Positions 1 to 64,000 of a stretch of 64,000 bases of DNA are shown one piece after another (position 1 is the first letter of the stretch; every line of letters begins with the position of its first letter). A model generated the notes under the pieces. It had not been told where the DNA came from. It saw only the letters and a program-made list of their open reading frames with translations, and did not search any database. Source of the stretch: Xanthomonas theicola (lineage in GTDB: Bacteria; Pseudomonadota; Gammaproteobacteria; Xanthomonadales; Xanthomonadaceae); assembly GCF_014236795.1 (NCBI RefSeq), contig NZ_CP049017.1:2644001-2708000 (forward strand), read 5' to 3'. The translations under genes and the position numbers were made by a program.

Positions 1-194
1 CCGCAGCCCACGTCGAGCACGCTGGCGCCGCGCAGCGGCACGCGGTCGGCGACGTAGCGCAGGCGCACCGGGTTCAGCGCGTGCAGCGGCTTCTGCGGGC
101 CGTCGGCGTCCCACCAGCGGGTGGCCAGCGCGCCGAACTTGTCCAGTTCGGCCTGATCGAAGTTGGCGGATGGATTGGGTGCGGAAGCGGTCAT
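1..194 (-). CDS. ubiG: UbiG, ubiquinone biosynthesis O-methyltransferase (5' part of the gene only)
   Basis: Reverse-strand reading from ATG at 194 gives a protein that starts [20 protein letters not shown] and continues through [24 protein letters not shown] to LDVGCG at the window edge. FxxLAxxWWDxxGxxKPLHxxNPxRLxY followed by the SAM-binding LDVGCG loop is characteristic of UbiG, which methylates both hydroxyl groups of the ubiquinone head group. About 65 residues are visible; the rest lies outside the window. It sits about 50 bp downstream of mtaD on the same strand, so the two are probably co-transcribed. Identification is from N-terminal motifs only. Confidence 0.88.
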
Positions 195-246
195 GGCGGC
201 ATCTCGGTTGGGCCGCGCGCTGGCAGCGGCGCGGCGGGAGGACGGG

Positions 247-1581
247 TCAGGCGTGCACGCTGCGGATGCGCTCGCGCCATTGCCGCGCGTTGGCGACCAG
301 CGCGTCGGCATCCATGTCCACCAGCATGCGCTGCTCGAGCTTGCGCTGGCCGGCGATCCATACATCGCCGACCTGCTGCCGGCCGGTCGCATAGACCAGC
401 TGCGACAGCACGTTGTGCAACGGCTGGGTCTCCAGCGCGGACAGGTCCACGCAGATCAGGTCGGCCTGCTTGCCGACCTCGATCGAGCCGATCTTCTCGC
501 CGAAACCCAGCGCGCGCGCGCCACCCAGAGTGGCCGCGCGCAGCGTGCTGGCCGCGTCCAGCGCGGTGGCGTCGTTGGCCACCGCCTTGGCCAGGATCGC
601 CGCGGTGCGGTTCTCGCTGAACATGTCCAGGTCGTTGTTGCTGGCGCAGCCGTCGGTGCCGATCGCCAGGTTCACCCCCGCGCGCTGCAACGCGCAGGCC
701 GGGCAGAAGCCGGAGGCGAGCTTGAGGTTGGATTCGGGGCAATGCACCACGCTGACCCCACGCTCGGCGCACAGGTGGATCTCGGCGTCGGTGAGCTGGG
801 TCATGTGCACCGCGATCAGGCGGTCGTTGACCAGCCCCAGCCGGTCCAGCCGCGCCAGCGGGCGCTGGCCGTGCAGCTTGATCGAATCGGCGATCTCCTG
901 CGCGGTCTCGTGGGTGTGCAGGTGCACCGGCACGTCGAGCTGGTCGGACAGCATGCGCACGCGCTCGAAGTTGGCGTCGTTGACCGTGTACGGCGCATGC
1001 GGGGCGAAGGCGATGCTGATCAGCGGATCGTCGCGCCACTGGTCGTGCACCTCGCAGGCGCGCGCGAAGTACTCGTCGGAGGTCTTGGCCCAGGCGGTCG
1101 GGAAATCGATGATCACCGTGCCCACCCGGGCGCGGAAACCGTGCTGCTTGTACACCGCGGCCTGCACGTCGGAGAAGAAGTAGTTCTCGTTGGCGCAGGT
1201 GGTGCCGCCGCGCAGCATCTCGGCGATCGCCAGCGCGGTGCCGTCGGCGACGAACTCCGGGCCGATCACCGCGGTCTCCACCGGCCAGATGTGCTGCTGC
1301 AGCCACACCATCAGCGGCAGGTCGTCGGCGATGCCGCGCAGCAGCGTCATCGGATTGTGGGTGTGCGCGTTGACCAGACCCGGCAGCAGCGCCGCATCCG
1401 GGCGCGACACGGTGCGCGCAGCGGCGAAGCGCGCGCGCGCCTCGGCGGCCGGCAGCACCGCGACGATCTCGCTGCCGCGCACCGCCACCGCGTGGTCTTC
1501 CAGCACCAGCGCATGCGGCTCGATCGGGACCACGTAGCCGGCTTCGATCAGCAGGTCGCAGGATTCGGAGAAGGAGGTCAT
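247..1581 (-). CDS. mtaD: TRZ/ATZ-family amidohydrolase, 5-methylthioadenosine/S-adenosylhomocysteine deaminase-like
   Basis: A 444-residue cytosolic metal-dependent deaminase. Visible amidohydrolase signatures are [14 protein letters not shown] (first metal-binding HxH), the [10 protein letters not shown] segment with metal and substrate histidines, and [14 protein letters not shown] carrying the catalytic aspartate. Length and motif spacing fit the MtaD/TrzF group, which deaminates methylthioadenosine and S-adenosylhomocysteine, by-products of SAM-dependent reactions. The neighbouring ubiG uses SAM, which suits a salvage role, but substrate choice cannot be proved from sequence. The ATG at 1581 has an AAGGAGG-like sequence in the adjacent bases on the opposite strand, so the start is not decided by a clear RBS; length matches the family. 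Confidence 0.85.
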
Positions 1582-1606
1582 CGCAAATGCTCTGGAAAAG
1601 GAAGGA

Positions 1607-1774
1607 TCAAGACGCCGCCTGGGCCTGGCCGATGCGCCGCCGGTAGACGCGCATCGCCACCCACGGCAGCACGAACAGCGCCGCGAAGCCCCGCCGCCCC
1701 AGCACCGGCACGACCAGGGGCAGCGGGATGCACAGCACGAACACGATCGGCGCGATCGCCACGCGCAGCGTCAT
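1607..1774 (-). CDS. small hypothetical membrane protein (55 aa)
   Basis: Unrecognised. The frame starts MTLRVAIAPIVFVLCIPLPL and has two hydrophobic stretches (about residues 5-22 and 27-42) separated by a short GRRG turn, then a basic tail with YRRRIG, so it looks like a two-helix membrane hairpin with a cytoplasmic end. Its ATG overlaps the TGA of the upstream small frame by an ATGA junction, which suggests translational coupling and is the main reason to accept it. It lies between mtaD and efp on the same strand. Confidence 0.45.
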   Translation of the reverse strand: MTLRVAIAPIVFVLCIPLPLVVPVLGRRGFAALFVLPWVAMRVYRRRIGQAQAAS

Positions 1775-2007
1775 CGTCCGCGCCTGCGCCCGTCGAACTG
1801 GCGGATGTGCCGGCACGGCTGCAGGTGCGATTTCCAGAACGGCGGCGTGACCGGGAAGCTCACCGCCAAGCCGATGAACGACGACAGCATCCGCTGCAGC
1901 GCGCGCACGATTCTGCCTGCGGCCTCGACCTGGACATGCACCGGCAGCTCGATCTGCGCTGCCAGCAAGGCGATGGCGATGGCGAAGACCGCAGCGCTGA
2001 AGAACAC
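1771..2007 (-). CDS. small hypothetical protein with one N-terminal membrane helix (78 aa)
   Basis: Unrecognised. Reading from a GTG at 2007, the first 18 residues (FFSAAVFAIAIALLAAQIEL) form a membrane helix or signal anchor, and residues 38-56 are moderately hydrophobic. There is no ATG in this frame: a TGA stop lies about 15 codons upstream, and an ATG at 2052 is in another phase, so either GTG is the start or a frameshift has separated the gene from its original start. The stop overlaps the next small frame by ATGA. Confidence 0.4.
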   Translation of the reverse strand: MFFSAAVFAIAIALLAAQIELPVHVQVEAAGRIVRALQRMLSSFIGLAVSFPVTPPFWKSHLQPCRHIRQFDGRRRGR

Positions 2008-2186
2008 GATCCGGTCGCGGGTATTCGGCGTCGGCGGTATCGGCGTGGCTCATCGTCGCGAACAATTCCTGAGGCGGGGTCGGTCGGCATCGCCACGCGG
2101 CGTTGCGGCATTGCATCGGCCGGCCGGCGCACCCGGGCGCTGGCGCACGGCCGCCGCCGGGATGGCCGCGGCCGCGGCGCGTCGGC

Positions 2187-2753
2187 TTACTTGACGCGCG
2201 AGAAGTACTCGCCCGAGCGGGTATCGACCTTGATCACCTCGTCCTGGCCGACGAACAGCGGCACCCGCACCACCGCGCCGGTTTCCAGCGTGGCCGGCTT
2301 GCCACCGCCGCCGGAGGTGTCGCCGCGCACGCCCGGATCGGTCTCGACGATCTTCAGTTCGACGAAGTTGGGCGGGGTGACCTGGATCGGAGTACCGTTC
2401 CACAGCGTCACCACGCAGTCCTCCTCGCCCTTGATCCACTTGGCGGCGTCGCCGACGCCGGCCTTGTCGGCCTGCACCTGCTCGAAGGTCTCCTGCTGCA
2501 TGAAGTGCCAGTACTCGCCGTCGGTGTACAGGTACTGCATGTTGGTGTCGACCACGTCGGCCGCTTCCACGCTGTCGGTCGCCTTCATGGTCATTTCGAC
2601 CACGCGCCCGGACTTGATGAAGCGGTACTTGATGCGGGTGAAGGCCTGGCCCTTGCCCGGCTTGACGTATTCGGTATCGGTGATGATCGCGGGCTCGCTG
2701 TTGACCAGGATCTTCATCCCGTTCTTGACGTCGTTCATGCCGTAGCTGGCCAT
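2187..2753 (-). CDS. efp: elongation factor P
   Basis: A 188-residue EF-P, the ribosome-associated factor that rescues stalling at polyproline stretches. The N-terminal KOW-like domain carries KPGKGQAF with Lys34 at the loop tip, the residue that EpmA/EpmB-type systems beta-lysylate. The C-terminal signature [19 protein letters not shown] is followed by [19 protein letters not shown], and the protein ends GEYFSRVK as in E. coli. The ATG at 2753 ([16 protein letters not shown]) fits the family; a longer upstream extension in frame is not family-like. It is divergent from epmB, the modifying mutase, with about 100 bp between starts. Confidence 0.97.
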
Positions 2754-2853
2754 CTGAAACTCCTCGGGGAAGGCAAACCCGCCGCGTTCGGCGGCCGGCC
2801 GGATAGAATGGAAAGCCCGCCAACACCGGCGGGCGCTCGTTTTATGACCGCCT

Positions 2854-3885
2854 ATGATAACCGCAGGCCCCCGCCCGATGCAGCCGTCCCCGTCCCCCGC
2901 CACGCCGGCGCCGCCGCGCTGGCAGCAGCTGTGGCGCGACGCCGTGCGCGACCCGCGCGCGTTGCTGGCGCTGCTCGGGCTGGACCCGCAGGCGCTCGGC
3001 GTCTCCGAACAGGCTGCGACGCAGTTCGCACTGCGCGTGCCGCACGGCTTCGTGGCGCGCATGCGCCATGGCGACCCGCACGACCCGCTGCTGCGCCAGG
3101 TGCTGCCGATCGACGCCGAACTGCACCGGGTGCCGGGCTTCGCGCTGGACGCGGTCGGCGACGCCGCGGCCAAGAAGGCCGACGGGGTGATCCAGAAATA
3201 CCGCGGCCGCGCGCTGCTGGTCGCCACCGGCAGCTGCGCGGTGCACTGCCGCTACTGCTTCCGCCGCCACTTCCCGTATGCCGAGGAAACCGCGGCGCGC
3301 GACGGCTGGCGCGCGCCGCTGGCGGCGATCGCCGCCGATCCCAGCATCGACGAAGTGATCCTGTCCGGCGGCGACCCACTGTCGCTGGCCACGCCCAAGC
3401 TGGCCGAGCTGACCGATGCGCTGGCGGCGATGCCGCAGCTCAAGCGCCTGCGCATCCACAGCCGGCTGCCGGTGGTGCTGCCCGAGCGCGTCGACGCGCC
3501 GCTGCTGGCCTGGCTGCGCGGCCTGCCGTGGCCACTGGCGTTCGTGATCCATGCCAACCACGCCAACGAATTCGACCCCAGCGTCGATGCCGCGCTAGCG
3601 CAGCTGCGCGACGCCGGCGCGCAGCTGCTGAACCAGGCGGTGCTGCTGCGCGGGGTCAACGACAGCGTCGAGGCGCTGACCGCGCTGAGCGAGCGCAGCT
3701 TCGCCGCCGGCGTGCTGCCGTACTACCTGCACCAGTTGGACCGGGTCGAGGGCGTGGCCCATTTCGAAGTGGACGACGCGACCGCGCGCGCGCTGCACCG
3801 GGCCCTGGCCGCGCGGCTGTCCGGGTATCTGCTGCCGACGCTGGTGCGCGAGATCCCCGGCGACACCGGCAAGCGCGCGCTGTAG
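2854..3885 (+). CDS. epmB: EpmB, EF-P-(R)-beta-lysine synthesis protein (lysine 2,3-aminomutase-like)
   Basis: A radical-SAM, PLP-dependent aminomutase that converts L-lysine into (R)-beta-lysine for attachment to EF-P Lys34 by EpmA. The cluster-binding CxxxCxxC is plain: Cys128, Cys132 and Cys135 in [18 protein letters not shown]. The SGGDPL motif follows about 40 residues later. Length is 343 aa from ATG 2854, close to E. coli EpmB (342 aa); an internal ATG at 2878 is an alternative. The short LAM lineage lacks the C-terminal tetramerisation extension of clostridial lysine aminomutase, as seen here. Its divergent partner efp supports the assignment. epmA is not in the window. Confidence 0.93.
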
Positions 3886-4308
3886 CCGCAGTCGGCCCGG
3901 GCAGGCGCCGCAGTGCAATGCAGCAGCGGCTTCGGCCGCGGCCGGCGAACCGGCGATCTGATGCCACTGGCGCGTCTGCAGGACCAAGGGACCGTGCCGG
4001 CATGAGCGGCAAGGCCGGTCGATGGACCGCACCCCACGCTTGAAACCACTCTCATTGGGTCCCCCGCAGCGCCGCTGGCTCCATCCAGCGATCGCGTGCC
4101 CCGGTTTGATCAGATCAAATGGGCAAAATCCGGGTTGTTCGAGCCCCCCCCCACACACATTAACCGCATGACCTGAGCAAAAAATGGTGGGCATGACATA
4201 TTGCGCATAGCTTCGTTTTCCATAATACATTTTCACCATCAAAAATTACAACCGCGCAAAGATCCATATACTTGGCACCCCCAATCATAAACATACAGCA
4301 TAGCGAGC
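3886..4308. other. intergenic region with a composition change and effector promoter
   Basis: A 423-bp gap. The first 250 bases are GC-rich with no convincing frame. From about 4170 onward it becomes clearly AT-richer, matching the following gene, so the left edge of the acquired effector segment probably lies near 4100-4190, close to a run of nine C residues at 4144-4152. The promoter-like elements are listed separately. Confidence 0.5.
4212..4272 (+). promoter_or_regulatory. imperfect PIP box plus -10 box (candidate HrpX-regulated promoter)
   Basis: TTCGT at 4212-4216, exactly 15 bases, then TTCAC at 4232-4236. This matches the plant-inducible-promoter consensus TTCGB-N15-TTCGB except for one base in the second half. 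Exactly 30 bases further on, 4267-4272 reads TATACT, a match to the YANNNT -10 element expected 30-32 bp downstream of a PIP box. The coding start is 36 bp later. In Xanthomonas this arrangement marks genes activated by HrpX, mostly type III effectors. Confidence 0.65.
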
Positions 4309-7029
4309 ATGGATAAAATTTTCGAATTCAATTACAGTCAATACTATAACATGACGAATGAGGGGAGCAATGAACATCACTCCCCACGCCGGGCAGAACA
4401 CGGGAGTGCCGATACTTATTCCATGCATCCGCTGCTTGAACACCTCCCGTCAATGAATGCCGCACAAGGGCGTTTCAATACATCGGTTAATCGGATGCGC
4501 GCTCCTGCACCGACATCGAAATCCAATTATGATTACTCGGAATTATTCGGCATACTTGAGCGCTATGGCGATGGCGAAGAATATTCAAATCTAAAACTGA
4601 CATTTCCACGCATCCAATCACACCTTTCATTTTTTGGCCTTTCCAGCAGAATGACCGCCACTACCATGCTGAGAAATTTAAACCCCAGCCAGATCGATTT
4701 AATTACATATCAAATAGAAAGACGAATCAAAAACCTCCTGACCAACGAAAAAGATCAAGAAGCAGCAATGAATAGTCTAAAAATTAGACTTGATAATGCC
4801 AAAGCACAAGCAGCTGCCGCTGAGGCAGATGAAGCAGCAGTTGCTACTGCTGAGGCAGCTGAGTTAGCAGCTGCTGCAGAGAATAGGCCCCACTCAGACA
4901 GAAGCCTGATCGAAACAATCATGCAACTGATCCCGCAATATGCAGCAGGAGAAGTGAATTCAATCGACAGGCAAGCCGATTTCAAATTTTTCCACTACCT
5001 GAACAGGGCAGGTGGATATACCAAAAGAGGGCGTAAACTATTTGAATCCTCCACTGCCGGAGAGATGCAAATAGTAGAGACGGCAATTAAAGAACGCAGA
5101 CTAGCCATCTCCTCCGCCTCCCCCGCCACCCCTATCCTCAACTCAATGTCAAAAAAAGGAGTTATTACAATTCTTCACCAAAACCCACACTTGCTGTTGG
5201 ATATATCAAGCAAACTCAAAAACAAAACGCTCAGCATCGAAGATGCAACCGATAGCCTGCTATCCCAAAGAATGCTTGAAAGATTAGTCGACGAAGAAAA
5301 TGGCGAACTTACCGCTCTTGGCGAAGAAGTTATTTCGAGAGCCGACGCATCCATGCAGGCGGCAATCCGTTCCAATTTTAGACTTCGCTATCAGCAATCG
5401 GCCCCACCCGCCAACATCCCCCCTCCCCCTCGGTTTATCCAGCAGGAAGAAAATTTGCCGGCCCCGTCATTCTTCTCGGGTATGGGCTACCAAGGCCACG
5501 AAATGGAAACAGTAGAGATGGCAATTAAAGAACGCAAACTAGCCACCTCCTTCGCCTCCCCTTCCACCCCTATCCTCAACTCAATGTTGAAGAAAGGAGC
5601 TCTTATAACTCTTCACCAAAGCCCACACTTGCTGTTGGATATGTCAAGCAAACTCAAAAACAAAACGCTCAGCATCGAAGATGCAACCGATAGTCTGCTA
5701 TCCCAAAGAATGCTTGAAAAATTAGTCGACGAAGGAAATGGCGAACTTACCGCTCTTGGCGAAGAAGTTATTTCGAGAGCCGACGCATCCATGCAGGAGG
5801 CAATCCGTTTCAATTTTAGACTTCGTTATCGGCAATCGGCCCCACCCGCCAACACCCCCCCTCCCCCTCGGTTTATCCAGCAGGAAGAAAATTTGCCGGC
5901 CCCGTCATTCTTCTCGGGGGTCAGCGCGCAATGGAGAGGCATGGGCTACCAAGGCTACGAAAGGGAGCCCTCCACACCGCTATATCCCCCTCAAAGTCCG
6001 GCTTCGACCTTCGGCGGACTCTCTTCCCTGAACCAGGGTACCTATTACCGTGGCGAATTCCAACTCGATACCCCCCAGGAAGTCGAGCAGCCGTGGCGCC
6101 CCTATAGCGATTACGAAAGGGAGCCTTCCACACCGCTATATCCCCCTCAAAGTCCGGCTTCGACCTTCGGCGGACTCTCTTCCCTGAACCAGGGTACCTA
6201 TTACCGTGGCGAATTCCAACTCGATACCCCCCAGGAAGTCGAGCAGCCGTGGCGCCCCTATAGCGATTATGCCACGCAGGCACCTGTGGAGCAGTCGCTC
6301 ACGCCTGCCATGAGCCCAGGCAGGATTGATGTGGACAATATGCCCACGCCCCAGTCCACTGAAGGCGCCGGACTTCAGGGACTGACGGCCACTTCCTGGC
6401 TGGGGGACGAACATATGCTCGCCTACACCCAACTCCTCGCCCACCGATTGGAAGGACAGCCCAATGCCGAGCTACTCAACTTTGCCGACCCTGTGATAAT
6501 CGCAATGCTGATGTTCGGGGACAGAACACAGGAGAAAACTGCGCTGCGCCGTCTCGCTGGACGCGATACCCCGCCCATCGTGTTCCTGCCGATCAATAAT
6601 CCAGAATCCCATTGGTCGCTGCTCGTCATCGACCGGCGTACCGACGATGCCTTCCACTACGATTCCTCGATAAATCCCGAGCAAGCCGAAGACGCTACCA
6701 ATACAGCTCAGTACAAATTGGCCAAGAAGGCGGCCCGGGCCATGGGCATCGATACCTACGTCATGGGAACGCCCATCGCGCAACAACAGGACGGTTATTC
6801 CTGCGGCGACCACGTGCTGACTGGAATCGAAGTGTTGGCTCACAGGGTGATCGACGGCACGTTTGCAGACGCGGGCGGCAGGGATCTGAGCGATATCAAG
6901 CCAGACCGTGGACTCATCGCCGACCTGCTTACCCACGCAGAGCAATTGCCTGCGGAAAGCAGCGCCAGGAAAGCCTCCGAGCCGCCGATCGAACAAAAGA
7001 AGAAGAAAGGGAAGTGGCGGAACCTGTAG
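4309..7029 (+). CDS. candidate type III effector with C-terminal C48 (Ulp1/SENP-like) SUMO-protease domain
   Basis: A 906-residue protein. The polar, Ser/Asn-rich N-terminus (MDKIFEFNYSQYYNMTNEGS) suits a type III secretion signal. An Ala/Glu-rich, probably coiled-coil stretch covers about residues 145-195. Two tandem duplications follow (146-codon and 52-codon units). The C-terminal domain, from about residue 690, has the complete C48 catalytic set: His768 in SHWSLLVIDRR, Asp785 in FHYDSS (17 residues later, as in Ulp1), Gln826 and Cys832 in QQQDGYSCGDHV. The tail KKKKGKWR is a possible nuclear localisation signal. XopD and rhizobial NopD-type effectors carry the same domain and deSUMOylate plant nuclear proteins; this protein differs from XopD in its repeats, so no Xop name is given. 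Base composition, a single-gene layout and an adjacent transposase remnant indicate transfer. Confidence 0.82.
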   Translation: MDKIFEFNYSQYYNMTNEGSNEHHSPRRAEHGSADTYSMHPLLEHLPSMNAAQGRFNTSVNRMRAPAPTSKSNYDYSELFGILERYGDGEEYSNLKLTFPRIQSHLSFFGLSSRMTATTMLRNLNPSQIDLITYQIERRIKNLLTNEKDQEAAMNSLKIRLDNAKAQAAAAEADEAAVATAEAAELAAAAENRPHSDRSLIETIMQLIPQYAAGEVNSIDRQADFKFFHYLNRAGGYTKRGRKLFESSTAGEMQIVETAIKERRLAISSASPATPILNSMSKKGVITILHQNPHLLLDISSKLKNKTLSIEDATDSLLSQRMLERLVDEENGELTALGEEVISRADASMQAAIRSNFRLRYQQSAPPANIPPPPRFIQQEENLPAPSFFSGMGYQGHEMETVEMAIKERKLATSFASPSTPILNSMLKKGALITLHQSPHLLLDMSSKLKNKTLSIEDATDSLLSQRMLEKLVDEGNGELTALGEEVISRADASMQEAIRFNFRLRYRQSAPPANTPPPPRFIQQEENLPAPSFFSGVSAQWRGMGYQGYEREPSTPLYPPQSPASTFGGLSSLNQGTYYRGEFQLDTPQEVEQPWRPYSDYEREPSTPLYPPQSPASTFGGLSSLNQGTYYRGEFQLDTPQEVEQPWRPYSDYATQAPVEQSLTPAMSPGRIDVDNMPTPQSTEGAGLQGLTATSWLGDEHMLAYTQLLAHRLEGQPNAELLNFADPVIIAMLMFGDRTQEKTALRRLAGRDTPPIVFLPINNPESHWSLLVIDRRTDDAFHYDSSINPEQAEDATNTAQYKLAKKAARAMGIDTYVMGTPIAQQQDGYSCGDHVLTGIEVLAHRVIDGTFADAGGRDLSDIKPDRGLIADLLTHAEQLPAESSARKASEPPIEQKKKKGKWRNL
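5074..5918 (+). repeat. tandem duplication of a 146-codon unit inside the C48 effector
   Basis: Two copies, starting near 5074 and 5512 with a period of 438 bp, encode closely similar segments (ETAIKERRLA... and EMAIKERKLA...) that share LLLD[IM]SSKLKNKTLSIED, the EEVISRADASMQ block and a proline-rich linker ending NLPAPSFFSG. Differences are scattered substitutions with no frame disruption, so the duplication is not brand new and has kept coding. Confidence 0.9.
5959..6270 (+). repeat. tandem duplication of a 52-codon unit inside the C48 effector
   Basis: Two copies of 156 bp (5959-6114 and 6115-6270), almost identical at DNA level (the differences seen are silent third-base changes such as GAGCCC/GAGCCT). 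Each encodes a Pro/Ser/Tyr-rich unit starting EREPSTPLYPPQSPASTFGG and ending PWRPYSDY. The near identity makes this a recent event relative to the 438-bp duplication. Confidence 0.92.
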
Positions 7030-7069
7030 CTCAGGTTTCCCCAAAATTTTTCCCAACGGATCAATCGCT

Positions 7070-7167
7070 TGCTGCATGAGCGCGTGGAAGAAGGCACGCG
7101 CATGGCGCAATCCTCCCCGTTCCCAGAAGTCATCGGTCACGACCCACGATTCGACGCGCTTGGCCAT
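7070..7167 (-). pseudogene. remnant of an IS5-family transposase N-terminus
   Basis: From an ATG at 7167 the reverse strand reads MAKRVESWVVTDDFWER, the usual opening of a group of IS5-family transposases, but the expected continuation (VEPLIP...) is replaced by unrelated sequence after about 17 codons. It lies just downstream of the effector gene and is best read as a scar of an insertion element linked to the effector's arrival. Identification rests on a short match from memory. Confidence 0.45.
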
Positions 7168-7257
7168 GGTCCCGATCCGCCGCCGCGTTCTCTGCGGCTC
7201 GGATCAGAAGTTTAATAATTTACGGATAAGTTCTTAACCTTATTTCGAGACCTCACA

Positions 7258-8016
7258 CTAGCGGCACGCCTGCCCGGCCAGCCGCGCCATGCGCTGCGCA
7301 TCGGACAGGATGCCGCGCAACAGCCGCACTTCCTGTTCGCTCAGCGCATTGCGCAGGAACAGCCGGCGCAGCTTGCGCATCGCCGAATCGGGCGCGCGGC
7401 CCTTGTGGAAATCGATGTCGTCCAGGGTGTCGGCCAATTGCCCGAACAGGCCTTCCAGCTGCGCGTGGCTGGCCGCCGCCTCGCGCAAGCCCGGTTCCGG
7501 CGCCGCGGCCGGCCTGGCGCCGCGCAGCTGCGCCAGGCGCAGTTCGTACGCCAGCACCTGCACCGCCGCGGCCAGGTTGAGCGAACCGAATGCCGGATCG
7601 GACGGAATGTGCACCGCCGCGTGGCACAGTTGCAGTTCCTCGTTGGTCAGGCCGGTGCGCTCGCGCCCGAACACCAGCGCCACCTCGGCCGGCTCTGCGG
7701 CGGCGGCGGCCAGGCGCCGCGCGCCGTCGGCCGGCAGCAGCTCCTCCAGCGACACCCGCCGGCTGCGCGCGGTGCAGCCGAGCACCAGCCGGCAGTCGGC
7801 CACCGCCGCGGCCAGCGTGGCCAGCAGCGGCGCCTGCTGCAGCAGGTCCTCGGCGCCGGCCGAACGCCGGTAGGCGTCCTCGTCCAGCGCGCGCTCCGGC
7901 GCCACCAGCACCAGCCGCGCCAGGCCCATGGTCTTCATCGCCCGCGCCGCGGCGCCGATGTTGCCGGGATGCTGGGTACCGACCAGGACGAAGCGGATGC
8001 GGGCGGAAACGGTCAT
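7258..8016 (-). CDS. trmJ: TrmJ, tRNA (cytidine/uridine-32-2'-O-)-methyltransferase
   Basis: A 252-residue SPOUT-class (SpoU/TrmH) RNA methyltransferase, cytosolic, which would 2'-O-methylate position 32 of tRNA anticodon loops. The N-terminal SPOUT motif 1 (VGTQHPGNIGAAARAMKTMG), motif 2 (ALVFGRERTGLTNEEL) and motif 3 (IPSDPAFGSLNLAAAVQVLAYE) are all present and form the knotted SAM site. A short C-terminal helical extension matches TrmJ. The start was set at ATG 8016 (MTVSARIRFVLVGT); an in-frame upstream extension looks like non-coding sequence. Divergent from suhB, as in other gammaproteobacteria. Confidence 0.92.
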   Translation of the reverse strand: MTVSARIRFVLVGTQHPGNIGAAARAMKTMGLARLVLVAPERALDEDAYRRSAGAEDLLQQAPLLATLAAAVADCRLVLGCTARSRRVSLEELLPADGARRLAAAAAEPAEVALVFGRERTGLTNEELQLCHAAVHIPSDPAFGSLNLAAAVQVLAYELRLAQLRGARPAAAPEPGLREAAASHAQLEGLFGQLADTLDDIDFHKGRAPDSAMRKLRRLFLRNALSEQEVRLLRGILSDAQRMARLAGQACR

Positions 8017-8134
8017 GGCGAAGAGTAGAGGCGGAGCGAACGGGGCGTAGATGGTAAACTGTGCGGCCGGCCTTCGCGCCGGACTGCTCTTTTCCTCCGC
8101 CAGATCCTTCTCCGCCCTGCCGGGAGCCGTTGCC

Positions 8135-8962
8135 ATGCAAAAACCCGCCGTCACCGTCATGGTCAAGGCCGCCCGCCTCGCCGGCAATGTGCTTTTGCGC
8201 CATATCAACCGGCTGGAAGCGCTGAACGTGGTGCAGAAGGACCGCATGGACTACGCCAGCGACGTCGATGCCGACGCGGAGAAGGTGATCGTCAAGGAAC
8301 TGCGCCGCGCCTATCCCGACTACGGGGTGATGGGCGAGGAGAGCGGCGTGCAGGGCGGCGGCCGCTACATGTGGGTGATCGACCCGCTCGACGGCACCAG
8401 CAACTACCTGCGCGGCTTCCCGCACTACTGCGTGTCGATCGCCCTGGTCGAGAACGGCGAGCCGATCGACGCGGTGATCTTCGATCCGCTGCGCAACGAG
8501 CTGTTCACCGCCAGCCGCGGCAACGGCGCGGTGCTCAACGACCGCCGCATCCGGGTCGGCGAGCGCAAGGAACTGAACGGGGCGATGATCAATACCGGCT
8601 TCGCCCCGCGCGAACGCAAGCGCACCAGCGCCCAGCTCAAGTGCGTGGACGCGCTGATGGTGCAGGCCGAGGACATCCGCCGCACCGGCTCGGCCGCGCT
8701 GGACCTGGCCTACGTGGCCTGCGGCCGCACCGATGCCTACTTCGAGGCCGGCGTGAAGGCCTGGGACATCGCCGCCGGCATGCTGCTGGTGCGCGAGGCC
8801 GGCGGCCGCATCACCGACTTCAAGGGCGCCACCCCGGGCCGCATCGACGACCGCGGCGCCCCGCAGTTCCAGATCGTGGCCGGCAACATCAAGGTCAGCG
8901 ATGCGCTGCAGAAGCTGATCGTCAACACCGGGTATGCGGCGGAGTTCGACGCCAAGTTCTGA
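8135..8962 (+). CDS. suhB: SuhB, inositol-1-monophosphatase / Nus-complex factor
   Basis: A 275-residue member of the Mg-dependent inositol monophosphatase family. Metal-binding motifs are EES in VMGEESG, D83PLDGT88 in the [13 protein letters not shown] motif, and W210D211 in the [14 protein letters not shown] motif. In E. coli SuhB also acts in rRNA transcription antitermination and RNase-related suppression; which role applies cannot be told from sequence. Start at ATG 8135 ([17 protein letters not shown]) follows the family; upstream in-frame sequence is not conserved-looking. A strong intrinsic terminator follows. Confidence 0.93.
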
Positions 8963-8965
8963 TGG

Positions 8966-8997
8966 GGCCGGGATTGGGGAGTCGGGATTGGGGATTC
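8966..8997. repeat. GGGATTGGGGA-type Xanthomonas intergenic repeat
   Basis: Short iterations of GGGATTGGGGAGTCGGG type directly after suhB. The inverted counterpart occurs at about 21219-21250, and related runs lie at 26085-26111, 26158-26186 and 35519-35545, all between genes or at gene ends. Confidence 0.7.
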
Positions 8998-9022
8998 GCA
9001 AAAGCGGGTTCCCGGTTCTGCA

Positions 9023-9058
9023 ACGAAAAAGCCGCGCATCTGCGCGGCTTTTTCGTTT
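9023..9058 (+). terminator. intrinsic terminator of suhB
   Basis: A perfect 17-bp stem (AACGAAAAAGCCGCGCA pairs with its complement) with a 2-base loop and a T-run in the 3' arm. The A-run in the 5' arm makes it usable from both strands. Confidence 0.9.
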
Positions 9059-9231
9059 CACGATGACTCCAGCATCGCACTTCGCTGGACTACGCCACCA
9101 CCCGATATGTCAGTTTTATCAAAGGGTTAGGCGAGTTCAACCTATGTCGGTGCTTTCCGAAACTTGACCCGGCTTTCCCGCTGATGGCTCCCATCAGACC
9201 CTTGGGAATCGGGTCTTTCCGAGGAGTCATC

Positions 9232-10446
9232 ATGGCAAAGATCAAACTCACCAAGTCCGCCGTCGATGCGGCGCAACCTCAAGCGCAGGCCGTCGAACTG
9301 CGGGATACGCTGGTGCCCGGCTTCCTGTGCAAGATTACCCCGGCGGGTCGCAAGGTGTTCATGCTCCAGTACCGCACGAACGCGGGCGAGCGGCGCAAGC
9401 CGGCCTTGGGCCAGTACGGGGAACTGACTGTCGAACAGGCCCGCTCGCTGGCGCAGGAATGGCTGGCGCAAGTACGTCGCGGCGGCGACCCCGGCGCAGC
9501 CAAGTCCGAGGCACGCAAAGCCCCCACGGTCGAAGAACTGTGCAAGAAGTTCATGGCCGACTATTCCAGCAAGCGCAACAAGCCCAGTACGCAGGAAGGC
9601 TATCAGGGTGTGATCGACCGCTGCATTATCCCGCTGCTTGGGCGCAAGAAGGTACAGGACGTAAAGCGCCCCGATGTGGTGGGCGTGATGGAAAAACTCG
9701 CGTACAAGCCGACCGAAGCCAACAAGGTGTTCAGCATCTTGCGGAAGATGTTCAACTTGGCCGAGGTGTGGGGCTTTCGGCCCGACGGCAGTAATCCCTG
9801 CCGGCATGTGCCGACCTATCCGGCAGGTAAATCCACTCACCTCATCAGCGACGAGGACATGGGCAAGCTGTTCCGACAGCTCGACAAGATCGAAGCCGAG
9901 GGGTTGGAGAACTACGTCATCCCGCTGGCGATTCGGCTCCAGTTCGAGTTCGCGGGCCGTCGTTCGGAAATCATCACGCTCGAATGGAAATGGGTCGATC
10001 TGGAGAACCGGCGCGTGGTGTGGCCGGACAGCAAGACCGGCGGCATGTCCAAGCCCATGAGCGAGGAAGCCTACCGGCTGCTCTCAACCGCGCCACGGCA
10101 GAAGGACAGCCCCTACGTGCTGCCGTCCCCGCGCCGTCCGAAACGGCATCTGACCGAGGGCGAGTATTACGGCGGCTGGTGCCGGGTACTCAAAGCCGCA
10201 GGCGCGGCACACGTCGGCACGCACGGCATCCGCCATCGCTCGGCGACCGACATTGCGAACTCGGGCATTCCGGTCAAAGTCGGCATAGCACTGACCGCAC
10301 ACAAGACCGTGGCGATGTTCATGCGCTACGTCCACACCGAAGACAAGCCGGTACGGGAAGCTGCGGAAGTCGTGGCGAACCGGCGTAAGGCGGTGGTCTT
10401 GGGGAAGCGGCCAGCCGGTCAGGAAAGCGCCGCAGCGGCGGCGTGA
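9232..10446 (+). CDS. tyrosine recombinase, genomic-island integrase
   Basis: A 404-residue phage-type integrase with an N-terminal arm-binding DUF4102-like domain (residues 1-90), a core-binding helical domain (about 95-200) and a C-terminal catalytic domain. The catalytic set can be placed: Arg243 in AGRRSEI, His331 and Arg334 in THGIRHRS, His357 in TAHKTV and nucleophile Tyr366 in MRYVH. It probably integrated the 9.1-21 kb island. ATG 9232 is preceded by GAGGAG at 9221-9226. Two hairpins lie just upstream (CTGATGG-CTC-CCATCAG at 9181-9197 and a GACCC/GGGTC pair at 9197-9215) and may affect its expression. No tRNA gene is visible beside it. Confidence 0.93.
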   Translation: MAKIKLTKSAVDAAQPQAQAVELRDTLVPGFLCKITPAGRKVFMLQYRTNAGERRKPALGQYGELTVEQARSLAQEWLAQVRRGGDPGAAKSEARKAPTVEELCKKFMADYSSKRNKPSTQEGYQGVIDRCIIPLLGRKKVQDVKRPDVVGVMEKLAYKPTEANKVFSILRKMFNLAEVWGFRPDGSNPCRHVPTYPAGKSTHLISDEDMGKLFRQLDKIEAEGLENYVIPLAIRLQFEFAGRRSEIITLEWKWVDLENRRVVWPDSKTGGMSKPMSEEAYRLLSTAPRQKDSPYVLPSPRRPKRHLTEGEYYGGWCRVLKAAGAAHVGTHGIRHRSATDIANSGIPVKVGIALTAHKTVAMFMRYVHTEDKPVREAAEVVANRRKAVVLGKRPAGQESAAAAA

Positions 10447-10470
10447 CATTTCCGACCCTGGAAATGAAAT

Positions 10471-10489
10471 CCCCGGCTCTAGGCCGGGG
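10471..10489 (+). terminator. hairpin after the integrase gene
   Basis: CCCCGGC, 5-base loop, GCCGGGG, 25 bp past the integrase stop. There is no T-run, so termination is possible but not certain. Confidence 0.45.
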
Positions 10490-10632
10490 TGAAATCAGGT
10501 CTTACATGATGGGTCTTAGGCTTGCGCCCATTGGAAGCCATCACCAACCTTGTCGCTATTCTACTGCACATCCGCCCGTCAGCGTCAACCCCGACCGCTG
10601 GCGGGCCGGGACACCGAAGGTTCCCCAACTGT

Positions 10633-11553
10633 ATGCCCCAGACTTTGCACTATCGGCCCGTGCTGATCGACTCGCTCATCAGCAACGAGCGCATCAACAG
10701 CTACCAGAGCGTCTTCCACCCGGCCAACGACGTGGAACTGATGGGCGTGTACCTCTGGAACGCGCACGTCTGCGGCGCGTTGTATCCGCTGATCGGCATG
10801 GCGGAAATCACCTTGCGCAACGCCATCGACCAAGCCCTGACGGCTGATCTTGGCACCTTCTGGTGGTCGGGCGCGCGGCTGCGCCACCGCTCCCATACGG
10901 CAGGTGTCGTGCCGCCCCATGCGGTGCAGGCTGTGCATGACAACTTCATCAAGGCCACGCGCAAATACATTGCCGAAGTGCGCAGCCGCCATCGCGTGCG
11001 CGGGCACATCACGCCGAGTCATGCCGGCGTGCTGGCGAAGACGGAGTTTTCGACCTGGGAGTTCCTGCTGGATGCCGAATTCATGGGGCGCGGGTTGATC
11101 TGGCCCAAACACCTATCGGCGGTATTCCGGGGGCCTTGGCCGGCGCATCAGGCCAGCGTCGTGCTGGCCCATGCCCGTGATCTGGTCGCCACGCTACGCG
11201 ACTTCCGCAACCGGCTGTTCCACTACGAACCGGCGTGGAAACGGTACGGCGTGCAGACCGAAGCGGATGCCTTGCAGCACTTGCAGGAAAAGGTCAGCAA
11301 AGTGGAAACCCTGCTGGCGCTGATCCACCCGGAAAACCTGCGGCTGTTGCAGGTCAACGGCCTGTTGCGGGACGCATACCGCGCCTGCACGGCGGACGAA
11401 ATTCGGCGCTTTCAACATCTGGCACAAACGCATCGCGTTGGCTCGCTGGACGTGCTGGCCGGACTGGTGGCGCGTGGCACGGCGGAGAACCGCGCCTTGA
11501 CGGCGGAACTGCATCAGGAGCCGCCGCAACGTTTTCTGATCTTGCCGCCATGA
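10633..11553 (+). CDS. Abi-like protein with HEPN RNase motif
   Basis: A 306-residue all-helical-looking protein resembling the Abi_2/AbiD-F family of abortive-infection proteins. Early segment NAHVCGALYPLIGMAEITLRNAID fits the conserved first helix pair, and DFRNRLFHYEP holds Arg192-x4-His197, the catalytic Rx4-6H motif of HEPN ribonucleases. Such proteins usually act in phage defence by cutting RNA after infection. The start at ATG 10633 (MPQTLHYRP) is preferred over an in-frame ATG at 10522 that would add an unlikely leader. It is the first gene after the integrase and has no obvious antitoxin partner, consistent with stand-alone Abi. Confidence 0.75.
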   Translation: MPQTLHYRPVLIDSLISNERINSYQSVFHPANDVELMGVYLWNAHVCGALYPLIGMAEITLRNAIDQALTADLGTFWWSGARLRHRSHTAGVVPPHAVQAVHDNFIKATRKYIAEVRSRHRVRGHITPSHAGVLAKTEFSTWEFLLDAEFMGRGLIWPKHLSAVFRGPWPAHQASVVLAHARDLVATLRDFRNRLFHYEPAWKRYGVQTEADALQHLQEKVSKVETLLALIHPENLRLLQVNGLLRDAYRACTADEIRRFQHLAQTHRVGSLDVLAGLVARGTAENRALTAELHQEPPQRFLILPP

Positions 11554-11985
11554 GCGTACCAATCGGTTGCACGGCGGGCGGCCATCGGCGTGGCATTGCG
11601 CCTGCATTTGGACTGCACGGGTTCCGCCATGTTTTGCGCACGAACTCGTGCGCAAAACATGGCGGTTGGATGGGAAGCGTACCGCTCATCTCGCGGGCAT
11701 GGCCGCAGCCTTCCCCATGTCCAGCGCAAGGCGGCGGCAGCGCCGCTGCCGCTCACCGTTGCGTGCCGGCAGGCATGCAGCGGTGGAAGGCCAGATAAAA
11801 GGTCGCGGCACCTCGCCGCGAGGAAAGCCGGTCTGCACATGGGGTTGGCGCGGCACGCGCCGAATACGGCACCGTGCCGCTGAAATGCGCGAAGCCGCAT
11901 CACGACTGGCTTGGTGGCGTGCCAGCTACGCAGCAACGCGCCTTGCTGCGCCAGCGCCGCAGTGCTGCGCATATCGGAAAGGGAA
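11554..11985. other. intergenic region in the island
   Basis: 432 bp without a convincing gene. It holds one striking palindrome (listed separately) and otherwise nothing recognised. Confidence 0.6.
11624..11665. repeat. 42-bp near-perfect palindrome
   Basis: Two perfectly complementary 20-base arms (first arm begins CCGCCATGTTTTGCG) separated by only 2 bases (AC). The bases outside do not pair, so the ends are sharp. No T-run follows. It sits between the Abi-like gene and the convergent LysR gene. It could be a bidirectional attenuator, a recombination or insertion-element end-to-end junction, or a protein-binding site. Confidence 0.85.
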
Positions 11986-12888
11986 TCAGCGGCGCGGGTC
12001 GGCAGCGTTAGAAATGGCGCGTTCGATGAAGCGCGCCAGCGGTTCGGAAGGCTCCGTGTCGGCCCGTAGCAGGTAGGTCGTTAGGACGGGCGACATGCCC
12101 GCCAACGGGCGGCTGGTCACGTCGGGAGAACGGCAGGCGGCGATCTGCGATGCCCCGACCAGCGCCAAGGCATAGCCGGCGGAAACCAAGGTCAGCATCA
12201 GGTCGAGCGAAGCGACTTCTTCGGCCACCAGCGGCTCCACGTCCACGGTTCGAAGCACCCGTGCGATCTGGCGGCAATAGCCCTCGCAAACGTGTGGGTC
12301 GCCCATCGCCAAGGGATAGCGCAGGACTTCTTCCAGCGGGATGCGCTTGTGGGTCAGCAGCGGATGCTTGGCTGGCACCGCCACGACCAGCGGGTCATGC
12401 CATGCAGGCACTGCCAGCAGGCCGTCGCCCACATCATCGGACTGTGCAAATCCGGCATCGTAGAGGTCTTCGCGCAGCCCCGCGATTTGCTGCGACAGCG
12501 GTATCTCGGCCAGATGAATCCCGACTTCGGGATCATCGTCCCGGCACTTCGCCAGAAAGGTGCTCAGGCGGGGCGGCGTGATGCCGTCGGACAGGGCGAT
12601 GCGCAGTTGGCCGTCATAGCCGGCGGCAACCGCTTTTGCACCCTCGCGCGCCTGCTGCAAGGCGGTGAAGATGCGCGGCACATGCTCCTTGAAAACCTGC
12701 CCGGCACGCGACAGGCGCGTGCTGCGCGAATTGCGGATGAACAGCCGAACGCCCAAGTCTTCTTCCAGTTCCTTGATCGCCCGCGACAAGGGCGATTGTT
12801 CGATGTGCAGTCTCTCTGCTGCGCGGGCGAAATGGAGTTCTTCTGCTACCGCCATGAAACAGCGAAGATGCCGCAACTCCATTGCCAT
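11986..12888 (-). CDS. LysR-family transcriptional regulator
   Basis: A 300-residue LysR regulator: N-terminal winged helix-turn-helix (residues 5-62; RAAERLHIEQSPLSRAIKELEE is the recognition region) and a two-lobed effector-binding domain from about residue 90. Close in wording to LysR proteins common on integrative elements (FARAAERLHIEQSPLS). It lies 13 bp downstream of the ROK regulator on the same strand, so both probably form one transcript divergent from the TonB-receptor operon. Effector unknown. Confidence 0.9.
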   Translation of the reverse strand: MAMELRHLRCFMAVAEELHFARAAERLHIEQSPLSRAIKELEEDLGVRLFIRNSRSTRLSRAGQVFKEHVPRIFTALQQAREGAKAVAAGYDGQLRIALSDGITPPRLSTFLAKCRDDDPEVGIHLAEIPLSQQIAGLREDLYDAGFAQSDDVGDGLLAVPAWHDPLVVAVPAKHPLLTHKRIPLEEVLRYPLAMGDPHVCEGYCRQIARVLRTVDVEPLVAEEVASLDLMLTLVSAGYALALVGASQIAACRSPDVTSRPLAGMSPVLTTYLLRADTEPSEPLARFIERAISNAADPRR

Positions 12889-12901
12889 CTCGCTTCCCGA
12901 A

Positions 12902-14038
12902 TCAAGGTGCCGCAGCGGTGGTGAAGTGCATCGGCAAACTCGCCGCGCCGATGCTCAAGCTCGATGCCGACAACCCGGACACGATCACGTCCGGCATGGC
13001 GAACTCGTGCGGCAACGACGAAGGAACGCGCTGTCGTGCCAATTCCACCAGCCGATGCGTCAGTTTGTCGGGAATCAGGCCGTGGAAAACGATGGCCTCT
13101 AGGTCGAGTACCACGGCGAGGAACTTGCACAGGTCATGCACGCAGGGATAGACCCGCTCGGCCCAGCCGTGGATGAGATGGTCGGGAATCTCGTCGATCA
13201 CGATGTCGCGCACATGCTGCGGCGGGTTCGCCATGCGCTCGCCCAGGTACAGCAGCAAATCGCGGCCTGCCGGACGCACGCCGGCATACGGGAACATGCC
13301 GCCGAACTCGCCGGCGCGGCCACGTGCACCGCGGTACGGGCGGCGGTTGAGGATCAGGCCGCCGCCGAAACCGTAGGCGATATGGACGACGGCGAAGTTG
13401 CCCAACCGGCGGCCTTCGCCGTAATACATTTCCGCCAAGGCCACGGCCTTCGAGCTGTTCTCCAGCCAACAGGTCATGCCCAATGCCTCGCTGAAAAAGG
13501 CTTTCAGGTCGAGCGGCTTCCAGTCCTCGAACTCGTCCGGCAAGTCGTTGTTGCCCTCCGGTCGCGTGCCGGAACCGTAGGCACCCAACGCCATGCCCGG
13601 CATCGACACGCCCACGCCGACCAGCTTGGCGGTATCAATGCCCGCAGTGGCGATCAATTCGGCCAGCATCCGCGCGGCCAGCGGCCCGACGTGTTCCGGG
13701 GCGAGCGATTCCAGTGGAATCGCGGTGCTGGCGCACAGGCCACCTTCCATGTCCACGATGCAGCCTTCCAGGTATTCGCTTTGCAGCGCGATGCCCGCCG
13801 CGAACGCACCGCGCGGATTGAGCTGCACCAGCTGCGCCGGCTGCCCGCGCTGGCCGGCATGAACACGCCCGGATTCGACCACCAGCCCGCGTTCCAGCAA
13901 CTGCTGGATGAGACGGGTCAACGATGGCGGCGACAAGCCGGCTTCCCGTGCCAGTTCGGCACGGGAGATGGGGCCTCGATACCGGATCAGGTCGAGGATG
14001 CGCTGTTCGCTAGGGGCCAGGCCCAGCTCGATGGACAC
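12902..14038 (-). CDS. ROK-family transcriptional regulator
   Basis: A 378-residue NagC/XylR-type repressor. Residues 1-75 form a winged helix-turn-helix (ISRAELAREAGLSPPSLTRLIQQLLERGLV). The rest is a ROK domain with the phosphate-binding VGVGVSMPG loop and an AGEFGGMFP segment, but I cannot see the CxCGxxGCxE zinc motif typical of ROK proteins (the region reads PYAGVRPAGRDLL), so zinc binding may be lost. ROK regulators usually sense sugars or sugar phosphates, which suits divergent genes for uptake and phosphate-ester cleavage. About 160 bp separate its start from the TonB-receptor start. Confidence 0.9.
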   Translation of the reverse strand: MSIELGLAPSEQRILDLIRYRGPISRAELAREAGLSPPSLTRLIQQLLERGLVVESGRVHAGQRGQPAQLVQLNPRGAFAAGIALQSEYLEGCIVDMEGGLCASTAIPLESLAPEHVGPLAARMLAELIATAGIDTAKLVGVGVSMPGMALGAYGSGTRPEGNNDLPDEFEDWKPLDLKAFFSEALGMTCWLENSSKAVALAEMYYGEGRRLGNFAVVHIAYGFGGGLILNRRPYRGARGRAGEFGGMFPYAGVRPAGRDLLLYLGERMANPPQHVRDIVIDEIPDHLIHGWAERVYPCVHDLCKFLAVVLDLEAIVFHGLIPDKLTHRLVELARQRVPSSLPHEFAMPDVIVSGLSASSLSIGAASLPMHFTTAAAP

Positions 14039-14201
14039 GACGAAGTTCCTTTAGATTCCTCAGAGAAACATATCACGCAGACGACTACACCGAGAAGCCA
14101 AATAAAAGTGCGCCTTCCGCGCAATCACCCTGTAATAATCAAGTAATAAATTTCTCTATGGAATGTAATAGCCATCCCCATCACCTCCCCGGAGAACCGC
14201 C

Positions 14202-16451
14202 ATGCTGTACTCGCATCCACACCGCGCCCTCAAGCTGTCCATCTTGGCGGCGGGCATCCTGACCGCGCTGCCGGGCTTCGCCCAAGAGGCGACCACACCG
14301 ACACCAGCCAAGGACCTAGATACGGTGACGGTTTCCGCGACCCGCCGTGAGGAACCCTTGCAAAAGGTTCCGGTGGCTGTCTCGGTGGTCACTGGCGAGC
14401 GCATGCAAGCACAGGGCTTGAACAACATCCGCGACATCTCGGCGCAGGTTCCGGCGCTGAACTTCCGTTCCGCTGCCTCGTCAAAAGATCAATCCATCTT
14501 CCTGCGCGGCATGGGCACCGTGTCCACCTCGCCGGGCGTTGAGCCGACTGTTTCGACCGTGATTGATGGTGTGCCGCTGGCTCGTCAAGGCATGGCCAAC
14601 CTCGACCTGCTCGACGTCGATCACATCGAAGTGCTGCGCGGCCCGCAAGGCACGCTGTTCGGCAAGAATGCTTCGGCTGGCGTGGTGAGCATCATCACCA
14701 AGAACCCGACTGCCGAAACCACGGGTTCCTTCGATCTGTCATGGTACGAAGGTAACGAGATCCACATGAAGGCCGGCGTCTCCGGCGCACTGGTGCCGGA
14801 CAAGGTCAATGCCTCGGTCAGCGTCCTCTCTGCGAACTACGACGGCAACGTCACCAATGTTTACAACGGCGACAAGGTCAACGGCTACACCAAGAACGGT
14901 GGCCGTGCCAAGTTCGAGATCATCCCCGGCGACAACTTGCGTGCGACAGTGAGCCTCGACTACCTGCGCTCGCACGACACCACCGCACATGGCGTTGTCA
15001 CCCAGACTTGGCTCCGCGCGTATCCGAGCGGCACGGTGACGAATTACGCGAACTTCGCCGCCGCCTTGGCTCCGGTGGTTGCCGGCAAGGAAAACCGCCA
15101 AGCCAACGTCAACCAGGACACCTACGCCAACGACACCAACTATGGTATTGCGGCGCAACTGGACTGGCACACTGGCGACTATGAGTGGACGAGCATTACC
15201 GCTTATCGAAAGTGGGAAAACCTGCAATTGCAGGATAACGATCGTCTGCCGAAGGTGACATCCACCAATCCGCAGCGAAACGATCGCGGTGAACTGGACT
15301 TCAATCAAATCTCGCAGGAGCTGCGCGTGGCTTCGCCGAAGGGTGGCTTCATCGACTACGTTGCCGGCGTGTTCTACATGCGTGGTGAGGATGAGGAAAC
15401 CTACACCCGCGAGACGACACAGTTGTCGTCCGGCAGCACGGTCGTTAATCGCGGCGTTGCCAATTTCGGCACGATCAACACCAACTATTCGGTGTTCGGC
15501 GAAATGACCCTGAACTTCACCGATGCTTTCCGCGGCATTGCCGGTGCGCGATTCATCCACGACGACATCGACTACTACTTCGCCCGTACCTCGACCTCGG
15601 CCACCGCGGTTTCGGGCATCCAGACGGCGTTCGCAAACTCTGGCTCGACGCAGAAGGATGGCTATTCCGCACGCCTGGGCCTTCAATACGATCTCAGCGA
15701 TCGCGCCAATGTCTACTTCACCTATTCGCGTGGCTACAAGGGGCCAGCGTATAACCTAGCCTTCAGCATGTTGCCGCAGGACACGCAGGCAGCGAAGCCG
15801 GAAACCTCGAATGCGTTCGAGCTTGGCCTGAAGTCGAGCTGGTTCAATCATCGCCTCGACCTGAATGTCGCGCTGTTTCAGGACGATTTCGACGACTATC
15901 AGGTCAACTTCTACGACACTTACAACGGCTCGATCATCAGCCGCCTCATCAACGCTGGCAGCGTCTCGACCAAGGGCGTGGAGCTTGATCTGTCGGCGCG
16001 TCCGGCAGATGGCTTGCGGATCGGCACCTCGGTCGCCTACACCCGCGCCCGTATCGACAAATTCGTCTGCCCGACGGGCACGACCGCTTCGTGCGATGTG
16101 AACGGCAAGACGCTGCCTTTCGCTCCTGACTGGAAGGCTTCGGTCAATGGTGAATATCGCGTTCCAGTCAGCGAGAACTACGATCTGAGCTTCGTCACCG
16201 ATTACAGTTGGCAGAGCGAAAGCCAATACAGCATCAACCAGACCCCGGACACCATCCAGCCGGCTTATGGCATCTGGAACGCCAGCGTCACCTTGAGCAA
16301 TTACAACGGCTGGCGCATCTCGTTGTTGGGCAAGAACCTGACCGACAAGTCCTATGCGGCCACTCTGGCTACGTTCGATGGCAGTCTTGTCCGCGGCGTG
16401 CCGCGCAACGACGAGCGTTACTTCGGTCTCGCTTTCCACAAGGATTTCTGA
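14202..16451 (+). CDS. TonB-dependent outer-membrane receptor
   Basis: A 749-residue receptor. Signal peptide MLYSHPHRALKLSILAAGILTALPGFA, then a TonB box (LDTVTVSATRREE), a plug domain (about 55-165; ISAQVPALNFRS, VIDGVPLARQG, IEVLRGPQGTLFGKNASAGVV) and a 22-strand barrel ending in FHKDF with the expected C-terminal phenylalanine. The FGKNASAGVVSIITKNP style belongs to the large group of carbohydrate and xenobiotic receptors rather than classic siderophore receptors. A GGAG sequence precedes ATG 14202. Its stop shares one base with the next start (TGATG), so it leads an operon with the 2H phosphoesterase, phosphatase and MFS genes. Confidence 0.92.
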   Translation: MLYSHPHRALKLSILAAGILTALPGFAQEATTPTPAKDLDTVTVSATRREEPLQKVPVAVSVVTGERMQAQGLNNIRDISAQVPALNFRSAASSKDQSIFLRGMGTVSTSPGVEPTVSTVIDGVPLARQGMANLDLLDVDHIEVLRGPQGTLFGKNASAGVVSIITKNPTAETTGSFDLSWYEGNEIHMKAGVSGALVPDKVNASVSVLSANYDGNVTNVYNGDKVNGYTKNGGRAKFEIIPGDNLRATVSLDYLRSHDTTAHGVVTQTWLRAYPSGTVTNYANFAAALAPVVAGKENRQANVNQDTYANDTNYGIAAQLDWHTGDYEWTSITAYRKWENLQLQDNDRLPKVTSTNPQRNDRGELDFNQISQELRVASPKGGFIDYVAGVFYMRGEDEETYTRETTQLSSGSTVVNRGVANFGTINTNYSVFGEMTLNFTDAFRGIAGARFIHDDIDYYFARTSTSATAVSGIQTAFANSGSTQKDGYSARLGLQYDLSDRANVYFTYSRGYKGPAYNLAFSMLPQDTQAAKPETSNAFELGLKSSWFNHRLDLNVALFQDDFDDYQVNFYDTYNGSIISRLINAGSVSTKGVELDLSARPADGLRIGTSVAYTRARIDKFVCPTGTTASCDVNGKTLPFAPDWKASVNGEYRVPVSENYDLSFVTDYSWQSESQYSINQTPDTIQPAYGIWNASVTLSNYNGWRISLLGKNLTDKSYAATLATFDGSLVRGVPRNDERYFGLAFHKDF

Positions 16452-17257
16452 TGAAGACATCACGCCGAGCATTTCTCGGATGGGCGGGTGCAGGTTTGAT
16501 GGGGGCGACCGTTGCCGGTCGCGCCCACGCCAAGGAACTAGCAAAGGACTGCGAACTGATGGCGCTGGGAGTTCCCAGCGCCATTGGCGTGAGCGAGAAA
16601 TACGACGACGACGGAAAGGCGTTGTCATTCCCCGGCAATACCATCCTCTGCCATTTGAATCAGCCGGGGCCGATACACACGGCGCTTGCCGAAATAACGG
16701 CAGCATTGCACGCCAAGGTCGGCAACAAGAACATCACCTGGACACCGCCATCGTCGTACCACATGACGGTGTTCGATGGGGCGCTGGATTCCCGCCGCCG
16801 CCCAGGCGACTGGCCGCACCAGCTGCCGCTGGATGCCTCGCTGGATGAGTGCAACCGCTACGTCGGCGAACGGCTCAAGCAGTTCGACCTCGGCATGGAC
16901 TTGCCGATCCGCATGGTGGCCGACGAAGCCCTGGCGACGCGGACGAACACGCAGTTCCCGCTGCGCCCGATCGACGATGCGGAGAACAAGCGCCTGTGCA
17001 ACTTGCGCGACCGGCTGACGGAAGCGACCGGCATTCGCCATCCGAACCACGACAGCTACGGCTTCCACTCCACTTTCGGCTACTACATCCGCCAGTTCGA
17101 GACAGTGGCCGAGGAGCGGCGCTACCAATCGCTGTGGCTGGACGCCATCCGCGAACTGCGCCTCCGGGTGCCGGTGATCGAACTGGGCGCGCCGGAATAC
17201 TGCCTGTTCGATACGATGGACGAATTCAAGACGCAATTCCTGCTGGCAAGGCGATGA
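16451..17257 (+). CDS. Tat-exported DUF1868 2H-phosphoesterase-like protein
   Basis: A 268-residue protein with a twin-arginine signal (MKTSRRAFLGWAGAGLMGATVAGRAHA). The mature part has the two HxT tetrad motifs of the 2H phosphoesterase superfamily: His104-Met-Thr106 in SSYHMTVFDG and His206-Ser-Thr208 in YGFHSTFGYY, about 100 residues apart. Family members open cyclic phosphodiesters (2',3'- or 1'',2''-cyclic phosphates). Export by Tat places it in the periplasm. It overlaps the receptor gene upstream by one base and the phosphatase gene downstream by four (ATGA), so translation is tightly coupled. The actual substrate is unknown. Confidence 0.82.
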   Translation: MKTSRRAFLGWAGAGLMGATVAGRAHAKELAKDCELMALGVPSAIGVSEKYDDDGKALSFPGNTILCHLNQPGPIHTALAEITAALHAKVGNKNITWTPPSSYHMTVFDGALDSRRRPGDWPHQLPLDASLDECNRYVGERLKQFDLGMDLPIRMVADEALATRTNTQFPLRPIDDAENKRLCNLRDRLTEATGIRHPNHDSYGFHSTFGYYIRQFETVAEERRYQSLWLDAIRELRLRVPVIELGAPEYCLFDTMDEFKTQFLLARR

Positions 17258-17979
17258 CCTTTATCCCTGTTCCGTTCCGCGTCAACGGCATCGTGCCGTT
17301 GGCCTTGTGCGCGTTGCTGGCGGCGATGCCGGCGGCGGCGCAAACCGCCCCGGCGGATCGCTACTTGTCCGGCGAGGGTGTTGATCTGGTGCAGGTGCTT
17401 CCGCCTGCGCCCGAACGCGGCACGCCGCGCTACGAGGCCGACCGCCGCACCTTCCGCGAAACCCGCAAGCTGCTGGGCACGCCGCGCGGTGCGCAAGCCG
17501 TCGGCGACGTGCACGAGGATGTGACCTCGATGCTGGCCGATTTCTCGCCGGCCGCCGGGCGCACGCTCACGCCCGAAGCGAACCCGGCGCTGGCCGCGTT
17601 GCTGGCGCGGATGCGCCCGGACGTGGCGGCGGCGGTGACGGCGGCCAAGCCGGTGTGGCAACGGCAGCGCCCGTTCCATCTGGACAAGGGCACGACCTGC
17701 CAACCACATGACCAGGTGGCCGACTACGACTATCCCTCCGGCCATACGACGTGGGGAACGGCGGTGGCGCTGGTGCTGGTCGAACTGATGCCCGACCACG
17801 CGACGGAAATCCTCGCCCGTGGCCGCGCCTACGGCGATAGCCGCTATATCTGCGGCGTGCATAACCTGAGCGCGGTGGAAGCCGGCCGGCTAGCCGGTGC
17901 GTCGGTCGTCGCCCGTCTGCACGGCGATGTGGCGTTCCGGCAGGACGTGGACGCGGCACGGCAGGAACTGGCGCAATAA
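17254..17979 (+). CDS. periplasmic PAP2 / class A acid phosphatase with altered third motif
   Basis: A 241-residue exported phosphatase (signal region MTFIPVPFRVNGIVPLALCALLAAMPAAAQ). Motif 1 is Lys132-x6-Arg139-Pro140 (KPVWQRQRPF), motif 2 is Pro161-Ser-Gly-His164 (YPSGHTTWGTA), and motif 3 is Ser196-Arg-x5-His203 (SRYICGVHNLSA). In the family consensus SRxxxxxHxxxD the last residue is the Asp that assists the nucleophilic histidine; here position 207 is Ala. It may still work, as the histidine is present, or have reduced or changed activity. It follows the 2H phosphoesterase with ATGA overlap, so a hydrolase-then-phosphatase sequence is plausible. Confidence 0.88.
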   Translation: MTFIPVPFRVNGIVPLALCALLAAMPAAAQTAPADRYLSGEGVDLVQVLPPAPERGTPRYEADRRTFRETRKLLGTPRGAQAVGDVHEDVTSMLADFSPAAGRTLTPEANPALAALLARMRPDVAAAVTAAKPVWQRQRPFHLDKGTTCQPHDQVADYDYPSGHTTWGTAVALVLVELMPDHATEILARGRAYGDSRYICGVHNLSAVEAGRLAGASVVARLHGDVAFRQDVDAARQELAQ

Positions 17980-17995
17980 AGCCGTTCTAGACTAG

Positions 17996-18807
17996 GGCCT
18001 GTTAACACTAATGGCCCGAGCGTTTAAACTATCGGGCATGGAGATCACGCCAGCACAATCTTCCCTAATCGAACACTGCCTGCCGGCACAGCGCGGCAAT
18101 GTCAGCATGACCAACCTGCAAGTGGTCAACGCCATCCTTTACGTTGCCGAGCATGGCTGCAAATGGCGCGGCCTGCCCAAGCGCTTTGGCAACTGGCACA
18201 CGGTGTACACACGCATGAACCGCTGGGCCAAGGCGGGTGTGCTGGACCGGATGTTGGCCCAATTGCAGAAGTCCCAGATCGTGCGCATCAAAATCGAAGC
18301 AATCTCGCTGGACTCCACCAGCATCAAGGTGCATCCCGATGGCACGGGCGCATTAAAAAAAACGGTCCGCAGGCCGTCGGCAAGTCCCGCGGTGGATGGA
18401 ACACCAAGATTCATATGGTTGCCGCAGATGCTCGAACAGCCATCACCTTTGGATTGACGCCTGGTAACGTGCATGACGCACCTGCAGGCCGCACGTTGCT
18501 TGAACACCTGGGGCCAGTGGAGCGGCCGATTCATTTGTTGATGGACCGTGCCTACGAAGGCAACCAAACCCGCCAGTTGGCGCTCGATCTTGGCTTCGTG
18601 CCGGTGGTCCCGCCGAAATCCAATCGGGTCGAGCCTTGGGAATACAACCGGGAGATGTACAAGCGGCGCAACGAGGTGGAGAGACTGTTCCGTCGCCTGA
18701 AAGGCTACCGCCGGATTTTCTCGCGCTTCGAGAAGCTGGATGCCATGTTCCTTGGATTCCTCAGCTTCGTCCTGGTCGTTGATGGGCTTCGGATGTGTTA
18801 ACAGGCC
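17996..18807 (+). mobile_element. IS5-family (IS427-type) insertion sequence, copy 1
   Basis: An 812-bp element with matching terminal inverted repeats (GGCCTGTTAACAC at the left, GTGTTAACAGGCC at the right) and CTAG at both borders (17992-17995, 18808-18811), the target preference of the IS427 group. It carries one frameshifted transposase. A second, nearly identical copy lies inverted at 42892-43703 (three base differences noticed). Confidence 0.93.
18038..18801 (+). CDS. IS427-type transposase, made by programmed -1 frameshift
   Basis: Two overlapping frames. The first starts MEITPAQ (or MARAFKLSG at 18011) and carries the helix-turn-helix part and the first DDE aspartate (SLDSTSIKVH). 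The second continues with KSRGGWNTKIHMV, the second aspartate in LLMDRAYEGN and the glutamate in RRNEVERLFRRLKGYRRI. They meet at a run of eight A (18355-18362), where a -1 slip joins GALKK to KKNGPQAVGK. This is the usual way IS427-group elements make the full transposase, so the gene looks functional and not broken. Confidence 0.9.
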
Positions 18808-18810
18808 CTA

Positions 18811-19667
18811 GAGCGTGTTATGAACTTTGAGTCGATCCGGCTATCGTAGCGGGATGCAGAGCAAACGCCCATATCCGACCGACATTTCCGACGAAGAGTG
18901 GGCGTTCGCAGCGCCTTACCTGAGCCTGATGACCGAGCACGCTCCGCAGCGCAAGTACGAGCTGCGGGCAATGTTCAATGCGCTGCGCTGGATGGCACGT
19001 GCTGGAGCGCCATGGCGCCTTTTGCCCAAGGACTTCCCGCCATGGGAAGCGGTCTACCAACAGACACAACGCTGGCTGCAGGCGGGCTGCTTTGAAGCCA
19101 TGGTCAACGACCTGCGTTCCATCCTGCGTGTTGCCCAAGGCAGACATGGCCAACCCAGTGCTGTCATCCTGGACGGGCGGACGCTGCAATCCACCTGCGA
19201 GAGCGACACACGTGCAGGCTACGACGGCTATAAGCGCAAGAAGGGCAGCAAGGTGCATATGGCGGTGGACACGCTCGGATATTTGCTTGCAGTGCAAGTC
19301 ACACCTGCCGACGAGCAAGAACGCGCTCAGGTGCGCTCGCTGGCGCAAGAGGTGCAACATGTCACGGGCGATACGGTAAAACTGGCGTTCGTGGATCAAG
19401 GCTACACCGGGCAGGAGCCGGCGCAAGCCGCGCAGGCAGAAGGAATCGAACTGCACGTGGTGAAACTTCCCGAAGCCAAGAAAGGATTCGTCTTGCTTCC
19501 TCGGCGCTGGGTCGTCGAACGCAGCTTCGGCTGGGTCAACCGATTCCGACGATTGGCACGCGACTATGAGCGCTTGCCGGAAACCTTGGCTGGCTTGCAC
19601 TTCGTCGTCTTCACCGTGCTCATGCTCAGCAACGCCGCTACCATCCTTCAAAGTTCATAACACGCTC
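18811..19667 (+). mobile_element. second IS5-family insertion sequence, abutting copy 1
   Basis: An 857-bp element with terminal inverted repeats GAGCGTGTTATGAACTTTGA (left) and its complement (right end 19648-19667), flanked by TA. Its left terminal G is also the last base of the CTAG that borders the upstream IS, so the other IS jumped into the CTAG formed at this element's end. Confidence 0.88.
18854..19660 (+). CDS. IS5-family transposase
   Basis: A 268-residue single-frame transposase from ATG 18854 (MQSKRPYPTDISDEEWAFAAPYL). DDE residues are recognisable in VILDGRTLQST, LAFVDQGYTGQ and RRWVVERSFGWVNRFRRLARDYE (the YREK-like signature). Full length with no frameshift, so probably active. 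Its stop is 7 bp before the right terminal repeat border. Confidence 0.92.
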   Translation: MQSKRPYPTDISDEEWAFAAPYLSLMTEHAPQRKYELRAMFNALRWMARAGAPWRLLPKDFPPWEAVYQQTQRWLQAGCFEAMVNDLRSILRVAQGRHGQPSAVILDGRTLQSTCESDTRAGYDGYKRKKGSKVHMAVDTLGYLLAVQVTPADEQERAQVRSLAQEVQHVTGDTVKLAFVDQGYTGQEPAQAAQAEGIELHVVKLPEAKKGFVLLPRRWVVERSFGWVNRFRRLARDYERLPETLAGLHFVVFTVLMLSNAATILQSS

Positions 19668-19694
19668 TAACGGCAGGGGCGACTTGGAAACCGC

Positions 19695-20987
19695 GTGCAA
19701 CAGCAGTTCCGCTATTACTTGGGTGCACATGGCGGCAAGAGCCTGTTCTGGCATGCCTACGATCTGCTGTTCGCGTATTTCCTGACCCAGTACCTGCACC
19801 TGCCGCCACAGACGATGGGCGTGGTGGCGATGGCGTTGATGCTGTTCAGCGCCATCGCCGACCCGGTGGTTGGCTGGTGGATTGACTGCGGTCCGGACAC
19901 GTTGCGGCGCTTGGCCGGTTTGCAGGTTTGGGGCGCGCTGCTGTCGGCGATTGCCTTCCTCGTGTTGTTCTCGGTGCCGCGACCGGGATCGCCGTTGCTG
20001 CACGCGGTCGTGGTCGGACTGGCCTTCCAGGTCTGCTACAAGCTCTACGACGTGCCGCAGAACGCGCTGACCTCGGTGCTGACCCGCGACAACCGCGAGG
20101 TGCTGCGGCTTTCGACCGGGCGGTATTTCCTGAGCGGCAGCGCCCGCATCGTGGTGGCGTGCATCGCCTACCTGCTGATCGGCAAGGGGGCCGAATCGCG
20201 CTCGGACTGGAGCATGACCCTGTTCGTCGCGCTGCTGTGCGCGCCGGCGCTGGTATCGGCGTGGCTGCTGGCGCGGGTGGCGAAGCAAACCACCGGCCAT
20301 GCCGGCGAAGCGCCGAAACCCGCTGCCAACGCCACACTTGCTGGTTTGGTCGCGCGGATACCGCAAGGAATGGCGCTGCTGCTGTTCGCCGGTTTCGTCA
20401 ATGCCGGCATGGTGTCGGTGATGAGCCGCGTCCTGCCGTACCTGGGCGAGCGGTCGGGCGCGCTGATCGCGTTCTCGGTCGGCACATTGGCGCTGCTCCC
20501 GATGTTCCAGTTCGTCGCCGCGCGCTTCGGCGAGCACCGGGCGTTCCTGCTGGCGGCGTTGCTGGCCGGCGTGGCCTGCGTCGGGCTGGCGTGGTCGTTC
20601 CACCTCAACGGAATCAACGGCAGCGTCGGGCTGGATGCCTTCGCTTTCCTCTACGGTGGCGGTGCGTTCGGCTGCACGATGCTGCTGTGGGGCACGGCGG
20701 CCAACCTGATTCACCGCCACAACGCCCGCACCGGGCTGCGCTCGGACACGCTTTCCTACGGCATTTTCACCTTCGCCTCGAAGTTCGGCATCGCATTGTC
20801 GATGGTCGCGCTGGGCCATGCGCTGGGGCCGTCGGTACTGCTGCCGCACGATGCCGATTACGGCGATGCGCTGAACAAGGCGGCCGTGTTCGGCGTGGCC
20901 GGCGCGGTGATCGGTGCGGCGGCGATCTACCGGACGATGTGGGCGTTGAGTGAAACGATGGTGCCGTCCAAGATGGGGCCGCGCTGA
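19695..20987 (+). CDS. MFS transporter of the GPH/MFS_2 type
   Basis: A 430-residue polytopic inner-membrane protein with about 12 predicted helices. The motif FSAIADPVVGWWID matches the DPxxGxxxD signature of the glycoside-pentoside-hexuronide/melibiose-type group, which move sugars or related compounds by cation symport. The best start is GTG 19695 (MQQQFRYYLGAHGGKSLFWHA); AGGGG lies about 15 bases upstream, somewhat far. The two IS elements inserted between the PAP2 gene and this start, so the gene has probably lost its place in the receptor operon and may be poorly expressed. Confidence 0.85.
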   Translation: MQQQFRYYLGAHGGKSLFWHAYDLLFAYFLTQYLHLPPQTMGVVAMALMLFSAIADPVVGWWIDCGPDTLRRLAGLQVWGALLSAIAFLVLFSVPRPGSPLLHAVVVGLAFQVCYKLYDVPQNALTSVLTRDNREVLRLSTGRYFLSGSARIVVACIAYLLIGKGAESRSDWSMTLFVALLCAPALVSAWLLARVAKQTTGHAGEAPKPAANATLAGLVARIPQGMALLLFAGFVNAGMVSVMSRVLPYLGERSGALIAFSVGTLALLPMFQFVAARFGEHRAFLLAALLAGVACVGLAWSFHLNGINGSVGLDAFAFLYGGGAFGCTMLLWGTAANLIHRHNARTGLRSDTLSYGIFTFASKFGIALSMVALGHALGPSVLLPHDADYGDALNKAAVFGVAGAVIGAAAIYRTMWALSETMVPSKMGPR

Positions 20988-21252
20988 CAGCGTGGCTCCA
21001 TCAGTAGGAACTACTCCGATCCTTGCTGTGTTGCTCCAATGCGTGTGACCCATGTGGCACTTCGTCACCGAAGAGCCTGACAGGCGCAACGACGAGAACA
21101 CCGCCCAACTGGCCGCCCTGCCTGCCTTTTCCATCGCGAGGTGGTCGCGCCAAGCGCTTGACAGCGGAAATTTTTCGTTTTGGGAGGGGGCAAGGCGGTG
21201 ATGGGGTGCCGCTCTTGCGAATCCCCAATCCCGACTCCCCAATCCAAGCCCC
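20988..21252. other. right end of the island / intergenic repeat region
   Basis: 265 bp without a gene. It contains TTTTTCGTTT near 21174-21183, also present in the suhB terminator at 9050-9059, and a GGGATTGGGG-type repeat (21219-21250) inverted relative to the one after suhB. The island's right boundary probably lies here. Confidence 0.45.
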
Positions 21253-22218
21253 TCAGGGCCTGCGCGCCAACGCCTCGACGTCCTTGGTCTTGGGCAGCAG
21301 GTCCTGCTTGCTGACCTGGAACGGGCCGATCGACAGCAGCGGCACCGCCACGATCACCGACGACACCACCACGATGACCGCGCCGATCATGTGGGTCAGC
21401 GCCAGGCCTTCCATCGAGGTGCCGCCATACAGGTACAGCGCCAGCGCCGACAGGAAGAACATCACCGCGGTGATCACGGTGCGCGACAGGGTCTGGTTGA
21501 TCGAGCGGTTCAGCACTTCCAGCGGCTCCACGCGCAGGCTGCGGAAGTTCTCGCGCACGCGGTCGAACACCACGATGATGTCGTTGATCGCAAAGCCCAT
21601 CACCGACAACAGGCCGGCCAGCACGGTCAGGTCGAACTCGCGGCCGGTGAGCGAGACGTAGGCCACGGTCACCAGCAGGTCGAACAGCGCGGTCAGGCTG
21701 GCCACCACCGCGAACTTCCACTCGAAGCGGAACGCGATGTAGATCAGGAAGCCGACCAGCATGAACACCGTGGCGTAGACGCCGTTCAGCGCCAGGTCCT
21801 TGCCGACCTGCGGGCCGACGAACTCGCCCGGCTGCACCGTCGCCGGGTTCTGCGCGGTATCCACCGCCTTGCGCACCTGCTCGGCGAGGTTCTTGGTCAC
21901 GTCCTGGTTGTTGTGCTCGCCTTGCGGCTGCAGGCGGATCACGATCTCGTTGCCGCTGCCGACGTTCTGCACCTGCGCGTTCTCGAAGCCGGCCGCGGCC
22001 AGCTGCTCGCGCACGTGGTCCACGTCCACCGGCTTCTGGAAGCTGGCCTGCACCAGCGCGCCGCCGGTGAACTCCAGCGCGTAGTTGAAGCCCTTGGCGA
22101 AGATCACCCCGAGCGAAGCCACCGCCAGCACCAGCATCAGCACCAGAGTCGGACGCCGCCAGCGCATGAAGTCGATCTTGGTGTCGTTCGGGATCAGGTG
22201 AAGCGGGAAAATTTTCAT
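21253..22218 (-). CDS. secF: SecF, protein translocase subunit
   Basis: A 321-residue inner-membrane RND-like protein that, with SecD and YajC, uses the proton gradient to pull proteins through SecYEG. One N-terminal helix (residues 23-41), a periplasmic domain (about 50-130; YALEFTGGALVQASF), then five helices with the conserved ALFDLLVTVAYVSL and GFAINDIIVVFDRVREN segments. Start at ATG 22218 (MKIFPLHLIPNDTKIDFMRWR); an in-frame upstream extension is encoded by the tandem hairpin repeats and is not real. Last gene of the queA-tgt-yajC-secD-secF operon. Confidence 0.96.
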   Translation of the reverse strand: MKIFPLHLIPNDTKIDFMRWRRPTLVLMLVLAVASLGVIFAKGFNYALEFTGGALVQASFQKPVDVDHVREQLAAAGFENAQVQNVGSGNEIVIRLQPQGEHNNQDVTKNLAEQVRKAVDTAQNPATVQPGEFVGPQVGKDLALNGVYATVFMLVGFLIYIAFRFEWKFAVVASLTALFDLLVTVAYVSLTGREFDLTVLAGLLSVMGFAINDIIVVFDRVRENFRSLRVEPLEVLNRSINQTLSRTVITAVMFFLSALALYLYGGTSMEGLALTHMIGAVIVVVSSVIVAVPLLSIGPFQVSKQDLLPKTKDVEALARRP

Positions 22219-22382
22219 GGAGACGTGCTCTTCATTTTTAGACCCCCGCACATGGATTTGCGGGCTCTTGCGAGGGACTCGCATTTTTGCACCCCCGCAC
22301 ATGGATGTGCGGGCTCTTGCGAAAGACTCGCATTTTTGCACCCCCCGCACATAGGTGTACGGGCTCTTGCAAGGAACTCACA
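22219..22382 (-). repeat. three tandem hairpin repeats between secD and secF
   Basis: Three imperfect copies of a roughly 62-bp unit. Each contains CCCGCACATGGATGTGCGGG or a close variant (a 9-bp stem), then GGCTCTTGCGA and ACTCGCATTTTT. The third copy (nearest secD) is the most diverged but keeps some compensating changes (CCGCACATAGGTGTACGG). The array separates two genes whose products act 1:1, so it may tune or protect the mRNA. Confidence 0.85.
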
Positions 22383-24227
22383 TCAAATGGCGACGGACTT
22401 GAGCTTCTTGCGGCGGCTGTAGATCAGCGTGGCCAGCGCGCGCGACACGGTGATCGCAGTGAACATCGAGGCGAAGATGCCGATGATCATGGTCAGCGCG
22501 AAACCCTTCAGCGGGCCGGTGCCGAACGCGTACAGGGCCACGCCGACGATCAGGCCGGTGAGGTTGGCGTCGAGGATGGTGCCGCCCGCCTTCTCGTAGC
22601 CGGCGGCGATCGCCGATTTCGGCGGCACGCCCAGCCGCAGCTCCTCGCGGATGCGCTCGTTGATCAGCACGTTGGCGTCCACCGACAGGCCCACCGACAA
22701 GGCCAGGCCGGCGAAGCCGGGCAGGGTCATGGTGGCGCCGAACAGCGACATCACCGAGACCACGATCAGCAGGTTCATCAGCAGCGCCACCGACGTGATC
22801 ACGCCGAACATGCGGTAGTACACGCCGAAGAACACCAGGGTGAACAGGAACGCGTAGATCACCGCGGTGACGCCGCGCTCGACGTTCTCCGCGCCCAGGC
22901 TGGGGCCGATCACGTACTCCTCGACGAAGTCCATCGGCGCGGCCAGCGAACCGGCGCGCAGCAGCTTGGCCAGGTTCTCGGCCTCGGTCTTTTCCAGGCC
23001 GGTGGTCTGGAAGTTCTTGCCGAACACCCCGGCGATGCGGGTCGGCGACAGCGCCTCTTCCTTGACCCGCACGCTGCGCACTTCCTTGCCGTCGACCATG
23101 CTCACGGTGGGAATGCGCTCGATGTAGACCACCGACATCAGCTTGCCGGTATTGGCGCTGGTGTAGTCGAACATGCGCTGGCCGGCGACGTTGTTGAGGG
23201 TGACCGCCACCGCCGGCAGGCCGTTCTGGTCGGTGCTGACGGTGGCGTTGACCATCTGCTCGCCGGACACCAGCACGCGCTTGTTCAGCAGCACCGGGGC
23301 GCCGCTGTCGCGCAGGCGGAACACCTTGGCCTCGGGCGGGATATTGCCGGTGCGCACCGCGTCCTCGGCGTTGCCTTCGACCACGCCGCGGAACTCCAGC
23401 GTGGCGGTGGCGCCGATCATGCGCTTGGCCTCGGCGGTGTCCTGCACGCCGGGCAGTTCGACCACGATGCGGTCCTCGCCCTGGCGCTGGATGATCGGCT
23501 CGGCCACGCCCAATTGGTTGACGCGGTTGCGCAGCGTGGTCAGGTTCTGCTCGATGGCGCCGGCGGCGATCTGCTTGAGCTCGGCATCGGGCACGCTCAC
23601 CGCGATGGTCTGCGCGGACACGGCGTAGCGCAGCGTCGGTTGCGCCTTGGCCAGCGCGGCGCGCGCGGCGTCGGCGTCGGCGCCCTCGCCCAGGCCGACC
23701 TGGATGCTGTTGTCGGCGCGGCGCTCGACCGAGCGGTAGGCGATGCGGTTGTCGCGCAGGGTGGTGCGGATGTCCTCGGCGAAGCCGTCCAGCCGCTTCT
23801 CCAGCGCCGCCTTCTGGTCCACCTGCAGCGCGAAGTGCACGCCGCCGACCAGGTCCAGGCCGAGCACCATCGGCTTGCCGCCGATCCTGGACAGCCATTC
23901 CGGCACGGTCGAGGCCAGGTTCAGCGCCACCGTGTAGTTCTCGCCCACCTGCTGGCGCAGGATGTCGTTGGCGCGGGTCTGCGCCTGCAGGCTAGGCAGG
24001 CGCACCATCAGGCTGTCGCCTTCGTTGGCCACCGACTTGGGGGTGATCCCGGCCGCCTTCAGGTCGGCGCCGACCCGCTCGCGCAGGGCCTCGTCGAGCT
24101 GGCCGCCGCGGCTGGCGGTGATCTGCACCGAGGGGTCCTTCTGGTAGACGTTGGGCAGCGCGTACAACGCGCTGAACGCCAGCACGATCAGGATGAGGAA
24201 ATACTTCCAGCGCGGAAACTCGAGCAT
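22383..24227 (-). CDS. secD: SecD, protein translocase subunit
   Basis: A 614-residue inner-membrane protein. Helix 1 spans residues 7-25, followed by a large periplasmic P1 domain (about 30-420) with LGLDLVGGVHFALQVD near its start, then the RND-type membrane domain with helices in GVTAVIYAFLFTLVFFGVYYRMFG, LPGFAGLALSVGLSVDANVLINERIREEL and GTGPLKGFALTMIIGIFASMFTAI. The invariant VDANVLI aspartate used in proton movement is present. Start ATG 24227 fits the family. Lies between yajC and secF in the operon. Confidence 0.97.
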   Translation of the reverse strand: MLEFPRWKYFLILIVLAFSALYALPNVYQKDPSVQITASRGGQLDEALRERVGADLKAAGITPKSVANEGDSLMVRLPSLQAQTRANDILRQQVGENYTVALNLASTVPEWLSRIGGKPMVLGLDLVGGVHFALQVDQKAALEKRLDGFAEDIRTTLRDNRIAYRSVERRADNSIQVGLGEGADADAARAALAKAQPTLRYAVSAQTIAVSVPDAELKQIAAGAIEQNLTTLRNRVNQLGVAEPIIQRQGEDRIVVELPGVQDTAEAKRMIGATATLEFRGVVEGNAEDAVRTGNIPPEAKVFRLRDSGAPVLLNKRVLVSGEQMVNATVSTDQNGLPAVAVTLNNVAGQRMFDYTSANTGKLMSVVYIERIPTVSMVDGKEVRSVRVKEEALSPTRIAGVFGKNFQTTGLEKTEAENLAKLLRAGSLAAPMDFVEEYVIGPSLGAENVERGVTAVIYAFLFTLVFFGVYYRMFGVITSVALLMNLLIVVSVMSLFGATMTLPGFAGLALSVGLSVDANVLINERIREELRLGVPPKSAIAAGYEKAGGTILDANLTGLIVGVALYAFGTGPLKGFALTMIIGIFASMFTAITVSRALATLIYSRRKKLKSVAI

Positions 24228-24283
24228 TGCAGGACCCCGCGCGACGCCACGCCGGCGCCGCGCCTAGCAGTAGGAGAAATGGA

Positions 24284-24625
24284 TCAGGCGGACTTCAGCG
24301 TGCCCTTGGGCAGCACGTTGCCGATGGCGCCCTTCTGCACGCGGATGCGCACGTTGTCGGCGATTTCCACGGTGATGAAGTTGTCGCCGATGTCGGTGAC
24401 CACGCCGGCCACGCCGCCGGAGGTGATGACTTCGTCGCCGCGGCCGAGCTTGTCCAGCATCGACTTGTGTTCCTTCTGCCGCTTCATCTGCGGGCGGATC
24501 ATCACGAAATACATCACCGCGATCAGGATGATCGGCAGCAGGAACATCTGCATGCCGCCACCGGCGGGAGCGGCGCCGGCGGTCTGCGCCTGGGCCACGG
24601 GAATCAGGAAATCGAGCGGGTTCAT
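24284..24625 (-). CDS. yajC: YajC, preprotein translocase accessory subunit
   Basis: A 113-residue protein with one membrane helix (FLLPIILIAVMYFVMIRPQMKR) followed by the cytosolic YajC domain (RQKEHKSMLDKLGRGDEVITSGGVAGVV). It joins SecDF in the holotranslocon. Second of the Sec genes in the operon, about 57 bp upstream of secD. The unusual Gly/Ala/Pro-rich leader (QAQTAGAAPAGGGM) is common in xanthomonads. Confidence 0.96.
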   Translation of the reverse strand: MNPLDFLIPVAQAQTAGAAPAGGGMQMFLLPIILIAVMYFVMIRPQMKRQKEHKSMLDKLGRGDEVITSGGVAGVVTDIGDNFITVEIADNVRIRVQKGAIGNVLPKGTLKSA

Positions 24626-24930
24626 CGGTGTGTCCTATGGTTTGGGCGGCCCGTCGCCGTTGCGGGCACGGACCGCTGGTTTGTCGCCGGAGGCGGCAAG
24701 CAGCCGCCGATTATGCCACGATCTCTCCTTACCCTTGGATCGGGCCGCAACCCCCCTTCTCCCACCGGGACCACCTTCCCCCTTCTCGGGGGAAGGTGCC
24801 GCGCAGCGGCGGATGAGGGTACGGGCGAAGCCTCGTGCACCCAAACGCCGCGAGACGCTTCGCGCCGTACCCTCACCCCAACCCCTCTCTCCCACGGGGA
24901 CTCCCTACGGTCGCCGGTAGGAGAGGGGCT
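24626..24930. other. intergenic repeat-rich region between tgt and yajC
   Basis: A 305-bp gap inside the operon. It contains pyrimidine-rich blocks and their inverted partners (for example CTTCCCCC...GGGGGAAGGTG at about 24774-24800, and CCCCTCTC...GAGAGGGG at 24883-24930), which can fold into long stems. This is a common class of Xanthomonas intergenic repeat. No gene seen. Confidence 0.7.
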
Positions 24931-27202
<2,272 letters not shown>

Positions 27203-27358
27203 GGCCGGCGGGTCGCGGAACGGGGCCGAACATTGTAGCGGGAGGGCGAGGACGCGGGACGGCAGGATGCTGTCCCGGCGCAAATCGCTGTCAAGAAAAT
27301 CGCCACATCTTCAGAAGGAAAAAGCGGCTTTTTTGCAACTTCGCACCAACCGTTTTTC

Positions 27359-27421
27359 TGTAGGAGGGTCTTCGGCCCCACGCCCTACCGGTAACGCATC
27401 GGGGCTGAAGCCCCTCTTGCA
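27359..27421. repeat. Xanthomonas REP-like palindrome
   Basis: TGTAGGAGGGTCTTCGGCCCC on one side and GGGGCTGAAGCCCCTCTTGCA on the other form an imperfect hairpin of a type scattered through xanthomonad intergenic regions. It lies between the divergent or convergent ends near queA and the Lrp gene. Confidence 0.75.
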
Positions 27422-27481
27422 GAAACGCAGAAATGCGGCGCACTCGCAAAAATCCCGAGTCCTGAGTCCCGAACCCCAGCC

Positions 27482-27913
27482 TCACCTCTCGAACTTGGTC
27501 GAAAGGATGATCGACGACGTGGTGCGTTCCACGCCCTCCACCGCGCCGATGCGGTCGGTCAGCACATCCATGTCGTCAACGCCCGGCACCACGCCCAGCG
27601 CGATCAGGTCGTAGGATCCGCTGACCGAATGCAGTCCGCGGATCTGGTCGATGCCGCGCAGCGCCTTGACCACCGAGGTCATCTTCTTCGGCAGCACGGT
27701 GATCAGGATGTGCGCGCGCAGATGGCCCTGCTCGAAATCCTCGCGGGTGCGCACGGTGTAGCCGCAGATCACACCCTCGCGCTCCAACCGCTCGATCCGG
27801 CTCTGCACGGTGGTGCGCGACAGGCCGAGCTTGCGGGCGATCTGCGCGGTGGAGGCGCGCGCGTCCTCGCGCAGCAGCGAGAGCAGGCGTTCGTCGGAGG
27901 AAGTGATCTTCAT
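27482..27913 (-). CDS. Lrp/AsnC-family transcriptional regulator
   Basis: A 143-residue regulator: winged helix-turn-helix at residues 5-60 (STAQIARKLGLSRTTVQSRIERLEREGVI) and a C-terminal RAM domain that would bind an amino acid (SGSYDLIALGVVPGVDDMDVLTDRIGAVEGVERTTSSI holds the characteristic G.YD and ..GV..T). Divergent from an aminotransferase gene with a perfect palindrome in between, so it probably controls that gene and itself. Confidence 0.93.
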   Translation of the reverse strand: MKITSSDERLLSLLREDARASTAQIARKLGLSRTTVQSRIERLEREGVICGYTVRTREDFEQGHLRAHILITVLPKKMTSVVKALRGIDQIRGLHSVSGSYDLIALGVVPGVDDMDVLTDRIGAVEGVERTTSSIILSTKFER

Positions 27914-27922
27914 GCCGGCCGG

Positions 27923-27943
27923 ATTTCGTCGAATCGACGAAAT
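27923..27943. promoter_or_regulatory. palindromic operator candidate for the Lrp-family regulator
   Basis: ATTTCGTCGA-A-TCGACGAAAT, a perfect 10-bp inverted repeat with a one-base centre, 10 bp upstream of the regulator start in the divergent promoter region. Confidence 0.65.
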
Positions 27944-28040
27944 TATCCGATTTCCTGCACAAATCAACTCTGCCAATCGACGATCCGGTCCCGATAATAA
28001 GAAGGTCAGTCGCCAGACAGCCCGTTCCCAGGAGATCCGC

Positions 28041-29537
28041 ATGTCCGTACTCGGCCCCCTCGCCCCGCTGCGCGCCCACGCCGGCCAACGCCTGACCGCC
28101 GGCCTGGCCGATGCGGACATCGAGCGCCTGGCGGCGTCGCACCCGCAGTTGGCCGCCGCGATCGCCGCCGCTGCGGCCGAGCACGCGCGCCTGGCGCACG
28201 AGTTCACGGAATTGCTCGAACTGGACGAGGATGCGCAGATCGGCACGCTACAGGCCGGCTTCGTCAATTTCTACGCCGACGATGCGGTGACCCCGTACGT
28301 GGCGCTGGCCGCAGGCGGCCCGTGGGTGGTCACGCTGAAGGGCGCGGTGCTGTACGACGCCGGCGGCTACGGCATGCTCGGCTTCGGTCACACCCCGGAC
28401 GCGGTGCTGGAGGCGATGGCGCGGCCGCAGGCGATGGCCAACGTGATGACCCCCAGCCTGTCGCAGCTGCGCTTGGAGCGCGCGCTGCGCGCCGAGATCG
28501 GGCAGCGCCGCGGCGGTTGCCCGTACAGCAAGTTCATGTGCCTCAACTCCGGCTCCGAAGCGGTCGGCCTGGCCGCGCGCATCGCCGACATCAACGCCAA
28601 GCTGCAGACCGACCCGGGCGCGCGCCATGCCGGCGCCAGGATCAAGCGCATCGTGGTCAAGGGCAGTTTCCACGGCCGCACCGACCGTCCCGGGCTGTAC
28701 TCCGATTCCAGCCGCAAGGCTTACCTGCAGCACCTGGCCAGCTACCGCGGCGAGGACTCGGTGATCGCGATCGCGCCCTACGACGTGGACGCCCTGCGTG
28801 GCGCATTCGCCGACGCCGAGCAGCACGGCTGGTTCGTCGAGGCGGTGTTCCTGGAGCCGGTGATGGGCGAAGGCGACCCGGGCCGCGCGTTGCCGCCGGC
28901 GTTCTACGCCGCCGCGCGCGACCTCACCCGCGCCCACGGCAGCCTGCTGCTGGTCGATTCGATCCAGGCCGGCCTGCGCGCCCACGGGGTGCTGTCGGTG
29001 GTCGACTATCCCGGCTTCGAGCAGCTCGTTCCGCCGGACATGGAAACCTACTCCAAGGCGCTCAACGCCGCGCAGTATCCGCTGTCGGTGCTGGCGGTCG
29101 GCGAGCACGCCGCGCAGCTGTACCGCAAGGGCACCTACGGCAACACCATGACCAGCAACCCGCGCGCGCTGGACGTGGCCAGCGCCACGCTGGCGCAGCT
29201 GACCCCGCAGGTACGCGCCAACATCCGCGCACGCGGCGCCGAGGCGGTGCAGAAGCTGGAGAAGCTCAAGGCCGAGCTCGGCGGGCTGATCACCCAGGTG
29301 CAGGGCACCGGCCTGCTGTTCTCCTGCGCGCTGGCGCCGCAGTTCAAGTGCTATGGCGCCGGCTCCACCGAACAATGGCTGCGCCGGCACGGGGTCAATG
29401 TGATCCACGGCGGCGAGAACTCGCTGCGCTTCACCCCGCATTTCGCGATGGATGCCGAGGAACTGGACCTGCTGGTGGGGCTGATCGGCCGCGCGCTGCG
29501 CGAAGGCCCGCGGCTGGAACAGGCGAAGGCGGCCTGA
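28041..29537 (+). CDS. class III (fold type I) PLP aminotransferase
   Basis: A 498-residue PLP enzyme. Signatures are LNSGSEAVGLAARIA for PLP phosphate contact, VVKGSFHGRTDRPGLYS, LLLVDSIQAGLRAHG (where the usual DEVQ reads DSIQ) and the Schiff-base lysine Lys339 in METYSKALNAAQYPLS. An AGGAGA sequence sits about 8 bases before ATG 28041. Size and motifs suit amino-group transfer from a basic amino acid or omega-amino acid, but the substrate is not clear. The divergent Lrp-type gene suggests induction by an amino acid, probably its substrate. Confidence 0.85.
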   Translation: MSVLGPLAPLRAHAGQRLTAGLADADIERLAASHPQLAAAIAAAAAEHARLAHEFTELLELDEDAQIGTLQAGFVNFYADDAVTPYVALAAGGPWVVTLKGAVLYDAGGYGMLGFGHTPDAVLEAMARPQAMANVMTPSLSQLRLERALRAEIGQRRGGCPYSKFMCLNSGSEAVGLAARIADINAKLQTDPGARHAGARIKRIVVKGSFHGRTDRPGLYSDSSRKAYLQHLASYRGEDSVIAIAPYDVDALRGAFADAEQHGWFVEAVFLEPVMGEGDPGRALPPAFYAAARDLTRAHGSLLLVDSIQAGLRAHGVLSVVDYPGFEQLVPPDMETYSKALNAAQYPLSVLAVGEHAAQLYRKGTYGNTMTSNPRALDVASATLAQLTPQVRANIRARGAEAVQKLEKLKAELGGLITQVQGTGLLFSCALAPQFKCYGAGSTEQWLRRHGVNVIHGGENSLRFTPHFAMDAEELDLLVGLIGRALREGPRLEQAKAA

Positions 29538-29592
29538 TCGCCCGGATGCCGGCCTCGATCGGCGGCCGGCAGTGCATGGTCGGATTCCGACT

Positions 29593-29616
29593 TGATTTGG
29601 AATCGATCATTTCCTA
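29593..29616. promoter_or_regulatory. TetR operator candidate, site 1
   Basis: TGATTTGGAATCGATCATTT followed by CCTA, an imperfect palindrome (TTTGGAA...TTCCTAA) 12 bp before the TetR start. The same element recurs before the next gene at 30250. Confidence 0.6.
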
Positions 29617-29627
29617 AAGTGCTGGCC

Positions 29628-30236
29628 ATGCCAGCCGCCCCCCTGTCCACGCGCCTGCCCGGCCGCCCACGCGAGTTCGATGCCGAACAGGCGGTGGCGC
29701 GAGCGCTCGAGGTGTTCCGCGAGCGCGGTTACGCAGGCGCATCGATCGCACTGCTCGCACAGGCGATGGGCTTGACCACCGGCAGCATTTACAAGGCATT
29801 CGGCGACAAGCGCGCGCTGTTCCTGCAGGCGTTCCAGCACTATCTGCAGGCACGCGGCGCGCTGCTCGGGCAGCGGCTCGCCGCCTGCCGCAGCGGCCGC
29901 GAGCGGATCGCCGCGACGATCGATTTCTACCTGGCATCCTCGCAGGGCGCAGAAGGCCTGCGCGGCTGCCTGGTGGCGGGCAGCGCCGCCGAGGCGCGCA
30001 CGCTGGACCACTCGATGCAGGCCATCGTCGCCGAGACATTGCAACGCAATCGGGCGCAGCTGGAAGAACTGGTCCGCCAAGGCCAGGCCGATGGCTCGAT
30101 CGCCGAGCGGCTGGCAGCCGGCGAGGCGGCCCAGGCCCTGCTCGCCTTCCTGCTCGGCCTGCGCGTGCTCGGCAAGGCCGGTCACCCGCTGCAGGGCGAT
30201 GCCTTGCGCGCGCTGGCGCTGAAGATCCTCGATTGA
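29628..30236 (+). CDS. TetR/AcrR-family transcriptional regulator
   Basis: A 202-residue repressor. N-terminal helix-turn-helix in GRPREFDAEQAVARALEVFRERGYAGASIALLAQAMGLTTGSIYKAFGDKRALFLQAF; the C-terminal ligand-binding part is close to the TetR_C_16/YbiH-like group (GLRGCLVAGSAAEA). Start at ATG 29628 (MPAAPLSTRLPGRPRE). It lies 39 bp before an epoxide-hydrolase-like gene; both carry the same operator-like sequence, so it most likely represses itself and that gene. Confidence 0.93.
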   Translation: MPAAPLSTRLPGRPREFDAEQAVARALEVFRERGYAGASIALLAQAMGLTTGSIYKAFGDKRALFLQAFQHYLQARGALLGQRLAACRSGRERIAATIDFYLASSQGAEGLRGCLVAGSAAEARTLDHSMQAIVAETLQRNRAQLEELVRQGQADGSIAERLAAGEAAQALLAFLLGLRVLGKAGHPLQGDALRALALKILD

Positions 30237-30249
30237 GTATTTTCTTGCC

Positions 30250-30274
30250 TGATTTGGAAACGATCGATACCTAA
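30250..30274. promoter_or_regulatory. TetR operator candidate, site 2
   Basis: TGATTTGGAAACGATCGATA then CCTAA, centred on CGATCG and directly before the hydrolase start. It shares TGATTTGGAAnCGATC with site 1 at 29593. Confidence 0.6.
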
Positions 30275-30275
30275 C

Positions 30276-31190
30276 ATGGAGACTGAAATGCCTACTTCGC
30301 CCGAACGCGCCTGCGCCCCGGAAGGATTCGCCCATCGCCATGCCTCGATCGACGGCGTGCGCCTGCACTACGTCGAAGGCGGACGCGCCGATGCGCCGCC
30401 GCTGCTGTTGCTGGCCGGCTTCCCGCAGAGCTGGTACGCCTGGCGCCGCGTGCTGCCGCTGCTCGCGCCGCACTATCGGCTGATCGCGCCGGATCTTCCC
30501 GGCCAGGGCGATTCGGACCGCCCTGCCGAAGGCTACGACACCGCGGCGCTTGCCGCCTCGCTGCATGGCTTGATGCAACGGATCGGCTGGCCGCCGCATG
30601 CGGTCGTCGCCCACGACGTCGGTGCCTGGGTCGCCTATGCCTATGCGGGCATGTTCCCCGACCGGGTCGAACGCCTGGCGCTGCTGGATGCCGGCATCCC
30701 GGGCGCGACACTGCCCGAAGCCCTGTCCACGGCACCGCAAACGGCGTGGAAGACCTGGCATTTCGCCTTCCACGCGCTGCCCGATCTGCCCGAGATGCTG
30801 GTGAGCGGGCGCGAACGCGGTTACCTGCAATGGTTCCTGCAGCGCAAGGCAGCCGATCCCGGCGTGTTCGATGCGGCCGCTATCGACGAGTACCTGCGCA
30901 CCTTCGCCGGCCCGGGCGGGTTGCGCGCCGGCTTTGGCTACTACCGCGCCGCCGCGCGCTCGGCCGCACAGAACCGCGAACGCGCCCGCAGCGGAAAACT
31001 GGCGATGCCGCTGCTGGCGATCAGCGCCGAACATGGCTCGATCCGCGACATGGCAACGCCGCTGCGCGCCCACTTCGAGCGCGTGCAAGCGGCGAGCATC
31101 GCCGATTGCGGCCACTACGTTCCCGAGGAACAACCGCAGGTATTGGCCGGACTGCTGCGGGACTTCCTGCAAGCACCCTCCGCTGCGTAG
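30276..31190 (+). CDS. alpha/beta hydrolase, epoxide hydrolase/dehalogenase type
   Basis: A 304-residue alpha/beta-hydrolase. The nucleophile elbow reads [12 protein letters not shown] with Asp114 rather than Ser, which is the mark of epoxide hydrolases and haloalkane dehalogenases. The oxyanion segment is [11 protein letters not shown], and the catalytic histidine is His280 in [11 protein letters not shown]. With no signal peptide it should be cytosolic. Control by the preceding TetR gene suggests induction by a toxic small molecule. The true substrate is unknown. Confidence 0.87.
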
Positions 31191-31302
31191 GCGGCGCATC
31201 GCCTGCTTCGCAGCGGGTGGGTGGACGCATGCGGGCCGCGATCCCTGGCCGCCGCCGCGCCGGCTGCGGCACACTGTGCGCATCCCCCTTGCGAGCGCCC
31301 CC

Positions 31303-31935
31303 ATGAAGATCGTCGAAGTCCGCCATCCCCTGGTGCAGCACAAGATTGGCCTGCTGCGCGACGCCGCGCTGAGCACCAAGGGCTTTCGCGAACTGGTCAC
31401 CGAGCTGGGCACCCTGCTCGGCTACGAGGCCACCGCCGACCTGGAGACGGAAACGCACACGATGGACGGCTGGGCCGGCCCGACCCGGGTGCAGCGCATT
31501 GCCGGGGCCAAGATCACCCTGGTGCCGATCCTGCGCGCCGGGCTGGGCATGCTGCCCGGCGTGCTGGCGCTGATCCCGGCGGCGCGGGTCAGCGTGGTCG
31601 GCCTGCAGCGCGACGAGCAGACGCTGCAGCCGGTGCCCTACTTCGAGCGCCTCACCGGCCGCCTGGAAGAGCGCGATGCGTTGATCCTGGACCCGATGCT
31701 GGCCACCGGCGGCACCCTGATCGCCACCGTGGACATGCTCAAGCGCGCCGGCGCGCGGCGGATCAAGGGCATCTTCCTGGTCGCCGCACCGGAAGGGCTG
31801 CGCGCGCTGGAGGCGGCGCATCCGGACGTGGCGGTGTACACCGCCGCGATCGACGGCCAGCTCAACGCCAAGGGCTACATCCTGCCCGGCCTCGGCGACG
31901 CCGGCGACCGCATCTTCGGCACCCGGATGGGCTGA
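31303..31935 (+). CDS. upp: uracil phosphoribosyltransferase
   Basis: A 210-residue pyrimidine salvage enzyme converting uracil and PRPP to UMP. The PRPP-binding loop is [22 protein letters not shown]; substrate segments are [15 protein letters not shown] and [25 protein letters not shown] at the end. Full length compared with E. coli Upp (208 aa). ATG 31303 is the family start. Stand-alone transcription unit. Confidence 0.97.
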
Positions 31936-32312
31936 GCCACGGGCGCGCTGCGGGCGCGCAGGACCCGCAGCGCCGACGTTGGAAGACGCGCTCGCTGCCC
32001 TGCCCAAGGCTGCAGGAGCGACGCCGGATGACCTCGGGCCATCCGTCGCGACGAGGGCCGCCAGTCACGCCCGTCGCCACTGCAGCCGCTCCCACCTCAC
32101 GTCGCCCGCGCGCGTGGCGTCGCCTGGATCGGCAACGTCACTGGCCTGCTGCGCGGCAATCGCGCACGCGCGCTCACAAACGATACACGCCCGCGTTTCT
32201 GCAATGGCGGCCCGGCGCACGCCGCGCTGCGAACCGGCCCCGCGCATCCGCATCGGCGGATCGGCGCCGGGCACGCCGCGCCGGCCGCATTCCCTTCTTC
32301 CAGGACACGCAC
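31936..32312. other. intergenic region, nothing recognised
   Basis: 377 bp of GC-rich sequence between upp and a hypothetical gene. Open frames here lack any family-like feature. No hairpin with a T-run was seen. Confidence 0.5.
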
Positions 32313-32747
32313 ATGAGCTACTACATCAACGAGACCACGGACCCGCTGTCGATCGGTGCACAGCAATGGGCGCAGGTTGCACTCGAAGGCGGCAACAACC
32401 AGGGCACCCTGCTGCAGTTCGACCCGCTGTTTTCCAGCATCGGCATCGCGGTGGTCAACAATGGCACCCTGGTCGGGCTGAATCTTCCGCTGCACGACAG
32501 CCAGGGCGACGCCTTCGGCGCCGCCGACGTGCCGACGGTGCTGGCGATCGCGCATGCGGGCACGGCGCCGGGCAGTACCCCACCGTGCATCGTGTTCGGG
32601 CAACTCGCCTACTGGGAGCACTCGGCAAGCCAGGCCTACCAGGCGCTGCTGCAGGCGCTGCAGCCCAGCGGCGACTTCGTGCTGGGCAACAGCGCGCCCT
32701 GCATCGGCGTGGACAATGGCGGCGCACCGTACCTGATCCAGGACTAG
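32313..32747 (+). CDS. hypothetical protein (144 aa)
   Basis: Unrecognised. From ATG 32313 (MSYYINETTDPLSIGAQQWA) it is a soluble, acidic, Gly/Ala-rich protein with no signal peptide or membrane helix and only two cysteines (PPCIVFGQ and NSAPCIGVDNGGAPY). The pattern of short hydrophobic stretches with turns suggests a mostly beta fold. No GC-skewed codon oddity. It stands alone before a broken GH9 gene on the opposite strand. Confidence 0.6.
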   Translation: MSYYINETTDPLSIGAQQWAQVALEGGNNQGTLLQFDPLFSSIGIAVVNNGTLVGLNLPLHDSQGDAFGAADVPTVLAIAHAGTAPGSTPPCIVFGQLAYWEHSASQAYQALLQALQPSGDFVLGNSAPCIGVDNGGAPYLIQD

Positions 32748-32839
32748 CACGCTTTCGCCGGGCGTTCTGCCAGCGCGGAGGCGTCGTGCGCCACCTCGGG
32801 CGGAGCCGCTCCTGCAAGCGCCATCCAGCAAAGTGAAGA

Positions 32840-34560
32840 CGCTGCCGGCCGCGAGCGCGAGCTCATGCTGCAGGTTCTGCCGCGCTGCGCTCACGTACAC
32901 CAGCGGCGCGTTCCAGTTGATCGCCACTTCGTTGCTGGCGTAGCTGCACTCCTGGTCCAGATAGGACAGCGCCGGCAGCGACGAGGCATAGGCGTGCTTG
33001 CCCTCCCTGACGTCCTGCTGGCCCGGCTGCGGACCACCGAGCAGCAGGCCCGGGACCGGCATGGCGACGCCGTCGGCGATGGAGATGCGATGGTGGAGGT
33101 GCATCGGCGCGCGCGCCGATGCCGGTCACGAACGACATGCGCAGCGGATTGCGCCCGAGCACGAGTCCAGTTGCGACTGTGCGGCCTGCAGGTACTCGGG
33201 CCTGCGCTCCAGCCGATAGGCCTGCACGAGCAGCATTGCCTGGTTCAAGGCGGCGCTGTTGCTGCCCCAGTGGAAGTCGGCCGGCGCCATCGGCACTTTC
33301 CATGCCGACCCCTGCCAGGCGTGCAGTAGGTGCATGGCCACGCCGTCGATCGCGCGCGCGATGCGCGCCTGGTCCGCGTGCGCGGTCAGCCGCGCGCGGT
33401 GTTGCGCCAGCGACATCCACGCCAACCCGCCCACCGCTCCCCAGTTCGGGACGCTTGCCGGCACGTTGCGCGCCATCGCCGCGTCGTAGAACGCGTCGTC
33501 GGCGGCGCCCCGGTACAGTTCGGTCGCGGCCCAGGCGAACTCGTCGTCGAGCATGGCATCGTCATAGCCGCCGGTATGCACGTCCACCGGCTGCCAGTAG
33601 ACCGCGTCCGGATGCGCCTGCGCCAGGCCCAGGCGCGCCGCGCGGCGTCCAGCATGCGCGGGGACACGCCGCCGAAGCGGTCGTCGAACGGCGCGTAGAT
33701 GCGGCTGGCCTGGACCATCGCCGCGGCGAAGTCGAGCGTCGCGGTGCTCTTCCGCATCACATAGCGCGGCGCGCGCGCCTGGTCGGCATCTGCGTGCCGC
33801 CGAAGTCGAGGTTGGCCAGCTTGTGGTCGACGCCGCCGCGGGCCGTATGCCGCATCGCCCGCATCCCTTGCAGGTTCCAGTCGACCTCGCGCAGGATGTC
33901 CGGCACGCCGCCGCTGTCCGGGATGCCTTCCTTCTGTGCGGCGAAATAGGCCGGCAACCGCTCGTAGGCGGCCAGCAGCGTATACACGGCGATGCCGGAA
34001 TTGACCACGTACTCGTTGTAGTCGCCGGCGTCGTACCAGCCTTTGGGCGCGGAGATCGAACTGCCGGCCGGGCGCCCGGGCGAGGCCGCCGAGGCATGGA
34101 TCGGCACCTCGGTCTCCGGATGCCCTTGCGCGCGCGGCGGCCGGCGTGCTGGCCAGGCAGCGCGGGGCCGGCACGGTTGCCTTCAGCGCCGCGCGCGACA
34201 GCGCCTGGTCGGCATCGGCGGCGATGGCGAAGCTGTCCGACGGCGGCGGCCCGTCCACGCGCAGGCGATAGCGGCGCGGCGTGTGCAGCGCGGAGAAGTC
34301 GGCGATGCGCACCGTCTGCGCGCCGGCGCCCATGCCGCCGCGGCGCCGAGCGTGCCGCGCAGCGCCTCCTCGCCGGAGTCGGCACGCTCGATCGCGAACG
34401 CCGCGCCGTGGCCGTCGGGCACCACCGCGGACTCGCTGGCGCCGGCGGGTCGTCGATCTGGTCGAGCCGGATCCCGGACACCGCGGCGTCCCCGCTGCGC
34501 GAGGCACAGCCACCGGCGAGCAGGCAGGCGAGCAGCAGGCAACGCAGGGCGGCGGGCAGG
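32840..34560 (-). pseudogene. GH9 endoglucanase, broken by serial frameshifts
   Basis: Pieces of one glycoside hydrolase family 9 lipoprotein lie in order in three phases. N-terminal lipobox region LRCLLLACLLAGGCASR near 34500; Ig-like part TVRIADFSALHTPRRYRLRV near 34300; the catalytic start GWYDAGDYNEYVVNSG near 34020 (DAGD holds the base and nucleophile aspartates); MLDDEFAWAATELYRG near 33520; LVLGRNPLRMSFVTGIG near 33130; HHRIS near 33090; and the end ECSYASNEVAINWNAPLVYV near 32940, holding the acid glutamate. Changes of frame lie at about 34450, 34330, 34110, 33770, 33640, 33160 and 33110. Nothing large is missing. Endoglucanases of this kind degrade plant cell walls; this copy cannot make a whole protein unless the sequence is wrong. 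Confidence 0.85.
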
Positions 34561-34625
34561 TTGGACCGATGCTCGCCGGCCGCGATGACGGCTGCAAGCG
34601 CCGTCCGTCGCCGATGCCGTGGCGC

Positions 34626-35516
<891 letters not shown>

Positions 35517-35547
35517 TTTTTCGGGACTCGGGACTCGGGACCGCGGC

Positions 35548-37290
35548 TTACGGCGCCGGTGTCGCCAGTTGCACCTCGACGCTGCCGACCTCGTTGCGCG
35601 GATCGCTGCCGCCGCTGAGCACATTGTTGCGCTTGTTCCACTCCACGGTCTGCAGATTGCCCCACACGTGGCTGGAACCGCGCCCGCCCTCGGCGGCATC
35701 GCCGGGCAGTTTGAGCGCATGGCCCATCGCCTGCAGGCCCTGCACGGTGGCCGCATCGAAGGCGCCGCTCTCGGCCTCGATCACGTCCGGCAGCCACTGG
35801 TGGTGGTAGCGCGGCAGCGCGGCGACCTGCTGCGCGCTCAGGCCGTCGTCGTAGCCGAGGATGCCGAGCAGCACCATGGTGATGATGCGGCTGCCGCCCG
35901 GGGTGCCGAGCACGATCGCCTTGTCGGCGTTCTCCATGAAGGTCGGCGACATCGAGCTGAGCGGGCGCTTGCCCGGCTTGGGCGCGTTGGCTTCGTAACC
36001 CATCACCCCGAACGCGTTGGGCGTGCCCGGCTTGAGCGCGAAGTCGTCCATCTCGTCGTTGAGCAGCACGCCGGTGCCCTTGGGGATCAGCCCCGAGCCG
36101 AACAGCAGGTTCACGGTCTGGGTCGCGCCGACCCGGTTGCCCGCGCCGTCGATGATCGAGAAGTGGGTGGTCTCGTCGTCCTCCAGCGGAGTCGGCTTGC
36201 CCGACAGCAGGTCGCTGGGGGTGGCCTTCTCCGGGTTGATGGTCGAGCGCAGGCCCAGCGCGTAGTCCTTGCTCAGCAGCACCCGCTGCGGCACCGCGGT
36301 GAAGTCCGGATCGCCCAGGAAGAAGGTGCGGTCGCGGTAGGCGCGGCGCATCGCCTCCACCACCAGATGGGTGCGATGCACCGGGTCCATCGCCTTCAGG
36401 TCGTAGCCTTCCAGGATCTGCAGCATGCTGGCCAGGGCGATGCCGCCGGAGGACGGCGGCGGCGCGGTGGTGACGGTCCAGCCCTTGTACTCGAACCGGA
36501 TCGGCGTTCGCTGCTTGACCGTGTAGCCGGCCAGTTCCTCGGCGGTCCAATGGCCGCCGGCCTGCTTGACCCCGGCCAGCAGCTTCCTGGCGGTGGCGCC
36601 GCGGTAGAAGCCGTCGAAGCCCTTGGCGGCCAGCAACTGCAAGGTATTGGCCAGTTCCGGCTGCCTGAACAGGTCGCCTTCGGCGATCGGCTTGCCGTTG
36701 CGCAGATACACCTGACGGGTGCCGGGATAGCGCTCCATCACCTTGCGCCGCGACTGGTAGCCCTCGGCCATGCGCCGGTACACCGGGAAGCCGTCGCGGG
36801 CGATGCGGATCGCCGGCGCCAGCGACTGCCGCAGCGGCAGCCGGCCGTGCTTGGTCGCCAGTTCCACCAGCGCCGCCGGCAGGCCGGGAATGCCGGCCGA
36901 CCACGGGCCGTTGACCGAGCGGTCGCGGTCCAGCGCGCCCTTGGCGTCCAGGAACGCGTCGGCGCTGGCCGCTTCCGGCGCGTATTCGCGCGCGTCCAGC
37001 ATCACGTCCTTGCCGGTCCTGGCGTCGTGCAGCAGGAAGAACCCGCCGCCGCCCAGGCCGGAGCTGATCGGCTCGACCACCGACAGCGTCGAGGACACCG
37101 CCACCGCGGCGTCGAACGCATTGCCGCCCTCGCGCAGGAGCTGCAGGCCGGCCTCGGTGGCCAGGCGATGGCCGCTGGCGACGGCGGCGCCGGGCGGATG
37201 CGCGGCAGCGGTCGCGGTCGGCGCCTCGGCCCACGCCGGCGGCGTCAGGACCAGGGCGAGCAGCAGGATGCGGCGGACGAGGCGTCTCAT
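35548..37290 (-). CDS. ggt: gamma-glutamyltransferase
   Basis: A 580-residue periplasmic enzyme that hydrolyses or transfers the gamma-glutamyl group of glutathione. Signal peptide [21 protein letters not shown]; the proenzyme splits itself before the nucleophile Thr374 in [11 protein letters not shown]. Other family marks: [13 protein letters not shown] near the N-terminus, [20 protein letters not shown] and [15 protein letters not shown] 37290 overlaps the stop of the ferredoxin gene (ATGA), so translation is coupled, an unusual pairing. Confidence 0.96.
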
Positions 37291-37571
37291 ACGGCGGCGG
37301 GCTCCTGTGGGTACGACTGGGGATGATCGCGCTGCAGTCGCAACAGCTTGGCCAGCAACTGGTCGTGGCTTTCCGGGATCGCCGGATCCGGGTCGATGCA
37401 CTCGACCGGGCACACCACCACGCATTGCGGCTCGTCGAAATGGCCGACGCATTCGGTGCAGCGGGCCGGATCGATCACGTAGATCGTCTCGCCCATCGCG
37501 ATGGCCTGGTTCGGGCAGGCCGGCTCGCAGACGTCGCAGTTGACGCAGAGCTCGTTGATCTTGAGGGACAT
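37287..37571 (-). CDS. YfhL-type 2[4Fe-4S] ferredoxin
   Basis: A 94-residue cytosolic ferredoxin. First cluster motif CVNCDVCEPACPNQAI and second CTECVGHFDEPQCVVVCPVECI (with the extended loop between the second and third cysteines typical of the Alvin-type/YfhL group), then an alpha-helical tail. Electron carrier; partners not indicated. In many proteobacteria this gene lies by coaD, which is near here (39.5 kb). Overlaps ggt by 4 bases. Confidence 0.95.
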   Translation of the reverse strand: MSLKINELCVNCDVCEPACPNQAIAMGETIYVIDPARCTECVGHFDEPQCVVVCPVECIDPDPAIPESHDQLLAKLLRLQRDHPQSYPQEPAAV

Positions 37572-37946
37572 TCCGCTGGATTCGGCCCTAACCCGCGCAT
37601 CTTACCGGATCGGGCAGCGCGCGCCCCGCGAAGGGCGCGGCAAGCGCGCGGAACACAGCGTCGCCTTGGCGCGCGGCGGCGGTCAGCGGTGGCCACGCGA
37701 CGCATGCCTGCGGCGTTGACACCTGCGCCTCGCGGCGCCTACAGTCGCGCCGTCGAAAATGGCTGGCTTGGTCTCGGTAGGCCCAAGCCCTTCCCTGTCT
37801 GTCCCGGGAAGCTCTGGTCCGCGCGCCGCGCGCGATCCCCCGACAGTCCCCGCGTTTCGTCCATGCCCGGGGTCTGTCCGTGAGCATGCCGACCCTGCAG
37901 CTCCGGCGGATCCGCCATCCCAGGAGCCGTTCCATGTCATCCATGC
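37572..37946. other. intergenic region, nothing certain
   Basis: 375 bp between the divergent ferredoxin and NmrA-like genes. It must hold both promoters. No clear hairpin or repeat; short open frames here lack support. Confidence 0.5.
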
Positions 37947-38861
37947 ATGCATCCCTCCCGCTCGCTGCTCGTCTATCTCGGCAACGGCGTGCAAGGCGCT
38001 GCCGTCGTCCATGCCGCGCTGCGCCGCGGCTTCCAGGTCAGGGCGCTGGTCCGCGACCGCCGCCGCGCGCAGGCGCTGGCCGCCCTCGGCGTCGAGCTTG
38101 CCGAGGGCGACCTGCGCGATCCGGCGTCGCTGCGGGCCGCCAGCGCGGGCGTCGCCCATGCCGTGCTGCAGATTCCCACCGGACCGGAACAGGCGATGCT
38201 GGCCCAGGCCGGACATGCGCTGGCGGCGATCACCGCGTGCCGGCTGCGCTCGTTCGTCCTGAAACTGGCGAGCGCGCGCCTGCCCGCCCCCTGCAGCGAA
38301 CCGAGCTTCGTCGCCAACGCGCAGCTCGAGGACCTGGCCCAGCGCACAGGGCTGCCGTTCGCCAGCGTCTGGCCGACGCTGTACCTGGACAACCTGCTGA
38401 AGCCGTCGGCGCGCGCGGACATCGTCGACCACGGCGTGTTCGCCCCGCCGATCGCCGCCACACAGGCGATCGCCTGGACCTCGGCCGAGGATTGCGCCGA
38501 GGCGGCGCTGACCCTGATCGAGCGCGGCGTCGATGGCGGCAGGCACCGCATCGCCGGGCCGGAGAGCGTCACCGGGGAACAGCTCGCCGCGCGGCTGTCG
38601 GCCGCACTCGGACGGCGCATCGCGTACCGCGCGCAGCCGCTGAATGCGTTCGAGCGCGAGGTCGATGCGGCGCTGGGCGCAGGAAGCGGCCGGCAGGTGG
38701 CGTCCAAGTTCCGCTTCTTCGCCACGCATCCCAGCCAGGCCGATGCGATCCTGGCCGCGCCATTCCAGGCACAGCCGGCACTGCAAGGATTTCGTCCTGC
38801 GACGATCGGAGAGTGGGTCGGCAGGCATCGCCAGGCGTTCGGCGCTACCGCAGGCGACTGA
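37947..38861 (+). CDS. NmrA-like NAD(P)-binding protein (atypical SDR)
   Basis: A 304-residue Rossmann-fold protein. The dinucleotide motif is LLVYLGNGVQGAAVVHAALRRG, followed by VRDRRRAQ for NADPH-type selection. The Tyr-x3-Lys catalytic pair of classic SDRs is not present at the usual place, as in NmrA/HSCARG redox sensors and quinone-reductase-like proteins. The start ATG 37947 has AGGAG at 37922, rather far upstream, so the start is uncertain by a few codons. Function unknown. Confidence 0.8.
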   Translation: MHPSRSLLVYLGNGVQGAAVVHAALRRGFQVRALVRDRRRAQALAALGVELAEGDLRDPASLRAASAGVAHAVLQIPTGPEQAMLAQAGHALAAITACRLRSFVLKLASARLPAPCSEPSFVANAQLEDLAQRTGLPFASVWPTLYLDNLLKPSARADIVDHGVFAPPIAATQAIAWTSAEDCAEAALTLIERGVDGGRHRIAGPESVTGEQLAARLSAALGRRIAYRAQPLNAFEREVDAALGAGSGRQVASKFRFFATHPSQADAILAAPFQAQPALQGFRPATIGEWVGRHRQAFGATAGD

Positions 38862-38980
38862 GCTTGCCTCAGCCGCAGCGGGTGGCGGCCGCAGATGGCG
38901 GCCGCCCTATGCGGCCGGCCGCGCCGAACGCCTGGCGGGCCGCGTGGCCGGCGTACCCGGGCGGGGACGCCGGCGCTGCA

Positions 38981-39475
38981 TCACTTCGCTTCGACGAAGA
39001 TGTATTCGGCGCCGGTCGGCTGCACCACGGTCTGCACGCGGGCATTGTCGGCGGCGGCGCCGATGTAGACCACGCGCACGCCCTTCATGGTGTTCGGCTC
39101 GACCTTGGCGAAGGCGGCAGCGATCAGGTCGGCCATCTTGGCCGAGGCCGAGGAGCCGAACGCCAGCATGTTGCCCGACTGGATACCGCGGCCGATGGCG
39201 GTGGTGGCGCTCTCGACCTGGCGATCGTACTTGGCCTGGAACTCCGGGTCCGACTCCGGCGGCAGGTAGTACAGGAACGGGCTGTTGGTGATGTTGCCCA
39301 TGTTCTGGATCGCCACTTCCTGCAGGTACTTCTTCCAGCCGGCGTCGTCGTCCTTGGACGGCGCGGTCAGCGCCGGCTGCGCGTCGGCGGCGGGCGCGGC
39401 GGCCTCTTGCTTCTTGCAGGCGGTGAAGCCCAGTGCCAGCGAGGCGATCAGCAGCGCGCGTACGGTGTTCTTCAT
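38981..39475 (-). CDS. hypothetical lipoprotein
   Basis: A 164-residue protein with lipoprotein signal MKNTVRALLIASLALGFTAC (lipidated Cys20), an Ala/Pro-rich linker and a compact domain from residue 45 (AGWKKYLQEVAIQNMGNITNSPFLYYLPPESD). The regular helix-strand pattern and GVRVVYIGAAADNARVQTVV suggest an alpha/beta domain. No family recognised. Monocistronic, 36 bp downstream of coaD in the same direction. Confidence 0.75.
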   Translation of the reverse strand: MKNTVRALLIASLALGFTACKKQEAAAPAADAQPALTAPSKDDDAGWKKYLQEVAIQNMGNITNSPFLYYLPPESDPEFQAKYDRQVESATTAIGRGIQSGNMLAFGSSASAKMADLIAAAFAKVEPNTMKGVRVVYIGAAADNARVQTVVQPTGAEYIFVEAK

Positions 39476-39511
39476 GGATGACTCCCTTATTGTCTGTGAA
39501 TGGCGGACGGC

Positions 39512-43703
<4,192 letters not shown>

Positions 43704-44060
43704 CTAGTCTGGCGAGGACGCCCATCCATCAGCCTGGCGAGGCGATGGAGGGACTCCTGGCTCGCTTGCGACAGGTCCACTGCCTTGGGAATGACGCACT
43801 GGGCTAGTCGTCACCGAGTGGGATCCCCTGTCCGGGCGTTCGAGGGCGACTCCTCCGGTCACGCGCCGGAGCTTGTGCAATATGGAATTGGACTCCAAAC
43901 CGCTGCGCCGCTCAAACCGGGAGGACGTCGAATTCTGGAATCTTGCTACACGTGAATTTTGGCCAGTGTGATGTAATTCACGCGTCATCATTGGTCACTA
44001 GGTTACGCGGCCTGAGGACATGGACTGTGCCGTCCTCGCGAGCATGAACGAGGAATGCGC
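43704..44060 (+). other. upstream region of the mbtH-NRPS operon
   Basis: 357 bp without a supported gene. It should contain the promoter of the plus-strand biosynthetic operon. It is AT-richer than the cluster, and a clear inverted repeat lies at 43951-43982. Confidence 0.55.
43951..43982 (+). promoter_or_regulatory. inverted repeat upstream of mbtH, possible operator
   Basis: CGTGAATT (43951-43958), 16 bases, AATTCACG (43975-43982): two perfect 8-bp half-sites about two helical turns apart (24 bp centre to centre), some 80 bp before the mbtH start. No regulator gene is in the visible part of the cluster. Confidence 0.5.
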
Positions 44061-44279
44061 ATGGCGATCACCCCGGACGATACGACTCCCTATAAGGCCG
44101 TAGTCAATCACGAAGAACAGTATTCCGTCTGGCCCCTGGACCGGAACAACGCGCCAGGTTGGCGTGATACCGGGGTGTCGGGCACCAAGGCCGAGTGCCT
44201 GGCCTACATCGAGCGAGTGTGGATCGACATGCGGCCGTCGAGCCTACGTCAGCACATGCAAGACCAAGGTCTCGGTTGA
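44061..44279 (+). CDS. mbtH: MbtH-like protein
   Basis: A 72-residue MbtH-family chaperone. The family core is intact: [18 protein letters not shown], then [29 protein letters not shown] (NxExQYSxWP, PxGWxxxG, CLxxIxxxWTDMRP pattern). It binds and activates A domains. ATG 44061 has GAGGA 8 bases upstream; ATG 44055 is also possible. Four bases separate its stop from the NRPS start, so the two are co-translated. Confidence 0.95.
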
Positions 44280-44283
44280 CTCC

Positions 44284-47200
44284 GTGACCTCGCACGCCGA
44301 TCGGGGATCGCTGGCGGAGAAAAAAGCGGCGCTCTTGCAGAAGCTGCTGAAAACGCCGCTGCGGTCGACACCAGCCATTCAACCGAGGCCGCGCGTATTC
44401 AACGCTGGCCCGTGGCGAGCGCCCGCCTCGCGCGCGCAGCAGCGGTTGTGGTTCATCGACCGCATGGGCGATGCCATCCGGGCGTACTACATGTCCGTGT
44501 CGTTGCGATTCAAGGGCGCGTTGGATATTGAGACACTGCAGCACGCGCTTGACGCGCTAGTGGCGCGACACGAGTCGCTGCGCACGACCTTCGTGAACGT
44601 CGACGGCGAGTTGTTCCAGGAAATTGCGCCGCAGGGGCGCTTCTACATAGGACCAAGCGAGTCTTGTTTCGACCTCGAGACCGGGCCTCTGATACGGGGT
44701 CGGCTAACGCAGGTCTGCGTCGACGAGCACGTGCTCGACATCACCGTCCATCACATCGTCTCCGACGCGTGGTCCATCGGCGTGCTGACGCGCGAGCTCA
44801 TCGAGCTGTATGGCGCCCTCGACACACAACGCGAGCACCGGTTGCCGCCGGTGGCGGTGCAATACGCGGACTACGCGCACTGGGTCCGCCAACAGGACGC
44901 GATCGGCCCGCAGCTGGATTATTGGCGCGAGCGCCTGCGCGGGCTGCCGCCCGACATCGACCTGCCCACGGATCGGCCCTCTCCGGTCGCGCCGACGCAT
45001 CGTGGCGAGTCGGTCGAACTGGCGCTCGACGAAGCGCTCACCGCACGCGTGAAACATCTCGCGCAACGCCACGAGTTGACGCTGTACATGGTGCTGTGCA
45101 CGGCATGGGCCGTGTTGCTGTCGCGCATCTCGGGACACGCCGACATCGCTGTTGGCACGCAAGTCGCTGGCCGCGCGCGGCCCGAGATGGAAGGCACGAT
45201 CGGCGTGTTCGTGAACTCGCTCGTGCTTCGCGTCGGCGTGGACGCCAACGCGCGCGTCGACGAGCTGCTCCAGCACGTCAAGGCGGTGACGCTGGGCGCC
45301 TACGATCATCAGGACGTGCCGTTCGACCGGGTCGTCGAAGCGCTGCAACCACCGCGTAGCGTGACGCGCAATCCGCTGTACCAAGTCATGTTCGTCATGA
45401 CGAGCACGCCGCGGGGGGCGTTGCGTCTACCCCAGGCGACCGTCAGCGTGGAGTTCGGCAGCACGGGCTATGCCACCGTCGATCTGCTGCTGCTGCTCGA
45501 GGATTGCGGCTCCCGGGTTCAGGGCACCCTGGACTACGCCGTCGACTTGTTCAATCGCGACACCACCGAGCGCTGGCGCGATTGCTTCCTCGAAGTGCTA
45601 CGCGCCATGGTGCGGGACCCCGACGTGCGCGTTGGCGACCTTGGCGCGCTGCCCCCGGTGCAGCGTAGGCAGGTCCTCGAGCAGTTCAACGCCACCTGCG
45701 CCTCGTATCCACGCACGCAGTTGCTCCACGAATTGTTCGAAGAACAGGTGGCGCGCACGCCCCAGGCCACGGCGCTGATTCACCAGGGTCGCGTGCTGAC
45801 CTACGCGCAGCTGGACGCCAGGGCCGATCGACTCGCCGCGCGACTGCACGCGCAGGGGGTAGGTCCCGATCGATTGGTGGCCGTGCAGCTGGAGCGCGGC
45901 GCCGACATGGTGATCGCGTTGCTCGGCGTCTTGAAGGCGGGCGGCGCGTATCTACCGATCGACCCCGCGCTGCCTCACGACCGGCAGGCCTATATGCGCG
46001 AAGACGCGGCGCCCGCCGTGGTGCTGACCGACATAGAGACGGGCGAGCCGGCCCCGGTCGTCGCGCTCCGGAGAGCGACGCCGCTGAATCTGGCCTATGT
46101 GATCTACACGTCGGGCTCCACGGGCAAGCCCAAGGGCGTGATGATCCAGCACGAGAGCGTGGTCAACTTTCTAAGCTCGATGCGCGAACGGCCGGGCATC
46201 GAATCGTCCGACGTACTGCTCGCCGCGACGACGCTGTCGTTCGACATCGCGGGACTGGAGTTGCTGCTGCCGCTGCTGCATGGCGCCACGGTTGTGCTGG
46301 CGAACCAGGATGCGCGACAGCTGCTGCGCCTGATGGATGAGCACGCCATCACGATGATGCAGGCCACGCCCGTCACCTGGCGAATGCTGATCGACGCGGG
46401 CTGGCAGGGCCGGGCCAACCTCAAGGCGCTGTGCGGTGGCGAAGCCCTCACCGTGGACCTCGCACGACAGCTGATCGGCCGGGTCGGTTCCTTGTGGAAT
46501 CTGTACGGACCGACGGAAACGACCATCTGGTCCTGTGTCCATCAGGTCGCCGCGCCGACGCCCGATGACGGCCCGGTGGAGCCGATCGGCCGGCCCATCG
46601 CCAATACGCGCGTCTACGTGCTGGACAGCGCGTTGCAGCCGGTGCCCATCGGTGTCACCGGCGAGATATTCATCGCGGGAGACGGACTGGCGCGAGGCTA
46701 TCTCAACCGGCCCGCGTTGACCGCGGAGCGGTTTCTCGCCGATCCCTTCGCGTCGGGGCGCATGTATCGCACTGGCGACCTCGGCCGCTGGCGCGCGGAT
46801 GGCGCGTTGCGCTATCTCGGCCGCAACGACCGCCAGGTCAAGATTCGCGGCTTCCGCATCGAGATCGAGGAGATCGAGGCATGCCTGCGGCGGGACCCCC
46901 GCGTGAAGGAGGCGGTGGTGCTGCCCGCCGGCGACAGCCTCGTTGCATACCTGATCGGCCACGATGCCGACGTCGCTTCGCTCCGCGAGGGCCTGCGCGC
47001 GTGGCTGCCGGACTACATGATTCCGAACGCGTGGCGGTTCATGGAGCGTTTCCCGCTCACGCCCAGTGGCAAGGTCGATCGGAGCGCCTTACCGGCCCTG
47101 GACGGTCCGATCGCCGGCCGCGCTTCCTATGTCGAGCCTCGAACAGAGGCCGAACGCACCATCACCGACCTCTGGGCGCAAGTGCTCAAGATCGACGCGG

Positions 47201-48543
47201 TCGGCGTGCACGACAACTTCTTCGAGCTCGGGGGCCATTCGATGCTGGCGCTGCGAGCGTTGTACCGGATCAACGAGGCGCTCAGGAGCCAGTTGACCGC
47301 CGCCGACCTCTATCGCAGTCCGACGGCCGAAGCGCTTGCGCGCCGGCTCGATGACGGCGAGGTGGACGATCCGCGCATCGACCTGCAGCGCGAGGCCCGG
47401 CTGGATGCGGCGATCGTGCCTCATCCCGGGCACCGCCCGCTCGAGCCGCGATCGATCCTGCTGACGGGCGCCACCGGGTTCGTGGGTCGATTCCTGCTGG
47501 CGCAACTCCTCCATGACACGAGCGCCACCGTCCACTGCCTGGTGCGTGCGCGCTCGAACCAGGAGGCGTCGACGCGCCTGCGGGACGTGTTGACCACCTC
47601 GGGGCTTTGGCAGGACGACTGGGCCGACCGGGTCGTGGCCGTGCCCGGCGATCTGCGTGCGCCGCGCTTCGATGTCGAGGGCGTGGACACGGTCTATCAC
47701 TGCGCCACAAGGATGAACCATTTGGAGGCGTACGCGTCCGCCAAGCTGGAGAACGTCGCGGCCAGCGAGGCGCTCCTCCGCTATGCCACCGAGCGGTCGC
47801 CGAAAATCATTCATTTCATTTCCACCCTGGATGTGTTCAGCGCCGATACGCCCGGTGGCGCGGAGCGACGCGTCGCCGAGCACACGCCGATCGACCACGA
47901 GGTCCATCGCGAAAGCCAGGGCTACACTGCCAGCAAGTGGGTCAGCGAGAAGCTGTTCCTGCTGGCCCAGGAACGCGGCATCCCCTGCAATATCTTCAGG
48001 TTGGGACTGGTGTGGGCGGACGCCCAGCAGGGTCGCTACGATCCCCTGCAGCGCGAAGACCGCATCCTGCGCTCCTGCCTGGAATCGGGCTACGGCATCC
48101 AGGACTACCACTACGACCGACCGCCGATTCCGGTCGACTACCTGGCTAGCGCGGTCGTGCGCCTCGCGAACAAACAGGCGGAAGGGGGCGGCGTCTTTCA
48201 CGTCGCCGCTCGGGAACAAATGCGGGAAGGGGTCTTCGAGCGGTGCAACGCCATCGCCGACACGAATCTGGAACTGCTCCCGCTGTATGAGTGGACCCGT
48301 GCGATCCAGCGTCTCCACCTGCAGGGCCGCGACCTGCCCATCGTACCGCTGATCGAACCCTCGTTCGCACTGGACGAAGACGCTTTCTACGCAATGGAGC
48401 GAGCGCAGACGCGCAAGCCGCGCTTTGACTGCGCGCGCACCCACGACCTGCTCGAGCGCGAGGAACTGCCCATACCGGCATTGAACGACGACCTGCTACG
48501 GACCTGCGTCAGACACCTTTTGTCTCTGGAGAATCGACGATGA
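44284..48543 (+). CDS. NRPS, C-A-T-R (glycine-type A domain, reductive release)
   Basis: A 1419-residue single-module synthetase starting at GTG 44284. C domain about 40-470 with His156-His157-IVS-Asp161-Ala (DA where most have DG). A domain about 500-930 with YVIYTSGSTGKPKG and YGPTETTIWS; its specificity residues read by eye against GrsA are D-I-L-Q-L-G-L-I-W, which equals the glycine code as I remember it. Carrier domain with phosphopantetheine Ser986 in FFELGGHSML. Reductase domain from about 1055: NADPH loop LTGATGFVGRFLLAQLL and active Tyr1214-x3-Lys1218 in GYTASKWVSEK. The R domain would release the chain as an aldehyde or alcohol. No thioesterase. With no loading start of its own, it needs an upstream NRPS, presumably the 50.6-57.4 kb protein. 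Confidence 0.92.
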   Translation: MTSHADRGSLAEKKAALLQKLLKTPLRSTPAIQPRPRVFNAGPWRAPASRAQQRLWFIDRMGDAIRAYYMSVSLRFKGALDIETLQHALDALVARHESLRTTFVNVDGELFQEIAPQGRFYIGPSESCFDLETGPLIRGRLTQVCVDEHVLDITVHHIVSDAWSIGVLTRELIELYGALDTQREHRLPPVAVQYADYAHWVRQQDAIGPQLDYWRERLRGLPPDIDLPTDRPSPVAPTHRGESVELALDEALTARVKHLAQRHELTLYMVLCTAWAVLLSRISGHADIAVGTQVAGRARPEMEGTIGVFVNSLVLRVGVDANARVDELLQHVKAVTLGAYDHQDVPFDRVVEALQPPRSVTRNPLYQVMFVMTSTPRGALRLPQATVSVEFGSTGYATVDLLLLLEDCGSRVQGTLDYAVDLFNRDTTERWRDCFLEVLRAMVRDPDVRVGDLGALPPVQRRQVLEQFNATCASYPRTQLLHELFEEQVARTPQATALIHQGRVLTYAQLDARADRLAARLHAQGVGPDRLVAVQLERGADMVIALLGVLKAGGAYLPIDPALPHDRQAYMREDAAPAVVLTDIETGEPAPVVALRRATPLNLAYVIYTSGSTGKPKGVMIQHESVVNFLSSMRERPGIESSDVLLAATTLSFDIAGLELLLPLLHGATVVLANQDARQLLRLMDEHAITMMQATPVTWRMLIDAGWQGRANLKALCGGEALTVDLARQLIGRVGSLWNLYGPTETTIWSCVHQVAAPTPDDGPVEPIGRPIANTRVYVLDSALQPVPIGVTGEIFIAGDGLARGYLNRPALTAERFLADPFASGRMYRTGDLGRWRADGALRYLGRNDRQVKIRGFRIEIEEIEACLRRDPRVKEAVVLPAGDSLVAYLIGHDADVASLREGLRAWLPDYMIPNAWRFMERFPLTPSGKVDRSALPALDGPIAGRASYVEPRTEAERTITDLWAQVLKIDAVGVHDNFFELGGHSMLALRALYRINEALRSQLTAADLYRSPTAEALARRLDDGEVDDPRIDLQREARLDAAIVPHPGHRPLEPRSILLTGATGFVGRFLLAQLLHDTSATVHCLVRARSNQEASTRLRDVLTTSGLWQDDWADRVVAVPGDLRAPRFDVEGVDTVYHCATRMNHLEAYASAKLENVAASEALLRYATERSPKIIHFISTLDVFSADTPGGAERRVAEHTPIDHEVHRESQGYTASKWVSEKLFLLAQERGIPCNIFRLGLVWADAQQGRYDPLQREDRILRSCLESGYGIQDYHYDRPPIPVDYLASAVVRLANKQAEGGGVFHVAAREQMREGVFERCNAIADTNLELLPLYEWTRAIQRLHLQGRDLPIVPLIEPSFALDEDAFYAMERAQTRKPRFDCARTHDLLEREELPIPALNDDLLRTCVRHLLSLENRR

Positions 48544-49301
48544 GCGCACTCAGCGCGGTGTTTTACCGCAACTATCTGTTGCGCCGGAAGAATCCTTTTC
48601 TGATGTTCTGGGATGTCGTGGCGCCCATCGCCTACCTGTTGCTGTTCGGCATCGGCTACGAACAGCTGCTGGGCGGGGGGCTTGAGATCGACGGCGAGCA
48701 CGTTCGCTACACGACGTTCCTGGTTTCGGGCGTGCTCGGACTGGTGACCTTCGGCATCGCGGTCAACACGTCCTGGAGCTTTTTCATGGACCGGGATTCG
48801 GGCATGGCCGAGGAGATGCTCACCTATCCGCTCACCCGGCCCCAGATCCTGCTCGGCAAGCTCGCGTTCAACATCGCGCTCGCCCTGGCGAGCTCCACGC
48901 TGGTTCTCCTGGTCGGGGGATTGGTGACGGACATTCCCGTGCGGCCGGAGATGCTGCCGCTGATCCTCGCCGTGACGATCCTGTCGCAGACCACCCAGTT
49001 CTTCGTCTTCGACATGGTGGCCATCAAGATCAACCAGATGGACGCCTACAACGCCGTCGTCGGCGTGCTGTACGTGCTGCTGATGTTCCTGAGCCCGATG
49101 TTCTATCCGCTGACCGACATGCCGCTCTGGTTCAAGGTCGTTTCCTACCTCAACCCCATGACGTGGCAGATCGACCTGCTGCGCTTCGCCCTGCTCGGCG
49201 TAGGCGACCCGCAGCAGCTTCTCATCGAGGGCGCTGCGCTGGTGGCGGTCACCGTCGCGGGCGTGGCGATCGGTCTGCGTTCGCTGCATCACCAACCCTG
49301 A
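48540..49301 (+). CDS. ABC-2 type permease (first of two paralogues)
   Basis: A 253-residue protein with six membrane helices of the ABC2_membrane family, NodJ/DrrB-like: FYRNYLLRRKNPFLMFWDVVAPIAYLLLFG at the start and LSPMFYPLTDMPLWFKVVSYLNPMTWQIDLLRFALLG near the end. Overlaps the NRPS stop (ATGA). It is clearly related to the permease at 58524-59285, which has the ATPase gene. No ATPase lies here, so it probably shares that one, forming a heterodimeric exporter for the product. Confidence 0.9.
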   Translation: MSALSAVFYRNYLLRRKNPFLMFWDVVAPIAYLLLFGIGYEQLLGGGLEIDGEHVRYTTFLVSGVLGLVTFGIAVNTSWSFFMDRDSGMAEEMLTYPLTRPQILLGKLAFNIALALASSTLVLLVGGLVTDIPVRPEMLPLILAVTILSQTTQFFVFDMVAIKINQMDAYNAVVGVLYVLLMFLSPMFYPLTDMPLWFKVVSYLNPMTWQIDLLRFALLGVGDPQQLLIEGAALVAVTVAGVAIGLRSLHHQP

Positions 49302-49323
49302 TCACGCATTCGAGGATCCACTC

Positions 49324-50376
49324 GTGCACGCCATGGACTCATACACCCGCACCGGCCGCTGGAATCCCGACGATCTCGACTACCGTGCACTGGTGAACGA
49401 ATGGCACGTCGTGGCGAAGACCACGGAAGTGACGGCGGACCAGGCCTTCCCCTGCACGCTGCTGGGTGAGAAACTGGTGCTGTGGCGCTCGGCCGGTACG
49501 CTGCTGGCCTGGGCCGATCACTGCCCCCACCGGGGCGCGCCGCTGTCGTTGGGCCGCATCAACAACTGTCGGATCGCCTGCCCCTATCACGGCTGGGAGT
49601 TCGATGCCGACGCCCGTCGGGTGCACGTGCCTGCGCACCCCGAGCTGACGAAGGCCGTCGACACGCCGATCCGCCGGTTCGCGGTGGCCGAGCGCTGCGG
49701 CTTCGTGTGGGTGTGCATCGGCGAGCCGCGCGGCGACATCCCGCGCATTCCCAAGTTCGACGACCCGAGCTTCCGCAAGAGCTATACCGGGCCGTACCTG
49801 TTCCGGGCGAACGCGCTTCGCTGCATCGACAATTTCATCGATGCCACGCACTTCCCTTTCGTGCATTCCGGCATCAACGGTCGCCCCGAAGCGCCGGACA
49901 CGACGATCGACTACCAGGTGACCGAGCACGACGGCGAGCTGCAGACCTCCGAGTTCTCGGTGGTCCAGCCGGATGCCGACGCGCGCGGCATCCAGCTCCA
50001 GGTGCGCTATCGCTACTACTGCCTGGCGCCGACGGTGGCCTATTCCGACAAGGATACCGGCTCCGGCGAACACTGGTTCACGTGGGCCGCCGTCACACCC
50101 GTGGACCGCGACGCGTCCAAGTTCTGGCTGCTCATGTGCTTCAATCACGCGGCGGAGATTCCGCAGCAGGACATCGAACGCCGCCAGTCGCGGATCTTCG
50201 ACGACGGCGATCGCTGGATCGTCGAGTCGCAGCGGCCCGTGCAGATGCCGCTGGGCATCTCGCCCGAGATGCACGTAAAGAGCGACCGTCTCGGTGTCGC
50301 CTACCGCAAGTGGGTCTACCGGCTGGCCATGGCGAACGCGGCGCCGGTCGCCGCCACGGAAACCGAACCGGCGTGA
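49324..50376 (+). CDS. Rieske non-haem iron oxygenase
   Basis: A 350-residue oxygenase. Rieske [2Fe-2S] domain: CPHRGAPLSLG and CPYHGWEFD (Cys-x-His-x17-Cys-x2-His). Mononuclear iron site: NFIDATHFPFVH (Asp and two His in NxxDxxHxxxxH). Close in layout to PobA/VanA-type single-component terminal oxygenases, which need a separate reductase, not seen here. Likely tailors the peptide by hydroxylation, desaturation or demethylation. Start GTG 49324 has GAGG 8 bases upstream; ATG 49333 is the alternative. Confidence 0.9.
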   Translation: MHAMDSYTRTGRWNPDDLDYRALVNEWHVVAKTTEVTADQAFPCTLLGEKLVLWRSAGTLLAWADHCPHRGAPLSLGRINNCRIACPYHGWEFDADARRVHVPAHPELTKAVDTPIRRFAVAERCGFVWVCIGEPRGDIPRIPKFDDPSFRKSYTGPYLFRANALRCIDNFIDATHFPFVHSGINGRPEAPDTTIDYQVTEHDGELQTSEFSVVQPDADARGIQLQVRYRYYCLAPTVAYSDKDTGSGEHWFTWAAVTPVDRDASKFWLLMCFNHAAEIPQQDIERRQSRIFDDGDRWIVESQRPVQMPLGISPEMHVKSDRLGVAYRKWVYRLAMANAAPVAATETEPA

Positions 50377-50535
50377 ACCGGCGCAGTGCGTCCCACGATA
50401 GCCGCCAGTCCGGCGATCGTGGTCGTGCCGGATAGGTGGCGTAGCGCACGGTGACCGGACAGGCCTCCTTGGTCCGCATGGCACTTGCAGCCACGTCTTG
50501 CCTCCTCCGAACACGGAACGAAACGTGAAACAACG

Positions 50536-50570
50536 AACGCCGTCGTCGCAGGTCTGCGACGACGGCGTTT
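50536..50570. terminator. bidirectional terminator between convergent operons
   Basis: A perfect 15-bp stem (AACGCCGTCGTCGCA) with a GGTC loop, starting with AA and ending TTT. It separates the Rieske gene from the convergent megasynthase, whose stop is 17 bp away. Confidence 0.88.
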
Positions 50571-50586
50571 GCCGGATCCGGTTCTA

Positions 50587-53500
50587 TTAGACAGGCAGGG
50601 CGAGCGTGGCGTCGATCTCCTCCGCGGAAAGCGAGTCGACATAAGCCAGCACGGCCTGCTCCACGATCGCCGCGAGCCCGGCAACCGTGGGCGCGCCGAA
50701 GAAGTCGCGCACCTGCACGGCGACCTGGTAGGCGTCCTTGATCCGCATGAGCACCTGCACCGACTTCAGCGAGTTGCCGCCGAGGTTGAAGAAGTTGTCG
50801 CTACGACCGACGCGTTCGAGCTTCAGCACCTTTGCCCACAACGCCGCCAGTTCCACTTCGAGTTCCGATCGAGGCGCTTCGTAGGTGGATCGCGCGGTGA
50901 AGTCGCTCTTGCTCGGCGCCGGTAGGCGTTGGCGGTCGAGCTTGCCGGAGGGCGTGAGCGGCAGATCGTCCATGAAGATGTACGCCGCGGGCAGCATGTA
51001 GTGAGGCAGCACGCTCTCCGCGTGAGCCGCCAGGTCCTGCGCGGACCGGCTGTCGCTCACGACATAGGCCAGCAGCTCGGCGCCGCCACTTGTATCCGTC
51101 CGCACGCTGACGGCGCACAGCCGCACCGTGGAATGGCGCGACAGCACAGCCTCGATCTCGGCGATCTCCACCCGGCATCCGCGGATCTTGACCTGCGTGT
51201 CGATGCGACCGACGTACTCGATCTGCCCATCCTCCAGGAAACGGCCGAGGTCGCCGGTGCGATACAGGCGCTCGCCTGGTTCGAGCGCGTACGGATGGGC
51301 GACGAACCTCTCGGCCGTCAGCGCGGGGCGGTTCTGGTAGCCTCGCGCCAGGCCGTCGATGCCCGCCACGCAGATCTCCCCCGGCACGTACGGGGGCACC
51401 GGATTCAGCGCCGCGTCGAGCACGAACAACCGATAGATGCCGTTGGGGCGACCCACGGGCACCGTGGCGGACTCGCTCCACTCCGAGCCCGTCCACAACG
51501 CAACCTCGGCGGTCTCCGTCTGGCCATAGGTGCTATGGAACTCACTCTGCGTGAAGTGCTGCTTGAAGCGCTCCAGCAGCCGCGCGGGCATCGCCTCACC
51601 CGTCACGGCGAGCCATTGGAGGTCCGGATACACCCGGGGCGGCGCATAGCTGAGATACGCATCCAGCATGGAGGGCACGAAATACGCGAACGCGGTGCCG
51701 GGCGCGGCGAGCAGCTCGCCGAGGTGCATGACGTCGGATTCCGCCCGCGCGTCCGCCATGAGGATGGTGGCGCCGGCCATCAGCGGGCCGAAGATCTCCC
51801 AGATGGACAGGTCGAAGATCAGCGGTGTCTTCAGGACCACCCGATCGCCCACCGCCAGCGGATAGCGCCGCCGCAACCATTCCAGCCGGTTCATGACGCC
51901 CCGGTGCTCGAGCACCACGCCCTTCGGCGCGCCCGTCGAGCCCGACGTGTAGTACACGTAGGCGATGTTCTGGGCCGCGACGGGGACGTCGAGGTTGGTG
52001 TCGTCCCCGTCGAGGGGTTCGGCCAGTTCCTGCGCGGTCAGGAGCATTTTCAGGCGCGCGTCGGCCGCGATGGTGCGGACGCGCTCGCTCGGGAAATGCG
52101 GGTCGAGCGGCACGAAGCCCGCGCCCGCCTTGAGTACGGCCAGGATCGCCGTGACCATCTCGACGGACCGCTCCACGGAAATGCCAACCAGCGATTCCAC
52201 GCCGACGCCCGCGGCGACGAGCCGCCGCGCCAATCGGTTCGCCCTGGCGTTGAGCGCGCGATAGCTCACCGCCGCGCTCGTCGTCTGGATCGCGATCTCG
52301 TCCGGCGTACGCCGTGCCTGCGCTTCGAAGCGCACGTGGGCCGGTTGCAAGTCCGGGTATCGCGCGAAGCCGCTGTTGGAACGGCGAATCAGCGCGTCGC
52401 ACTCCGCCCGCGTCGCCATGGGCAGCGCGTCGAGCGGCGTCGATGGCGCCTGGGTCGCGGCGGTCACCACGTTGAGGAACGCCGCGACGAAACGCTGCGC
52501 CTCGCCTTCGCTCAACCGATCGGTGCTGTATTCCAGCTCGCCGCGCAGGCCTTGCGCACCCGAGCGGATCGAGCAGGTCACATCCACCTTCGAGGTGCCG
52601 GAGTGAACGATCACCTCCTCCACGGACGCCGCGCCGAGACGCTGCGTTTCATCGAGCGGAATCGTCTGCATCACGAACATCGCCTGGAACAGCGGGTTGC
52701 GGCTGCCCTCGCGCGCGCAGTCCCCCTGCGCCTCGACGATCTCGTCGAACGGCAGTTCCTGATGGGCCAGCGCGGCGGCCAGGCGCTCGGCCGTCTGCTC
52801 CACCAGGTCACTGAACCGCATCTGCGACGTGAACGTCATCCGCAGCGGCAGGGTGTTGGCAAAGAAGCCCACGACGCCTTCCGTCTCCGGCAGCGACCGA
52901 CACGCCACCGGCACGCCGATCACGAGCTGGTCCTGGCGCGTGTACCGATGCAGCGTGGCCAGGAACGCGCTGAGCAGGATCACGTACTCGGTGGTGCCAT
53001 GCCGCTCGGCGGCCTGCCGGGTGGCGTGGGTCGAGACGGCATCGAACGGACACAGTTCCATGGCCCCACGCGTGGTTTGCTCGGCCTGTGGCCCGCCGCG
53101 GCGCCCGAGTTGCAGCAACGGCAACTCGCCGGCGAGCTCCTGCCGCCAGAAGGCGCGCTGCACATCCGCCGCCGCGCTCGACAGCCAGGCGCGTTGCCAC
53201 TGCGCATAGTCGGCGTACTGGAACGCCGGCGGCGGCAGCGGTTCGGCGCCAGCGTAGAGCGCCATCAGCTCGCGCCAGACGACGGCCAGCGACCACGCAT
53301 CCCACATCGCGTGATGGAAATTGACGAACCATAGGGCTTGGTCCTCGGCGATGTGGATGCACAGGGAGCGCACCAGCGGTGCCGCGGTGAGATCGAACGG
53401 CACGCTGGCTTCGGCGTTGGCCACGGCCAGCGCCTCGGCGAGGCTGTTGGCGCTCAGGCGGCGTGAGCGGATCTCCATGGGCGCGGCGATCTCCTGCCAG

Positions 53501-56500
53501 AGTTCGGTGTGGTCCGTCGCCACCAGTGCCGTGCGCAGGGCCTCGTGCCGGGCCACGATCTCGGTCATGCAGCGGTCCAGCCGCTCGACCGAGAAGGGCC
53601 CCTTGAGGTGATAGGCCAACGGCACGGAATACGCCGCGCAATGTTGCAGCTTGTCCAGGAACCACAGGCGCTGCTGGGCGTTGGAGGCGAATCGACGCGA
53701 GGACGCCACCCGGGTGAGCTTCGGCGCCAGGCCGCCCGCCACGGGCGAGCCCGCGCGCAGCGCCTGCGTCAGCCCGCGGATCGTCCGGTCGCGGAAGAAG
53801 GCGGTGACGTTGAGCTCGACCCCGGTCAACGAGGACAGCCGGGAAAGCAGGCGCAACGCGCGTAGCGAGTCGCCCCCCACCAGGAAGAAATCCTCGTCGA
53901 CGGATTGAGGCACGCGACCGGTGTCCTGCGTCCAGAACCGGGCAACCGTTTGCTCCAGCTCGTCCGCGTGGGCGATGCCGGGTGTCACCAGCTCGGGCGC
54001 GGGCAGGCGCGCCCGATCGACCTTGCCGTTGGCGTTGATCGGGAGCGTGGCCAGCGCGGTGATCGACGCCGGCATCATCTGTCGCGGCAGGATTCGCGCC
54101 AGATGCTCGCGAAGGTGGCTTTCGACGAAGTCGTTCGCCACGACGTAGGCCGCCAGTCGCGTGCCCTCGGTGGCGGATTCGTAGACCACGACGACGGCTT
54201 CACGCACGTGCGGATGCCGCTCGAGCGCGCGCTCCACCTCGCCCAGCTCGATGCGATGGCCGAGGATCTTCACCTGCCGATCGCGGCGGCCAAGGAACTG
54301 AATGTTGCCGTCCGCCAGCACCCGCGCGAAGTCGCCCGTCTTGTAGAGACGCGAGCCCGGCGCGCCGTAGGGATGGGGAACGAATTTCTCGGCGGTCAGC
54401 GCCGGCTGTCCAAGGTAGCCGCGCGCCAGTCCCACGCCGGCGATGCACAACTCACCGACCTCGCCGGCCGCGACGGGCAGCCCCTGCTCGTCGAGGAGGT
54501 GGACGTACATGTTGCTGATGGGACGTCCGATAGAGAGATCCTCGGGTCGGCTCATCGGTGGCGCCGCGTACACCGTGCAGCTGATCGTCGCTTCCGTCGG
54601 ACCGTATTCCTGCATCCACTGCACGTTGCGCGTGGCGTCGATCTGGCGCCATTGCCGGAACTTCTCCAGGCTCACCGCCTCGCCACCCATCATCACCAGA
54701 CGCAGCGTCTGCGGCCACTCTTCCGGGGGACGCTGCGACATGTCGCCGACCCAGAAGTGCCAGTACGCGGTGGTGATGTTGATCACGGTGATGCGCTGGT
54801 GGATCAGGAAGCGCACGAAGTCGCGCGCCGATGGCAGCTTCTCCGCCAGGGGGAACAGCGCGGCCCCCGTGATGAGCGGCACGAGGATTTCCTCCACCGA
54901 GCCATCGCCGTTCAGCGGCAGTATCTGCAGCATGCGATCCGCAGCCGTCATGCGCAGCGCGCGCTGCATGTGGAGCGCGTGATTGACCAGCCCGTCGTGC
55001 GCAACCGTCACGGCCTTGGGCTTGCCCGTCGAGCCCGACGTGAACATGACATACGCCAGGTTGCGCGGGTCGACGCCACTGCGGGGATTGTCGAGCGAGG
55101 ATTCCGCGATCGCCGGCCAGTCCCCATCGAGGCAGATCGACCGGGCAAGGCCGGCAGGCAGGCGATCGACGAAACGTTGCTCGGTCACGACCAGCGTCGC
55201 GGCCGTGTCCTGCAGCATCATCTGGATGCGCTGAGGCGGATGCTCGGGATCGAGCGGTACGTAGGCGGCGCCCGCCTTCAGGATGCCCAGCAGTCCGACG
55301 AGGGCATTGGCGGACCGCTCCATGCACAGGCCCACGACGACCTCGGGACCCGCGCCCAGTCCCCGCAGATGGTGCGCAAGCTGGTTGGCACGCGCGTTGA
55401 GCGCCGCGTAGCTCACGGACTCGCCCTCGAACCGGACCGCGAGCGCATTGGGCATGCGCGTCACCTGGGCTTCGAAGCGCTCGTGGATCACGCGCGCCTC
55501 GAGCGCGCAACCCAGCGCCTTTTCGACCAGCGCGCGATCGCCGGCCTCGCTGCGTCGCGCCAGTTCGATCGCGGCCAGCCGCTGATCGGTGGCATTGCGG
55601 TCCTGCGATAACTTGAACCGCCCCACCAGCTCGTCGATCTCGAGTTCCAATCCCACAATGTAGGGGAGAATGCGATCCACCACCGGCAGACCCACGTCGA
55701 GCCGGTACGCGTCGGGGCGCGTATCGGTCTCCGCGATGCTCTCCAGGCCCCGCAACAGCCCCTCGCGCGTCTCCACGAGTCGAACGCGGCCACGGACATG
55801 CACGCTGATCGAGTTCCAGGTCGGCAATTGCTCGGTTGAGTAAACGCGCGGTGAGATGTAGGCGTTCGGGCCGTGGAACACGGCCAGCACCGGCTTGCCC
55901 GCAAGCACGTCGAGATGCGGGTTGGCGCGATCCATGTGGCCGAACAGCACGCCCTTGGCGCCTTTCGTGCGATCGAGGATCAAAGGCACATGGGTGACGA
56001 TCGGCTCGTCCTGGTCCGCGGAGATCAACGTCGCGAACCGGCAGTGCTCCAGCACCGCGTACAGCTTCTCGGGATCGTTCTCGAGATGCCGCTTCGGCGG
56101 GTACTGGCCGTCCTTCATCCGCTGCATGGGTAGCGGGTACGTCGACGAGCGGAACATATCGTTGAAGATGTCGCGCGAGCGGAAGGGCAGCAGCGACAGC
56201 AGGGTGTCGCCTAGCCCGTGCGAGCCTTCGCCATAACCCTGGACGTACAGCCCGGCCAACACCTCGGGCTGCGTTTGGACGCGATAGTGCTTCGTCAGGC
56301 TGGGCGCTCCCGACGCGCCACGCTGCACAAACGGCAACACGGCGCCGAAGATCTCGGAATCGAGCGTGCGCTCGTAGCCCGTGGCCAGCACGAAGCCGTC
56401 GAACGAGGTTTCCTTCGACTCCGGGCCATGACGATCCCGACTCGTGACGAGGACGCGCCGGTCGTCGGCATCGAGCGCGACCAGGGTGGCGAAGCGATGA

Positions 56501-57396
56501 AAGGTCAGGCGACGCTCGCCCTTCACGCGGTCCATGTAATCGCAGTCGTAGATGGCGTCGATCAGTTCGGGCGCGACCACACCGTAGTTCGTGCTGCGCA
56601 GCTCCTGCCGCAGCACCGCGCGCTTGTCGTCGCTGGCATCGTGGAAGGCCTCCATCTCGGAGAACATGAACGCTTCGTTGACGAACGGGCTGCGATCGAC
56701 CGGCCGCATCGCGTAGCCATTCAGGTACGCATGCACCTGCGCCCGAGGATAGCGCTGCAACAGATACAGCACGATCTCGCCGGCGCTCTGACCATCGCCC
56801 ACCACCCCGAAGCAATACGAACCTTCGCTGTCGGGGAAGCGCTGTGGGAAGCGATGCAGAAAGTCGTTGGAGTGAATGACGTTCTCGGTGTTCGAGCCGG
56901 TGATCGACGGGTAGCGCGGCTTGCCGCCGGCGGCATACACGACGTTGCGGGTCAGAGAGTGCGAGCTCATGCCAGTGGCGAGATCCTCCACTTCCACCTC
57001 GAACAGGTCGGCGCGTGGCGTCACGCGCCGAACCGCCGCACCATAGCGCACCTGGTCGGCGAACGCCGCGGCCACCCAACGCAGGTAGTCACGGTATTCC
57101 CATCGCGTGGGATGAAAGTTGCCCAGGTTGACGAAATGCTCGAGACGTCCCTTGGCCTGTGTGTAACGCAGGAAGCTGAATGGACTGGCTGGATTGCGCA
57201 GCGTCGCCAGATCCTTCAGGAAGGAGATCTGCATCCGTGAACTGTCGAACAGCATCCCCGGGTGCCAGTCGAACGACGCACGACGCTCGAAGAACAAGCC
57301 ACGTTTCTTGGGATCGATCTCCTTCGCGGCGACCGCGAGCGAGAGATTCGAGGGGCCGAAGCCCACGCCCACAAAATCCAGCACGTCCTTCGACAC
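50587..57396 (-). CDS. megasynthase: N-monooxygenase - PaiB/KtzT-like domain - A - T - C - A - T
   Basis: About 2269 residues from GTG 57396, which has AAGGA 8 bases upstream (longer in-frame start at 57447 possible). (1) 1-425, ornithine/lysine N-hydroxylase of the SidA/PvdA/KtzI class: FVGVGFGPSNLSLA for FAD, GVVGDGQSAGE for NADPH near 200, LATGY near 340. (2) 432-630, PaiB (FMN_bind_2)-fold domain: GHMDRANPH with His487, AVFHGPNAYISP, PTWNSISVHVRGRV; piperazate synthase KtzT is a haem enzyme of this fold. (3) A1 640-1130 (YVMFTSGSTGKPKA; code D-G-E-N-M-G-E-I-S). (4) Carrier Ser1177. (5) C 1230-1660, HHAMWDA. (6) A2 1680-2180 (YVYYTSGSTGAPKG; code D-L-W-Y-A-T-T-E-V). (7) Carrier Ser2209. 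No C domain at the start and no release domain, so it should begin the chain and hand over to the C-A-T-R protein. Confidence 0.9.
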   Translation of the reverse strand: MSKDVLDFVGVGFGPSNLSLAVAAKEIDPKKRGLFFERRASFDWHPGMLFDSSRMQISFLKDLATLRNPASPFSFLRYTQAKGRLEHFVNLGNFHPTRWEYRDYLRWVAAAFADQVRYGAAVRRVTPRADLFEVEVEDLATGMSSHSLTRNVVYAAGGKPRYPSITGSNTENVIHSNDFLHRFPQRFPDSEGSYCFGVVGDGQSAGEIVLYLLQRYPRAQVHAYLNGYAMRPVDRSPFVNEAFMFSEMEAFHDASDDKRAVLRQELRSTNYGVVAPELIDAIYDCDYMDRVKGERRLTFHRFATLVALDADDRRVLVTSRDRHGPESKETSFDGFVLATGYERTLDSEIFGAVLPFVQRGASGAPSLTKHYRVQTQPEVLAGLYVQGYGEGSHGLGDTLLSLLPFRSRDIFNDMFRSSTYPLPMQRMKDGQYPPKRHLENDPEKLYAVLEHCRFATLISADQDEPIVTHVPLILDRTKGAKGVLFGHMDRANPHLDVLAGKPVLAVFHGPNAYISPRVYSTEQLPTWNSISVHVRGRVRLVETREGLLRGLESIAETDTRPDAYRLDVGLPVVDRILPYIVGLELEIDELVGRFKLSQDRNATDQRLAAIELARRSEAGDRALVEKALGCALEARVIHERFEAQVTRMPNALAVRFEGESVSYAALNARANQLAHHLRGLGAGPEVVVGLCMERSANALVGLLGILKAGAAYVPLDPEHPPQRIQMMLQDTAATLVVTEQRFVDRLPAGLARSICLDGDWPAIAESSLDNPRSGVDPRNLAYVMFTSGSTGKPKAVTVAHDGLVNHALHMQRALRMTAADRMLQILPLNGDGSVEEILVPLITGAALFPLAEKLPSARDFVRFLIHQRITVINITTAYWHFWVGDMSQRPPEEWPQTLRLVMMGGEAVSLEKFRQWRQIDATRNVQWMQEYGPTEATISCTVYAAPPMSRPEDLSIGRPISNMYVHLLDEQGLPVAAGEVGELCIAGVGLARGYLGQPALTAEKFVPHPYGAPGSRLYKTGDFARVLADGNIQFLGRRDRQVKILGHRIELGEVERALERHPHVREAVVVVYESATEGTRLAAYVVANDFVESHLREHLARILPRQMMPASITALATLPINANGKVDRARLPAPELVTPGIAHADELEQTVARFWTQDTGRVPQSVDEDFFLVGGDSLRALRLLSRLSSLTGVELNVTAFFRDRTIRGLTQALRAGSPVAGGLAPKLTRVASSRRFASNAQQRLWFLDKLQHCAAYSVPLAYHLKGPFSVERLDRCMTEIVARHEALRTALVATDHTELWQEIAAPMEIRSRRLSANSLAEALAVANAEASVPFDLTAAPLVRSLCIHIAEDQALWFVNFHHAMWDAWSLAVVWRELMALYAGAEPLPPPAFQYADYAQWQRAWLSSAAADVQRAFWRQELAGELPLLQLGRRGGPQAEQTTRGAMELCPFDAVSTHATRQAAERHGTTEYVILLSAFLATLHRYTRQDQLVIGVPVACRSLPETEGVVGFFANTLPLRMTFTSQMRFSDLVEQTAERLAAALAHQELPFDEIVEAQGDCAREGSRNPLFQAMFVMQTIPLDETQRLGAASVEEVIVHSGTSKVDVTCSIRSGAQGLRGELEYSTDRLSEGEAQRFVAAFLNVVTAATQAPSTPLDALPMATRAECDALIRRSNSGFARYPDLQPAHVRFEAQARRTPDEIAIQTTSAAVSYRALNARANRLARRLVAAGVGVESLVGISVERSVEMVTAILAVLKAGAGFVPLDPHFPSERVRTIAADARLKMLLTAQELAEPLDGDDTNLDVPVAAQNIAYVYYTSGSTGAPKGVVLEHRGVMNRLEWLRRRYPLAVGDRVVLKTPLIFDLSIWEIFGPLMAGATILMADARAESDVMHLGELLAAPGTAFAYFVPSMLDAYLSYAPPRVYPDLQWLAVTGEAMPARLLERFKQHFTQSEFHSTYGQTETAEVALWTGSEWSESATVPVGRPNGIYRLFVLDAALNPVPPYVPGEICVAGIDGLARGYQNRPALTAERFVAHPYALEPGERLYRTGDLGRFLEDGQIEYVGRIDTQVKIRGCRVEIAEIEAVLSRHSTVRLCAVSVRTDTSGGAELLAYVVSDSRSAQDLAAHAESVLPHYMLPAAYIFMDDLPLTPSGKLDRQRLPAPSKSDFTARSTYEAPRSELEVELAALWAKVLKLERVGRSDNFFNLGGNSLKSVQVLMRIKDAYQVAVQVRDFFGAPTVAGLAAIVEQAVLAYVDSLSAEEIDATLALPV

Positions 57397-57585
57397 GTCT
57401 CCATTCCTTACTAAAGTGGTGGCGAGGCCGCAGGGTAGTGACGCCATATGTCAGAGAGACGACACTTGAAAAGCAGAGAATCGCCCTGCGTATGCGTCCA
57501 CAAATCTGTCACGACCAGCACCTGAATCCGTCATGAAAAACGCCATATCGTATGGGCCCTCTCCACACAGCCTGCTCGAGTGACA
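57397..57585. promoter_or_regulatory. divergent promoter region of the biosynthetic cluster
   Basis: 189 bp between the megasynthase (minus) and the ABC ATPase (plus). AT-richer than the flanks; it must hold both promoters. The direct repeat CGCCATAT at 57444-57451 and 57541-57548 may be a regulator site. Confidence 0.5.
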
Positions 57586-58527
57586 ATGACCAGCGCCATC
57601 GTCGTCGACGATTTAAGGAAGGAGTACACGTCCAAGGCTGGCACTCCGGTAACCGCCCTGGGCGGCGTGTCGTTTGAGGTACCCATGGGACACATCTTTG
57701 GCTTGCTGGGCCCCAACGGCGCCGGCAAGTCCACCATGGTCAAGATTCTCGGCACGGTCAGCACGCCGAGTTCCGGTAGCGCCCGGATCTTCGGCCACGA
57801 CGTGGTGCGCGCCCCATTGGCCGCGCGTAAGAAGATGGCGGTGGTGCTCCAGCAGACCGCTTCCGAGAACATGCTGAGTGTTCACGAGAACCTGTTGATC
57901 TACGGCTATCTTCACGGCCTGTCGCGCATCGACGCGAAGGCCCGCGCACAGCGGGTGATCGAGGAGTTCGAGCTCGGAGACTCAGTGAAGAGCATGGTGC
58001 AGGAGCTGAGCCTGGGCATGAAGCGGCGCGTGCAGATCGCCAAGATCTTCATGCTCGACACACCGCTCATCATCCTCGACGAGGCGACGACCGGCATGGA
58101 CCCCATGATGAAGCGTCGCATGATGGATCGGCTGCGCGCCGAGGCGCGCAGCGGTCGCACGATTCTGCTCACCACGCAGATCCTGAGCGAGGCGGAAGAA
58201 CTCTGCGAGACCATCATGATCGTCGACAAGGGCCGTGCCATGGCGTCGGGCACCTTACAGGAACTGCGCAAGCGCTCCGCGCAGATGTTTCGCGTGGCGC
58301 TGTCGTTCGGCGACACCGACGAGGATCTCGAGCAACTGCTGCAGTCGCTGCATCCGGCGCAACTGGACATCAAGGGTCGCAGCGCCGAGATGGTGATCCA
58401 CGGCGAGGAAGCATCGCTGCTATCCAGGCTCGGCGAGGTCTCGCGTCGCGCGCCGATCCAGCAGTTCGAGGTGCGCGGCCCGACGCTTGAGGAGATCTTC
58501 ATGCACCTCGTGAAGGAGGCGACATGA
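57586..58527 (+). CDS. ABC transporter ATP-binding protein (drug/natural-product exporter)
   Basis: A 313-residue ATPase of the DrrA/NodI group. Walker A is GPNGAGKST, the signature LSLGMKRRVQIA and Walker B PLIILDEATTGMDP, with a long C-terminal extension (about 230-313) typical of DrrA-like subunits. ATG 57586 chosen; GTG 57580 is possible. Overlaps the permease gene by ATGA. The likely engine for both permeases in the cluster. Confidence 0.93.
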   Translation: MTSAIVVDDLRKEYTSKAGTPVTALGGVSFEVPMGHIFGLLGPNGAGKSTMVKILGTVSTPSSGSARIFGHDVVRAPLAARKKMAVVLQQTASENMLSVHENLLIYGYLHGLSRIDAKARAQRVIEEFELGDSVKSMVQELSLGMKRRVQIAKIFMLDTPLIILDEATTGMDPMMKRRMMDRLRAEARSGRTILLTTQILSEAEELCETIMIVDKGRAMASGTLQELRKRSAQMFRVALSFGDTDEDLEQLLQSLHPAQLDIKGRSAEMVIHGEEASLLSRLGEVSRRAPIQQFEVRGPTLEEIFMHLVKEAT

Positions 58528-59285
58528 GCGGCATCGGCGCCGTCTTCTATCGCGACTACCGGCAGCGCCGCAACAACCTCACCCTGATCATCTGGGATCT
58601 GCTGGCGCCATTGGCCTACCTGCTGCTGTTCGGCGTCGGCTTCGAACGCATGATGGGCGGCACGCTGAGGCTGGACGGACAGCAGCTCGGCTATACGGCG
58701 TTCCTGGTCGCCGGCGTGATCTCCATGGTGACGTTTTCCGTGGCGATGAACAGTTCCTGGAGCTTTTTCTCGGACAAGGAATCAGGCATCGCGCAGGAAC
58801 TGCTGACCTATCCGGTGCGGCGCGAGCACATCCTGATCGGCAAGATCGGCTTCAACGTGGCGATGGTGCTGCTGGGATCGATCATCGTCGTCGCCCTCGC
58901 GGCCATGCTGCTGCACGTCCCCGTGCGATGGAGCCGGCTGCCCATCCTGGCCCTGGCCATCGTGACCGCGACGGCCGGCTGGTTTTTCGTGTTCAGCGCC
59001 TGTGCCATTGCCATCTCGCGCATGGATGTGTTCTACGGCGTGACCAGCGCCGCGTTCCTGATCTTCATGTTCTTCAGCTCGATTTTTTATCCACTCAGCG
59101 GCGTGCCCGCGTGGTTCAAGGGGCTGGCCTACGCGAATCCGCTCACCTGGCAAACCGATCTCACGCGCTTTGCGCTGCTCGGCACAGGTGATCCCACCAC
59201 GATGCTATACGAGGGCGCCGCCCTGATCGCGTTCTGCGCGGTGTGCCTGGTTGTCGCCGTGCGCTATCTGAATCGAGGCGTTTGA
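58524..59285 (+). CDS. ABC-2 type permease (second paralogue)
   Basis: A 253-residue six-helix permease, same length as and aligned throughout with the one at 48540: AVFYRDYRQRRNNLTLIIWDLLAPLAYLLLFGVGFERMMGG and the end NPLTWQTDLTRFALLGTGDPTTMLYEGAAL. Coupled to the ATPase gene. The two copies probably come from an old duplication and may pair in one exporter, which would also protect the producer. Confidence 0.92.
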   Translation: MSGIGAVFYRDYRQRRNNLTLIIWDLLAPLAYLLLFGVGFERMMGGTLRLDGQQLGYTAFLVAGVISMVTFSVAMNSSWSFFSDKESGIAQELLTYPVRREHILIGKIGFNVAMVLLGSIIVVALAAMLLHVPVRWSRLPILALAIVTATAGWFFVFSACAIAISRMDVFYGVTSAAFLIFMFFSSIFYPLSGVPAWFKGLAYANPLTWQTDLTRFALLGTGDPTTMLYEGAALIAFCAVCLVVAVRYLNRGV

Positions 59286-59287
59286 CC

Positions 59288-60910
59288 ATGAGCCCTCCAC
59301 GCCCTCTCGACGCCATCGTCGTCGGCGCCGGCTTCGCGGGGCTTTACATGCTCCACAAGCTGCGACAGCTGGGATTGAACGCGCTCGTCCTCGAGGCGGA
59401 GCCGGAGGTCGGCGGCGTCTGGTACCGCAACCGCTATCCGGGCGCGCGCTGCGACATGGAAAGCCTGGTGTATTCCTATTCCTTTTCCAGCGAACTGGAG
59501 CAGGAATGGCACTGGCAACAGCGCTTCGCCGGCCAGCCCGAGATCCTGAGCTACCTGCGGCACGTCGCGGACCGCTTCGCGCTGCGCGACCACATCCGGT
59601 TCGAGACCCGCGTCGTATCGGCACGGTTCGACGGCCAGTGGACCGCCACGACCGACAATGGCGAGCGCCATTGCGCCCGCTTTCTCATCATGGCGACGGG
59701 TTGCCTGTCGACGACGCACACGCCCGCGCTCCAGGGCCTGGAGACGTTCGCCGGCGCCTGCTTCCATACGAGCCAGTGGCCGCACGAGCCGGCGGATTTC
59801 GCGGGTCGGCGGGTCGGCGTCATCGGCACCGGGTCCTCGGCCATTCAGTGCATCCCGTTGATCGCGCAGCAGGCGGCGCATCTGACGGTGTTTCAGCGCA
59901 CGCCCAATTTCAGCCTCCCCGCCAACAACGCAGCGCTGGACGATGCGTTCGTCCAGCAGTTCAAGACGAACTATCCGCGCTATCGGGAGATGGTGCGCAA
60001 AGGTGAGCTGTTCGGCGACGGAGACCTGTGCGTGCCGGTCGAGGCGTTGGATCCGCCGCCGGTCAACGTCGGCGAGGCCAGGCCGGAGGCGGTCGAGCGT
60101 GCCTATGAGGACCGCTGGCGGCGCGGCGGCGGCTTCTTCATCGGCGCGTTCGCCGACATCATGAACACCGACGAAGCCAATCACACGGCCGCGGAGTTCG
60201 TGCGCGGGAAGATCCGCTCGATCGTGCAGGATCCGCGCGTCGCCGAGGTACTGTCCCCGACGGATCATCCTCTCGGGGCGAAACGCCTTTGCCTCGATAC
60301 CGACTATTACGCCACGTTCAACCGGGAGAACGTGACCTTGGTGGACCTGCGGTCCGATCCCATCCAGGCGGTCACCCCGACCGGCGTGCGACTGGCGAGC
60401 GGGGAGGTCGCGCTCGACGCGCTGGTCCTGGCCACCGGCTTCGACGCCGTCACCGGAGCGCTGCTGGCCATCGATTTCGAGAGCACCACGGGCGAGCCGC
60501 TGCGCGAGCAGTGGCGAGACGGACCCCAAACCTATCTGGGCCTCGGCATCGCCGGCTATCCGAACCTTTTCACGATCACCGGACCCGGCAGCCCGTCGGT
60601 CCTGAGCAACACGGTCAACTCCATCGAGCAACACGTCGAGTGGATCGCCGACTGCCTGGACTACATGCGCCAGCGCCAACTGACGCGCATCGAACCGACG
60701 CGCGCGGCCGCGGACGACTGGGGCCGGCAGGTGGACGCGGCGGCGGAGCCGTGGCTCTACAAAAAGGCGACGAATTCTTGGTATCTCGGCGCGAACATCC
60801 CCGGCAAACCGCGGGTGTTCGTGCCCTACGTGGATAGCGGCGGCGCCTATCGGAGCATCTGCGATCGGGTCGCCGCGCAGCACTACAGCGGTTTCATTTT
60901 CGAGTCGTAG
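59288..60910 (+). CDS. Baeyer-Villiger-type flavin monooxygenase
   Basis: A 540-residue FAD/NADPH enzyme. FAD motif GAGFAG at residues 13-18; the type I Baeyer-Villiger fingerprint FxGxxxHxxxWP is exact at Phe154-Pro165 with His160; NADPH motif GVIGTGSSAIQ follows; DALVLATGFDAVTGALLAID is the second linker motif. Likely inserts oxygen beside a carbonyl or oxidises a heteroatom in the peptide product. Start at ATG 59288, 2 bp after the permease stop. Part of the plus-strand operon from 57.6 kb. Confidence 0.93.
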   Translation: MSPPRPLDAIVVGAGFAGLYMLHKLRQLGLNALVLEAEPEVGGVWYRNRYPGARCDMESLVYSYSFSSELEQEWHWQQRFAGQPEILSYLRHVADRFALRDHIRFETRVVSARFDGQWTATTDNGERHCARFLIMATGCLSTTHTPALQGLETFAGACFHTSQWPHEPADFAGRRVGVIGTGSSAIQCIPLIAQQAAHLTVFQRTPNFSLPANNAALDDAFVQQFKTNYPRYREMVRKGELFGDGDLCVPVEALDPPPVNVGEARPEAVERAYEDRWRRGGGFFIGAFADIMNTDEANHTAAEFVRGKIRSIVQDPRVAEVLSPTDHPLGAKRLCLDTDYYATFNRENVTLVDLRSDPIQAVTPTGVRLASGEVALDALVLATGFDAVTGALLAIDFESTTGEPLREQWRDGPQTYLGLGIAGYPNLFTITGPGSPSVLSNTVNSIEQHVEWIADCLDYMRQRQLTRIEPTRAAADDWGRQVDAAAEPWLYKKATNSWYLGANIPGKPRVFVPYVDSGGAYRSICDRVAAQHYSGFIFES

Positions 60911-60919
60911 AAGGACATC

Positions 60920-61960
60920 GTGAGCATTGAACGAGATTTGATCGAGGCGACCCAGCCGATTCGTGGTTTCGTGCTGGCCTCTACGGTCTACCATTTCTTC
61001 GACCAGGGCGTGTTCGATCGCCTGCGCGAGCGGGGGCCGGCGCCGGTCGCGACCCTGGCCTCGGCGCTGCGGCTGAGCGAGAAAAAGCTGCGCGGGCTGC
61101 TGGATTTCCTGGTCAACGAGAACGTCCTGGCGCGTGGCGAGGCGAACGACTACGCCCTGACATCCAAGGCGCACCAACTGGCGCGCTTTCGCGGCTGGTA
61201 CACGATGCTCATCGGCGGATACGGTCACACGTTTCTGCAGATGGGACCCGTGCTCGGCGTCGAAGCGCCCTGGGCCAGCAGGGACGCCGCCAAGGTCGGC
61301 ATCGGCAGCTGCCAGATCAGCCACTACGACGCCATGCCGCTGACGCGCTCGCTGATGGCGCGGGCGCCCGGTCGCAAGCGCAACCTGCTGGACCTGGGGT
61401 GCGGCAACGCGCTGTATCTGGCGGAGTTCTGCCAGGCCAATCCCGACCTGTACGCGCTGGGCGTGGAGCCCGATCGCGGCGGCTATGAAGCCGGGCTCGA
61501 GACGATTCGCCGCCATGGCCTGGAGGAGCGCGTCTGGCTGGTCAACCTGGGCGCGGTCGAGTTCATGCGCAGCGAGATCGACTTCGACCCGGACTTTCTG
61601 ATCCTCGGCTTCGTGTTGCATGAAATCGTCGGCTCGGAGGGCAAGGACGGCACGGTGCGCTTCCTGCGCTCGATCGTCGAGCGCTTTCCGCAGATCCGAC
61701 TGATCGTGATCGAGGTGGACGATCGCTGGGACGATCCGGGCGTCATGCAACACGGCCTCTCCCTGGCCTACTACAACGCCTACTACCTCCTGCACGCCTT
61801 CACGCGGCAGCAACTGCTGCCGCACGCCGAGTGGCTGGAGCTGTTCGCGACCGCGGGTCTGGAGGTGCTGGCGACGGAGTCGACGGCCGAGCAGGTTGAT
61901 TCCACGCGCCTGGAGATCGGCTACCTCCTGCGCGCCGCCGGTGAGCATCGCCATGAGTGA
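60920..61960 (+). CDS. SAM-dependent methyltransferase, 2-ketoarginine methyltransferase-like
   Basis: A 346-residue methyltransferase with an N-terminal dimerising winged-helix domain (residues 1-100; EATQPIRGFVLASTVYHFFDQGVFDRL) and a Rossmann SAM domain (LLDLGCGNALYLAEFC near 155). The layout resembles MrsA/2-ketoarginine and phenylpyruvate C-methyltransferases, which methylate the beta carbon of 2-oxo acids. The next gene is an aminotransferase, which would return such an oxo acid to a beta-methyl amino acid. GTG 60920 follows AAGGA by a few bases. Overlaps the aminotransferase by 8 bases. Family closeness is from memory; O-methyltransferase is the alternative. Confidence 0.8.
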   Translation: MSIERDLIEATQPIRGFVLASTVYHFFDQGVFDRLRERGPAPVATLASALRLSEKKLRGLLDFLVNENVLARGEANDYALTSKAHQLARFRGWYTMLIGGYGHTFLQMGPVLGVEAPWASRDAAKVGIGSCQISHYDAMPLTRSLMARAPGRKRNLLDLGCGNALYLAEFCQANPDLYALGVEPDRGGYEAGLETIRRHGLEERVWLVNLGAVEFMRSEIDFDPDFLILGFVLHEIVGSEGKDGTVRFLRSIVERFPQIRLIVIEVDDRWDDPGVMQHGLSLAYYNAYYLLHAFTRQQLLPHAEWLELFATAGLEVLATESTAEQVDSTRLEIGYLLRAAGEHRHE

Positions 61961-63125
61961 GTTCGTCCATCGGCGCGGTCCGCTCAGCGTGCTCCAGCAA
62001 CGCATTCTGTTCGCCGAATCGCGCTTCGAGCGACCGGTCTACCTCATGGAAAACTTTCCCGAGTGGCCGCCCCACGCCTTCGAAGAGGTTACCCGTCTGC
62101 GCAGCGCCAGATCCGCCGGGCAGTACTTGCCGTCGCGTGGCTCGGCGGATCTGGTCGAGCGGATCCTCGCGCACGAGCGCAGCAAGTACGGCATCACGCT
62201 CGCCGAGGATCAGGTGCTCGTCACGGCCGGCGGCATGCACGCACTGTGGCTGGCGTTCCGGGACATCGCCAAGCGCCGACCGGCGAGCACCGTGCTGTGT
62301 CTAGGGACCACTTTCGTCGGTGTCAGCAACCTGATTGCGCTATCAGGGATGCATGTGCGTTTCGTCGATCGCAATCCGTTCGAACTGACGCTCGAGGACA
62401 TCGAGCAGCATCTCACCGACGACGTCGGCTGCCTGTACCTCAACTCCCCGCACAACCCGACCGGGGAGTACTTCGACCAACAGGTCATGGGGAACATCGG
62501 CCGGTGGGTCGACGCGCTGGGACTCAGCTGCGTCGTCGACGCGGTCTACGACTCGTACTTCTTCGATGGCGGCACGCCGTCGCTGCCACCAGGTTTGGGC
62601 ACCGCTGATCATCTTTACTTCGTGTGCTCCATGTCGAAGAACTTCGGGCTGCCCGGAGCCCGGATCGGCTGGCTCGCGTCGAGCCCGCGCAACGTGCGGA
62701 CGGCGCTGTACTGGCTGGAGAACGAGAACGTCTCGGTGTCCTCGGTGTCGCAGGAACTGGCGGCTATGGCCTTGGCGCAAGGCAACGCCCCCTTGCTCCA
62801 GTCCATGACGATCGTGCGCTCGCGCGTGCTGGCGTTTTTGCAGCAAGCGTTCGGTCTACCATGCATCCCTCCGGCCGGCACGCAGATGGTCCTGCGGCTG
62901 CCCGTCGGCGATGTCGAGCACTTTGCCGATTACGCGCTCAACCAACACGAGCTGGTGCTCGCCACGTCGAGCAATTACGCCGGTTTTCGCCGGGAGTTCA
63001 TCCGCCTGCCTTTCTCCTACCTGCCGGAGCACACCGACCGCGCCTTGCGGCGGCTCGAATTGGCCCTTCACGCGTACCAGGACATCAGCCTCCGGCATGA
63101 GCACGACCATCTACGATTTGCATAA
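61953..63125 (+). CDS. class I/II PLP aminotransferase
   Basis: A 390-residue fold-type I enzyme. YLNSPHNPTGEYF and VVDAVYDSYFFDG hold the Asn and Asp/Tyr contacts, SMSKNFGLPGARIGW the Schiff-base Lys229, and FIRLPFSYLP the carboxylate-binding arginine. It should transfer an amino group to or from a 2-oxo acid. The tight overlap with the methyltransferase (8 bp) argues that they act in one precursor pathway. Downstream it overlaps the first SDR by 29 bp. Confidence 0.88.
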   Translation: MSEFVHRRGPLSVLQQRILFAESRFERPVYLMENFPEWPPHAFEEVTRLRSARSAGQYLPSRGSADLVERILAHERSKYGITLAEDQVLVTAGGMHALWLAFRDIAKRRPASTVLCLGTTFVGVSNLIALSGMHVRFVDRNPFELTLEDIEQHLTDDVGCLYLNSPHNPTGEYFDQQVMGNIGRWVDALGLSCVVDAVYDSYFFDGGTPSLPPGLGTADHLYFVCSMSKNFGLPGARIGWLASSPRNVRTALYWLENENVSVSSVSQELAAMALAQGNAPLLQSMTIVRSRVLAFLQQAFGLPCIPPAGTQMVLRLPVGDVEHFADYALNQHELVLATSSNYAGFRREFIRLPFSYLPEHTDRALRRLELALHAYQDISLRHEHDHLRFA

Positions 63126-63798
63126 CAGGACAGCCATCGTGACCGGCGGCTCCAGCGGCATTGGCGCGGGTATCGCCCAGCGCTTGCACGAGGCGGGCGC
63201 GCGCGTGGTGATCTGGGATCTTTCGACGGGTATCGACGTCACCGACGTGCATGCCGTCGACGCCGCCGCCGGTCGCGTCGCCGCCGAGTTCGGCGGCATC
63301 GACATCCTCGTCAACTGTGCAGGCATCATCGGGCTCAACGGTCCGCTCTGGGAATACGACGTGCAGGAGTGGCGACGCGTCATCGACGTCGATCTCCATG
63401 GCACGTTCATCCCGTGTCGGGCCTGCATACCCCACATGCTGACGCGCGACCGGGGCCGCATCGTCAATCTCGGCTCCATCGCGGGCAAGGAAGGAAATGC
63501 CAACGCCGCCGCGTACTCGGCGGCCAAGGCTGGCGTGCTGGCGCTGACCAAGTCGCTTGGCAAGGAGCTGGCGCACACGGGCATCCGCGTCAACGCGATC
63601 GCGCCCGCGATGGTCCGCACGGCGCTTTTCGAGCAGATGAGCGAGGAATACATGCAGCGGATGATCGCCAAGATTCCCCTGGGGCGTCCTGGCGAGATCG
63701 ACGAAATCGCAGCACTGTGCCTGTGGTTGTGCTCGGACGAATGCACGTTTTCGACCGGCGCCGTCTTCGATGCGTCCGGCGGGCGCGCGGTCTATTGA
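63097..63798 (+). CDS. short-chain dehydrogenase/reductase
   Basis: A 233-residue classical SDR. Cofactor loop TGGSSGIGAG, structural NCAG, catalytic Ser in LGSIAG and Tyr-x3-Lys in YSAAKAG. Start at ATG 63097 (MSTTIYDLHNRTAIVTGG), inside the end of the aminotransferase gene, so translationally coupled. It lacks a clear NADP-type arginine after strand 2 (VVIWDLSTG), which suggests NAD(H). Candidate for oxidising or reducing an intermediate of the peptide pathway. Confidence 0.9.
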   Translation: MSTTIYDLHNRTAIVTGGSSGIGAGIAQRLHEAGARVVIWDLSTGIDVTDVHAVDAAAGRVAAEFGGIDILVNCAGIIGLNGPLWEYDVQEWRRVIDVDLHGTFIPCRACIPHMLTRDRGRIVNLGSIAGKEGNANAAAYSAAKAGVLALTKSLGKELAHTGIRVNAIAPAMVRTALFEQMSEEYMQRMIAKIPLGRPGEIDEIAALCLWLCSDECTFSTGAVFDASGGRAVY

Positions 63799-63812
63799 AC
63801 CAAGGATGCCAT

Positions 63813-64000
63813 ATGCGCCAAACGAATCGAGTCGCGGTCATCACGGGTGGATCCTCCGGCATGGGGGCCGCGTGCGCCAGGGAATTCGCCGCAGCCGGCT
63901 ACCGCGTGGTCATCGCGGGACGGACGGCATCCAAAGCCCAGCAGGTCGCGGCGCAGATCGGCGGCGACGAGCCGCTGGTAGGTGATGTCGGCGATCCGGT
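63813..64000 (+). CDS. second short-chain dehydrogenase/reductase, cut by the window end
   Basis: 63 residues visible from ATG 63813 (MRQTNRVAVITGGSSGMGAA). TGGSSGMG is the SDR cofactor loop, and VVIAGRTASKAQ has the Arg that favours NADP(H), unlike the upstream SDR. It is 14 bp after the previous stop, so in the same operon. The cluster continues beyond the window. Confidence 0.88.
   Translation, partial: MRQTNRVAVITGGSSGMGAACAREFAAAGYRVVIAGRTASKAQQVAAQIGGDEPLVGDVGDP

Follow-up and report, generated by a model that had tools for sequence, protein, structure and literature searches.

The window analysed here, a 64,000-nucleotide stretch of the Xanthomonas theicola genome, encodes a single-chain protein, NRPS1. 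In it an N-hydroxylating flavin monooxygenase (NMO) domain is followed by a PaiB-fold domain and then by the A-T-C-A-T domains of a peptide synthetase. With a probability of roughly 0.4, we read NRPS1 as a protein that N5-hydroxylates ornithine, closes the N–N bond at a haem and yields a piperazate-type residue as free amino acid, which one of the protein's A domains, more probably the second, would then load. The NMO-PaiB didomain is already known; what appears new here is its fusion to A-T-C-A-T in the same chain. Our search of the literature, covering open-licence papers only, found no NMO-PaiB didomain fused to a two-module synthetase.

Domain layout and relatives of NRPS1

The open frame runs on the minus strand from 57447 to 50587, has no internal stop and encodes 2286 amino acids from its first ATG. 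The database form is 2269 residues long, which makes the GTG at 57396, with a purine-rich stretch just upstream, the likely start of NRPS1 (50587..57396). The NMO domain (56137..57390) is followed by the PaiB-fold (FMN_bind_2) domain (55549..56103), A1 (54004..55476), T1 (53773..53970, limits approximate), C2 (52390..53685), A2 (50923..52329) and T2 (50665..50850), all on the minus strand. Pfam returns the order Lys_Orn_oxgnase (residues 22-359), FMN_bind_2 (449-605), AMP-binding, PP-binding, Condensation (1255-1686), AMP-binding and PP-binding; the T domains were placed by motif search. The same kind of search found the core motifs looked for intact: GVGFGPSN, GDGQSA and LATGY, two copies of TSGSTG, HHAMWDA in C2, GGDS in T1 and GGNS in T2. 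The seven domains that a first-pass annotation had described in one chain are thus borne out in order and coordinates.

Chance or an artefact is very unlikely, since eight further proteins of 2312-2368 amino acids are colinear with NRPS1 from end to end at 54-73% identity (7,982 word-sharing candidates scored). Their sources are jgi, lgn, ena and one gammaproteobacterial MAG, and by carrying the whole chain they establish NRPS1 as a member of a real gene family. No NMO-PaiB didomain was found beyond the genome itself in 398 genomes of the order (1e-60), and the 369 class and 398 phylum genomes (1e-90), samples that overlap with that of the order, again gave this genome alone. Across 20 genomes of the genus, the remaining matches to the didomain are PaiB-like proteins or fragments of 28-37% identity. 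NMO-PaiB didomains as such are common: PF13434 and PF04299 occur together in 120 of 120 among the matches listed, of 1,473, from a search in which scoring was confined to the 8,000 candidates with most words in common. These 120 free didomains and the nine synthetase-fused proteins make up the 129 rows used for the residue counts below.

The NMO domain has the SidA/IucD/PvdA-class features, with FAD and NADPH motifs, LATGY and a PF13434 score of 318.5 bits (cut-off 21.3). Its best solved relatives are PvdA (3s5w, E 2e-79) and KtzI (4tlx, E 4.5e-78), followed by MbtG and SidA, and its predicted model likewise matches SidA, KtzI and PvdA. The SidA/KtzI class to which it had been assigned at the outset is therefore confirmed. 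We take K107, N293, N323 and S469 of SidA to be its contacts to ornithine, and all four are kept in the alignment of the NRPS1 domain. Lysine is also a possible substrate, as MbtG lies in the same score range.

Residues and phylogeny of the PaiB-fold domain

His487, counted from the GTG (H504 from the ATG; 55936-55938 in the window), aligns with the haem-ligand position, His61 of the piperazate synthase (PZS) SbPZS, the residue to which the first-pass annotation had pointed. His61, Asn66 and the Thr102/Lys173 dyad are all present, a set that does not discriminate because PaiB and NohD have it in common. PaiB is described as binding haem with the same ligand and dyad while making no N–N bond (PMC13274692). 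His61 and Thr102 are found in 129 of 129 rows, didomains among the matches listed plus fused proteins, and Lys173 in 127 of 129; all nine fused proteins keep ligand and dyad.

The residues that set PZS apart are missing. At SbPZS positions 7, 63, 100, 150 and 178, where all four PZS of solved structure carry Y, N, A, Y and K/Q, the NRPS1 domain has H, D, L, V and R. Expressed as exchanges, N63, A100, F105 and Y150 of PZS become D, L, S and V. D177 of NRPS1 is also the residue of SbPZS, a match to one PZS only. Tyr155 of PipS, which corresponds to position 150 by alignment, contacts the free alpha-carboxylate (PMC13274692). The PZS of the lydiamycin cluster departs at this position as well (His).

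Compared with the known piperazate systems KtzI and KtzT (kutzneride), PipS, SbPZS and LnzB, the NRPS1 didomain is alike in NMO class, fold, haem ligand and Thr/Lys dyad. It differs in that those enzymes are separate proteins and that identity in the PaiB fold is 30-35%. PaiB (2ol5, 9vyc) and a PaiB-like protein of the same genome share fold and haem ligand with it but are free-standing and carry N177/H178. Related proteins exist elsewhere in the genus for this PaiB-like protein (G000:C1:1641989-1642555), which stands apart from PZS in the tree. Structural comparison ranks PaiB best (Z 18.9) and an NohD row next (18.1), a gap of less than 1.

NohD is named an N-hydroxylamine dehydratase in its PDB titles, and one set of entries (9oqs and variants) contains the protein together with haem and N-hydroxylated ornithine. 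According to these titles, NohD variants were changed at the sites matching 7, 63, 100, 150 and 177-178, and the residues swapped in are Y, N, A, Y and E-Q. Since these are PZS residues, our own reading of the titles, for which we found no paper, is that the variant set represents an attempt to convert the dehydratase into a PZS. The NRPS1 domain, with H, D, L, V and D-R at these sites, has none of the swapped-in residues. Wild-type NohD has A63, V100, R150, D177 and L178. NRPS1 resembles it in fold, haem ligand, dyad, a bulky residue at 100 (L) and D177, the sole exact match, and differs from it at 63, 150 and 178, with D, V and R. The free didomains among the matches listed have L100 in 120/120, R150 in 105/120, D177 in 91/120 and L178 in 20/120, and thus mostly share Arg150 and D177 with NohD, plus the bulky residue at 100. 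L100 and D177 are kept in all nine fused proteins, whereas the Arg150 of most free didomains is replaced by V, A or S in eight of the nine; the fused protein P0009 retains Arg.

In a tree of 61 rows, including 29 of the 129 didomain and fused rows, the PaiB-fold domains of the didomains, together with the fused proteins and a Mycetohabitans protein, split from PaiB, PZS, NohD and the PaiB-like proteins of the genus with support 96/90. The Mycetohabitans branch in this group is long (1.95), and the program flags long-branch joins. PZS and NohD, the latter represented by an engineered variant, group together (100/100), and the NRPS1 domain lies outside the PZS clade.

The published chimeras keep piperazate the leading reading despite these residues. 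For natural NMO-PZS didomain chimeras, L-Piz formation is reported both in vitro and in actinobacteria (PMC11705231), and production through chimeric NMO-PZS in engineered actinobacteria is described as feasible (PMC12150314). PMC7347517 states that the residue patterns of 11 such chimeras differ from those of stand-alone enzyme pairs. NRPS1 has their layout, an N-hydroxylase followed directly by a PaiB-fold domain in one chain; unlike these free didomains of actinobacteria (Hu et al. 2019), it adds A-T-C-A-T to the same chain. A targeted search of 1,092 candidates found no NMO fused to a PZS-clade domain and only five PZS-A fusions. From this we infer that the published chimeras probably belong to the clade of the NRPS1 didomain. 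Synthesis of piperazate on board, as originally proposed, therefore stays plausible through the chimeras but is still a prediction, as the domain falls outside the PZS clade and has other residues than PZS at 7, 63, 100, 150 and 178.

Substrate codes, cluster content and related loci

The A-domain codes are D-G-E-N-M-G-E-I-S-K for A1 and D-L-W-Y-A-T-T-E-V-K for A2. Neither is a published Piz code, DVF(S/T)V(A/G)(A/S/P)YAK (PMC10888640 and PMC9866976), with at most 3/10 agreement for A1 and at most 2/10 for A2. Among the codes of PMC12283262, A1 is nearest to ornithine-type codes, at 6/10 with DGECTGGITK and 6/10 with the ANPA/Orn code DVETLGGISK. Its agreement with the arginine consensus of that paper is 5/10, which does not single out arginine for A1, because A3 of the neighbouring synthetase NRPS2 scores equally.

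NRPS2 (44164..48543, plus strand) is a C-A3-T-Red protein ending in a thioester reductase. The code of A3, D-I-L-Q-L-G-L-I-W-K, is presumably a glycine code. Five of eight letters agree with the glycine code DILQVGWV given in PMC10888640.

The other cluster genes in the window are also on the plus strand. They encode an ABC-2 permease (DrrB-like, 48540..49301), a Rieske oxygenase (49324..50376), a DrrA-like ABC ATPase (57580..58527), a further ABC-2 permease (58524..59285) and an FMO/BVMO-like flavoprotein (59243..60910) whose match to a BVMO-type model is far below the cut-off. A 2-ketoarginine methyltransferase (60920..61960) scores 458.3 bits against TIGR04543 (cut-off 425), a model matched in none of 14 control genomes. 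The following aminotransferase (61896..63125) has TIGR04544 (beta-methylarginine) as its best family match at 307.7 bits, under the cut-off of 350, and is likely the partner of the methyltransferase. An SDR (62911..63798) comes next. Past the window end, to about 67460, come another SDR, a type II thioesterase and a TonB receptor. Of 20 genomes of the genus, one gave a match to the TonB gene (1e-60) and 18 gave one to the PHO4 gene that lies beyond it; with a transposase gene on the left side, the cluster looks like an island.

The methyltransferase would fit the basic-type code of A1, and with a methylarginine-type supply in the cluster A1 most simply takes arginine or methylarginine. A1 may thus load (methyl)arginine, which leaves A2 for the product of the NMO-PaiB didomain. 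A2 is more probably its carrier than A1, although the A2 code has no published Piz match. Loading of piperazate through the adjacent A domain, A1, the simplest form of the original proposal, thus finds no support.

Two further features of the window were recorded. About 150 bases at 43560-43710, adjoining a DDE transposase (42898-43536), have 12 more copies of at least 138 bases in the same genome at 92-99% identity. A frame of 906 amino acids with an Ulp1/C48 protease domain (4309-7029, plus strand) has 48.6% GC, against 64-71% in neighbouring 2-kb steps, and is a candidate acquired secreted effector.

Of the other didomain loci, up to 10 kb on either side was covered, or 18 kb in the case of L096, while the sequences of L016 and L020 stop early. 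Seven of 13 such loci have an A domain like A2 in the vicinity, at 48.6-52.2% identity: L017, L019, L021, L022, L024, L025 and L096. None of the A domains read near these loci carries a published Piz code. His61, the haem ligand, is missing from six of six didomains of type B (L019-L024), yet the A1-C2-A2 order is found nearby in four of these six (L019, L021, L022, L024), so not every cluster of this kind depends on haem chemistry. The L020 locus stops behind A1, and within 10 kb of L023 there is no A domain. The type-B clusters of Dactylosporangium, Catellatospora and Actinomadura (L021, L019, L022) resemble NRPS1 in a didomain near an A-C-A synthetase, with 51-52% identity in A2 and 43% in C2. 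They differ in having separate genes and no haem ligand, and a desaturase-like gene stands beside the L021 didomain.

The megaplasmid of Mycetohabitans rhizoxinica offers another comparison. When 14 genomes or records were searched for a close relative of the Rieske protein, Mycetohabitans alone gave one. Its operon has a Rieske gene (47% identical), then, with one gene between, an NMO gene and a PaiB-like gene with LPTWN. In contrast to NRPS1, these are separate genes without a fused synthetase, and their neighbours are DABA-transaminase-like and 4HPA-hydroxylase-like. The full order at 7913-14005 of this locus (L095) is 4HPA-hydroxylase-like, Rieske, DABA-transaminase-like, NMO and PaiB-like, and the operon possibly makes a diaminobutyrate-based N–N or N-oxidised unit.

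A separate group of proteins joins a PZS-clade domain to an A domain behind it. P0131-P0135 (721-751 amino acids; Nonomuraea, an Umezawaea MAG and metagenomes) all five have the code DVQFTGHMVK, which is likely a further Piz code. In Streptomyces, two didomains (L014, L018) have A domains close by with the code DIQFAAHAVK, 6/10 like it.

Competing readings and the proposed product

In the pathway that we favour, the NMO domain would N5-hydroxylate ornithine, and the PaiB-fold domain with haem would close the N–N bond. A1-T1 would carry arginine or beta-methylarginine and A2-T2 the new residue, after which C3-A3-T3 of NRPS2 would add glycine. The Red domain would release the tripeptide as aldehyde or alcohol, the Rieske and BVMO-like proteins may tailor it, and the DrrAB-like pump would export it. 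The piperazate step is partly supported: didomains are common, chimeras are reported to make L-Piz, and His487 and the dyad are kept. Against it stand the separate clade, the five PZS sites, a residue 100 nearer to the Val of NohD, the haem of PaiB that makes no N–N bond and the lack of a published Piz code in A1 and A2.

The same residues bear on the reading that the PaiB-fold domain is a haem dehydratase like NohD, turning N5-hydroxyornithine into a delta-imine and then a semialdehyde or pyrroline that enters the peptide. The NohD entries with haem and N-hydroxylated ornithine, the NohD-like residues of the free didomains and L100 with D177 throughout the fused family speak for it, as does the dehydration of some non-native substrates reported for PipS (PMC11705231). 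D177 does not favour NohD, being the SbPZS residue too, R150 is absent from eight of nine fused proteins, and NohD, as an engineered variant, groups with PZS and not with the didomain clade. Primary metabolism supplies a semialdehyde or pyrroline without any hydroxylation. With the L-Piz reported from NMO-PZS chimeras (PMC11705231, PMC12150314) also set against it, we consider dehydration unlikely.

Use of N5-hydroxyornithine as such, in a siderophore of hydroxamate or other type with a structural, regulatory or spent PaiB-fold domain, is doubtful to a further degree. The ornithine-type best matches of A1, the TonB barrel gene of the island and the type-B didomains without haem ligand fit this picture. 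The TonB barrel, however, scores 93.6 bits against a siderophore-receptor model, far under the cut-off of 223.5; the window holds no match to the Fur-box consensus at up to 3 mismatches; no acyl- or formyltransferase was found among the frames scanned; and ligand and dyad are intact in all nine fused proteins. Quite improbable is ring closure on the carrier, with A1 loading ornithine or hydroxyornithine onto T1 and the PaiB-fold domain acting on the thioester. It would draw on the ornithine-like code of A1 and on position 150, the carboxylate contact, going from Tyr in PZS through Arg in most free didomains to V, A or S in the fused proteins. Arg150 is nevertheless kept in P0009 and missing from 15 of 120 free didomains among the matches listed, the lydiamycin-cluster PZS has His there, and the methylarginine genes offer A1 another substrate. 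To explanations of other kinds we give very little weight. As a speculative extension, improbable as it stands, the PaiB-fold domains fused to N-hydroxylases could form a third functional group of haem enzymes beside PZS and NohD; in the nine-member family one would have become part of a peptide synthetase, and on-line ring closure of a hydroxyornithine unit would lead to a new kind of tripeptide of beta-methylarginine, an N–N residue and glycinal.

The methylarginine-type genes, the Rieske protein and reductive release point to a small peptide, for which we found no description in the open-licence literature. If the piperazate reading is true, one protein would produce its unusual building block and also put it to use, perhaps with channelling between the two steps as originally suggested. 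Together, the free didomains and the nine fused proteins provide a comparison set for N–N closure versus dehydration on the PaiB-fold haem site, a question just opened by the structures of NohD and PZS.
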